A stretch of DNA of 33,352 nt, from positions 1 to 33,352 of the IMG/VR virus record IMGVR_UViG_3300027963_000196; one strand, 5' to 3'. The notes under the pieces were generated by a model. The model saw nothing but the letters and a program-made list of their open reading frames with translations, had not been told where the DNA came from and searched no databases. The stretch is from a virus. Below, in pieces: positions 1 through 33,352 of this stretch (position 1 is the first letter of the stretch; every line of letters starts with the position of its first letter). The position numbers were made by a program, and so were the translations under genes.

Positions 1-2430
1 TACTTCAGGCGCATTCTTAAGTTTTTGTTTAGTCTCAGCAGCATCAACATGCTCTGTAAAATCTATAAAAGTTTTAAATACATTAGGCGCTTTAATAGGT
101 ATGTTTTTAGCTTTTAATTTAAAGTATAAATTAAAATAATTAGTGAGTATATTTAAGTCTTTAGTTTCGTTATAAAACTTTATAATAGATGGAACATCAC
201 CTTTAGAAGGGGTTTGATCAAGATTTAATAACGTTTTTTGTAATTCTGTATCATCTGGAAATGTTTTAGCTAATAACGCTTCGCTTTCTCTCTTACCTTC
301 ATTTAATATTTCACGAACAACATTATTAAAGCTTTCTTTAGATATAGTATTACCTTCTAACTTACGCTTACTTTTTGCCCTAGCTGCTTTTATATCTTTG
401 CTGGTAAATTTAACTGGATTATCATAAGAATGAAAATCAGCTGCTATATAGACAGGTATGCCTTCTAAAGATACTAATTTATTATCACTACAATTAAAAG
501 TACCAGCTCGTTGCGGTGCTCCTTCTAAAGACGTTAATTGATTTTTAGAACAATTAAAACTTCCTCTAAAATTTTGCGGCGCTCCTTCTAAAGACGTTAA
601 TTGATTTTTAGAACAATCAAAATCTCCTCCAACACTTTCCGACGCTCCTTCTAAAGACGTTAATTGATTATTATAACAATTAAACTCTCCTTCAACACTT
701 TTTGGTGCTCCTTCTAAAGAAGTTAATTGATTATAAGTACAATTAAAATTTCCTCCAACACTCTTTGGTGCTCCTTCTAAAGATGTTAATTGATTATAAG
801 CACAATCAAAATATCTTTTAACAATTTCTGGTGCTCCTTCTAAAGATGTTAATTGATTATAAGTACAATTAAAATTTCCTTCAACACTTTTTGGTGCTCC
901 TTCTAAAGACGTTAATTGATTTCTAGAACAATCAAAATTTCCTTCAACACTCTTTGGTGATCCTTCTAAAGACGTTAATTGATTAGTATAACAATAAAAA
1001 TCTCTTCCTACGATTTCTGGTGCTCCTTCTAAAGACGTTAATTGATTTTGAGAACAATCAAAATTTCCTCCAACACTCTTTGGCGCTCCTTTTAAAGATG
1101 TTAATTGAGTACTAGAACAATAAAAATTCCCTTTAACACTTTCTGGTGCTCCTTTTAAAGACGTTATATTCTTATTATCAGAACAATTAAAATATCCGCC
1201 AACACTTTTTGGTGCTCCTTCTAAAGACGTTATTTGATCACTACTAGAGCAATCAAAATCTCCTGTTATACTTTCTGGTATATTGTCCGGCAATCTGTCC
1301 AAAAACATTAAACCAGTTAGCATGTATTTGCCAGCAGCAACCATATCCCATGCTTTTTTATAATCCGTTTTTATTCTTTGTTGTACATATTGTATAGTTT
1401 TGTCTAATTTATTAATTTGCAAATTATGATGCTCTAACTGCGGTATAGCAATCTCTCTAGACTTTAAATACTGCCTTAATATAGATCCACCTTTAGCTTC
1501 AATAGCATCAGCTTGAAGAATAGTGAGATTAGGACCAACTGAAACGTATTCATTTATGTAATCCCATAAATTCTCGTTTGTTAGATAAGTGAATATTTCA
1601 TCTGTAATAGTCTGACCGGTTTTTAATACAAGTAACTGCAAATCTCTTTCAGCAGCTAAAAACTTTTCTAAATAAGGGTCACGCTTAAAATCTTTTAAAA
1701 ATTGTATGTTTGCCTTTTCTTTATCTGCTAACGGCTTATTTACAAATAAATTTTCATACTGAGCTAGTACAGGAAACTTCGCTACAACTTCTTTCCAGGT
1801 AGTTTTTTTTGTATCATTAAGCTGATTTGTCCACTCCCAGCCATTTTTTTTATGATCTAATACAAGTATATGATCAGGATTAGTCTTAGGTAGTTTTTTA
1901 AAGAATATAAAGTAGAAAGATGAGTTTTTTTCTAACCTATAACTATCATACATATTACCACCGAGACGTCTTGATATACAGAACGAATAACCTTGACCAT
2001 ACTCTACGCATTTATGTTGCGAATCGCCTTTATAAATAGTAAGTTCATCAGTATCAACTAACTTATCAGCGCTATTTTCATGTTCAATTGTCTCTACTTC
2101 AGGCGCATTCTTAAGTTTTTGTTTAGTCTCAGCAGCATCAACATGCTCTGTAAAATCTATAAAAGTTTTAAATACATTAGGCGCTTTAATAGGTATGTTT
2201 TTAACTTTTAATTTAGAGTATAAATTAAAATATGTAGTTAATTTGTTTAGGTCCTTAGTTTCGTTATAAAACTTTATTATTGTTGGCACATCACCTTTAG
2301 AAGGCGTTTGATCTAAATTAAGTAGATTAGTTTGTAATTGATTATTATCTGGAAATGTCTTAGCTAATAACGCTTCGCTTTCTTTTTTTCCTTCGTTTAA
2401 TATTTCACGAACAATACTATCAAAACTCAT
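1..2430 (-). CDS. Large leucine-rich-repeat protein with duplicated N-terminal module (3' end outside window)
   Basis: The minus-strand frame is open from an ATG at 2430 to the left edge, so about 810 residues are visible and the C-terminus is missing. Residues 1 to about 110 form a charged helical module (starts MSFDSIVREILNEGKK). Residues about 115-215 hold a domain with a YGQGYSFCIS motif, which resembles a Cys-containing domain of unknown function in T4-like phages. Residues about 380-657 are about 13 LRR-like units of 21 residues (core LTSLEGAP, then FDCS and NQ). From about residue 700 the N-terminal module begins again. A late box ends 5 bases upstream of the ATG. The function is unknown; such repeats usually bind proteins. 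I am sure of the coding frame and repeats, not of the role. Confidence 0.85.
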   Translation of the reverse strand, partial: MSFDSIVREILNEGKKESEALLAKTFPDNNQLQTNLLNLDQTPSKGDVPTIIKFYNETKDLNKLTTYFNLYSKLKVKNIPIKAPNVFKTFIDFTEHVDAAETKQKLKNAPEVETIEHENSADKLVDTDELTIYKGDSQHKCVEYGQGYSFCISRRLGGNMYDSYRLEKNSSFYFIFFKKLPKTNPDHILVLDHKKNGWEWTNQLNDTKKTTWKEVVAKFPVLAQYENLFVNKPLADKEKANIQFLKDFKRDPYLEKFLAAERDLQLLVLKTGQTITDEIFTYLTNENLWDYINEYVSVGPNLTILQADAIEAKGGSILRQYLKSREIAIPQLEHHNLQINKLDKTIQYVQQRIKTDYKKAWDMVAAGKYMLTGLMFLDRLPDNIPESITGDFDCSSSDQITSLEGAPKSVGGYFNCSDNKNITSLKGAPESVKGNFYCSSTQLTSLKGAPKSVGGNFDCSQNQLTSLEGAPEIVGRDFYCYTNQLTSLEGSPKSVEGNFDCSRNQLTSLEGAPKSVEGNFNCTYNQLTSLEGAPEIVKRYFDCAYNQLTSLEGAPKSVGGNFNCTYNQLTSLEGAPKSVEGEFNCYNNQLTSLEGASESVGGDFDCSKNQLTSLEGAPQNFRGSFNCSKNQLTSLEGAPQRAGTFNCSDNKLVSLEGIPVYIAADFHSYDNPVKFTSKDIKAARAKSKRKLEGNTISKESFNNVVREILNEGKRESEALLAKTFPDDTELQKTLLNLDQTPSKGDVPSIIKFYNETKDLNILTNYFNLYFKLKAKNIPIKAPNVFKTFIDFTEHVDAAETKQKLKNAPEV
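458..1290 (-). repeat. Tandem 63-base repeats encoding LRR-like units, about 13 copies
   Basis: On the plus strand the block gctccttctaaagacgttaa recurs about every 63 bases, with small length changes of 3 bases near 579 and 1170. Each copy encodes one 21-residue unit (LTSLEGAP, a variable stretch, then a Cys and NQ). Copies differ by point changes and are degenerate at both ends, so this is a coding repeat and not CRISPR. Confidence 0.9.
2095..2203. repeat. 109-base direct repeat identical to positions 1-109
   Basis: Positions 1-109 and 2095-2203 match base for base; the first difference is at 110 (g) against 2204 (a). Similarity continues at lower identity up to the gene start. The repeat is the 3' part of the duplicated module inside the LRR gene. 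Confidence 0.95.
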
Positions 2431-2435
2431 ATGAT

Positions 2436-2443
2436 TATTTAAT
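2436..2443 (-). promoter_or_regulatory. Late-type promoter box of the LRR gene
   Basis: Minus-strand ATTAAATA, a variant of the T4 late box TATAAATA, ends exactly 5 bases before the ATG at 2430. The transcript would start at the start codon. Confidence 0.55.
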
Positions 2444-2472
2444 CTAAACATAAGAAAGCAGTTCTATAATTT

Positions 2473-2694
2473 TTAAATTTTAATATCGTCAAGTTCTTCT
2501 TGTGGTATACATAACTTACATTTACCTGCACTAAAGAAAATCTTCTTATCCTCTATTCGAGTTATAGTTATAAAGTCTCTAATACCACATCCTATCTTTA
2601 GGAGCTGTTCTTTGAAGCTAGACTTTATGTAAACTTTTTCTTTCATATTAAGATTTAAGCTATTCTCATTAAAATACAATATCTTTAATTGCAT
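2473..2694 (-). CDS. Small hypothetical protein, 73 aa
   Basis: I do not recognise this protein. It is Lys/Ile-rich and has three cysteines, two as CKLC near residues 59-62, which could hint at metal binding, but there is no second pair. It ends 42 bases upstream of the LRR gene start and is divergent from thyX, whose promoter lies in the 28-base gap and just inside this gene. Expression is probably from an upstream signal overlapping the thyX promoter region, but no late box is seen. It could be a spurious frame, though it fills the only gap between two real genes. Confidence 0.55.
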   Translation of the reverse strand: MQLKILYFNENSLNLNMKEKVYIKSSFKEQLLKIGCGIRDFITITRIEDKKIFFSAGKCKLCIPQEELDDIKI

Positions 2695-2716
2695 TATTCC
2701 AACTTAACTATATAAT
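2689..2716 (+). promoter_or_regulatory. Sigma70-like promoter of thyX
   Basis: TTGCAT (2689-2694), a 16-base spacer, then TATAAT (2711-2716). The ATG at 2723 is 6 bases after the -10 box, so the start site is predicted on the start codon. Confidence 0.65.
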
Positions 2717-2722
2717 AAAGAT

Positions 2723-3430
2723 ATGATAACAGTTGAGTTAGTAGATAAAATGGGTACTGATTTGTCAGCGGTAAATGCTGCTAGGGTTTCGTTTGATAAA
2801 AAATCTGATTGGGAATATACTATACAGAATAAATTTGATATTGAGAGTGGAACGAGTGAGACTGTTAAGACTCCTATTGGTTTAAAGCTAGGTGATGAAA
2901 AGTTAATTAAATTCTTAGCTGAACATAATCACTGGACTCCCTTTGGTCATGCTTCTTTATCATTTCATATTAAAGCGCCTATCTTCGTCGCTCGTCAGCT
3001 TGTTAAACATACCGTAGGTCTCGTTTGGAATGAAGTATCACGTCGATATGTTGATAGTACTCCAGAGTTTTATTTCCCAGACAATTGGCGTAAACGTAAT
3101 GAAGATAAGAAACAAGGTTCGCACGAAGATCAGTTTGTACCTGAAAATGCCTTTAATGAGTTTACTTGGCCAGAGTTAATTTGTAAAGATGCTTTAGATT
3201 TATATCGAGCTATGATTAAAGCAGGTGTATGTGCAGAACAAGCTCGTATGATTCTACCTCAGAATATGATGACAGAATGGTATTGGTCTGGTTCTCTTAT
3301 TGCATTTGCACGAGTATGTAGCTTAAGATGTAAGAAGGATACTCAATTTGAAACACGTATCGTTGCAGATCAAATTGATGAGATCGCTAAAGAACTCTTT
3401 CCAGTATGTTGGAAGTATTTACGTAAATAA
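2723..3430 (+). CDS. thyX: Flavin-dependent thymidylate synthase ThyX
   Basis: ThyX makes dTMP from dUMP using FAD, NADPH and methylenetetrahydrofolate. The 235-residue length fits the family. The HWTPFGHASLSFHI stretch, the central region ending WNEVSRRY and the C-terminal LPQNMMTEWYWSG/QFETR region are typical. The family signature RHRxxSxNExSxRY is altered to KHTVGLVWNEVSRRY: the first Arg is Lys, the second is replaced, and there is one extra residue before the Asn. Similar variants are known to me from other phage ThyX proteins. It has its own sigma70-like promoter and no Shine-Dalgarno. It pairs functionally with nrdAB further right to supply DNA precursors. Confidence 0.93.
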   Translation: MITVELVDKMGTDLSAVNAARVSFDKKSDWEYTIQNKFDIESGTSETVKTPIGLKLGDEKLIKFLAEHNHWTPFGHASLSFHIKAPIFVARQLVKHTVGLVWNEVSRRYVDSTPEFYFPDNWRKRNEDKKQGSHEDQFVPENAFNEFTWPELICKDALDLYRAMIKAGVCAEQARMILPQNMMTEWYWSGSLIAFARVCSLRCKKDTQFETRIVADQIDEIAKELFPVCWKYLRK

Positions 3431-3467
3431 TTCATAGTTAACCCATAATAGAATTGTAAATAATTAC

Positions 3468-3893
3468 ATGTTGCATATCTTTGAGTCATATTGTAATTCA
3501 ATTCTTTCAGAAAAAACAGCCAAACGAGATAGATGTTTAAAAAAAGCAGATTCTGTTTATGGTAAGAAAACTTCTGCATATAAGTCTGGAGCAGTTGTTA
3601 GGTGTCGAAAAGGTAAAATCTGGAAGAAGAAAAAAACCTATAGTGAGACATATCAGATGATTATGGATGGTTTTGAGAAAGAAGAGAAAGAAGGCCTTCA
3701 TGGATGGTTTTCAAGAAATAAAGGAACAGGCTGGGTAGATTGTCGTACTGGTAAAACTTGTGGGCGACAAAAAGGAGAAAAACGAAAAGGTTATCCGGCC
3801 TGTAGACCAACAATGGCTATGTGTAATTCAAGAAAGAGACTTAAAAAAGGTTCTAAGAGTATCTCATGGAAGAAGGGCGCTGCTACAAAATAA
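3468..3893 (+). CDS. DUF5872-like basic protein
   Basis: This 141-residue, very Lys/Arg-rich protein has a Cys-containing N-terminal part (DRCLKKADSVYGKKTSAYKSG) and a C-terminal part with HGWFSRNKGTGWVDCRTGK and YPACRPTMAMC. That C-terminal pattern matches what I recall of DUF5872, a family in marine and T4-like phages with no known function. Six cysteines, several in spaced pairs, suggest metal binding, and the charge suggests nucleic-acid binding; both are inferences. It lies between thyX and the glycan cluster and ends just upstream of the late box at 3889, which overlaps its stop region. Confidence 0.75.
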   Translation: MLHIFESYCNSILSEKTAKRDRCLKKADSVYGKKTSAYKSGAVVRCRKGKIWKKKKTYSETYQMIMDGFEKEEKEGLHGWFSRNKGTGWVDCRTGKTCGRQKGEKRKGYPACRPTMAMCNSRKRLKKGSKSISWKKGAATK

Positions 3894-3896
3894 ATA
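3889..3896 (+). promoter_or_regulatory. Late-type promoter box for the glycan cluster
   Basis: AATAAATA ends 6 bases before the ATG at 3903. No Shine-Dalgarno is present. It could drive the whole run of genes from 3903 to 7350. Confidence 0.55.
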
Positions 3897-3902
3897 CAAT
3901 AT

Positions 3903-4496
3903 ATGGAGCATAACGATATTTTAGATATTATTATAAAAAATAATATAAATGGGTTTCATTTGCCAGGTGGTACAGATAAAGCTACATATCATAGTTATGA
4001 TGTAATCTATAGTAGTTTACTTTCCAAATATAAAGATAAGCCTGGTACTATTCTTGAAATAGGTGTTCAGTATGGAGGATCTGCGCTACTTTGGCACGAT
4101 TATTTACCGTTGTTTAATTTAGTTTTAATAGATAATCAAAATCAAGTTCATCCAGCTATATGGGAAAAGTTATATGTTGGAAGATACGATTATATTGAGG
4201 TTGATGCATTTACAAATGATACAATAACTTTATTACAACAAAAATATTCTGATGGATTTGATATTATTATTGAAGATGGTCCTCATGATATAACTACTCA
4301 AACATTTGCATTAACGGAATACTCTAAATTATTAAAGCCTGGTGGTACTTTAATAATCGAAGATATACAAGATATTGATTCTATAGCACCTATGATGTCA
4401 TCAATAAATTCTGCTGATTATAAAACTTTAGACTTTTACGACTTAAGATCTAATAAAGGTAGATATGATGATTTAATTATTGTTTTAACTAAATAG
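3903..4496 (+). CDS. Class I SAM-dependent methyltransferase
   Basis: This 197-residue protein has a Rossmann-type SAM site: ILEIGVQYGGSALLW (motif I, about residues 50-64), then LVLIDNQ (end of the second strand), FDIIIEDGPHD (motif IV-like) and LLKPGGTLIIEDI. It resembles the small methyltransferases found in antibiotic and polysaccharide clusters. It is the first gene of a same-strand run with an FkbM methyltransferase and glycosyltransferases (1-base gap to the next gene), so a sugar or glycopeptide substrate is likely. The substrate cannot be read from the sequence. Confidence 0.8.
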   Translation: MEHNDILDIIIKNNINGFHLPGGTDKATYHSYDVIYSSLLSKYKDKPGTILEIGVQYGGSALLWHDYLPLFNLVLIDNQNQVHPAIWEKLYVGRYDYIEVDAFTNDTITLLQQKYSDGFDIIIEDGPHDITTQTFALTEYSKLLKPGGTLIIEDIQDIDSIAPMMSSINSADYKTLDFYDLRSNKGRYDDLIIVLTK

Positions 4497-4497
4497 T

Positions 4498-5205
4498 ATG
4501 AGAGAAGTTACTAGACATGATGTTAGTTTTTTGGTAAATACTAATACTATAAATGCAGATTTTTGGAATATCGAAAATTGGGAATCAGAAAATTATATTA
4601 AAATTTACGATATATCTAAGACTACTAATACCTTTGTAAATGCTGGAGGTTGGATAGGTCCTTTTACTTTATTTGCTGGTAAGATATTTAAAAATGTATT
4701 TAGCTTAGAACCAGATCCTATTGCATTTCAAGAACTCAAATCTAATGTCGATTTAAATGCATTGAAAAATATTAAGATTTATAATAAAGCATTTAATAAT
4801 AAAAACGATATTATTACTATAGGCTCAGATTATTCAGAACTAGGAAGAAGCGGTTCGAGTATTTTTCAATCTCAAAATTCTGTTGAAATAGAAGCGGTGA
4901 CATTAGAGTCGTTCTTTAGTGCTGAAAATATAGCTGCTAACTCATTATTAATGTTAGATGTTGAAGGTGCTGAGTATTTATTATTTGATAACTATAATTT
5001 CTTTAAGACGTATAAACCTATTATATTACTCTCTCTACATTTAACGTTTTTATCAGATGATAATTTTAATTTTTTAATAGAAGGTCTACGCAAGTTAGAA
5101 GATATATATGAACTTGATTTACAACTAATCTTGTTAAACAGATTAAGCTCACCGTTTCAAGGTCCTTTTAAAGAATTAAATATTTTAATGACACCGAAAA
5201 TATGA
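4498..5205 (+). CDS. FkbM-family methyltransferase
   Basis: Visible motifs are FVNAGGWIGPFTLFAGKIF (SAM motif I, about residues 42-60), VFSLEPDPIAFQELKSNV (acidic loop), ALKNIKIYNKAF, then SLLMLDVEGAEYLLF (about 150-164). This order is diagnostic of FkbM O-methyltransferases, which commonly methylate sugars or polyketides. FkbM proteins normally read NVGANIG in motif I; here it is NAGGWIG. The gene follows the preceding methyltransferase by one base and overlaps the next gene by 4 bases (ATGA), which suggests coupled translation in a glycan-modification operon. Confidence 0.85.
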   Translation: MREVTRHDVSFLVNTNTINADFWNIENWESENYIKIYDISKTTNTFVNAGGWIGPFTLFAGKIFKNVFSLEPDPIAFQELKSNVDLNALKNIKIYNKAFNNKNDIITIGSDYSELGRSGSSIFQSQNSVEIEAVTLESFFSAENIAANSLLMLDVEGAEYLLFDNYNFFKTYKPIILLSLHLTFLSDDNFNFLIEGLRKLEDIYELDLQLILLNRLSSPFQGPFKELNILMTPKI

Positions 5206-5885
5206 AAATTCCTATTATAATAAATAATTGTAATTTATTAACATATCCGAGGCAAATGCTTGAAAGGTTAAGTAAATTCGATAATGTAGGTGAGATAATT
5301 ATAGTAGATAATTCATCTACCTATCCTCCGTTGCTTAATTGGTATGAAACAAATCCATGCAAAATAATAAAAACAGAGTTAAGTGGTCATTTAACACCGT
5401 GGTATATTAATTTACCAATTAGTTTAAATTCCGAATTTTATATTGTAACTGACCCTGATTTAGATCTTACTAATACACCTTTAGATACTTTAACATTTTT
5501 ATATGAGAAAATGTTAAAGTATACTGAGTATGATAAAATTGGGTTATCTCTAAGCAATTGGAATGTGAGTGAAGACTCTCCTTATTATGCCTTTCTAAAA
5601 AAATGGGCTAGTTCTACCTTTAACCCTGCTACAATATATGATGAGCTGTATACTAATCAGCAGATAGATACAGTATTTGCTATGTATAATATACGTAGAA
5701 ATTTTAGAGGTAGTAGCTGTGCAACTATCGAGCCATATAGTGCTAAACATATTCCTTGGGAATTTACAAACGAAGATATTTTAAATATGAAAAATAATAA
5801 TCCTGAATATTATTATTATTTAACCAATGCTAATAACTCATCATCGTATAAGTCTTTTATAAATTTTAACGAGAATACTTTATAA
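5202..5885 (+). CDS. Glycosyltransferase-like protein, GT-A type
   Basis: A 227-residue protein whose N-terminus (MKIPIIINNCNLLTYPRQML) and following IIIVDNSSTYPPLLNWY fit the nucleotide-sugar-binding half of GT-A enzymes. FYIVTDPDLDLTNTP (about residues 85-99) carries the DxD metal-binding motif. The C-terminal part has RNFRGSSCATIEPYSAKHIPW, as in phage and giant-virus glycosyltransferases. It starts inside the FkbM gene (ATGA overlap) and is followed 3 bases later by another glycosyltransferase. Donor and acceptor are unknown. Confidence 0.72.
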   Translation: MKIPIIINNCNLLTYPRQMLERLSKFDNVGEIIIVDNSSTYPPLLNWYETNPCKIIKTELSGHLTPWYINLPISLNSEFYIVTDPDLDLTNTPLDTLTFLYEKMLKYTEYDKIGLSLSNWNVSEDSPYYAFLKKWASSTFNPATIYDELYTNQQIDTVFAMYNIRRNFRGSSCATIEPYSAKHIPWEFTNEDILNMKNNNPEYYYYLTNANNSSSYKSFINFNENTL

Positions 5886-5888
5886 ACT

Positions 5889-6491
5889 ATGGAAAATAAA
5901 AATAAATCTTTTGTTGATATTATTATACCGACCTTTAATCGTTATAATCTTTTAAAATGTATGTTGTATTCTCTTATAGCTCAGTATGATCCTGACTGGA
6001 CAGCTACTGTAGTAATAGATAATGTTGAGACTTCTGAAGAAAGTATTACTATAATAGATGTTATTAAACAAATATCAGACTCACGAATTCGATATATTAA
6101 TACTGATAGACAGTATAATGATTGGGGACATACTCCTAGAGAGATAGGTAAGCAGCAAAGCGAGTCGCAATATATTATAATGACAGGAGATGATAATTAT
6201 TATGTACCTACGTTAGTTAATGAGCTAAAAGTAGTTGCGAGAGAGCATAATACGCCTAGCTTAATATACTGGGATATGATTCACTCTCATTTTAATTATG
6301 CACTACTTAAATGTCAATTAATATTTGACCAGATAGATATGGGAGCTTTTGCAACAAGAAGAGATGTAGCTCAAAAAATTAAATTAAATAATACCTATAC
6401 AGCTGATGGTTGGTTTATCCATGATTTAAATACTTTATTTGAAAATGAAGATAAAATTAAAATAAATAAAGTACTATTTACACATAATTAA
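5889..6491 (+). CDS. Family 2 glycosyltransferase
   Basis: A 200-residue protein beginning with the classic GT2 entry VDIIIPTFNRYNLLKCMLYS, with a VVIDN strand and YIIMTGDDNYYVPTLV (about residues 96-111), where the acidic DD acts as the DxD motif. RQYNDWGHTPREIG before the acidic motif is also typical of GT2. It is short (most GT2 domains are 220 or more) and lacks a membrane anchor. It is packed between two other glycosyltransferase-like genes in the late-box cluster. Confidence 0.8.
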   Translation: MENKNKSFVDIIIPTFNRYNLLKCMLYSLIAQYDPDWTATVVIDNVETSEESITIIDVIKQISDSRIRYINTDRQYNDWGHTPREIGKQQSESQYIIMTGDDNYYVPTLVNELKVVAREHNTPSLIYWDMIHSHFNYALLKCQLIFDQIDMGAFATRRDVAQKIKLNNTYTADGWFIHDLNTLFENEDKIKINKVLFTHN

Positions 6492-6495
6492 TAAT

Positions 6496-7350
6496 ATGTT
6501 AATAACACAAGAGTTTCTAAACTCACTTGTAATTACTCGAAAAGATGGTGTATCTGGTTTAATGAGAGTGAGTAATGAAGAAAAAACTGTTAGACAATCT
6601 ATTGAATCGGTAATTAATGTACTAGATGAGTTAGTAATTGTTTATCATAATTGTGTTGATAACACTATAGTAATTCTTAAAGAGCTAGCCTTTAAATATA
6701 AAAAAATATCTCTGTTTGAATATACCCAATATGTAATACCAGCAAATACAGGAGGATATGTTAGTAGATTTAACTTATGTCATTCTTTAGCTAATTATTA
6801 TAACTACGGCTTAAGCAAATGTAAATATAATTGGTTTCTAAAAATAGATGCAGATCAAATTTATTTTGAAGATGAACTTAAAAATTTGTTTAGCAGTAGA
6901 CAATCACTAAATTATTATTGTATGATTGGCTTTAATGTTACCGTCGATATTAATAATGATATTTCCGTTGGTTCTTTTGACGATGTACCTATTAACGGAC
7001 ATCACGGTGACCATTTTTTGACAGAAATTAAGATTGATTCCTGCTTTACTATACCGCAAAAAGCTGATAATTCTTATTGTCAGACTGAGCAGTATTATGA
7101 GCCAGGACTATCTTGGGATATGTTTAATTTTAGTGTTGGAGGTGCATTTTGGTATCATATAAGATACTTTAAAGATATTGGTACAGATTTTTATTTATCA
7201 GAGCAAGAGAAAGCTACTGTTAGTGCTTATATAAATTTTAAGTACTTAAGATCGAAATTATGCAATAAATATTCTGATACGAAGATTCGTAAAATAGTTA
7301 GCTGCTTTAATAAAAACAAAGTGAAATTATTAAGAAGTAACTTTGTTTAA
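6496..7350 (+). CDS. Glycosyltransferase-like protein
   Basis: A 284-residue protein resembling GT2 enzymes: MRVSNEEKTVRQSIESV, then VLDELVIVYHNCVDNT, ending the nucleotide-binding half at WFLKIDADQIYFEDEL (about 112-127) with a DAD metal motif. HHGDHFL and GGAFWYHIRYFKD follow in the acceptor half. The layout fits glycosyltransferases that add to branched glycans. Its last 21 bases overlap, tail to tail, the convergent gene at 7330-8058. It is the end of the plus-strand glycan run; no clear terminator lies between the convergent genes. Confidence 0.72.
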   Translation: MLITQEFLNSLVITRKDGVSGLMRVSNEEKTVRQSIESVINVLDELVIVYHNCVDNTIVILKELAFKYKKISLFEYTQYVIPANTGGYVSRFNLCHSLANYYNYGLSKCKYNWFLKIDADQIYFEDELKNLFSSRQSLNYYCMIGFNVTVDINNDISVGSFDDVPINGHHGDHFLTEIKIDSCFTIPQKADNSYCQTEQYYEPGLSWDMFNFSVGGAFWYHIRYFKDIGTDFYLSEQEKATVSAYINFKYLRSKLCNKYSDTKIRKIVSCFNKNKVKLLRSNFV

Positions 7351-8058
7351 GTTAATTTTTAAGTATTCTTTTGACGGAGGGTTGCCGTAAAAATGACAAG
7401 AATGTGGATCTTTATATAATTCGACTAATTTAACATTTGGCCACTTTTGAAGGACCCAACGTTCACATAAATGAAAAGCGCAGTTATTAGCTAAATTTCC
7501 AACAATATCTTCTCTTATACGAGGTAATGTTTTTATATAACTAGTATTACTCCACCAAAAATTTCCACTAAAATGGTAGGCATGATCTTCACCATCTATA
7601 GCTAGATCATTAGATTTACTATTAACTAAACAACTCCCAAGTACATCATTACTCTCTAACAGCTCTAAACAGTCGCTATACTTGTATATTAAAAAATACT
7701 CCATCATCTCTCTCCATTGTCTAATATTATCTTGCAATATAATGTTTCCAACAAATCTCGTACTTACACCTTTAGCATGTATATATAGTATATTAGCATT
7801 ATGTTCCTGTGCAAAATCATGCATTGAGTGTAAACATAGCCGCTCATAATGATAGACATAAGAGTCATATTTATCTAGAATAATTTTGCTAGATTTTTTA
7901 AGAAGAAAATTAATATTATTTTTATTACTCCCTAGATAGGTAATATATATTTTATCTACTTTAGCTAAAAGACCTGATCTTTTAATGCTATTAAATTGAT
8001 CAGTTACTATTTTTTTATAATTCGATAACCCACAAATATGCCAAAATATTACATTCAT
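7330..8058 (-). CDS. Glycosyltransferase-like protein of virus/marine bacterial type
   Basis: A 242-residue protein with ANILYIHAKGVSTRFVGN, IRQWREMMEYFLIYKYSDCL, HFSGNFWWSNTSYIKTLP and CERWVLQKW. I recognise this order (YIHxKGVS, WRxxMxYF, HFSGNFWWxNxxYIxxLP) from a glycosyltransferase-like family in phages, giant viruses and marine bacteria, but no activity is firmly established. The box GGTAAATA at 8065-8072 ends 6 bases upstream of the ATG, inside the end of the spanin-like gene. It lies opposite to the other glycan genes but is clearly part of the same theme. Confidence 0.7.
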   Translation of the reverse strand: MNVIFWHICGLSNYKKIVTDQFNSIKRSGLLAKVDKIYITYLGSNKNNINFLLKKSSKIILDKYDSYVYHYERLCLHSMHDFAQEHNANILYIHAKGVSTRFVGNIILQDNIRQWREMMEYFLIYKYSDCLELLESNDVLGSCLVNSKSNDLAIDGEDHAYHFSGNFWWSNTSYIKTLPRIREDIVGNLANNCAFHLCERWVLQKWPNVKLVELYKDPHSCHFYGNPPSKEYLKINLNKVTS

Positions 8059-8063
8059 TGAAC

Positions 8064-8306
8064 TTATTTACCATAATACAGCGTACGCTCTAGCTCTCTA
8101 AAGCGTTTATCAGAATGCCATACCTCATCTACTTGAGGTGTATATATTCCATCATTTGTTTGTACTGACAGGTTTGCTTTCAGCTTTAATATAGAAGGCT
8201 GATATATCACTAAGGAACCTACGTTCGTCGAGGAGTTCGTTACGCATGAGGTCAGCGCGGTCACTAGAAGCATTAGTACCAGTATTACGTAGCTTTTCAA
8301 TTTCAT
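8064..8306 (-). CDS. Outer-membrane spanin-like lipoprotein (Rz1-like)
   Basis: An 80-residue protein beginning MKLKSYVILVLMLLVTALTSC: two Lys, a hydrophobic stretch and a lipobox LTSC with the acceptor at Cys21. This is a lipoprotein signal. Its 5' part (8152-8306) lies in another frame inside the gene at 8152-8427, the nested arrangement typical of Rz/Rz1 spanin pairs that fuse inner and outer membranes at the end of lysis. At about 60 residues the mature protein fits an o-spanin. It sits next to a holin-like gene and the endolysin. Its existence implies a Gram-negative host. Confidence 0.7.
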   Translation of the reverse strand: MKLKSYVILVLMLLVTALTSCVTNSSTNVGSLVIYQPSILKLKANLSVQTNDGIYTPQVDEVWHSDKRFRELERTLYYGK

Positions 8307-8427
8307 TTATTAATTCTGTTTGTTTTGCTCTGGATAAACGCGTTACATTATAAAGCGTAGTTTTATTTTTTAACTGTAAATATGCAGTTAAAGCAGCAAG
8401 AGCCTCTTTTATAATACTAAGTAACAT
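8152..8427 (-). CDS. Inner-membrane spanin-like protein (Rz-like)
   Basis: A 91-residue protein with a short, only moderately hydrophobic N-terminus (LLSIIKEALAALTAYLQL) followed by a charged region likely to form a helix or coiled coil (SRAKQTELINEIEKLRN, then DLMRNELLDERRF). Its last 155 bases overlap the lipoprotein gene in a different frame, as in Rz/Rz1. The membrane segment is weak, so the assignment rests mostly on gene order: holin-like, this gene, lipoprotein. An AAGGA sequence about 11 bases upstream of the start may act as a ribosome binding site. Confidence 0.58.
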   Translation of the reverse strand: MLLSIIKEALAALTAYLQLKNKTTLYNVTRLSRAKQTELINEIEKLRNTGTNASSDRADLMRNELLDERRFLSDISAFYIKAESKPVSTNK

Positions 8428-8444
8428 AAGTTATGTTCCTTATA

Positions 8445-8645
8445 TTAAACTCCTTTATCCTTCGCTTTACCGATATTAAGAGCTAAGAAGTCAAGTATTT
8501 TATATACCCATGCAAACTTAGAATTAGGATTAGGTGTTGGGGTGAGAGCAGCAATAGCAGAAGCCAAAGCGATAACACTTGAGGCTACATTATACCAAGA
8601 TTGTGATTGAAAAAATTCTATAGCTTTTGTAAAAATCTCTGTCAT
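8445..8645 (-). CDS. Small holin-like membrane protein
   Basis: A 66-residue protein with SWYNVASSVIALASAIAALTPTP as its hydrophobic segment, then SKFAWVYKILDFLALNIGKAKDKG. I recall this pattern (VIAxASAIAALTPTP, Y-K-xxDxLALNxGKAK) in small phage proteins next to lysis genes, often labelled holin-like. There is a single likely transmembrane helix with a basic tail. A perfect late box stands upstream, and the start is divergent from the endolysin gene. The holin role is inferred from location and hydrophobicity. Confidence 0.6.
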   Translation of the reverse strand: MTEIFTKAIEFFQSQSWYNVASSVIALASAIAALTPTPNPNSKFAWVYKILDFLALNIGKAKDKGV

Positions 8646-8653
8646 AATATAAT

Positions 8654-8661
8654 TATTTATA
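8654..8661 (-). promoter_or_regulatory. Late promoter box of the holin/spanin operon
   Basis: Minus-strand TATAAATA, a perfect T4-type late box, ends 8 bases before the ATG at 8645. It reads toward the holin-like and spanin-like genes. Confidence 0.7.
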
Positions 8662-8689
8662 TAAAGTAACTCTATTTTATTATTAATGT

Positions 8690-8697
8690 GATAAATA
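8690..8697 (+). promoter_or_regulatory. Late-type promoter box of the endolysin gene
   Basis: GATAAATA ends exactly 5 bases before the ATG at 8703. This position favours that ATG over the in-frame GTG at 8688, which would lie upstream of the box. Confidence 0.6.
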
Positions 8698-8702
8698 TTT
8701 TT

Positions 8703-9341
8703 ATGGATTTTAAAGATAAAGAAGTTCTTGTTAAAAGTGTACAGCGATCACTAAATCTCGTAGCTGATGGTGTAGATGGTCCCTTAACCTGGCAGACTAT
8801 CTTTAATAAAATAGTTACATCTAGCGAACAACCTAAAGATTCTAAACCAGCTAGTACTATATCTTTAGTTAAGAAGATTATCGCACTTGCTCGAGAAGAA
8901 GTTGGTGTTCGTGAGATAGGCGAAACCAATTGCGGTAAACGCGTTAATGAATATAAAGGTGCTACATATCTCGATAATACTCAAAGTTGGCCATGGTGCG
9001 CTGCTTTTATATGCTGGCTTTTTAGAGAAGCAATGAAAGGTGGAAATTATACTTTTAAGCGTCCAACAACTGCTAGTGCATGGGCTTTCGAAAACTGGGC
9101 TGAAGATCAAGACCTGTCGATCAGAATTAAAAAGCCACATAATGGTGATATAGTTGCTGGTGATATTATTATTTTTACTTTCTCTCATATTGGTCTTGCA
9201 ATTAGCGCACCTGATAAGAATGGTATGGTTCAGACTATAGAAGGTAATACTGATGATGCAGGTTCTCGAGAAGGTGGTGGTGTCTATCTTAAAGAAAGAC
9301 ATATATCTAAGATAAGAAGTAGATTACGTTTATGCGTTTAA
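8703..9341 (+). CDS. Endolysin: peptidoglycan-binding segment plus CHAP-like cysteine amidase/peptidase
   Basis: This enzyme degrades host peptidoglycan at lysis. The 212-residue protein starts with a short PG_binding_1-like segment (VLVKSVQRSLNLVADGVDG, residues 8-26, then LTWQTIF). A linker leads to a cysteine hydrolase domain: ALAREEVGVREIG, then WPWCAAFICWLF with the likely catalytic Cys99, and FSHIGLAIS with the likely His162. There is no signal peptide, so it needs the holin to leave the cytoplasm. I chose the ATG at 8703 because a late box ends 5 bases before it. It is divergent from the holin/spanin genes. Confidence 0.88.
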   Translation: MDFKDKEVLVKSVQRSLNLVADGVDGPLTWQTIFNKIVTSSEQPKDSKPASTISLVKKIIALAREEVGVREIGETNCGKRVNEYKGATYLDNTQSWPWCAAFICWLFREAMKGGNYTFKRPTTASAWAFENWAEDQDLSIRIKKPHNGDIVAGDIIIFTFSHIGLAISAPDKNGMVQTIEGNTDDAGSREGGGVYLKERHISKIRSRLRLCV

Positions 9342-9347
9342 TAAATA
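9340..9347 (+). promoter_or_regulatory. Late-type promoter box before the 66-residue gene
   Basis: AATAAATA overlaps the end of the endolysin gene and ends 6 bases before the ATG at 9354. Confidence 0.5.
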
Positions 9348-9353
9348 AAATAT

Positions 9354-9554
9354 ATGATTAAGGTAATTAATAATAATGAAGTAAAGCTTTGCTGTAATGG
9401 TCAAGGTTGTCCTGTAGTAAAAAAGTTAAGTGAGGATTCTTATCAAGTAACTGATGATGATGGTAATAAAATTATCGTCAAAAAAGCAGAACTAAAACTA
9501 ATGGCTGACGCAGTAACTACGTTAGACGGAACCAATCAATTAATCTGTGGCTGA
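9354..9554 (+). CDS. Small hypothetical protein, 66 aa
   Basis: I do not recognise this protein. It begins MIKVINNNEVKLCCNGQGCP and continues with a short beta-like region (SYQVTDDDGNKIIVKKAELK). The CCNGQGC cluster could bind metal. A late box stands in front, and the gene overlaps the next one by 8 bases, so the two are probably translated together. The position right after the endolysin suggests a late function. Confidence 0.65.
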   Translation: MIKVINNNEVKLCCNGQGCPVVKKLSEDSYQVTDDDGNKIIVKKAELKLMADAVTTLDGTNQLICG

Positions 9555-9822
9555 TTTAATTTTAACGCTATTAGCTTGTTGCGGATTTACTTTAATATTA
9601 AAGTATGGATCTATAATAAACTACATACGTAATTTTCTTATTCAGTTTCAATTTTTTAAAAATCTCTTTTTATGCTCGCTTTGTATCGGATTTTGGACCG
9701 GCTGCATTATTGGTTTATTTACTACGTACAGTTTTATCTTACTTGGGTTTGCAAGTGCCTTCTGTAGCTGGCTTGCAGACCATATAATATTATTACTTAA
9801 AAATAAAATATGGCCTACGTAG
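9547..9822 (+). CDS. Small membrane protein, 91 aa, GTG start
   Basis: The protein has three hydrophobic stretches: LILTLLACCGFTLILKYG at the N-terminus, FLCSLCIGFWTGCIIGLF in the middle (about residues 40-57) and FILLGFASAFCSWLADHIIL near the end. The CxxCxGFW motif occurs in other small phage membrane proteins of unknown function. The start is GTG within the previous gene's end (GTGGCTGA overlap), an arrangement that suggests coupled translation. Its last 8 bases overlap the convergent gene at 9815-10174. A second holin or accessory lysis role is possible but not supported beyond location. Confidence 0.68.
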   Translation: MADLILTLLACCGFTLILKYGSIINYIRNFLIQFQFFKNLFLCSLCIGFWTGCIIGLFTTYSFILLGFASAFCSWLADHIILLLKNKIWPT

Positions 9823-10174
9823 GTTTATTATTTTTAAGAATGAACTCTTTTAAAATACTTAGCATATGAATTGCATATTGCATTTCATCTTTATTAGATC
9901 TATTTAAAAGATCGCTTAGTTTATCTATAACAAGCTCTGTTGATATACTACCTGTAATCTTACTTTCTTCAGCTTCAATTCGACCTGCAGTACCTGCAGC
10001 TGCTGCTACTGAGTACGCATTTGATCCTGTATTACCTTTATTAAAGTCAAGTTGACTAGGGTATGTATGCATTCCAGAATTCATTGGATTAGGAGCATAT
10101 TTAGGATTACCAGGTTCAGAAACACTCATACCGCCACCCTCATAAATTAACTGCAGTTTTTTATAATCATTCAC
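9815..10174 (-). CDS. Hypothetical late protein, probably virion-associated
   Basis: I do not recognise this 119-residue protein. The middle is Gly/Pro/Asn-rich (SEPGNPKYAPNPMNSGMH), followed by Ala-rich AYSVAAAAGTAGRIEAEESK and a helical C-terminus. I chose the GTG at 10174 because an ACTAAATA late box ends exactly 5 bases before it. The frame extends upstream to an ATG at 10228, which would place the late box inside the gene. A third option is the ATG 15 codons further in (MSVSEPG), which has a GAGGG sequence in front. Confidence 0.6.
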   Translation of the reverse strand: MNDYKKLQLIYEGGGMSVSEPGNPKYAPNPMNSGMHTYPSQLDFNKGNTGSNAYSVAAAAGTAGRIEAEESKITGSISTELVIDKLSDLLNRSNKDEMQYAIHMLSILKEFILKNNKPT

Positions 10175-10179
10175 ATATA

Positions 10180-10187
10180 TATTTAGT
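10180..10187 (-). promoter_or_regulatory. Late-type promoter box of the 119-residue gene
   Basis: Minus-strand ACTAAATA ends 5 bases before the GTG at 10174. It touches the -35 box of the divergent phosphoribosyltransferase promoter. Confidence 0.5.
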
Positions 10188-10214
10188 TGAAACCTTATTG
10201 AACTACAATATAAT
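10187..10214 (+). promoter_or_regulatory. Sigma70-like promoter of the phosphoribosyltransferase gene
   Basis: TTGAAA (10187-10192), 16 bases, TATAAT (10209-10214). The ATG at 10220 is 5 bases after the -10 box, so the transcript is predicted to be leaderless or nearly so. Confidence 0.7.
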
Positions 10215-10219
10215 AATAT

Positions 10220-10666
10220 ATGAATCAATATAAATATGATTATAATATAATAGAAACATACGTTAATTCTTTAGTCAGTCGTATTAAAGCTAAAAAGTTA
10301 GAGTTTAATTACATAGTAGGTATTGGTAGAGGCGGTCTTATTCCTGCAACAATGATAGGTTATAAATTAAACTCACCTGTTCTTAATTACGGTGTTAGTT
10401 TATATAATGATAAAAATGAATCTGAAACTTTAAAAGTATATCAAGATATAAATTTTGATGCTTTAGAATCTAATACGAAACTATTAGTAGTAGATGATAT
10501 TTGTGATACAGGTAAGACTTTTTCACATTTTAAAGAACTGAAAAAGAACAATGTTATTCAGACTACATACGCTGCATTGTTTGCTAAAGAAGCTACTATA
10601 CATCTTGTTGATATGTGTACCAATATTGTTGGTGACGAGTGGGTAATCTTTCCTTGGGATTCTTAA
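10220..10666 (+). CDS. Type I phosphoribosyltransferase
   Basis: The enzyme transfers phosphoribose from PRPP to a base. The 148-residue protein shows YIVGIGRGGLIPATMIGYKL (about residues 28-47) and the PRPP-binding loop LLVVDDICDTGKTF (about 88-101), where the two acidic residues and the DTGKT loop are diagnostic. Size and motifs resemble hypoxanthine/xanthine phosphoribosyltransferases of the Gpt type. The substrate base is not readable; purine salvage is the simplest guess. It begins an early-type operon with the next two small genes and ends 3 bases before the following gene. Confidence 0.85.
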   Translation: MNQYKYDYNIIETYVNSLVSRIKAKKLEFNYIVGIGRGGLIPATMIGYKLNSPVLNYGVSLYNDKNESETLKVYQDINFDALESNTKLLVVDDICDTGKTFSHFKELKKNNVIQTTYAALFAKEATIHLVDMCTNIVGDEWVIFPWDS

Positions 10667-10669
10667 TTT

Positions 10670-11032
10670 ATGTCATCAAAAAAAGTTACATGTATTATTA
10701 CAGGCAGTTCTTATATATTCTCCACAGAATATTATAAGAAGAAAGTAGTTGAATATAAAGATGAAGATAATCTTAAGAAATACTTCATTTTAAAAAAAGC
10801 AAAATCGTTACTTGATAGAGGATTCTCTGTTCAAGAGGTACGTAAGCATTTAGATATCGACGATAGTCAACTGATGGATTGTGATGCTCAGCCTATTCAA
10901 GATTTAATAGCTTATCATAAATTACAAAATCCAAACTCTACAAAAAAAGTTGAAAGTACTTTGAACTTTGCTACTCATAAATCGGATGATGACGTAGCTA
11001 GGTTCATAAATAATATAAGAAATTATGAATAA
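10670..11032 (+). CDS. Hypothetical protein, 120 aa
   Basis: I do not recognise a named family. The N-terminus (KKVTCIITGSSYIFSTEYY) looks like a short beta hairpin with one Cys. It is followed by helical YFILKKAKSLLDRGFSVQEV and RKHLDID, which resembles a small helix-turn-helix. The tail is DDDVARFINNIRNYE. A DNA- or RNA-polymerase-binding role would fit, but this is only a guess from shape. It lies between the phosphoribosyltransferase and a small gene it overlaps by 8 bases. Confidence 0.65.
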   Translation: MSSKKVTCIITGSSYIFSTEYYKKKVVEYKDEDNLKKYFILKKAKSLLDRGFSVQEVRKHLDIDDSQLMDCDAQPIQDLIAYHKLQNPNSTKKVESTLNFATHKSDDDVARFINNIRNYE

Positions 11033-11255
11033 AACAAAACGATTTATCGCGTCCCAAGGTAGTGCAACTACCGTTAAAGTCTTCTTAGCTGATACAGGAC
11101 AACTTTATCGTACTATAGATACTGGTATTATTACAGCTACTCCTATTTGTACTGAATCAGAACTTACAGTAAATACAAAAGGCTCAGATGGTAAAACAGC
11201 TATAAAAATATTCGCTGTACCTTCCTTTAATCTTAAGCAGACTATTAACCTCTAA
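11025..11255 (+). CDS. Small hypothetical beta-rich protein, 76 aa
   Basis: The sequence (TVKVFLADTGQLYRTIDTG, then ELTVNTKGSDGKTAIKIFAV) alternates polar and hydrophobic residues as in a small beta sandwich or one blade of a propeller. I do not recognise the family. The start codon lies inside the previous gene (8-base overlap), so translation is probably coupled. It ends just before the nrdB promoter. Confidence 0.62.
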   Translation: MNKTKRFIASQGSATTVKVFLADTGQLYRTIDTGIITATPICTESELTVNTKGSDGKTAIKIFAVPSFNLKQTINL

Positions 11256-11260
11256 TATTA

Positions 11261-11288
11261 TTGACTTTATAATATATTATACTATAAT
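11261..11288 (+). promoter_or_regulatory. Sigma70-like promoter of nrdB
   Basis: TTGACT (11261-11266), 16 bases, TATAAT (11283-11288). The ATG at 11300 is 11 bases downstream, giving a leader of about 5 bases. Confidence 0.72.
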
Positions 11289-11299
11289 ATAATTCTACT

Positions 11300-12283
11300 A
11301 TGAGAGAACCAAGCATTTTTGAAGAACAAGTAAGTCGAAAGCCTAATAGATACCCATGGACTGAGGAGTTCATTAGAGCTATGCATGATGGTCATTGGAC
11401 TGACAAAGAGTTTACCTTTGCAGCTGATGTCCAACAATTTAAAGTTGATCTATCTGAACAAGAGCAGGAGATTATTATCAGAACTTTATCTGCTATTGGT
11501 CAGATTGAAGTAGCTGTTAAGACCTTTTGGGCTAAGCTTGGTGATAATTTACCTCATCCCTCTTTACAAGACCTTGGTTATGTAATGGCAAATATCGAAG
11601 TCATTCATAATAATGCATATGAGCGTCTCCTTAGTGTCTTAGGGTTAGAAGATATCTTCGAAAAAAATCTTAAACTAGACTTTATTCAAGGTCGAGTTAA
11701 GTATCTGCGTAAGTATACTCATAAGTTCTATAAAGACTCTAAAAAGCAATATCTATATGCATTAACTCTCTTTACTCTCTTTGTTGAGAATGCATCTCTC
11801 TTTAGTCAGTTTTATGTTATTATGTGGTTTGCACGCTTTAAGAATGTTCTTAAAGACGTTGATCAGCAAGTAAAATATACTCGTAACGAAGAAGCGTTAC
11901 ATGCATTAGCGGGTATTAGAATTATAAGTGATATTCGTAAAGAGCATCCTGAGTTATTTGATGAAGAGCTTGAACAACGTATCTCTCATGAAGCGCAAGA
12001 AGCCTTTAAAGCTGAATCGAAAATTATTGACTGGATGGTAAATGGATATAATGAAGAGAATCTTAATGCTCCTTTACTAAAAGAGTTAATTAAACAACGT
12101 CTTAATACATCTTTAGAGCAAATTGGCTTTAAACCTATCTTTGAAGTTAGAGAAGGTACTGATGAAAAGGTTCTTTGGTTTAATGAAGATCTTCTTGGTA
12201 ATGGTATGACTGATTTCTTTAGTTCACGTCCAATTGAGTACTCTAAAAATAGTCAATCCTTTAGTGAAGAAGACTTATTTTAA
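11300..12283 (+). CDS. nrdB: Class I ribonucleotide reductase small subunit NrdB
   Basis: NrdB holds the di-iron centre and tyrosyl radical used by NrdA to reduce ribonucleotides. The 327-residue protein has ligands in the expected places: Glu70 (first acidic ligand position), Glu100-x-x-His103, Glu163 in LFVENAS, and Glu198-x-x-His201 in RNEEALHA. The radical Tyr is Tyr107 (EVIHNNAY), so this looks like an active class Ia-type protein. The C-terminal tail (SQSFSEEDLF) resembles the acidic tail that docks on NrdA. nrdA starts 38 bases after the stop, behind a weaker promoter-like TACAAT at 12305. Confidence 0.95.
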   Translation: MREPSIFEEQVSRKPNRYPWTEEFIRAMHDGHWTDKEFTFAADVQQFKVDLSEQEQEIIIRTLSAIGQIEVAVKTFWAKLGDNLPHPSLQDLGYVMANIEVIHNNAYERLLSVLGLEDIFEKNLKLDFIQGRVKYLRKYTHKFYKDSKKQYLYALTLFTLFVENASLFSQFYVIMWFARFKNVLKDVDQQVKYTRNEEALHALAGIRIISDIRKEHPELFDEELEQRISHEAQEAFKAESKIIDWMVNGYNEENLNAPLLKELIKQRLNTSLEQIGFKPIFEVREGTDEKVLWFNEDLLGNGMTDFFSSRPIEYSKNSQSFSEEDLF

Positions 12284-12304
12284 TTCATAGCAATCCTAAT
12301 GAAC

Positions 12305-12310
12305 TACAAT
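12305..12310 (+). promoter_or_regulatory. Possible -10 box upstream of nrdA
   Basis: TACAAT lies 11 bases before the ATG at 12322. The -35 region (ATTCAT near 12283) is weak. The surrounding GAACTACAATA resembles the start region of the phosphoribosyltransferase gene. Confidence 0.35.
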
Positions 12311-12321
12311 AAAATATAATT

Positions 12322-13389
12322 ATGTTATCATATGAATGGCTTAATGCAGACTCTCGTAAATTTCTTGAACGTGGTTATCTAAAGGTAGGTGAGACTCCTG
12401 AAGAAAGAATCTCAGATATAGCTAATGCTGCTGAACGATATTTAAATATTGAAGGCTTCGCATTGAAGTTTATGACCTACATGGCACATGGGTTCTATTC
12501 TCTATCTTCTCCTATCTGGTCTAATTTTGGTAGAGATAGAGGCTTACCTATCTCTTGTTTTGGTAGCTATATTCCTGACGATATGGAGAAGATTCTCTAT
12601 AAAGTTAGCGAAGTAGGTACTATGTCTAAGGTAGGAGGTGGTACTTCTGCATATTTTGGTGAAGTACGTAAGCGAGGTGCTCCTATTAGTGATGGAGGTA
12701 GTGCTACGGGAGTGCATCATCAACTTACTGTATTCAACTCTCTTATTAGTTATGTCTCTCAAAGTAATGTTAGACGAGGATCCTTTGCTGCTTATCTACC
12801 TGTTGATCATGGAGATATTGAAGAGTTCTTAGAGATTAAAAGCGCTGGTAATAGTATTCAAGACGTTTCCTTTGGAGTATGTGTAACAGATGAATGGCTA
12901 GCTGATATGAAAGCTGGTGATAAGCATAAACGTAAAATATGGGGCAAAGTAATTCAAAAGCGTTTTGAGACAGGATACCCTTATGTCTTCTTTACAGATA
13001 ATGCTAATAATCAAGCTCCTCAAGTTTATAAAGATAAGGGTTTAAAAATCAACGCGAGTAATTTATGTGTCACAGGAGACACTATTATTAGTATTTTAGT
13101 TAATGAGAACGAATATCTTGAAGTGCCAATTGATAGCCTTAATTATTACTTAAAGAAATACTCTGAAGTAAAAGTTAAGTCGTATGATGTTAAAACAGAT
13201 CAAGAAGTATACTCAACTATTGAAGCTTTTGCTCAAACAGGTGAATCTTCCGAAATTATAGAAATTGAAGATGAGCAGGGTAACATCATTAAATGTACTC
13301 CAGAACATCAGATATATACAAAAAATAGAGGGTATGTGCAAGCTCAGGAATTAAAGGAGGATGATATTCTTGTAATTACTCCTGAATAA
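12322..13389 (+). CDS. nrdA: Ribonucleotide reductase large subunit, N-terminal part, fused to N-half of a split intein
   Basis: Residues 1-248 are the first half of NrdA: the LPISCFGSYIPDD region with Cys79 (first redox Cys), KVGGGTSAYFGEVRKRG, and RRGSFAAYLPVDHGDIEEFL. They stop at INASNL, just before the catalytic Cys. Residues 249-355 are an intein N-half: Cys249 begins block A (CVTGDTIISI), and block B is NIIKCTPEHQIYT, with the TxxH motif. The protein then ends at a stop codon. The C-half is in a separate gene at 14285, so active NrdA requires splicing in trans. The usual N-terminal ATP cone of NrdA is missing. Confidence 0.93.
   Translation: MLSYEWLNADSRKFLERGYLKVGETPEERISDIANAAERYLNIEGFALKFMTYMAHGFYSLSSPIWSNFGRDRGLPISCFGSYIPDDMEKILYKVSEVGTMSKVGGGTSAYFGEVRKRGAPISDGGSATGVHHQLTVFNSLISYVSQSNVRRGSFAAYLPVDHGDIEEFLEIKSAGNSIQDVSFGVCVTDEWLADMKAGDKHKRKIWGKVIQKRFETGYPYVFFTDNANNQAPQVYKDKGLKINASNLCVTGDTIISILVNENEYLEVPIDSLNYYLKKYSEVKVKSYDVKTDQEVYSTIEAFAQTGESSEIIEIEDEQGNIIKCTPEHQIYTKNRGYVQAQELKEDDILVITPE
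13066..13386 (+). other. Split intein N-half (IntN) in nrdA
   Basis: 107 codons from Cys249 of the nrdA N-part to its stop. Block A has the nucleophilic Cys1 and block B has TPEH. The insertion is between Leu and the thiyl-radical Cys of the NLC motif. Confidence 0.9.
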
Positions 13390-13407
13390 TATGTATCGTG
13401 TAGACTA

Positions 13408-13446
13408 AATATATCTGTGCAGTAATGTTTTCTGCACAGATATATT
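13408..13446 (+). promoter_or_regulatory. Perfect 15-bp hairpin directly before the HNH gene start
   Basis: AATATATCTGTGCAG (13408-13422) pairs perfectly with CTGCACAGATATATT (13432-13446) around a 9-base loop. The start codon of the HNH gene begins at 13447, the next base. There is no U-run, so it is less like a terminator than a translation- or transcript-control element; it could also be a protein-binding palindrome. Confidence 0.8.
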
Positions 13447-14262
13447 ATGAATTATAAACAAATACACGATAACTTTATTACTTATATACAGAAATCTACA
13501 CCTAGAGAAAGGTTAACTATACGCAATCCTAATGATCAGAGACTAATGAAGACTGCAATATATCAAGAAGTTCATCATATAATTCCTAGATCGTTAGGCG
13601 GTATAGATGAGCTATACAATCTCGTTGCTGTACTTCCTGAGGAGCATATTTTCTTACACATGTTAAGGTATAAAATATACAGAAAACGAGAAGATATGCT
13701 CGCAGTAAGATTTACATTGAATGGTTATAATAACGGTAATAATGTAAAAGGTAAGTTTAAGTTTATTTTAAACAAAAAAATAAGAATGGGTTACGCGTGG
13801 TTAAAATCACATTCAACATATTTAAGAAAAACAGAAGGCTGGCAGACTTCAGAAGGTAGGAATCGCATTTCAGCAGCAAGGAAAGGTACAATTGTTGTTA
13901 AGGATATTCATACTAATACTATAATAGGATCTGTACCTACAACACATCCTAATGTTCTCTCAGGTCAATGGGTACACCACACAAAGGGTCGAAAAATATC
14001 TAATGTAGAAAAACAAATGAGAAGCAAAATGGGATCAGGTAATAAAAACAATAATTACTCTGGATTAACAGATGATTATTTTATTAAAAGGGGTATAGAA
14101 TTATATATTGAGTTTGGATATATACCAACATGGCCAAGTATAATTAAACTTGCAGAACTTAGAAATTTTAGGTGGTTAAAGGGTCTCGCTAAGTGTAGAT
14201 TCAATGGCTTAGGTAAGCGAGGGTTTTATGCAGCCGTTGAAGAACAACTACCAAATAAATAA
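13447..14262 (+). CDS. HNH homing endonuclease between the two intein halves
   Basis: A 271-residue endonuclease. The HNH core is QEVHHIIPRSLGGIDELYNL (residues 40-59) with His43/His44, Asn58 and a following His67. A NUMOD-like DNA-binding stretch follows: KGTIVVKDIHTNTIIG, then LSGQWVHHTKGR (about 146-182). The C-terminal region (DYFIKRGIELYIEFGYIPTW) may also bind DNA. It probably cuts intein-free nrdA and so spreads the insertion. It is a free-standing gene in the same reading frame as the nrdA N-part, separated by two in-frame stops and a hairpin. No Shine-Dalgarno is seen. Confidence 0.88.
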   Translation: MNYKQIHDNFITYIQKSTPRERLTIRNPNDQRLMKTAIYQEVHHIIPRSLGGIDELYNLVAVLPEEHIFLHMLRYKIYRKREDMLAVRFTLNGYNNGNNVKGKFKFILNKKIRMGYAWLKSHSTYLRKTEGWQTSEGRNRISAARKGTIVVKDIHTNTIIGSVPTTHPNVLSGQWVHHTKGRKISNVEKQMRSKMGSGNKNNNYSGLTDDYFIKRGIELYIEFGYIPTWPSIIKLAELRNFRWLKGLAKCRFNGLGKRGFYAAVEEQLPNK

Positions 14263-14284
14263 TACTAAACAGATAAAAAATTAT

Positions 14285-14383
14285 ATGATAAAAATAAAGA
14301 GATATAAAAAAGTAGAGCCGGTTTATGATATTACTGTATCTAAAGTAGCAAATTTTTTCGCTAATAAAATTCTAGTTCATAAC
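14285..14383 (+). other. Split intein C-half (IntC)
   Basis: 33 codons ending in His-Asn directly before the Cys codon TGT at 14384-14386. The block F and G spacing and length match natural split intein C-halves. Confidence 0.9.
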
Positions 14384-15286
14384 TGTAGTGAAATCTTCCT
14401 AAGTAACTCTGCTGATGAATCCTTTGTATGTGATTTATCTTCTATTAATCTTGAGAAATGGGATGAGATTAAAGAAACTGACGCGGTTCAAACTCTTATC
14501 TACTTCCTCGATGCAGTAATGACTGAGTTTATTAATAAGACTAAAGATGTCTTGTTCATGGAAGCTCCTCATAAATTTGCAGTCAATCAACGAGCATTAG
14601 GTTTAGGAGTTCTTGGCTGGCATTCGTATTTACAGAGTAAAGATATTGAGTTTGAATCTATGGCTGCTAAACTTGAGAACGTTCAGATCTTCTCTACTAT
14701 TAGATCTGAATGTGATAGAGCTACTGAGAGCTTAGCGTCTCTCTTTGGAGAACCCGCTCTGCTAAAGGGCTATGGTAGACGTAATACAACTACAATGGCC
14801 GTAGCTCCAACGACGTCTAGTTCATTTATTTTAGGTCAAGTTTCACCTTCTATTGAACCTCTAAATAGTAATTACTTTGTAAAAGACTTAGCTAAAGGTA
14901 AGTTTACTTTCCGCTCTCCACACTTAGCTAAATTACTCAAATCAAAAGATAAAGATACTACTGATGTATGGATGAGTATTCTATCTAGAGGTGGTAGTGT
15001 GCAGCATCTTGAGTTCTTAACTCAGCATGAAAAAAACGTCTTTAAGACCTTTAGTGAGATAACTCAAAAAGAGATTATCATTCAAGCTGCTCAGAGACAG
15101 AAATATATCGATCAAGGACAATCGTTGAACTTAATGATTCCTCCTTCTACAAAAGCTAAAGATGTAAATGAGCTTATGTTATTTGCTCACGAGATGGGTA
15201 TTAAGTCTCTTTACTATCAGCGGTCTGCTAATCCTGCTCAAGAGTTAGCTCGATCTATTCTGAATTGTTCTTCATGTGAATCATAG
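14285..15286 (+). CDS. nrdA: Split intein C-half fused to C-terminal part of ribonucleotide reductase large subunit
   Basis: Residues 1-33 from the ATG at 14285 are the intein C-half: block F is VYDITVSKVANFFAN and block G is KILVHN, with the terminal Asn. The next residue is Cys34, both the +1 splicing nucleophile and the catalytic thiyl-radical Cys of NrdA (CSEI, with its partner Glu). The NrdA remainder (300 residues) has the second redox Cys in SFVCDLSSINL, the radical-transfer pair in LYYQRS, and the C-terminal CSSC thiol pair. Spliced NrdA would be about 548 residues. An in-frame ATG at 14228 overlaps the HNH gene and would add 19 unlikely residues. Confidence 0.92.
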   Translation: MIKIKRYKKVEPVYDITVSKVANFFANKILVHNCSEIFLSNSADESFVCDLSSINLEKWDEIKETDAVQTLIYFLDAVMTEFINKTKDVLFMEAPHKFAVNQRALGLGVLGWHSYLQSKDIEFESMAAKLENVQIFSTIRSECDRATESLASLFGEPALLKGYGRRNTTTMAVAPTTSSSFILGQVSPSIEPLNSNYFVKDLAKGKFTFRSPHLAKLLKSKDKDTTDVWMSILSRGGSVQHLEFLTQHEKNVFKTFSEITQKEIIIQAAQRQKYIDQGQSLNLMIPPSTKAKDVNELMLFAHEMGIKSLYYQRSANPAQELARSILNCSSCES

Positions 15287-15301
15287 TAGAAACACATAAC
15301 T

Positions 15302-15338
15302 AACCCTCGATAATATTATTATTGTCGAGGGTTTTTTT
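15302..15338 (+). terminator. Rho-independent terminator after nrdA
   Basis: AACCCTCGA (15302-15310) pairs with TCGAGGGTT (15325-15333), followed by Ts to 15338. It lies between nrdA and the convergent spike operon; the A-rich side is poor, so it mainly serves the plus strand. Confidence 0.85.
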
Positions 15339-15342
15339 ATAG

Positions 15343-16674
15343 TTAACCTCCAATAACCCACATATTATTCAATACAATCACTGGTACGTGATTTGATCCT
15401 CCACCAAATGCAGGTTTGCCGATATTAATTCCAGTATAAGCAAGCGTAGAATTAGTAATATAGGCGCGCGCTCCGTTCCCTACCGTTAACGCTGCAGGTA
15501 GTAACTCGAATAATGTAGCGGTAGTCTTGACATAAGTTCCGGCAGTTATACTTCCTTTAACATACGAGTTGCCTAAAACTGTTGAATCTCCAGCAACACT
15601 GGCATCAGTTCCGACAGATATACTTCCTTTAACATAAGAGTTACCTAAAACTGTTGAATCTTTAGCAACAACTAATTTACCCTTCATTACTGTATCTTGT
15701 TCAACAGTAAGTTTAGAATCTATGTTTGTTTGCTGAGCAACAATATTAACATTGTCGTCGCTTTTTAATTCCGTATACTTAGAAGTTACATAAACGGAGC
15801 CAGGTGAAGTCACCATGACCTGCGAACCACCTACAACTGTCATGCCTGTCCCGGCGAACTTCATTGAACCAGCAGATTTAATATCGATACCTCCAGCTCC
15901 TGCTTGAAGATTTATTTTTGTCGATGCATTAATTGTTACATCACCGAAGGGAATAGTAGATGCTGTATTAACTTCATTAAATTGAGGAACAAGTGCCGGT
16001 TCATCAGTTATAACGCCGGTATAACCAGTTCCTGTATAAGTTGAACCCTTTTTTACCTTTCTTGCATCTTTTTGCAAGTTACCGGAGTCAAAATTTGCAG
16101 GGCTAGTGCCTGCCACTATATTAATATGTTTACATGATAGAAAATGAAGATTACCTCCCTCGCCCATACTTTGAGCTATTTGAGTTAATTCTTCTTCTTT
16201 TTCTTTTAATAAATTTTGAACGTCATCAGGGCTGCCAGCTAATTCTGCACCTGAATTATTACCAGTACCTGGTTTACCATTTTCAGGTATACTTTGCATA
16301 GCTGCAATTTCTGCCTGTACTTCTATATATCTAGAAGCAATAATATTATTTAAAAATTGCGGAGAGCCTGTTATAAAGTGGTGGTCTCCAAATGTTCTAT
16401 CTTCTTTGTTCGTATAAGTTAAAGTGTAGTTATTACCTTTAATGGTTGTAAAGTTATCACCTTGAGTGAGAACTTGTCTATTGTTTGGATTGAATTCAGT
16501 TGTAACTTGATTACCAAATACCAGACTCGCACCACCTCTATGTGCTAAACTTACACTCTCTGCACCAGTTGTATTATTAAAGGTAATCGTACCAGCGCTA
16601 TGATTCCACACCGCTTCATTACGATACATATTTAACTCATTTGGATTTAAAACAGGTATTAATGAAATTGACAT
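15343..16674 (-). CDS. Baseplate central spike (gp5 C-terminal needle-like) protein
   Basis: A 443-residue beta-rich protein, probably the membrane-piercing needle under the baseplate. The N-terminal part looks like a globular adaptor, followed by an Ala/Glu-rich helical stretch (KEKEEELTQIAQSM). The second half shows the spike beta-helix pattern of short repeats: DVTINASTKINLQAGAGGID, IKSAGSMKFAGTG, PGSVYVTSKYTELKSDDNVN, as in gp5/VgrG-type spikes. The unit DSTVLGNSYVKGSI occurs twice near residues 343 and 367. It is 6 bases downstream of the OB-fold gene at 16681, so the two halves of a gp5-type protein are encoded separately. Confidence 0.75.
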   Translation of the reverse strand: MSISLIPVLNPNELNMYRNEAVWNHSAGTITFNNTTGAESVSLAHRGGASLVFGNQVTTEFNPNNRQVLTQGDNFTTIKGNNYTLTYTNKEDRTFGDHHFITGSPQFLNNIIASRYIEVQAEIAAMQSIPENGKPGTGNNSGAELAGSPDDVQNLLKEKEEELTQIAQSMGEGGNLHFLSCKHINIVAGTSPANFDSGNLQKDARKVKKGSTYTGTGYTGVITDEPALVPQFNEVNTASTIPFGDVTINASTKINLQAGAGGIDIKSAGSMKFAGTGMTVVGGSQVMVTSPGSVYVTSKYTELKSDDNVNIVAQQTNIDSKLTVEQDTVMKGKLVVAKDSTVLGNSYVKGSISVGTDASVAGDSTVLGNSYVKGSITAGTYVKTTATLFELLPAALTVGNGARAYITNSTLAYTGINIGKPAFGGGSNHVPVIVLNNMWVIGG

Positions 16675-16680
16675 ATAAAT

Positions 16681-17352
16681 TTAAACTGCTGGTGGTGATT
16701 CCTCGTTGGTACTAAATGGACCAGGATAACTTGGTCTAATATTATTATCAACACTATACATACGATTTATATCATCAGCTGATTGAAGAACACCTGTAAT
16801 AATAGGGTAGCTTCTATTGCCGTATAAAAATTGAATAATAACATGAGTGCCAACAGTAGGAATTGCAAACATACCTTTTGATAAATTAGATCTATTATCA
16901 CAAAAGTATGCTCGACTATATGTATTTACTCCACTAGTGCCGATAACGTTTGGAGCACCAGCGTATCCATCAGAAATAGCATGTATACCAAACTGCGCGC
17001 CAGGGGGAGCTCCACTATCTGTGCTATTTCCGAATACAGATATATCAGATGAATCTGTTATACTTGCTCGATCACGAGCAGCATTATACTTACCCATTGA
17101 ACTTTCGCCTAAAACAGCCATACTTACATATGCCCAGGTTTCATATATATCTATTAATTCTAAGTTTGGTCTGGATATTCCTCCGACAATATTACTACCT
17201 CTTGGAAATCTGTAACTTTCATTACTATTATCTACATAGGTTACACCTTCAATTTTAACTTTTACACGACCTTGTGCATTATAGTTAACAGGAGAGCTTA
17301 CATCACTATCAAGTATAACAACACCTTTATATAATCCAAAAAGTCTTTCCAT
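16681..17352 (-). CDS. Baseplate hub protein with gp5-type OB fold
   Basis: A 223-residue protein beginning LFGLYKGVVILDSD, then YNAQGRVKVKIEG. Near the end are GMFAIPTVGTHVIIQFLYGN and YPIITGVLQS. This matches the OB-fold domain at the start of T4 gp5 and VgrG-like hubs (GxVxVxxxG, then PxVGTxVxxxFxxG, then PxITG). The protein lacks a lysozyme domain and a needle; the needle is the next gene. It is the middle gene of a tight three-gene operon (4 and 6 base gaps). Confidence 0.8.
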   Translation of the reverse strand: MERLFGLYKGVVILDSDVSSPVNYNAQGRVKVKIEGVTYVDNSNESYRFPRGSNIVGGISRPNLELIDIYETWAYVSMAVLGESSMGKYNAARDRASITDSSDISVFGNSTDSGAPPGAQFGIHAISDGYAGAPNVIGTSGVNTYSRAYFCDNRSNLSKGMFAIPTVGTHVIIQFLYGNRSYPIITGVLQSADDINRMYSVDNNIRPSYPGPFSTNEESPPAV

Positions 17353-17356
17353 ATAT

Positions 17357-17941
17357 TTAAATACGATTTAAAGTATTAATAGTATTTGTTGCTCTATTTA
17401 AGCTACTTGAAGTTTTATTCAAATAACTCGTTAACACGTTACCAGGTTCTACTAATTTATTTGATATTTCTTGAGCTTTATTAGTTATAGTAATAATTCC
17501 ATCATTTATTTTTGAGATATCAGATTTTTTAATATTATTAACCACATTAGCTGTAATACATTTTAAAAGGCTTGCTGCATTAAAATTACAATTATCTTTA
17601 TTAAATAAATTATTCTTAATACGGTTTACAAAATCTTTTATATTTTGTATACTCTGAATAACACTATCAATAATACCTTGTATTGAGGCTATTAAGTTGT
17701 TAAGAGCTCCTATTACACTATTAACTACAGCGTTAATAGTGTCATTAACAATACCAAGTAAAGCATTAGCCATAGCTAATGGAGCTGCTAATAATATTGA
17801 TATAGACTGTTTTACGATAGCTACGAGCTCTTCCATTACTAATTGAGGTAAACATAAAATACCTCCTATTGCTCCGGATATGGATTCTACTTTACCAGCT
17901 GTACCTGTAATTAATCCTCCTATTTGTGTGACAGACGCCAT
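17357..17941 (-). CDS. Hypothetical baseplate-operon protein, 194 aa
   Basis: I do not recognise this protein. The first 110 residues are rich in Gly, Ala, Ile and Val, with several amphipathic or hydrophobic stretches (AIVKQSISILLAAPLAMANA, then ALNNLIASIQGIIDSVIQSI). The C-terminal third is helical with Asn and Ser (SLNRATNTINTLNRI). It could be an elongated helical virion protein or a membrane-active component of the injection machinery. It is the first gene of the spike operon and has its own late box, so a baseplate role is likely. Confidence 0.7.
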   Translation of the reverse strand: MASVTQIGGLITGTAGKVESISGAIGGILCLPQLVMEELVAIVKQSISILLAAPLAMANALLGIVNDTINAVVNSVIGALNNLIASIQGIIDSVIQSIQNIKDFVNRIKNNLFNKDNCNFNAASLLKCITANVVNNIKKSDISKINDGIITITNKAQEISNKLVEPGNVLTSYLNKTSSSLNRATNTINTLNRI

Positions 17942-17945
17942 AGAA

Positions 17946-17976
17946 ATATTTAATCATTGAATCTAAAACGAACTAT
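17946..17976. repeat. 31-base direct repeat, copy 1
   Basis: Matches 18424-18454 at 30 of 31 positions. It includes a minus-strand late-type box and a plus-strand TTGAAT -35 box, but no good -10 follows in this copy. The two copies flank the ParB-like gene. Confidence 0.92.
17947..17954 (-). promoter_or_regulatory. Late-type promoter box of the baseplate spike operon
   Basis: Minus-strand ATTAAATA ends exactly 5 bases before the ATG at 17941. Confidence 0.55.
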
Positions 17977-17977
17977 A

Positions 17978-18409
17978 TTATGGATACAGCGGCGTTATTT
18001 TATAATCAAATAATTCTTTATATTCTTTCGGTGTTGCAGAAGAGTTAAGATCTATTTCTTGTACTTTAATATTCTTTGCGTCAGACTCTATTGCTTTAAA
18101 CGCTCTATGATTTCCATCTAAGATTGATTTATATTTACCGTTACTTTTTATAACTATTATAGGATGCTCTAAGCTCGCATTTTTAACTCTATTTTTATTT
18201 TTAGTTTTATAAGACTGCTTTATTATAATAGGCTTTATCTTTTCTAAACTTACACTTTTGACAGGTATTTTATTATCTGTCAAAAACTTTATAACTTCTT
18301 TAATAGTTACTTTTAAGTCACCATCTTCCCAATACGTATTCATACCTTCAACTTTATCTAATAGTAGATAAGTTAGAGCATCAAATTGTGTTATGTTACT
18401 ATTTGTCAT
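17978..18409 (-). CDS. ParB/sulfiredoxin-fold protein
   Basis: A 143-residue protein. The C-terminal half has the ParB N-terminal-like fold signature: HPIIVIKSNGKYKSILDGNH followed by RAFKAIESDAK, with the GNHR motif (about residues 99-102) that in this fold contributes to nucleotide binding or hydrolysis. The family includes plasmid ParB, sulfiredoxin and phage proteins of varied or unknown role. There is no ParB-type helix-turn-helix, so partitioning is unlikely. It is flanked by 31-base direct repeats, which suggests it was inserted at the boundary of two operons. Confidence 0.72.
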   Translation of the reverse strand: MTNSNITQFDALTYLLLDKVEGMNTYWEDGDLKVTIKEVIKFLTDNKIPVKSVSLEKIKPIIIKQSYKTKNKNRVKNASLEHPIIVIKSNGKYKSILDGNHRAFKAIESDAKNIKVQEIDLNSSATPKEYKELFDYKITPLYP

Positions 18410-18423
18410 ATAAATTATAAAAA

Positions 18424-18454
18424 ATATTTAGTCATTGAATCTAAAACGAACTAT
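18424..18454. repeat. 31-base direct repeat, copy 2
   Basis: Second copy of the 17946-17976 repeat, one mismatch (g at 18431). In this copy the plus-strand half is a complete promoter. Confidence 0.92.
18425..18432 (-). promoter_or_regulatory. Late-type box upstream of the ParB-like gene
   Basis: Minus-strand ACTAAATA, 15 bases before the ATG at 18409. This spacing is longer than for the other late genes, consistent with the box having been copied with the repeat. Confidence 0.4.
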
Positions 18455-18462
18455 CATATAAT
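18435..18462 (+). promoter_or_regulatory. Sigma70-like promoter of the deazaguanine operon
   Basis: TTGAAT (18435-18440), 16 bases, TATAAT (18457-18462). The ATG at 18469 lies 6 bases after the -10 box, so transcription is predicted to start on the start codon. Confidence 0.72.
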
Positions 18463-18468
18463 AATATT

Positions 18469-19275
18469 ATGTTAATTGCACACGAAGCTCCTATCTCTAT
18501 TTTAGAAGATGTTCAACAAGTTACAGATTATGATTATGCTCTAGTACATCTATTTGAAACGCATCCAGAATATTATAAGTTTTTTAAACATGCTGTTGCT
18601 GCTGGACGAGAAGTATTACTTGATAACTCTATTTTTGAATTAGGTACTGCTTTTGACGCTTCTAAGTTTGCAAAGTATGTTAACGATCTTAAACCTACGT
18701 TTTATGTTGTACCTGATGTACTTGAGGATGCAGCTGCAACAATTGAATCTTATATTAATTTTAACATAAATTATGACTTGCCAGGATTAAAGATTGGAGT
18801 TGTTCAAGGTAAAACTTATGAAGAATTAGTTAATTGCTATACCTTTATGAGTAGTAATGCAGATTATATTGCTATTTCTTTTGACTATTCTTTTTATCAA
18901 TTTATTGGTCTTAAGTATGGTACTAATACACAAGATTATCAAGCTAAATTTCAACGACAAAGTTCTGGCCGACAAACTTTTATTGATATGCTTAAGCGAG
19001 ATGGTATTTGGAATTATAAAAAACCTCATCACCTGCTTGGTGCTTCTATTGTTTCAGAATTTGCTAAGTATAAAGATGATACAAGTATTAGATCATGTGA
19101 TACTTCTAACCCTGTAATGGCAGGATTACTCGAGCAACGATATATCAAAGGTATCGGTCTACGTTATAAAAGCTCCATTAAATTAGTCGATTTAATTGAT
19201 ACTCCGTTCAATGAGACTAATTTATCTGATATTCTCTTTAATATTAAATGTTTCCGTTCTATTTGTAATGATTGA
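18469..19275 (+). CDS. dpdA: TGT-like guanine transglycosylase, probable DpdA (DNA 7-deazaguanine insertion)
   Basis: DpdA enzymes are relatives of tRNA-guanine transglycosylase that swap guanine in DNA for a 7-deazaguanine base. This 268-residue protein has TGT landmarks: VLLDNSIFELG with Asp52, FYVVPDVLED (79-88), and GVVQGKTYEEL (110-120), very close to the TGT GxVQGxxYxxL motif. They are followed by AISFDY with Asp139 and HHLLGASIVSEFAKY. The zinc site of tRNA TGTs is not seen, as in DpdA. The gene heads an operon with a formyltransferase and QueF, which strongly supports the pathway. The next start codon overlaps its stop by 8 bases. Confidence 0.82.
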   Translation: MLIAHEAPISILEDVQQVTDYDYALVHLFETHPEYYKFFKHAVAAGREVLLDNSIFELGTAFDASKFAKYVNDLKPTFYVVPDVLEDAAATIESYINFNINYDLPGLKIGVVQGKTYEELVNCYTFMSSNADYIAISFDYSFYQFIGLKYGTNTQDYQAKFQRQSSGRQTFIDMLKRDGIWNYKKPHHLLGASIVSEFAKYKDDTSIRSCDTSNPVMAGLLEQRYIKGIGLRYKSSIKLVDLIDTPFNETNLSDILFNIKCFRSICND

Positions 19276-19849
19276 TAATAACGACTTAAAAAAGAAAAAG
19301 TGGGTGGCTCTCTACTCAATGTCTGGAACTGAAATTGTTAAGATAAGTACTCATATTAATAGATATCCTGATCTAATTATAACTAATAATCAAGACATTG
19401 AGTCATGGCATCCGATGATGCAATCTCTTAAAAAACTAAAACTTGTACAGTTAATTAGTAAATCGGATAGTAAAAATATTAAAGTACTTTCTGATTTATT
19501 TGGTATCAGGCAATCTAATCAAACTCGGATAACCCTTCATGGCTGGCTTAATGTTATACCTGCAGAGATTTGTGAAGCTTTTGAAATCTATAATGGTCAT
19601 CCAGGTCTTATTAATGTGTTTCCAGAATTACGCGGAAAAGACCCTCAACAGCGCGCATGGGATAGTATTGATAAGTATCCTGTTGTAGGTAGTGTAGTGC
19701 ATAGAGTTGTAGCTGAAGTAGATGCTGGTAATATTATTAGCTCTGATACTGCAAGTAGTGATAGATGTACTTCATTAGATGAAACATATAAAGTACTGAC
19801 TGATACTTCTTTTAACGCGTGGAAAAAAGCAATCAATACTATATTATAA
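19268..19849 (+). CDS. PurN-like formyltransferase, probable preQ1 formyltransferase (DpdN-like)
   Basis: A 193-residue protein with the formyltransferase core: NGHPGLINVFPELRGKDPQQ with Asn109 and His111 in the place of the PurN NxHP catalytic pair, then GSVVHRVVAEVDAGNIIS with Asp152. PurN transfers formyl from 10-formyl-tetrahydrofolate to an amine. PurN's normal substrate (GAR) makes little sense between a DpdA-like enzyme and QueF. A dPreQ1 formyltransferase called DpdN has been predicted in phages, and this position fits that role. I chose the ATG at 19268, overlapping the previous stop by 8 bases; the longer frame from 19196 runs through the upstream gene. Confidence 0.78.
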   Translation: MIDNNDLKKKKWVALYSMSGTEIVKISTHINRYPDLIITNNQDIESWHPMMQSLKKLKLVQLISKSDSKNIKVLSDLFGIRQSNQTRITLHGWLNVIPAEICEAFEIYNGHPGLINVFPELRGKDPQQRAWDSIDKYPVVGSVVHRVVAEVDAGNIISSDTASSDRCTSLDETYKVLTDTSFNAWKKAINTIL

Positions 19850-19853
19850 TATT

Positions 19854-20432
19854 ATGTTAATCTCTTTTAGTGGATCACAAAGTTCGGGAAAAAGTACTCT
19901 TCTCAATTATTTACGAACTAAGGATATAGATAATTATTATTATCCTCCGATAACCTTTATCTCAGAAATTACTCGACTTGTTAAGCGTAAATATAATTTA
20001 CCTATTAATGAAGAGGGAACAGATTTAACTCAGCTATTAATTGCTAATGAGCATTTAGTTAACTGCTTACTACCCGAGCATCAAAATAATGTTACAATTC
20101 TTGATAGGTGTATTATAGATGGGTTAATTTATACTAAGTGGCTTTGGGATAACAATCAAGTTACTGAACAAACGTATCGATCAGTAAGTCATATATACGA
20201 TTTGATTCACGATAAGTATGATATCATTTTTTATACTTCTCCTAAAGATATTGAACTTGAAGATGATGGGGAACGAAGTATCGATAAGCAATTTAGAGAT
20301 GATATTATTAAAGCTTTTGAAGAGCATATTAAAGATCTAAAAAATGTAGTCATACTTGAAGGATCAATTCAACAAAGACTTAATACTATTAAAGAAACAC
20401 TTGCAAAACATAACATTCACATTACAATATAA
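19854..20432 (+). CDS. P-loop kinase (AAA_28/NadR-type nucleoside kinase-like)
   Basis: A 192-residue protein with the Walker A loop GSQSSGKST (residues 7-15), a Walker B-like VTILDRCIIDGLIYTKWL (about 79-96), and IIFYTSPKDIELEDDGERSI, where the DGER region resembles the lid of NadR-type and deoxynucleoside kinases. It probably phosphorylates a small molecule. It sits 4 bases after the formyltransferase and 2 before queF, so a role in deazaguanine nucleotide handling is possible. Known pathways do not require such a kinase, so its task is open. Confidence 0.78.
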   Translation: MLISFSGSQSSGKSTLLNYLRTKDIDNYYYPPITFISEITRLVKRKYNLPINEEGTDLTQLLIANEHLVNCLLPEHQNNVTILDRCIIDGLIYTKWLWDNNQVTEQTYRSVSHIYDLIHDKYDIIFYTSPKDIELEDDGERSIDKQFRDDIIKAFEEHIKDLKNVVILEGSIQQRLNTIKETLAKHNIHITI

Positions 20433-20434
20433 CT

Positions 20435-21373
20435 ATGACATCAAAATTGGATAACTCTAATATCTCACGGCATCTTGGTCAGACTTCATCTTATAAGTCT
20501 ATCTACGATTCCTCTTTAATCGTACGTGAACCGAGACAGGCTAATCGTACTCATCTGAATATTCAAGACGATGATCTACCCTTTACTGGTACTGATACTT
20601 GGAATGCTTATGAAGTATCTGGTCTAACTAATAGTGGTGTACCGGTAGCTGGTATTGCTAAAATCGTTTACTCTTGTACGAATAAATATATCGTTGAGTC
20701 TAAATCTCTTAAGCTATATTTTAACTCTTTTAATATGACTAAGTTAGGTGAGTCTAGTGATGAAGTTAGAAAGACTATTCAAGAAATAGCTACACGAGAT
20801 TTATCTAGATTGCTTGAAACTGATGTTAAGGTAAAGGTATTTTCGAATAGAGAAGTTCTTGATGATACTACTACTGCTCATCAAGAGTGGTTTGCTTTTA
20901 ATAATACAAGTCCGGTTATTGAAGAGTTTATTACCTTAGAAGATGATTATCCTTTTGATGAACTTGAAATTAGTAAATATTCAGAATCTCCTGAACTCTT
21001 AGAAGTTATTGATTCAGAGAAAGAGATTACTTTATATCATAGTTCTTTGTTGAAGTCAAACTGCCGTGTTACTAGTCAACCTGACTTCGGTGATGTCTTT
21101 ATTCATATTAAAGGCTCAAAGACTATTGAACCTGCTTCTATGTTGAAGTATATTATCTCTTTTAGAGATGAATGTCACTTTCATGAAGAGATTTGTGAGA
21201 CTATCTATACAAGACTTTGGAATCTACTTAAGCCTGCAGAGTTAGTAGTAAGGTGTTTATATACTCGCCGCGGGGGTATTGATATTTGTCCTGAACGTGC
21301 ATCTGAACCTAAGCTTCAGCATTTTTCGTTAAATGATACTACAGTAGCTTATATTAAGACACCTCGTCAGTAG
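20435..21373 (+). CDS. queF: QueF, NADPH-dependent 7-cyano-7-deazaguanine reductase
   Basis: QueF reduces preQ0 (nitrile) to preQ1 (aminomethyl). The 312-residue protein is of the two-domain (E. coli) type. The first half has WNAYEVSGL and the QueF motif ESKSLKLYFNSFN (residues 88-100). The second half has LLKSNCRVTSQPDFGDV, with Cys210 as the nitrile-attacking residue, then FRDECHFHEE (His250, Glu251) for substrate binding, and YTRRGGIDICPERAS. All key residues are present. It closes the operon; a strong terminator follows. The upstream steps (FolE, QueD, QueE, QueC) are not in the window. Confidence 0.95.
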   Translation: MTSKLDNSNISRHLGQTSSYKSIYDSSLIVREPRQANRTHLNIQDDDLPFTGTDTWNAYEVSGLTNSGVPVAGIAKIVYSCTNKYIVESKSLKLYFNSFNMTKLGESSDEVRKTIQEIATRDLSRLLETDVKVKVFSNREVLDDTTTAHQEWFAFNNTSPVIEEFITLEDDYPFDELEISKYSESPELLEVIDSEKEITLYHSSLLKSNCRVTSQPDFGDVFIHIKGSKTIEPASMLKYIISFRDECHFHEEICETIYTRLWNLLKPAELVVRCLYTRRGGIDICPERASEPKLQHFSLNDTTVAYIKTPRQ

Positions 21374-21397
21374 TATATAGCTACAATAAAAATTATT

Positions 21398-21428
21398 AAA
21401 AACTTCTACTTAAGTAGAAGTTTTTTTT
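21398..21428 (+). terminator. Rho-independent terminator after queF
   Basis: A 12-bp perfect stem (21398-21409 with 21414-21425), TTAA loop, and Ts to 21428. It ends the deazaguanine operon before the tail-fibre operon. Confidence 0.88.
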
Positions 21429-21458
21429 GGGTTTCATGTAGAAAAATATATATGGTGT

Positions 21459-21466
21459 TATAAATA
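21459..21466 (+). promoter_or_regulatory. Late promoter box of the tail-fibre operon
   Basis: Perfect TATAAATA, ending 10 bases before the ATG at 21477. Confidence 0.72.
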
Positions 21467-21476
21467 AATAATACAT

Positions 21477-21800
21477 ATGGCGATATCTTCAACCAATAAT
21501 GGGTCTACCTTTTATAACATTAACGATTGCAGATCTTTTAATCAAACTGTCGGTACTTCATTAGTATCTCTCAGTAGTTATCCTTGCTCTGAAGTTATTG
21601 TTATCAACAAGACTGGTGCTTCTATTTATATATATGATTCTTCATTTTTTAATGATTCTAATCGCCTTCTTTTAGAATCAAACGAGAGTATTGTTATTAG
21701 AGGTATTACTAATTCTGCTCAAGTAAGTGCAAAAACAGCTTCTGGATCAGGTCTTGTTTACTTTAGAACACAATATTTTAGCCTTCTACCTCAACGCTAA
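21477..21800 (+). CDS. Small structural-type protein, 107 aa
   Basis: The sequence is Ser/Thr/Asn-rich and beta-type (TSLVSLSSYPCSEVIVINKT, then ASIYIYDSS, SNESIVIRGIT). I do not recognise a family, but the composition and the perfect late box fit a virion decoration or tail-tip protein. Its stop overlaps the next start by one base (TAATG), and the next genes are tail-fibre-like. Confidence 0.68.
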   Translation: MAISSTNNGSTFYNINDCRSFNQTVGTSLVSLSSYPCSEVIVINKTGASIYIYDSSFFNDSNRLLLESNESIVIRGITNSAQVSAKTASGSGLVYFRTQYFSLLPQR

Positions 21801-22027
21801 TGCTAACAATTCCTACCATACCTGCTTGGGATACTATCGGTGTTTACCGTGGAGGTTTTTCTCCAGCGACCGGTGGTGGAGCTGCTGCAGGTGTTGGAGG
21901 ACCTATTCAATACAATGGTATTGATATAACTTACAACGGTACACTACTTCAATATAACTATACTACCTATATACAATACAATGGTACTGAGCTAACCTAC
22001 AACGGTACACCAATTCAATTTAACTAA
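21800..22027 (+). CDS. Small protein with repeated YNG motifs
   Basis: A 75-residue protein. After a Gly/Ala-rich stretch (SPATGGGAAAGVGG), the C-terminal half repeats a short unit: IQYNGIDITYNG, LLQYNYTTYIQYNG, ELTYNGTPIQFN. Repeats with regular Tyr-Asn-Gly look like a small beta-solenoid or fibre tip. The start codon shares a base with the previous stop. I do not know the family; a tail-fibre accessory or tip protein is the best guess from context. Confidence 0.65.
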   Translation: MLTIPTIPAWDTIGVYRGGFSPATGGGAAAGVGGPIQYNGIDITYNGTLLQYNYTTYIQYNGTELTYNGTPIQFN

Positions 22028-22034
22028 TAACTTT

Positions 22035-22787
22035 ATGCCAATCGACCTCGGAAATGCACCTACCGGAACATCACCTTCACCTAGTGAAAAATTACAAATA
22101 CGTACCGCACTAGGTATCGGTGTGTCAGATGCTGTCACTTTTGATAGTCTCTCAGCAAGCACTTCTCTAACTCTACCAAGTACGACAGGCACGGCTGCTG
22201 GACACATGTATAGTAGTACTAATACTATTCGTTATCGTGACACGACTAATACGGAACGACTATTACTCAATAATGCTGATAATCTTGGGAATCTAGCCAG
22301 TTTAAGTGCTGCGCGAACCAATATTGGACTGGGAACGACTGATAGTCCAACATTTTCAGCAATTACGTTAAAAGGTTCTCTTTCAGCAGGCGGTAATTTT
22401 CTTTTTGGACCGGATAACACATACGATATCGGCGGCGCGTCGAGCAATAGACCGAAGGCTATTAATTGCGTCGGACAAATCACTACTCAAGGAGCCATCC
22501 AAGCTGGTAACACTCTTGCTTTTGGGGGAACTAGTGTTGTTTTAAGGGATGCAGGACCTACTGCTTTTTATGTTACAAACAATGCTAATACTGTCGGCGT
22601 AGGATTGAGCGCGACTACAGATGGATGGGCTAAATTTAGACAGCGAAACAATGCAGGTCATGCGTTTGTACAAGGTAAACTTACAACTGATACTGCTTTC
22701 CAAGCAGGTACCGTTGTTCCAACAGGTTTCCTTGTACTTTATGATTCCAACGGGACTGCATACAATGTCCCTGCTGTTCCTGTATAA
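22035..22787 (+). CDS. Tail fibre-like protein
   Basis: A 250-residue protein with typical fibre motifs: SPSEKLQIRTALGIGVSDAV, NLGNLASLSAARTNIGLG (residues about 83-100), SPTFSAITLKGSLSAGG, and the DNTYDIGGASSNRPKAINC turn common in phage fibres and tail spikes. The C-terminus has GWAKFRQRNNAGHAFVQGK. It probably forms a trimeric host-recognition fibre or a neck/whisker-like fibre. No chaperone domain (S74) is visible. It is third in the late operon starting at 21477. Confidence 0.8.
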   Translation: MPIDLGNAPTGTSPSPSEKLQIRTALGIGVSDAVTFDSLSASTSLTLPSTTGTAAGHMYSSTNTIRYRDTTNTERLLLNNADNLGNLASLSAARTNIGLGTTDSPTFSAITLKGSLSAGGNFLFGPDNTYDIGGASSNRPKAINCVGQITTQGAIQAGNTLAFGGTSVVLRDAGPTAFYVTNNANTVGVGLSATTDGWAKFRQRNNAGHAFVQGKLTTDTAFQAGTVVPTGFLVLYDSNGTAYNVPAVPV

Positions 22788-22801
22788 ACCATAACTAATT
22801 T

Positions 22802-22990
22802 ATGAACCAAGCATACAAAACAAACCTAGTAAATAGTCGCAACACCAACCTCGCAGAACAGTATGATCTACGCGAACGGCTTAAACAACTGGAGACGGAA
22901 GAAACCCAACTCAAAGGAGCAATTGCCATCCTTACGCAAATCGAACAAGCTGAAGCAGAAAAAGTCAAAGCTGAATCCCAACTACAATAA
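22802..22990 (+). CDS. Short coiled-coil protein, 62 aa
   Basis: Most of the protein is a predicted coiled coil: LAEQYDLRERLKQLETEETQ, then LKGAIAILTQIEQAEAEK. It lies between the fibre gene and a terminator, in the same operon. It may be a fibre accessory or assembly factor. I do not recognise a family. Confidence 0.65.
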   Translation: MNQAYKTNLVNSRNTNLAEQYDLRERLKQLETEETQLKGAIAILTQIEQAEAEKVKAESQLQ

Positions 22991-23012
22991 TACATAGCTT
23001 ATATTAATAGAT

Positions 23013-23052
23013 AAAAAAAGCGGTGATGCTAAAAACATCACCGCTTTTTTTT
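23013..23052. terminator. Bidirectional terminator between fibre operon and the 23063 gene
   Basis: A-run, then GCGGTGATG (23020-23028) pairing with CATCACCGC (23036-23044), then a T-run to 23052. The A and T runs make it work in both directions, serving the convergent genes on each side. Confidence 0.92.
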
Positions 23053-23062
23053 GTGTAATTTC

Positions 23063-23479
23063 TTAGAGCATTCCTAGCAATGCAAGACGTCTAGCCTGCG
23101 GAGAGACACTGTCAAAACCGTTTGCAGTTAAAGACTGAACAGTAGTACCAGTTTGACAAACAAACAGCGTAGACGTGTTGTCTGTATACAACAAACTTAA
23201 GGTAGCGCCTTGATATGCTCTATCAACTCTAAAAGTAGTACCATTAAATGCAGATAGTGTTGCCGTAATACCAGTTCCGGATGCAGGGTTAGTTAATGAA
23301 TTAAATAAAAGACCTCTTACCTGCTTAGCACTTAAAGAAGCTACATTAAGAGGACCTGTCCCAACAGTAAGTAGTTCAACAGTTTTAGGTAACCCAGTAC
23401 CAGATACAGACCAACTAAGATTAGCAGGTGTTTGCCCAAAAGCGGAAAGAGCTTGATTGTTATATGAAATAAATGCCAT
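23063..23479 (-). CDS. Hypothetical structural protein, 138 aa
   Basis: The sequence is beta-type and rich in Thr, Ser, Gly and Leu (NLSWSVSGTGLPKTVELLTV, then ASGTGITATLSAFNGTTFRV), as in virion surface or fibre proteins. It ends in a helix (SPQARRLALLGML). I do not recognise a family. A CATAAATA late box lies exactly 5 bases before its ATG, which supports late expression. It is a single-gene unit ended by the bidirectional terminator. Confidence 0.68.
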   Translation of the reverse strand: MAFISYNNQALSAFGQTPANLSWSVSGTGLPKTVELLTVGTGPLNVASLSAKQVRGLLFNSLTNPASGTGITATLSAFNGTTFRVDRAYQGATLSLLYTDNTSTLFVCQTGTTVQSLTANGFDSVSPQARRLALLGML

Positions 23480-23484
23480 ACTAT

Positions 23485-23492
23485 TATTTATG
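23485..23492 (-). promoter_or_regulatory. Late-type promoter box of the 138-residue structural gene
   Basis: Minus-strand CATAAATA ends 5 bases before the ATG at 23479. Confidence 0.6.
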
Positions 23493-23519
23493 TCTTTTTG
23501 TACAAAATATAATACTTTA

Positions 23520-24737
23520 TTATGATTGTTGATATATTAATAGTATTTCTTGCTTTGTAGATGTATTTTTATTGAAGTGTGATATAGCGTTTGTTGAACC
23601 TAGGATCTGTTCTTGTATCAATTTAAATGTATCAGGAATAGCTTCACAAATTATTTGCTTATATGTATTATTAATAACAATACCAATATATTTAACAGAA
23701 GGCTTGATGGATTTTTTTATAAGATTAACAATAAAAGACTTATACTCGTCAAGACTACTATATTTACCGGTATTATAAATTTCTACATTATGGTATGGAG
23801 GACATGTAAAAACACAATCATAATTTTCTTGCGGTGTAAAATTAGTACAATCTTGATTATATATGGTTAGCTTATCGGTATAGTGTATTGTATTAGCAAT
23901 TTTTTTAATACCACTACATGACTCTGTCCAAATATCATTATAGATATAATTTATATTACAAGCTGCAGCGCCAATAAATCTATGTCCCCACCCTCCACAT
24001 GGATCATATATTGTTGTTACATTAGTATCTTCAATAAATTTTTTAATCCAAAGAGGTGAAAAATGTGAATACCCAATATGTATACCTGATATTTTAAACC
24101 CACGCAATAATTCTTTATGATTAAACGTATCTTTAAATAGATATTTTTGCCTATTTAATATAAGTCTTTCTTGTATTACAGGATTTTTAAAAAGTTCGCG
24201 TTCAATATGATAAAAATGTTGTTGATTAGTCAATACTATTCTATTATTAGCTGGAGCAGCGCTATAGTTACCCGTATTACGTGTAATATTTTTAAACTCT
24301 TTTAAACATTCTTGTAGGGTATATACATATTGTAATTCTTCTGTGTTTAAATTATTACTTTGCGGTATTTTATTACTATTTTTCTTTTCTAAACGATGCT
24401 GTTTCATGTAGTTATTATGTTCTAGTCTACGTTCAGGTGTTAAATTATTATACCACTCTTTCCATTTTTTATGAGTTATACCTTTTGCTGCTCGATATTC
24501 TCGATATTCTTTGTTGTATTGCTTTTGCTCTACTGTTAATTCTTTATGTCTTGCTTTTGCTTTGGCTCTAATTTTACTAGGATCTATCCAATATCTTACA
24601 GTATCAGGCCATACGTTAAACTTTGCCTTAACAGAAGATATACCGTGTTCTAGCGCATATGAAATAATTTCTTGTTTTTGTTCATCAGTGAATGTTTGCT
24701 GTTTACGATATGTTTGTATACTGTTATTTGTTGTCAT
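23520..24737 (-). CDS. DNA methyltransferase with N-terminal DNA-binding region shared with the neighbouring HNH nuclease
   Basis: A 405-residue protein. Residues 9-52 (TYRKxxTFTDEQKQEIISYA, then VRYWIDP) look like a transposase-type helix-turn-helix and are nearly the same as the start of the HNH protein upstream. A basic linker to about residue 120 is also similar. The C-terminal half is a SAM methyltransferase: motif I YDPCGGWGHRF (244-254), a YNDIW acidic loop, and motif IV CPPYHN (312-317), which indicates amino-methylation of A or C in DNA. I chose the ATG at 24737, overlapping the HNH stop by 14 bases; the longer frame from 24824 runs through the HNH gene. Confidence 0.85.
   Translation of the reverse strand: MTTNNSIQTYRKQQTFTDEQKQEIISYALEHGISSVKAKFNVWPDTVRYWIDPSKIRAKAKARHKELTVEQKQYNKEYREYRAAKGITHKKWKEWYNNLTPERRLEHNNYMKQHRLEKKNSNKIPQSNNLNTEELQYVYTLQECLKEFKNITRNTGNYSAAPANNRIVLTNQQHFYHIERELFKNPVIQERLILNRQKYLFKDTFNHKELLRGFKISGIHIGYSHFSPLWIKKFIEDTNVTTIYDPCGGWGHRFIGAAACNINYIYNDIWTESCSGIKKIANTIHYTDKLTIYNQDCTNFTPQENYDCVFTCPPYHNVEIYNTGKYSSLDEYKSFIVNLIKKSIKPSVKYIGIVINNTYKQIICEAIPDTFKLIQEQILGSTNAISHFNKNTSTKQEILLIYQQS
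24655..24697. repeat. 43-base near-identical segment shared with 25427-25469
   Basis: 42 of 43 bases match between the 5' ends of the methyltransferase and HNH genes; further shorter matches follow (near 24580-24625 and 25350-25395). It is a coding duplication of the helix-turn-helix region. Confidence 0.92.
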
Positions 24738-25491
24738 ATTTATCTTGTTTAGAGAGATTATCTTTTTCCCAAAGCGGTTGATAATTAGTATAATGACATA
24801 TTTCACGTAACGTATTATCGTCATTTATATTAATTAGTTTTGCGAGTGGTTTAATATGATCTAAATGCCAACAATACTCACCTCTTGAATGATTATCCCA
24901 TGTCATACCTTTAACAAATTGTTTCTCAATATGTTGTTTAAACTCTTCTATAGTACAACCTAAATATAGAATAGAAGAGTGAGTCTTTGAGACTTGTGCA
25001 TATTTAACAGCAACTCTAACATGCTCTCGTATATTACATCTTAACTTATACAATGGATCTTCATTATATCTTTTTCTATATTCTCCAGCATGTTGTTGCT
25101 TTTTATATCGAGCTGCAGCTAATATTGTGTAATGTTCTAAGTTATTGAGTCGGTGCTGTTTAATAGCTATATTACGTTTCTGTCTTTGTTCAGGTGTTAG
25201 GCTATTCTCTCGCTCCTCTCTTTTTTTAAGATTTATCCCTGTCTCTACTCGATAGTCTTGATATTTCTTGTTATACTTTATTTGTTCAGGTGTCTTACCT
25301 AGTGTATCATATTTAATTTTGTTTTGTTGTTTTTTAACTTCACGTAAGTCAGGATCTATCCAATATCTTACGGTCTCTGGCCAAACGTTAAACTGCTTTT
25401 TTACTGACCAAATACCATGTTCTAGAGCATATGAAATAATTTCTTGTTTTTGTTCATCTGTGAATGTTTTATTTTTACGATAAGTCTTCAT
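24724..25491 (-). CDS. HNH endonuclease with transposase-like helix-turn-helix
   Basis: A 255-residue protein. The first 46 residues hold the same DNA-binding region as the downstream methyltransferase (FTDEQKQEIISYALEHGI, then FNVWPETVRYWIDP). A basic linker with repeats of the type LTPEQRQKRN follows. The C-terminal nuclease is of a common phage HNH type: YLGCTIEEFKQHIEKQF (176-192), then WHLDHIKPLAK (208-218) with His209, Asp211 and His212, and Asn236 and Asn245. It resembles free-standing homing endonucleases beside structural genes; the capsid gene lies next upstream. I prefer the ATG at 25491; another in frame is at 25509. Confidence 0.85.
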   Translation of the reverse strand: MKTYRKNKTFTDEQKQEIISYALEHGIWSVKKQFNVWPETVRYWIDPDLREVKKQQNKIKYDTLGKTPEQIKYNKKYQDYRVETGINLKKREERENSLTPEQRQKRNIAIKQHRLNNLEHYTILAAARYKKQQHAGEYRKRYNEDPLYKLRCNIREHVRVAVKYAQVSKTHSSILYLGCTIEEFKQHIEKQFVKGMTWDNHSRGEYCWHLDHIKPLAKLININDDNTLREICHYTNYQPLWEKDNLSKQDKYDNK

Positions 25492-25568
25492 ATGTATACT
25501 TAATACCAACCAACTATATTATATCATATTTATTCAAAATTGCTCTAACATTATTTTAATATATAAGG

Positions 25569-25600
25569 AAACCCGCGGGAGAGCAATCTCCCGCGGGTTT
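25569..25600 (-). terminator. Terminator after the major capsid gene
   Basis: A perfect 14-bp GC-rich stem (25569-25582 with 25587-25600) with a GCAA loop on plus (TTGC on minus). On the minus strand it follows the capsid stop by 39 bases and ends in TTTCCTT. It separates the head operon from the HNH/methyltransferase pair. Confidence 0.88.
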
Positions 25601-25638
25601 ATTATTATTGATTCTTATAACTCGTTGATTATCAACTA

Positions 25639-27087
25639 TCAGAAGTAGACCGACTGGTTGGCTGGCGTAAACGCCTGACCGAGACCTTGAATAATTACGA
25701 CGTGGTAGTAGAGGTTAGCACCAAAAATGTTATCGACTACGCCATATCGTGTAAGCAAGCCAACACGAGGAGCGAAGTCATTAGGACCAATGGTTCTCTG
25801 TACCATAATCGGAATGTAAGGACAGTAGATGATACCAGTATCGTAGAATTCAGGACCCTTATAGCCAAGTAAGGCATACTCAATTGTGTTAGCAGTAGAG
25901 TAGCCTAAATTAGAGCCATAATATGTTGCGTTTTGAACTTCAGTACGAGTATCACGATATACGCTGAAACGTCCGCCAATAGCACCGATCTTTGCAATAC
26001 CAACTGGCTGTGTGTTTACATCGCCTTGAACAGGTACCCACTGGAATTCAGGGAGCATTTCAAGTATAGCACAGACACGAGGAGTTGCAACAATGAAGTT
26101 AGCAGAACCACGACGATTACGCGTTGCAATTCTGTTAGCTTCAATAACGATACGTTGATAGAAGTCTCTATTACGTTCAACTAACCAACGACCATCAGCA
26201 GATGCAGGATTCCAGAAGGAATAGCCTTGACCAGCAGGAGCGTTAAGGGCAGTTTGAATCATCCGCATAATCATTTCACGGTCAATTTCGGCCTGAATTT
26301 CATACGACATAGCGTTTGTAATTTCAGAATCGATATCAATACCGTTCATGTTCTTAAGATCTTGTTCAAGCTCAACAGACCAACGAGCACCTAACCGACG
26401 AGTACCAGCTTCAACAGCTGTCTTTTCGAAGGTTACGTTAACCTGTGGAATGTTGTTCTGAATTTCGAAGTTTTTAAGAATCTCAGCAACACCGTTATCT
26501 TGTGCAACAAATGACCAAGCAGCATTGCCTGATAGAGCAGAAGAAGACACACCAGTGAAGCGAGTATCAAGGTGCTGGTATCCTAATTCGTTATTACCAG
26601 GAGTACTACCGTAAGATAGAGGCTGGTTGTAACGAGTTCCAGGAGCAGAAGCACCACCATCGACACCACCAGTGGCAAGACCAGTTGAGTCATACTTATA
26701 GCGCAAGGCAAAAGCAAGACCGACTGGACCAGACATAGGTTGAACGCCGACGATTTCATTCGAGATGAGTTCGGGGAACGTACGACGAATCATTGGAATA
26801 AGGATCTTAGGTAGACGAGAGTCACCAGTAGCATAACTGTCTGAGCTAGTAATACTACCACCCGCTGGGTTGTAGTTTTGACCACTACCAAAAGCACCAC
26901 CAGCACCACCAGCAGATTGCTCAAAGCAATATTGCTCTTGGTTCTCAAGAAGTACTGCTGTACTCCAACGGGTATGCTCGTCTTTAATTTCCTTAATAGA
27001 ATCAGATTTAAAATCAAGTACTGGCGCCCACTTTTCGAGCAAGCGTTCAGCTTTATTTTTATCTATAAATGTTTGAGGTTTATTCAT
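25639..27087 (-). CDS. gp23: Major capsid protein, gp23-like
   Basis: The main shell protein of the T4-type head. This 482-residue product has the gp23 signature: an N-terminal helical part (AERLLEKWAPVLDF), a Gly-rich stretch, then IPMIRRTFPELISNEIVGVQ and PMSGPVGLAFALRYKY, close to T4's IVGVQPM/GP region. Later parts include EAGTRRLGARWSVELEQDLK and FIVATPRVCAILEM. T4 gp23 is cut by gp21 after a hydrophobic-x-Glu site; a candidate here is YCFE at residues 53-56. I chose the ATG at 27087 because a late box ends 5 bases before it; the frame extends 12 codons further up. Confidence 0.93.
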   Translation of the reverse strand: MNKPQTFIDKNKAERLLEKWAPVLDFKSDSIKEIKDEHTRWSTAVLLENQEQYCFEQSAGGAGGAFGSGQNYNPAGGSITSSDSYATGDSRLPKILIPMIRRTFPELISNEIVGVQPMSGPVGLAFALRYKYDSTGLATGGVDGGASAPGTRYNQPLSYGSTPGNNELGYQHLDTRFTGVSSSALSGNAAWSFVAQDNGVAEILKNFEIQNNIPQVNVTFEKTAVEAGTRRLGARWSVELEQDLKNMNGIDIDSEITNAMSYEIQAEIDREMIMRMIQTALNAPAGQGYSFWNPASADGRWLVERNRDFYQRIVIEANRIATRNRRGSANFIVATPRVCAILEMLPEFQWVPVQGDVNTQPVGIAKIGAIGGRFSVYRDTRTEVQNATYYGSNLGYSTANTIEYALLGYKGPEFYDTGIIYCPYIPIMVQRTIGPNDFAPRVGLLTRYGVVDNIFGANLYYHVVIIQGLGQAFTPANQSVYF

Positions 27088-27092
27088 ATGTT

Positions 27093-27100
27093 TATTTATT
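27093..27100 (-). promoter_or_regulatory. Late-type promoter box of the capsid gene
   Basis: Minus-strand AATAAATA ends exactly 5 bases before the ATG at 27087. Confidence 0.62.
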
Positions 27101-27120
27101 ATTTCCTTTCTTTTCGACCT

Positions 27121-27172
27121 CATGAAATGAGAATTATTTTTCTTACTTCATGGTACTCAGGTGTTACCACCT
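27121..27172 (-). other. Two small hairpins between scaffold and capsid genes
   Basis: CATGAAATGAGAA (27121-27133) can pair, with three mismatches, with TTCTTACTTCATG (27140-27152). AGGTG/CACCT (27159-27172) forms a 5-bp stem with a GTAA loop on the minus strand. They lie just after the gp22 stop. No U-run follows, so they may be a weak terminator or RNA-stability signal. Confidence 0.45.
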
Positions 27173-27191
27173 CATAATTCCGGATAAATTG

Positions 27192-28040
27192 TTATTTAAA
27201 GCGTTGTAGTTCATCAACATACGGGTTTTTATATCGTGATGTTGACTCTTGTTGTATTTCTTGAGGAGCATCTGCTTTAACCTTACGATTGTCAAATGCT
27301 TCTTCCTTTATCATATTTATTCTGTCTTGATCTTTTCTTTCAAATAATCTTAAAGTATAATCGAAGTTTTCTTCAATAAATTTAGGACTCTTATCTCCTA
27401 AGACTCTCTTAAGATAATCTTTCTTTTTAGCTGTAAGATGGCTTGTTTTACTTTCGAGTATTGCATTAGCTTTAATTTTATTATAATTTTCTTTTATAAT
27501 AGTATTTTCAGCTTCTAATTTCGCTACTTTAGTAGTCAATTCAGTAATTTGATTCTTACCATCTACTACAGCACCTTTAACAGATTCACTCATAAGAGCT
27601 GAGTCAACAGCGAGTACTTTCCTTAAGTTCTGGAGAACAGTAGCTGCTGTACGATTCTTTGTAGCTTCTAAAATGGCTTCTGCTGGAATAGCTTCATCAA
27701 TATACTCTTCTAAATAACTAGAAACAGATTCAATAATATTGTCTTTAAAATCTTTTGCTTTAGTATTAATTTCTGTTTCATATCTATTAACAACATTTAA
27801 AAGCTTTTTAGCATTAGAGAGATCAACAGCTTCTATTACTTTTTTTAGCTTCTTAGTATGATCAACATCAATAGCAGTTATTAATTGCTCTAGCTTTTCA
27901 GCATAAAGACTGTCTTGTTCAACTAAAGCAGCTTCAATAAGAAGATCTGTCTTACTTTGAAAAGCATCTTGAATTGCACTAATAGATTCTTCACTAAGAA
28001 TCTGCTTTACATCATCTGTTAACATGTTTGTTATTTTCAT
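27192..28040 (-). CDS. gp22: Prohead scaffold core protein, gp22-like
   Basis: The main internal scaffold on which the head shell assembles. The 282-residue protein is highly charged and helical throughout, with long coiled-coil stretches (VAKLEAENTIIKENYNKIKA) and the C-terminal LTAKKKDYLKRVLGDKSPKF segment typical of gp22. Several hydrophobic-x-Glu sites could be cut by the gp21 protease during maturation. It sits between the gp67-like gene and gp23, as in T4. Its start is 1 base after the stop of the gp67-like gene, so translation is probably coupled. Confidence 0.87.
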   Translation of the reverse strand: MKITNMLTDDVKQILSEESISAIQDAFQSKTDLLIEAALVEQDSLYAEKLEQLITAIDVDHTKKLKKVIEAVDLSNAKKLLNVVNRYETEINTKAKDFKDNIIESVSSYLEEYIDEAIPAEAILEATKNRTAATVLQNLRKVLAVDSALMSESVKGAVVDGKNQITELTTKVAKLEAENTIIKENYNKIKANAILESKTSHLTAKKKDYLKRVLGDKSPKFIEENFDYTLRLFERKDQDRINMIKEEAFDNRKVKADAPQEIQQESTSRYKNPYVDELQRFK

Positions 28041-28041
28041 A

Positions 28042-28356
28042 CTAGAATAAAGGGGTGTTAATGGCTTGATCGATTCTATTAGAAATCTTACTCTCGACGG
28101 CCTGTACTAAATATTTATTAGCTTGAGCATAATTTTTTGTTGAAAGCGCGTAAATAAAGTTAGCTATATCAACTGATTCTTTTAAGGCTTTCTTTTTACC
28201 TTTTTCTATAGCAGCTGCTCGTTTACCTTCATACTTTGAAATCTTTGAATCTTTGTTAAGATCAGCTTTCGGATTTATTTTAGCCTTGCCTTTTACTACA
28301 GTCTTCTTTTTGGCAATCACCTTAGCAGGTTTTTTGGTTTTTTTAAGTTTAGCCAT
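28042..28356 (-). CDS. Prohead core protein, gp67-like
   Basis: A 104-residue protein with a very Lys-rich N-terminal half (MAKLKKTKKPAKVIAKKKTV) and a short helical domain FIYALSTKNYAQANKYLVQA followed by VESKISNRIDQAI. The helical part matches the pattern of T4 gp67-type core proteins (a small domain with xxALxxxxxxxAxxxxxxxxxxKxxxxI). The basic arm differs from T4 gp67, whose tail is acidic. It lies between gp21 and gp22, where T4 has gp68/gp67 just upstream of gp21. A perfect late box precedes it. Confidence 0.62.
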   Translation of the reverse strand: MAKLKKTKKPAKVIAKKKTVVKGKAKINPKADLNKDSKISKYEGKRAAAIEKGKKKALKESVDIANFIYALSTKNYAQANKYLVQAVESKISNRIDQAINTPLF

Positions 28357-28361
28357 ATATT

Positions 28362-28369
28362 TATTTATA
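28362..28369 (-). promoter_or_regulatory. Late promoter box of the gp67-like/gp22 genes
   Basis: Perfect minus-strand TATAAATA, ending exactly 5 bases before the ATG at 28356. Confidence 0.75.
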
Positions 28370-28398
28370 CTTTATTATCGTTTTATACTCTATGCTTC

Positions 28399-29064
28399 TT
28401 AAAAATTACTAATAAATTTTAAAATTTGTTCTCTAAGATATACATCAACATCTTTCATAGGTAATTTACCGATGTTTTTTTCAAATTTAGAATATGCTTC
28501 TTCATATTTTCCGCTATCAGCTAATACCCATTGTTTAGATTCAAGTATGCCGTTAACAAATGCTTTAGGAAAAGATGGGTCAGCAACACAATCAACAGCA
28601 ACAAGTCTCATGTTACGTACAACATTATGGCCTCTTGATTCTTCTAAAGTACCTAACGCACGCGAAGACATTCCTACTTTTACACCGTCGTTAATTAAAG
28701 ATCTTACTATTTGCCCGCAAGGTGTAGTTAGTACTTTTGACTTACCGAAAAATACATTGTCTTGTTCATATAGTTCTGTAACAATATGACATGCTCTTTC
28801 AAGATCAACATCAGCAGATGCAGGATGATTAAGCTCTCCCATCGCGCGTCCTGGTGTTATCATCTCCTCATTATATCTCTTTACTTCGCCTCTTAACTCG
28901 TCTATGGGATACAGTCTCTTATTCTTATTAACTCCTTCTGCCATCATATATGGACCTTTTATATATAAGGCTGAAGGAGTATTGCGGTTTGTTTCTTCTA
29001 AAATATATTCAAAATTGTCTTCTAGAGCAGGTTTTTCAACAAGAAGGTTAAGTTTTAATGCCAT
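28399..29064 (-). CDS. gp21: Prohead core protease, gp21-like
   Basis: The serine protease that matures the head by cutting scaffold and shell proteins. The 221-residue length is close to T4 gp21 (212). The catalytic His is in GELNHP (His80) and the Ser in GMSSRALG (Ser133 or Ser134). ALYIKGPYMMAEGVNKNKRL at about residues 32-51 and the VAVDCVADPSFPKAFVNG stretch after the Ser are also typical of this S77 family. It reads toward the core, scaffold and capsid genes, in the T4 order. A perfect late box lies 6 bases upstream. Confidence 0.93.
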   Translation of the reverse strand: MALKLNLLVEKPALEDNFEYILEETNRNTPSALYIKGPYMMAEGVNKNKRLYPIDELRGEVKRYNEEMITPGRAMGELNHPASADVDLERACHIVTELYEQDNVFFGKSKVLTTPCGQIVRSLINDGVKVGMSSRALGTLEESRGHNVVRNMRLVAVDCVADPSFPKAFVNGILESKQWVLADSGKYEEAYSKFEKNIGKLPMKDVDVYLREQILKFISNF

Positions 29065-29070
29065 ATATTT

Positions 29071-29078
29071 TATTTATA
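29071..29078 (-). promoter_or_regulatory. Late promoter box of the protease gene
   Basis: Perfect minus-strand TATAAATA, ending 6 bases before the ATG at 29064. Confidence 0.75.
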
Positions 29079-29174
29079 TCATTTTTTAATTTTATAAAGG
29101 TTTTATTCACTATTGTATATATAACTAATAAAAAACTAATTTAACTTTAAAGTCGTAAATGACTGTCTATAGTA

Positions 29175-29180
29175 TATAAT
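29175..29180 (+). promoter_or_regulatory. Probable -10 box of the EDxHD endonuclease gene
   Basis: TATAAT, 8 bases before the ATG at 29189. No convincing -35 box (TCGTAA lies 16 bases upstream). Confidence 0.5.
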
Positions 29181-29188
29181 TACTATAT

Positions 29189-30859
29189 ATGGCTAGACTT
29201 ACCCAAGAAGAATTTGTTGCAAGATGTATTGTAAAGCATAATAATCAATATAACTATTCAAAAACTCTATACACTACAACAAGAGATAAAATAATAGTGA
29301 CATGTGTACATCATGGAGATTTTTATGTGTTAGCAGATAACCATTTAAGACAAAGCGGCTGCCCTAAATGTGGTACACAGCTAGGTGCTAAATCTACAAC
29401 CCCCACCTACACAGAATTCATTGATAAAGTTTCCGATACTAATCGCGTAAATTTACAATTCTGTGAAGCTGATTATATAAATTCACGTATACCTATAACG
29501 GTGTTATGTAAGAAACATAACTACGAATTTAAGCAAAAGCCGTACGATATATATACAAACCGAACTAAATGTAAACATTGTTTGTTTGAAAAACTCTCTA
29601 ACAAAAGCCGAAGTAATAATCAAGATTTTATTATGAAAGCTCAAGAGATCTATAATGATAGATATTTATATGATAATATATTATATAATTGTAATACTGA
29701 ACCCGTTAAAATTACTTGTAAACAACACGGTATATATAGTATTACGCCAAAAGAATTTTTACGTGGATATCATTGTAAAAAATGTATGAAGCAAGATTTA
29801 TTAAAAAATAATAGTAATATGTTTTTTAATGCGTTTAAAGATAAATGGCCTAATTATACTATTAAGTCTGAGTATAATGGATGTTATGCTCCGTTACTTA
29901 TAAATTGTAACTTACATGGTGATTTTTACGCATCACCTGAACAATCTCGAATCTCACAAGATATATGTGATAGCTGTCGCGTTTATAGAGGCTCACAACA
30001 AGAGTTAAAAATTACTAATTTATTAGATAAATATAATATAGAATACCAGAAACATAAAAAAATTAAAAGTGATAAGGGTATGTTTGAGATAGATATTTTC
30101 TTACCTAAACAAAATATCGCAATAGAAGTAAATGGGTTATATTGGCATCGTGATCGAGATAATGGTAAATATTCAAAAGATTATCATTTAAATAAAACAG
30201 CTACTTGCTTCGAGCAAGGTATTACACTCTTACATTTTTATGATACTGAAATTGATACAAAGTTTTCGATTATTAAGTCAATCTTAGAAAATAAATTAAA
30301 TCTTAATACACGTAAGGTACATGGTAGAAAAACGATTATTAAATATGTATCTAATGTAGAAAAGAAAATGTTCTTAGACACATATCATATGCAAGGTAAT
30401 GATAGAGCTTCGATATGTATTGGATTATATTATAATGATGAGTTGTTATCTATTATGACATTTGGTACTCGAAAAATTACCGGTTCAGTAGATCATGAAC
30501 TTTTAAGATACTGTGTAAAATCAGGAGTAAATGTTGTCGGGGGATTCTCTAAACTTATTAAATTCTATAGCAAACAACACAATATTTCTACTATTAAGAC
30601 ATATGCAGATAAACGGTATAGTCGAGGAAATGTATATAATATAAATGGGTTTAAGCATTTACGTGATTCTGCTCCCTCATATTGGTATTTTAATACTAAA
30701 GCATATAAGTTACACCACCGCTATAATTTTGCAAAACATTTACTAAAAAACAAATTAGAAAACTATGATGAAAATAAAACAGAGTATGAAAATATGCGAG
30801 ACAACAATTACTTTAGAGTTTGGGATTGTGGGCACTGTGTATTTGAGTACACCGTCTAG
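29189..30859 (+). CDS. EDxHD (Vsr-like) homing endonuclease with zinc-ribbon-like repeats
   Basis: A 556-residue protein. The first 265 residues hold four repeats of a DUF723-like unit with C-x-HG or C-x-H-x and CxxC pairs (for example VTCVHHGDFYV then CPKCG). The nuclease follows at about 270-370: MFEIDIFLPKQNIAIEVNGL then YWHRD, the E-D-x-H-D motif of Vsr-like homing endonucleases. The C-terminal third (MTFGTRKITGSVDHELLRYC, then TYADKRYSRGNVYNINGFKH) is found in other phage and virus endonucleases. It lies between the gp4-like and gp21 genes, on the opposite strand, as a free-standing mobile gene. Confidence 0.85.
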   Translation: MARLTQEEFVARCIVKHNNQYNYSKTLYTTTRDKIIVTCVHHGDFYVLADNHLRQSGCPKCGTQLGAKSTTPTYTEFIDKVSDTNRVNLQFCEADYINSRIPITVLCKKHNYEFKQKPYDIYTNRTKCKHCLFEKLSNKSRSNNQDFIMKAQEIYNDRYLYDNILYNCNTEPVKITCKQHGIYSITPKEFLRGYHCKKCMKQDLLKNNSNMFFNAFKDKWPNYTIKSEYNGCYAPLLINCNLHGDFYASPEQSRISQDICDSCRVYRGSQQELKITNLLDKYNIEYQKHKKIKSDKGMFEIDIFLPKQNIAIEVNGLYWHRDRDNGKYSKDYHLNKTATCFEQGITLLHFYDTEIDTKFSIIKSILENKLNLNTRKVHGRKTIIKYVSNVEKKMFLDTYHMQGNDRASICIGLYYNDELLSIMTFGTRKITGSVDHELLRYCVKSGVNVVGGFSKLIKFYSKQHNISTIKTYADKRYSRGNVYNINGFKHLRDSAPSYWYFNTKAYKLHHRYNFAKHLLKNKLENYDENKTEYENMRDNNYFRVWDCGHCVFEYTV

Positions 30860-30864
30860 TTTAT

Positions 30865-31314
30865 TTAATTTTTTAACTCTTTCTCTGTTAATATAAGAAA
30901 ATTAAGTTTATTTTTTTTACAATATTCATTAGCACTCTCCCACTTTGCTTGATTTACTATATATTGAGCTTGATCATATACTAAGTGTTGTTTTTTTCTG
31001 TACTTAGTAGCAGGGGGTAATGTCTGTTTAAAAGGTTTTATTTCTATAAGATATTTCTTTATCACCGTACCTTCGCGTATCGCAACATAATTATCAACAT
31101 AATATCGATGCATTTTACCGTCCACAGGGCTTATATAAGGTATTATAACGTTTTCACTTCCCCATTGAATTATATTAGGATTAAAGTCACAAAATCTAAA
31201 GAACTTTAATTCTAGACCAGAACGATATATAGCTTTTGATCCTATTAATTTATTAGGATATTTTGGCTTGTAAATGCCTTGCTTGTACTTTGGATTATTA
31301 GGGGAGTTGTTCAT
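30865..31314 (-). CDS. gp4: Head completion protein, gp4-like (TnsA/endonuclease-fold)
   Basis: Completes the packaged head before tail joining. The 149-residue protein is very close in pattern to T4 gp4 (also called gp50/65): QGIYKPKYPNKLIG, YRSGLELKFFRFCDFNPNII, WGSENVIIPYISPVDGKMHR, YYVDNYV, and LIEIKP. Asp74 and the Glu91-Ile-Lys93 motif form a nuclease-like site as in the TnsA fold. I chose the ATG at 31314 because a TTTAAATA box ends exactly 5 bases before it. The longer frame begins at 31344 and would overlap the upstream gene by 47 bases. Confidence 0.9.
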   Translation of the reverse strand: MNNSPNNPKYKQGIYKPKYPNKLIGSKAIYRSGLELKFFRFCDFNPNIIQWGSENVIIPYISPVDGKMHRYYVDNYVAIREGTVIKKYLIEIKPFKQTLPPATKYRKKQHLVYDQAQYIVNQAKWESANEYCKKNKLNFLILTEKELKN

Positions 31315-32134
31315 TACAGTATTTAAAATAAATTGTCTCACCATGCTGATACGGATGTAGCGTATTAGATTGTCTTTTTATAATCCACTTACCGTTTCGC
31401 TTTAATTTAGTTAATAGTGGACCACGAAAATGCTGAGTTTGAATAAACTCTCTCTCATTTTTATATGTATGTATACCTAAATGAGATGTTATAATAAATG
31501 GTTTATTTCTCGGATCTATATATTCTGCTCCTTTTAGTTCATTCATTGTACGTCCTTTATTCCAAGGTCCGTTATATTTAGCTCCACATATTTCTTTTGC
31601 TGTTTTACCTTTAAGAGGATTAATATAATCCGGATCACCTAATCGCTCCTGCATTGTTTTGTTAAGTTGTCTCTCGCTTGTGAGCTTATGTGCTGTCAAT
31701 TCTTTATCGGTAAAGCCATATGTTGCTATTCGATGTTTATTATTTATACCTCGCTGTAATTCCTTTTCTGTATAGTTACCAGCCGCTAATCTAGTATTAA
31801 GTGTAAGCTTTGCCTTTTCTCTCACTTCTGGTGATCTCATAGATTCATGCCCACCAGAACCATCTTCAGGTACTAAATTTGCAAACTCTTTTGAGAGAAC
31901 AACATTATATAATAATGAATATTCAAGACCTTTTTGTTTAAAATATTCTTTACTATCTGTTTCGTATAAAATAGTTGTATGTATATCATAACCATGTTTA
32001 CGTAAATGTGCTCTCCATCTTGTACCGCTACCTGGATATAACATACAGGATGCTTTAGTTCCATAATGTTTACATAAATATTTTAATCCTGTAATATTAT
32101 GTTCTTTTAATAATAAAAATAATCTCTTATTCAT
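31298..32134 (-). CDS. GIY-YIG-like endonuclease (putative homing endonuclease)
   Basis: A 278-residue protein. The N-terminal part follows the pattern of a divergent GIY-YIG nuclease group in phages and giant viruses: LKYLCKHYGTKAS (18-30), GSGTRWRAHLRKHGYD (35-50), TTILYETDSKEYFKQKGLEY (53-72), then SKEFANLVPEDGSGG (81-95) with a likely metal-binding Glu90. The middle contains repeated NUMOD-like elements (TEKELQRGINNKHRIATYGF, and the NKGRTMNEL type). It lies between the gp4-like gene and a structural gene, overlapping the former by 17 bases. It has a perfect late box 5 bases upstream. Confidence 0.75.
   Translation of the reverse strand: MNKRLFLLLKEHNITGLKYLCKHYGTKASCMLYPGSGTRWRAHLRKHGYDIHTTILYETDSKEYFKQKGLEYSLLYNVVLSKEFANLVPEDGSGGHESMRSPEVREKAKLTLNTRLAAGNYTEKELQRGINNKHRIATYGFTDKELTAHKLTSERQLNKTMQERLGDPDYINPLKGKTAKEICGAKYNGPWNKGRTMNELKGAEYIDPRNKPFIITSHLGIHTYKNEREFIQTQHFRGPLLTKLKRNGKWIIKRQSNTLHPYQHGETIYFKYCNEQLP
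31320..31327 (-). promoter_or_regulatory. Late-type promoter box of the gp4-like gene
   Basis: Minus-strand TTTAAATA inside the end of the upstream gene, ending exactly 5 bases before the ATG at 31314. Confidence 0.5.
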
Positions 32135-32139
32135 ATTAA

Positions 32140-32147
32140 TATTTATA
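32140..32147 (-). promoter_or_regulatory. Late promoter box of the GIY-YIG-like gene
   Basis: Perfect minus-strand TATAAATA, ending exactly 5 bases before the ATG at 32134. Confidence 0.72.
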
Positions 32148-32169
32148 ACTATAGGTGTAACTAATCCGC

Positions 32170-33315
32170 TTAACCTACAAAAAAACAGCAGGGATCCGCG
32201 TCTCCCGCTCCTGGAGAAGCTCCTTCTAATAACATTTTTTCGAGTGCGTCTCTTTCACCTATACCTTCGGCTAATAAGTCAGTGTTAAGAGAGCCACCAC
32301 CGAGTAATGACACTCCTGTGAACTTACCTCGAACTCTACCAATTACTATCTTACATAGAGCAGATGCATATTTATATACCCATTGTTCTTTAATTAAATC
32401 TCTAATAGGTCGCTCTACGTAACAGGTTATAACCCCATAAAAACGACTTACATTAGGTTGCGGATACATTTGCATATATTGAGTACGAGGATCAAAGCTA
32501 ATATCTTTTCTTGTCGCTAGCATTTTTTCACGTGTATCAATAAATTCTTTAACAGTATACCAAGACACTAAATCAAATCCAAAATTACCTAAAGCATAAC
32601 TAAAATAAGTTTGTTGCGCGAGTGTTTGTTCAAGTGTAAATAGTGTATTAACTCCATTAGATGAACCTTCTTCAAATTCAGTTACATCAATAACTTTCCT
32701 ATAGTCCATTATATCATAATCAAAAGCATTATTATATGTGGTTACTGTTGTTGGTTCACTTTGCTTGGTTAATACTCTCTGCTTTGTTGGTGTAAAATAA
32801 GTAGATAAACTTGTATTAAAACTTGTAATACTGCTATATATAGTTTGATCTATAATATCAAACGCATCCATATTAATTGTAAATACGCTTGATAAAGAAG
32901 AAGATGATGCAAAAACTGATTTAGGTACTTCAGTGGTTACAACATATACAGCGCTAGGAGTTTCAGCTGTAAACCCCATACTCGGACTAGGAGGAGACTG
33001 TGCTAGTTTTTGTGCTTGAGTATAAGATGAATTTGAAATTGTAAATAAATGATCAAGTCGAATCCCTTTATTTTTTTCGTATAACTGCGAATCAAAAATT
33101 AAAAACTCTTGAGTATATCCCGCGTACTTAGAGAACATTTCAATAGCTATTTGAATATTCTCAAATAGTTGATCTTGATGTATTTCGAGAGAGATTAAGG
33201 GCCAGCCTAAAGATCTCTTTATTCTATCACCTAACTGCTGAAACGATTCAATCTTATTACTTAAATTCGTAGATAAGAAAGCAGATACAGGTTTTACTTC
33301 ACATACTAATGCCAT
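32170..33315 (-). CDS. Virion structural protein, possibly neck/connector type
   Basis: A 381-residue protein. The N-terminal region LGWPLISLEIHQDQLFENIQIAIEMFSKYAGY fits a pattern (LGxPxIxxEIxxDQ, then a helix with an aromatic repeat) seen in T4-like neck or connector-type structural proteins. The middle is Ser/Thr-rich and looks like a surface loop. The C-terminal third, with DPRTQYMQMYPQP, RFYGVITCYVERPIRDLIKE and VIGRVRGKFTGVSLLGGGSL, is well ordered. The Gly/Cys-rich tail (GAGDADPCCFFVG) is unusual. I am confident it is structural (gene order, late box); the neck role is a guess. Confidence 0.62.
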   Translation of the reverse strand: MALVCEVKPVSAFLSTNLSNKIESFQQLGDRIKRSLGWPLISLEIHQDQLFENIQIAIEMFSKYAGYTQEFLIFDSQLYEKNKGIRLDHLFTISNSSYTQAQKLAQSPPSPSMGFTAETPSAVYVVTTEVPKSVFASSSSLSSVFTINMDAFDIIDQTIYSSITSFNTSLSTYFTPTKQRVLTKQSEPTTVTTYNNAFDYDIMDYRKVIDVTEFEEGSSNGVNTLFTLEQTLAQQTYFSYALGNFGFDLVSWYTVKEFIDTREKMLATRKDISFDPRTQYMQMYPQPNVSRFYGVITCYVERPIRDLIKEQWVYKYASALCKIVIGRVRGKFTGVSLLGGGSLNTDLLAEGIGERDALEKMLLEGASPGAGDADPCCFFVG

Positions 33316-33320
33316 GTAAG

Positions 33321-33328
33321 TATTTATA
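33321..33328 (-). promoter_or_regulatory. Late promoter box of the structural gene
   Basis: Perfect minus-strand TATAAATA, ending exactly 5 bases before the ATG at 33315. A 5-base inverted repeat (GTAAG/CTTAC) flanks the box. Confidence 0.75.
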
Positions 33329-33352
33329 GCTTACATCAATATTAAGCTGGTG

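Follow-up and report, generated by a model that had tools for sequence, protein, structure and literature searches.

Split intein halves flanking an HNH endonuclease gene at the catalytic-cysteine codon of a T4-like phage nrdA: a probable mobile cassette with nuclease-less and fused relatives

How can a phage produce NrdA when its nrdA gene lies in three open reading frames, the middle one encoding something else altogether? The window analysed here is an entire 33,352-base virus record, whose major head protein and prohead protease mark it as T4-like; a megablast search of its central 21 kb against phage records returned no match. Directly downstream of nrdB (ribonucleotide reductase [RNR] small chain; 11300-12283; PF00268, E 5e-47), nrdA is represented by ORFs at 12322-13389 (355 aa), 13447-14262 (271 aa) and 14228-15286, all on the + strand, as are all the features described below. 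Here, we propose, with a probability of roughly 86%, that the insert is a mobile cassette made up of an intein N-half (IntN), an HNH endonuclease gene and an intein C-half (IntC), with NrdA restored by trans-splicing, the cassette spread by HNH-driven homing, and the HNH gene placed under late control.

The first ORF encodes a 248-aa NrdA N-extein (12322-13065), which ends in KINASNL and matches PF02867 and phrog_12229, followed by a 107-aa IntN (13066-13389) with block A CVTGDT, block B CTPEH and a stop codon. In the third ORF, the ATG at 14285, located 22 nt past the HNH stop, fits as the start of the C-part, which consists of a 33-aa IntC (14285-14383, with VYDITV and ILVHN) and a 300-aa NrdA C-extein (14384-15286), beginning with CSEI and ending in CSSCES. 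The Pfam Intein_splicing profile is matched by complementary halves, positions 10-94 of 155 by IntN (E 3e-8) and 124-155 by IntC (E 1e-7), both slightly under the Pfam cut-off, and the NCBIfam models intein_Nterm (TIGR01445) and intein_Cterm (TIGR01443) match above their cut-offs. Likewise, the PF02867 barrel domain is shared out between NrdA-N and NrdA-C. The residues of class 1 splicing are complete, namely Cys1, the TxxH of block B, the block F Asp, the penultimate His, the terminal Asn and the +1 Cys. Between the two halves lies a free-standing gene for a 271-aa protein (13447-14262) identified as a homing endonuclease by phrog_655 (E 8e-21), so that the cassette of IntN, HNH gene and IntC measures 1318 bp (13066-14383). 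With IntN and IntC on separate ORFs and an endonuclease gene between them, this is the layout of a fractured gene. A sequence-only reading had recognized the N-part ending in an intein half and a stop, the free-standing HNH gene and the 33-residue C-half heading a third gene, and the profile searches and conserved residues bear out all three. A group I intron as the nature of the insert was ruled out, since no Rfam covariance model matched at E <= 1 in 12900-14600.

The insertion point, SNL^CSEI, coincides with the catalytic cysteine codon of nrdA, a residue that we take to be the thiyl-radical cysteine of class I RNR (C439 in E. coli NrdA). The PISCFG cysteine is located in the N-part, and the catalytic cysteine, the cysteine of VCDLSS, the YY pair and the C-terminal CxxC are all located in the C-part. 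Such a division would leave neither half with a complete active site, and because the active site is split between NrdA-N and NrdA-C, the unspliced halves are expected to be inactive. According to the mechanism that we propose, NrdA would be translated as two polypeptides, which trans-splicing would join once their intein halves have paired, giving a seamless 548-aa NrdA with the catalytic cysteine as the +1 residue. Trans-splicing had been put forward as the route to NrdA on the basis of the window alone, and it is supported by the complementary halves and the retained splice residues. The predicted length of 548 residues is the sum of the exteins (248 + 300) and equals that of the unbroken NrdA of a near-identical virus (L003, IMGVR_UViG_3300009164_000117), which is collinear with the window's exteins, joined at the very same codon, and 95.6% (N) and 98.3% (C) identical to them. 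At the DNA level, identity between L003 and the window is ~92% in the left and ~90% in the right flank; the flank comparison shows no visible co-conversion tract, which counts against the proposed explanation.

The number of distinct RNR loci in which scans with HNH, IntN and IntC alignments revealed this intein is at least 114; of these, 86 are split with an endonuclease, 20 split without a full nuclease and 8 contiguous, these counts being lower bounds shaped by the split members used as seeds and not to be taken as frequencies. The nucleases of the 86 split loci are HNH (34), GIY-YIG (42), other (8) and unclassified (2). By an automatic test, every splice residue (C1, TxxH, block F D, HN and +1 C) is kept in 111 of the 114 loci. 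The layout of the window is repeated in four of its relatives (L004, L006, L007 and L020), a fifth (L005) containing the C-part only, and the three-part architecture is also found in Campylobacter phages.

The HNH protein shows the residues expected of its family, with H43 and H67 invariant and H44 and N58 conserved at >=90% over 22 relatives, and its PF01844 match is weak (E 6e-4, narrowly missing the family cut-off). A fold search of the PDB with the model of this protein (pTM 0.40) yielded nothing significant (best E 0.28). Following the nuclease domain, a module of ~41 aa (13870-13992; RKGT.V.KD..T...GSV...HPNVLSGQWVHHTKG) is present in 34 of 34 HNH loci at the nrdA site, and all 30 module-bearing loci of the HNH scan adjoin this intein, with the proviso that the scan pattern itself contained part of the module. 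We propose this module as a candidate for the part that recognizes the nrdA site. GIY-YIG nucleases at the same site are devoid of it, the one exception being L124, a truncated contig in which the module follows on from a GIY-YIG-like start.

The HNH enzyme would constitute the mobility part of the cassette: when a co-infecting phage brings in an nrdA without the insert, the enzyme would cut it at the same site, and repair of the break would copy the whole cassette into the cut gene. Several comparisons point to horizontal movement of the HNH gene together with the intein. The HNH-alignment scan reached loci with quite different NrdA types, and in the loci closest in HNH protein the gene always lies within the same split intein. 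Between the window and one locus (L095), NrdA is only 27% identical, as compared to 56% for HNH and 54% for the intein, and the order is reversed for L004, L006, L007 and L020, with 68-69% for NrdA, 32-38% for HNH and 40-44% for the intein. The distances of nuclease, intein and NrdA nevertheless correlate (Mantel rho 0.23-0.48), which indicates a vertical component, so both descent and transfer contribute.

The cassette also occurs in a cultured phage. Yersinia phage vB_YenM_TG1 (KP202158) carries, at the catalytic-cysteine site, NrdA-N with IntN, a hairpin with TATAAATA, an HNH gene, and IntC with NrdA-C, although the annotation names no more than two RNR genes plus a homing endonuclease. Unlike in the window, its NrdA is of the T4 type, and the HNH proteins and inteins of the two are 40% and 37% identical, respectively. 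Its sister phage phiR1-RT has a single intact nrdA with an empty site. The nrdA genes of the two phages are 96-98% identical except for ~28 nt to the left and 56 nt to the right of the insert, so that the sharp divergence is confined to the flanks and its footprint encloses the whole cassette. This is the pattern that co-conversion from a more distant donor would be expected to leave, local divergence of another cause being also possible.

The region before the nuclease gene points to late expression of the HNH enzyme. The HNH start codon is abutted by an RNA hairpin, an inverted repeat with a 15-bp stem (13408-13446; -21.3 kcal/mol, z -4.1), the stability of which was reached by none of 200 dinucleotide shuffles. 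Because the start sits at the foot of this hairpin, early nrd transcripts would probably not permit HNH translation and late ones would, in the manner of T4 I-TevI. In T4 homing genes, early transcripts form a hairpin that masks the ribosome site, and transcription from a late promoter avoids it (PMC2988022). The likeness consists in a hairpin placed where the nuclease gene starts and, in relatives of the window, in a late promoter inside or beside it; the difference is that I-TevI is an intron-encoded GIY-YIG enzyme, whereas the window has a free-standing gene within a split intein, the control of which we read from sequence. Across the family, a hairpin with z <= -3 (mononucleotide shuffles) precedes the nuclease in 43 of 85 loci, and the T4-type late-promoter motif NATAAATA occurs within 80 nt 5′ of the nuclease in 50 of 85, as compared to 7.4 expected from dinucleotide shuffles and to 4 of 85 before IntC. 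Two observations speak against parts of this scheme. In the window itself, the candidate late promoter at the hairpin foot (13403-13413, -44 to -34 from the HNH start) is tentative, being a degenerate GACTAAATATA and not an exact TATAAATA or NATAAATA, which counts against late control. In addition, 58 of 83 loci have a nuclease gene that runs over the start of IntC, and therefore repression by the hairpin might also reach NrdA-C, which counts against the explanation as a whole.

Loci with an incomplete or missing nuclease suggest the direction in which this arrangement changes. In two split loci (L183 and L198), the gap retains the 3′-terminal 30-31 codons of an HNH gene, which share 77-81% identity with those of L105 and L110 (E 1e-12 and 2e-13), and a third (L227) contains a weaker HNH remnant (E 7e-6). 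Among the contiguous inteins, that of L330 resumes inside the former 3′ end of an HNH gene and retains the former IntC start codon, as seen in a DNA alignment with L122, and the linker NGNASGLSERF of L176 resembles the C-terminal region of HNH, a score reached by only 1 of 5000 shuffles. In the intein tree, contiguous copies stand singly among split ones, and several of them lie within supported split clades (L330 with L122, SH-aLRT 98; the L321 clade, 97; L176 with the window, 80). The 8 contiguous rows require 8 changes in this tree, which is built on few columns and has many weak forks, so that change counts alone give no direction; three loci (L258, L329 and L299) sit on long branches. We therefore base the direction on the HNH remnants and not on the change counts, and infer that a split intein with HNH loses the nuclease and then becomes fused: the HNH gene would decay by internal deletion, after which the split intein either persists or fuses into a contiguous mini-intein. 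A contiguous intein enclosing an HNH was not found among the loci collected. The split form with nuclease is both widespread and old. There are also split loci with short gaps that show no recognizable remnant, and for these it is the gap size that speaks for nuclease loss.

The contiguous relative L176 also gives a view of the fold. It is predicted as an intein (pLDDT 90, pTM 0.84), the HNH-derived linker being the sole segment of very low confidence, and its best fold match is NrdJ-1 (8ubs, TM 0.84), which is likewise the solved intein closest to IntN by sequence (8ubs, E 1e-12). NrdJ-1 (PDB 8ubs, 9omb) is a split intein from a marine metagenome with active, ultrafast trans-splicing (PMC13123727). 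It differs from the window in its +1 residue, which is Ser and not Cys.

These results bear directly on the suggestion of the sequence-only reading that this phage shows a contiguous intein, with the HNH as an internal domain, in the course of breaking into a split one. That the HNH gene is in frame with IntN, from which it is separated by two in-frame stops (13387-13389 and 13423-13425), is correct and was the ground for the suggestion, yet it is uninformative, because the frames of the middle gene divide 25/28/32 over 85 loci and a common frame is a one-in-three coincidence. The contiguous L176 is indeed the nearest sister of the window in the tree, but the nearest loci (L174, L175 and L178) and deeper relatives are split with HNH, and contiguous as well as nuclease-less copies nest in split clades, several with HNH remnants. 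As L176 and L330 carry the scars of a deleted HNH, we infer the reverse direction and consider a breaking intein highly improbable. A somewhat stronger case, although still an unlikely one, can be made for a resident split intein into the gap of which an unrelated free-standing homing gene has landed, the HNH enzyme then having no part in moving the cassette. HNH, GIY-YIG and other families do occupy the same gap, and they have been exchanged within one well-supported clade that unites L200 (GIY-YIG) and L266 (HNH). Against this stand the constant presence of the ~41-aa module in the HNH loci of this site, with none seen away from the intein, the common horizontal pattern of intein and HNH, and the TG1 footprint around the entire cassette.

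It is also conceivable that the HNH gene split nrdA and that the intein halves have since decayed, the two NrdA parts associating non-covalently. The nrdA of Aeromonas phage Aeh1 functions in just this way, as two pieces without an intein (PMC3653736, PMC2988022), and HNH genes of a similar broad type occur near nrd genes in T4-like phages. Decay, however, would not preserve all splice residues in nearly every locus, and NrdA-N would have to bear a 107-aa tail beside its active site, so we regard this possibility as very unlikely. Least probable of all, to a degree that makes it almost negligible, is that this nrdA is decaying as a pseudogene or reflects an artefact of assembly or sequencing, as might be suspected of a metagenomic contig and as a similar Campylobacter phage locus is in fact annotated (pseudogene). 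The same three-part layout recurs in many independent contigs, in cultured TG1 and in Campylobacter phages, which makes chance or mis-assembly unlikely and rules out an assembly error, and the exteins are intact and nearly identical to those of the uninterrupted L003. The mobile, trans-splicing cassette thus remains our preferred reading.

The window cassette belongs to the known class of fractured genes, a likeness noted at the outset and supported by the split intein with an endonuclease gene between its halves. The endonuclease of the loci described in 2009, to go by the title, reportedly represents a new Vsr-like family, whereas the enzyme of the window is an HNH protein whose module is linked to the nrdA site; Pfam and PHROG profiles identify HNH and no Vsr-like endonuclease in its cassette. 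The class consists of enzyme genes from metagenomic phage-like DNA, nrdA included, in which a split intein forms the interruption and a free-standing endonuclease gene lies between its halves (Dassa et al. 2009, as described in PMC3653736 and PMC10448857). A Vsr-like nuclease probably does not define it, because a polB split intein with an HNH gene has been published from the Pseudomonas jumbo phage MIJ3 (PMC6892783). This case differs from the window in its host gene and in the quoted blocks (block A SVDGST, block G ending in HNS). Aeh1 had rightly been named as a contrast: its nrdA is likewise two genes with an HNH-family endonuclease (mobE) between them, but there is no intein and the pieces work without splicing (PMC2988022, PMC3653736). 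What seems to be new, as far as the literature beyond the original 2009 loci shows and with priority partly uncertain, is the full set of natural stages at a single codon, together with the remains of nuclease genes in fused inteins, the module linked to this site, the hairpins with late promoters, and the cultured TG1/phiR1-RT pair.

Split inteins are major tools of protein engineering, and their natural origin, spread and loss are poorly known. At a single codon, the empty site, the split intein with nuclease, the split intein without it and the fused intein can all be seen in sequence, with the remnants giving the direction, and the locus set adds about a hundred natural split inteins akin to the ultrafast NrdJ-1. 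Because exactly this insertion sets TG1 apart from phiR1-RT at nrdA, the homing of a split-intein cassette could be tested by a simple cross. More broadly, we lean slightly towards the view that the nuclease-bearing split nrdA intein is the mobile ancestral form of this intein lineage in phages, from which contiguous mini-inteins at the RNR catalytic cysteine would have been repeatedly derived by nuclease deletion and fusion, with different nuclease families, under late control of the T4 type, replacing one another in the gap. If true, this would invert the common view, in which split inteins derive from contiguous ones by breakage.

The start of the gene for the C-terminal intein half (IntC) is overlapped by the nuclease gene in 58 of the 83 loci comprising the window and its relatives, often by 4 nt (in the window itself, the IntC ATG at 14285 lies 22 nt after the HNH stop). 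These overlaps suggest that translation of the nuclease and of IntC+NrdA-C is coupled, which is hard to square with the proposed repression of the nuclease by a T4-type hairpin on early transcripts.

In Klebsiella phage KP13-7 (locus L089), nrdA (2029-7559) is seemingly in four coding pieces, separated by a gap at KSCSQG containing an HNH-like ORF and by two split inteins, of which the one at SNLC^C encloses a GIY-YIG gene and the one before TSSQ a further HNH-like gene. The KSCSQG gap is perhaps a group I intron; an Rfam search of this locus for such an intron gave no match. The same site carries a second intein-like N-part (KSC^C, near 3120) within the nrdA of L196, L205 and L233; intron and intein sites may coincide at KSC.

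For the nrdA of Campylobacter phages CPt10 and IBB_35 (L090, L091), which carries the annotation pseudogene or 'intein', the better reading is a split intein at TNLC^C, whose halves are separated by two ORFs of unknown family; each phage has an additional contiguous intein downstream. Members of the window's intein family, split or contiguous, also occur at TNP^CGE (L307, L322, L329, L299), a site resembling that of class II ribonucleotide reductases. In Streptococcus phage vB_SagM-GXN1 (L093), a split intein lies in the terminase large subunit (1666-4639, a mostly unannotated locus), and its N-part reads through into a probable nuclease.

Elsewhere in the window, a large homing-endonuclease-like gene (29189-30859, + strand; phrog_559, E 4e-122) is surrounded by head genes running on the opposite strand. 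Also among head genes, a 159-aa ORF (30865-31344, - strand) with a match to the TnsA-like endonuclease N-terminal domain (E 1e-17) is possibly another homing gene. Finally, the presence of a homologue of QueF, the 7-cyano-7-deazaguanine reductase (20435-21373, + strand), suggests that this phage has a deazaguanine pathway.

Follow-up and report, generated by a model that had tools for sequence, protein, structure and literature searches.

Classical phage transglycosylases of the DpdA type replace part of the guanine in phage DNA (in Dp-1, for instance, 1.7% of G; in CAjan, 32%), and deletion of dpdA abolishes dPreQ0, which makes the modification dependent on the classical enzyme (PMC6884629). 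Among phages whose base is known, the Campylobacter Firehammerviruses are nearest. In these phages dG is wholly replaced by a 7-deazaguanine, according to a passage of PMC10273834 that cites Crippen 2019; complete replacement in these Campylobacter relatives is also described in PMC8713573.

The virus DNA analysed here, IMG/VR record IMGVR_UViG_3300027963_000196 (33,352 nucleotides; hereafter the window), contains a four-gene operon whose products would probably yield a formylated 7-deazaguanine in phage DNA. In 2023 Cui et al. (Nucleic Acids Res.) reportedly named the DpdA3 class of transglycosylases and concluded that insertion is post-replicative. They are also said to have predicted a formyltransferase, DpdN, that gives formylated preQ1 (fdPreQ1) in phage DNA. 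The modification, the transglycosylase class and the formyltransferase have, as far as is known, already been described, and the window is a further member. What this analysis adds is how widely the operon occurs, that its formyltransferase is optional and that its kinase is nearly constant.

Gene layout and recurrence of the operon

The relevant features of the window are:

18469..19275, + strand: dpdA, predicted DpdA3-type 7-deazaguanine transglycosylase, 268 aa; PHROG 19058; contains GVVQGKTYEEL
19268..19849, + strand: formyltransferase gene, 193 aa, ATG 19268; PurN-fold, candidate dPreQ1/preQ1 formyltransferase (DpdN-like); NGHP and VDAGNII
19854..20432, + strand: kinase gene, 192 aa; P-loop GSQSSGKS; AAA_28, NadR/TMPK-like nucleoside/nucleotide kinase
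20435..21373, + strand: queF, 312 aa; predicted two-domain NADPH-dependent preQ0 reductase (makes preQ1)
21398..21425, no strand assigned: bidirectional intrinsic terminator-like hairpin, MFE -13.4 kcal/mol, z -4.4
18435..18462, + strand: sigma70-like match TTGAAT-16-TATAAT, 6 bases ahead of dpdA; at chance level
10220..10666, + strand: phosphoribosyltransferase (PRTase), possible partner (guanine/base salvage); Pribosyltran 4e-9

The formyltransferase gene overlaps the end of dpdA by 8 bases; the other spacings are 2-4 bases. Its start is taken as ATG 19268; the mechanical ORF list starts the frame at TTG 19196. The first-pass annotation had proposed a terminator at 21398, and the hairpin there is real, symmetric and strong, with a 12-bp stem and a T-run. 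It had also cited the promoter at 18435 as evidence for an operon. This part falls away: the match covers 10 of 12 positions, and chance alone would give 18.3 such matches in the region, where 17 are present.

The order dpdA3-formyltransferase-kinase-queF is shared by Flavobacterium phage immuto and dozens of IMG/VR contigs. The four-gene observation is real, and chance is excluded because the same order is found in many unrelated contigs; by sequence comparison, the four genes form a conserved module. Family-profile scans of IMG/VR returned at least 585 relatives of the DpdA and at least 532 of the formyltransferase. The locus counts given here rest on the best 80 matches per scan and describe relatives that are at least about 50% identical to the window. 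The fetched loci contain 103 distinct DpdA genes at 95% identity, 55 of which come from the DpdA scan alone. These 55 loci (among the best 80 matches) all have the kinase; QueF is present in 54 and the formyltransferase in 17, usually between dpdA and the kinase gene. One clade has dpdA set apart, about 7 kb upstream of the formyltransferase, kinase and queF genes. The arrangement with a kinase and a two-domain QueF, which had been singled out as deserving a check, is the rule among relatives.

When presence of the formyltransferase is mapped onto a tree of 99 DpdAs, four changes are required, three of them forced by well-supported branches; the kinase is retained. Among 84,980 prokaryote genomes there are only three matches to the family, all in MAG/bin contigs. 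Such near-absence from prokaryotes marks these as lytic-phage genes.

Transglycosylase, formyltransferase and QueF

The TGT/DpdA-like enzyme first annotated from its GVVQGKTYEEL motif is present. It matches PHROG 19058 (E 1.6e-59), a group whose function is listed as unknown, and no Pfam family. The protein shares 50% identity with the annotated immuto DpdA and 45% with Campylobacter Firehammervirus proteins, the latter over 99% of its length, and belongs to the same family (PHROG 19058) as the Campylobacter phage transglycosylase. This family is presumably the published DpdA3. In addition to GVVQGKTYEEL, the TGT-like motifs KPHHLLG and DTSNP are found; their D, H and G residues are invariant in 57 homologues. 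D52, D83 and D211 (in DTSNP) are likewise invariant in these homologues, and homology to TGT is weak by sequence. E. coli TGT is matched at P 0.015, in register over GIIQG / KPRYLMGVG; no match was obtained among PDB sequences. A DpdA3 profile that includes divergent relatives aligns collinearly with nine classical phage DpdAs (P 4e-6), and a narrower profile does so more weakly (P 1.8e-4). Net charge was considered as a sign that DpdA3 does not bind DNA and was rejected, as the DpdA3 median of -9 overlaps the range of -10 to +7 in DpdA1.

The PurN-like formyltransferase, also recognised earlier from NGHP and VDAGNII, is confirmed by a match to Pfam Formyl_trans_N (3.1e-7); its family profile matches PDB PurN at 1.4e-13. 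The PurN-type catalytic triad (N109, H111, D152) is invariant in 47 homologues. PurN has a loop, SGxGSN, which holds the phosphate of GAR. The consensus of the family is SQTGSE at this position, with an invariant Glu22 and loss of the loop Asn; GAR is therefore unlikely to be the substrate. The family is seen only alongside DpdA3, and alongside QueF as well wherever the contig extends far enough; the formyltransferase loci without QueF all stop at a contig edge. The lost GAR-phosphate loop and this exclusive linkage to QueF point to the preQ1 amine as the substrate, whether as base, as nucleotide or in DNA. Since many QueF loci have no formyltransferase, formylation would be an optional last step.

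QueF is complete, as had been claimed: both T-fold domains match Pfam (QueF_N 7e-33, QueF 4e-22). The protein matches TIGR03138 at 3.5e-74 with a score of 250, below the cut-off of 293, and is a divergent member of that family. C210, D217, E252 and the VESKSxKLYxNSFN motif are invariant in seven homologues.

No preQ0 genes are seen in the window, in agreement with the first-pass annotation; this is uninformative because the window is only a 33-kb virus fragment. The further description of the operon as self-contained does not fit its relatives. Among 16 operon-bearing contigs, QueC is encoded in 13, QueD in 14 and FolE in 10, mostly away from the four genes and often far from them. A 224-kb contig (L005) carries QueC, QueD and FolE at 121-138 kb and the operon at about 90 kb. 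As these genes are found in most related contigs, preQ0 is probably made by the window phage's own genes elsewhere in its genome.

The best explanation is that the operon is the DpdA3-type DNA-hypermodification unit of a lytic, T4-like tailed phage. That it yields a formylated 7-deazaguanine in phage DNA has a probability of roughly 0.75, a figure that does not extend to the role of the kinase. The sequences themselves establish what the genes are, their catalytic residues, the conservation of the operon and its link to the kinase; from homology and genome context we infer the substrates, the order of steps and the extent of replacement as follows. PreQ0 would come from the host or from phage genes at other places in the genome, and QueF would reduce it to preQ1, as family knowledge and the kept residues indicate. 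DpdA3 would, by homology, remove guanine and insert the 7-deazaguanine. The formyltransferase would convert the 7-aminomethyl amine to a formamide, presumably with 10-formyl-THF as donor, and the end product would be 7-(formylamino)methyl-7-deazaguanine in DNA. The base probably occupies most or all G positions, an extrapolation from the 45%-identical Campylobacter proteins, and may protect phage DNA against host nucleases or bacterial defences.

This chemistry had been proposed in the first-pass annotation from the combination of transglycosylase, formyltransferase and QueF. It is supported by the kept triad, the lost loop and the linkage, including the tie of the formyltransferase to QueF, the maker of the amine to be formylated. 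The formyl-preQ1 interpretation is thus supported; the self-containment, the promoter and a special status for the arrangement are not.

The kinase and the timing of guanine exchange

The kinase is the least explained part of the operon and was passed over in the first-pass annotation. It matches AAA_28 (3.3e-13) and PHROG 2107, 'thymidylate kinase' (1.3e-23); PDB profile matches include the NadR kinase domain (1.2e-5) and TMPK (1.2e-4). Its closest matches by sequence are thus a ribosylnicotinamide kinase (NadR) and thymidylate kinase. E-values against NadR kinase (a nucleoside kinase), TMPK and dNK are similarly weak, and several substrates are compatible.

Linkage to dpdA3 is close. The kinase lies beside dpdA3 in all 55 non-redundant DpdA-scan loci, usually less than 150 bp away, and also adjoins it in immuto and the Campylobacter phages. 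A search with the kinase family finds QueF in 80/80 loci (best 80 matches); where flanks are full, dpdA is within 6 kb in 43 of 53 loci, and nine of the ten remaining loci are on already-fetched contigs with dpdA about 7 kb upstream. In Bacillus BSTP8, Chryseobacterium MA9V-3 and Cellulophaga phiST, whose DpdAs are divergent, the place next to dpdA is taken by different P-loop-type kinases. In contrast, no ORF for a P-loop kinase lies within 3 kb of dpdA in the nine classical loci examined (CAjan, Dp-1, 9g, MMDA13, CA8, RHEph06, Nadezda, Finch and phi3ST:2), and the kinase profile matches nothing there. The kinase therefore belongs to the core of the system and is not a passenger. It is present whatever the predicted base, in Campylobacter phages with an amido group as well as in the Bacillus, Cellulophaga and Chryseobacterium phages, which have no QueF nearby; a role in side-chain chemistry is therefore unlikely.

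Two routes can be considered for the exchange of guanine. In the first, DpdA3 swaps G in finished DNA and the kinase is auxiliary, serving nucleotide supply or clearing, salvage or end repair. We give this route even odds. Published work on DpdA3 reportedly reached this conclusion. DpdA3 is homologous to classical DpdA (P 4e-6), an enzyme that is required for modification (PMC6884629) and thought to act on finished DNA. However, this route leaves it unexplained why kinases of different families accompany DpdA3 yet not classical DpdA. Classical DpdAs (mostly about 300-330 aa) also exceed DpdA3 in length, most of them by about 50 residues.

In the second route, which is a sub-model of the best explanation and gives the kinase a job, DpdA3 would act on free dGMP/dGuo, swapping the guanine, and the kinase would phosphorylate the resulting nucleotide for the phage polymerase. 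Its chances are somewhat below even. Because the kinase is a near-constant partner of DpdA3 and absent from the nine classical loci, the data suggest, short of proof, a swap at the level of free nucleotides followed by phosphorylation, rather than a swap in finished DNA only. Also in favour of a precursor are the different P-loop kinases beside the divergent DpdAs, the retention of the kinase across the four formyltransferase changes on the tree, its presence whatever the base and the return of only such operons by the kinase-family search (QueF in 80/80 of the best matches). Phage T4 provides an analogy, phosphorylating hydroxymethyl-dCMP for use by its polymerase. A modified-dGTP route was earlier proposed for Campylobacter phages (PMC6884629).

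Enzymes that might clear dGTP are encoded by some relatives. Genes for dGTP/NTP pyrophosphohydrolases (PF18909, MazG or PRA-PH types) occur on the L005 contig (PF18909), in immuto, in phiST and on four other contigs, and an HD domain is encoded beside CP220 dpdA. Against the precursor route, Crippen 2019 reportedly found infected cells to be without dADG phosphates, and most large relatives yielded no pyrophosphohydrolase gene. A search of the large relatives for an HD-type dNTPase gave none that is convincing. In addition, five lineages from the formyltransferase scan have no kinase near dpdA; in one of them, a 36.5-kb contig has no match to the kinase profile or to Pfam thymidylate kinase. 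The identification of DpdA3 as a free-nucleotide guanine transglycosylase, and of the linked kinase as a dedicated modified-dNMP/nucleoside kinase, is accordingly tentative.

By far the least probable alternative is a metabolic operon: the formyltransferase would act as PurN in purine synthesis, with QueF and the transglycosylase serving host tRNA queuosine. PurN proteins are the best PDB matches of this formyltransferase, and PHROG 9240, which it matches, is named after cyanobacterial PurN. Purine synthesis is rejected on an equivalog score (TIGR00639) of 33 bits against a cut-off of 150, on the lost GAR-phosphate loop and on the ties of the family to DpdA3 and QueF; moreover, the window DpdA has 268 aa compared with 375 aa in E. 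coli TGT.

Formyl-preQ1-type guanine modification is thus not a one-phage curiosity; it would be encoded by a conserved operon of many aquatic phage lineages. The kinase is singled out as the unexplained core partner of a complete-replacement transglycosylase. The timing of G replacement relative to replication, a standing question, thereby becomes directly testable with one enzyme assay. If the precursor route is true, a class of aquatic phages replaces guanine genome-wide by a pathway in which the base is swapped and then phosphorylated, with the 7-substituent (amide, aminomethyl or formylaminomethyl) set by optional tailoring genes.

Comparison with known systems

Hydroxymethyl-cytosine in T4 and 2-aminoadenine made with PurZ are full base replacements achieved via a nucleotide kinase and/or dNTP-clearing enzymes. 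They provide an analogy for the role of the kinase and have no base chemistry or homologous base-making enzyme in common with the window. The classical DpdA clusters of 9g, CAjan and Dp-1 are alike in that a TGT relative inserts a 7-deazaguanine and preQ0 genes, and sometimes QueF, are present. They differ in having a DpdA of mostly about 300-330 aa, partial replacement and no kinase beside dpdA.

In Campylobacter Firehammervirus CP220 (gp056-gp057), a DpdA of PHROG 19058, 45% identical to that of the window, is directly followed by a homologous kinase (30% identity). In the stretch covered around these CP220 genes neither QueF nor a formyltransferase is encoded; the base there is an amide (dADG), and an HD-domain/P-loop gene is located upstream. 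The window formyltransferase family is likely the published DpdN, to which the same role, giving fdPreQ1 in phage DNA, is assigned by prediction.

Flavobacterium phage immuto (vB_FspM_immuto_2-6A, MW353175) differs from the window in a small ORF after dpdA and in the QueD, QueE, FolE, PRTase and pyrophosphohydrolase genes just upstream. Of these, a PRTase alone is present in the window, 8 kb from the operon; homologues of it occur in the deazaguanine cluster of immuto and in 18 of the 103 DpdA3 loci. With the order DpdA-formyltransferase-kinase-QueF as in the window and 35-50% identity, immuto is an annotated, sequenced and isolated phage that carries the same operon.

Variation of the operon among relatives

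In L140, one of the related contigs carrying the DpdA3-type transglycosylase gene dpdA3, the order of the operon genes is rearranged to folE-queF-ft-kin-dpdA3-prt (approximately 6382-11238) while the set is unchanged; this supports a functional linkage. The kinase gene is absent between or near dpdA3-ft-queF in five lineages (L104, L105, L129, L150/L154 and L164), which form a natural test set for the role of the kinase.

In one clade (L021, L026, L042, L052, L053, L055 and L062), a block of about 7 kb lies between dpdA3 and ft-kin-queF. Its minus-strand genes, judged by eye, are CHASE2-, FecR- and CsgG-like; this is odd cargo for a phage. In the FolE/QueE-linked clade (L123 6454-6984 and others), the surroundings of the operon repeatedly contain genes that, on visual inspection, resemble dCTP deaminase and class II amidotransferase. 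In Campylobacter phage CP220, a possible dNTP-clearing enzyme is encoded directly upstream of dpdA3:

L012 8011-9042: gp055, a fusion of HD phosphohydrolase and AAA_33 P-loop domain

Other nucleotide and modification genes in the window

The phosphoribosyltransferase gene at 10220-10666 is common to the deazaguanine cluster of Flavobacterium phage immuto and to 18 of the 103 distinct DpdA3 loci; its product may recycle the released guanine. Adjoining thyA, the stretch 3903-7350 holds two methyltransferase-like genes, along with glycosyltransferase-like ones:

6496-7350: CgtA/GT2 glycosyltransferase-like

Translation signals and the split ribonucleotide reductase

No Shine-Dalgarno-like motif (AGGA, GGAG, GAGG or AAGG) was found within 20 bases upstream of any of the 30 predicted window genes checked; translation initiation in the phage's host is probably independent of Shine-Dalgarno motifs, as it is in Bacteroidota.

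The ribonucleotide reductase large subunit gene (12322-15286) is in two parts, with a split intein at the break:

12322-13389: N-part, ending ...SNLC-VTGDTII...
13447-14262: free-standing HNH endonuclease, between the two parts
14228-15286: C-part, beginning with the intein C-terminal portion, which ends VHNC

Together with the HNH endonuclease, this split gene resembles the known 'fractured gene' arrangement.
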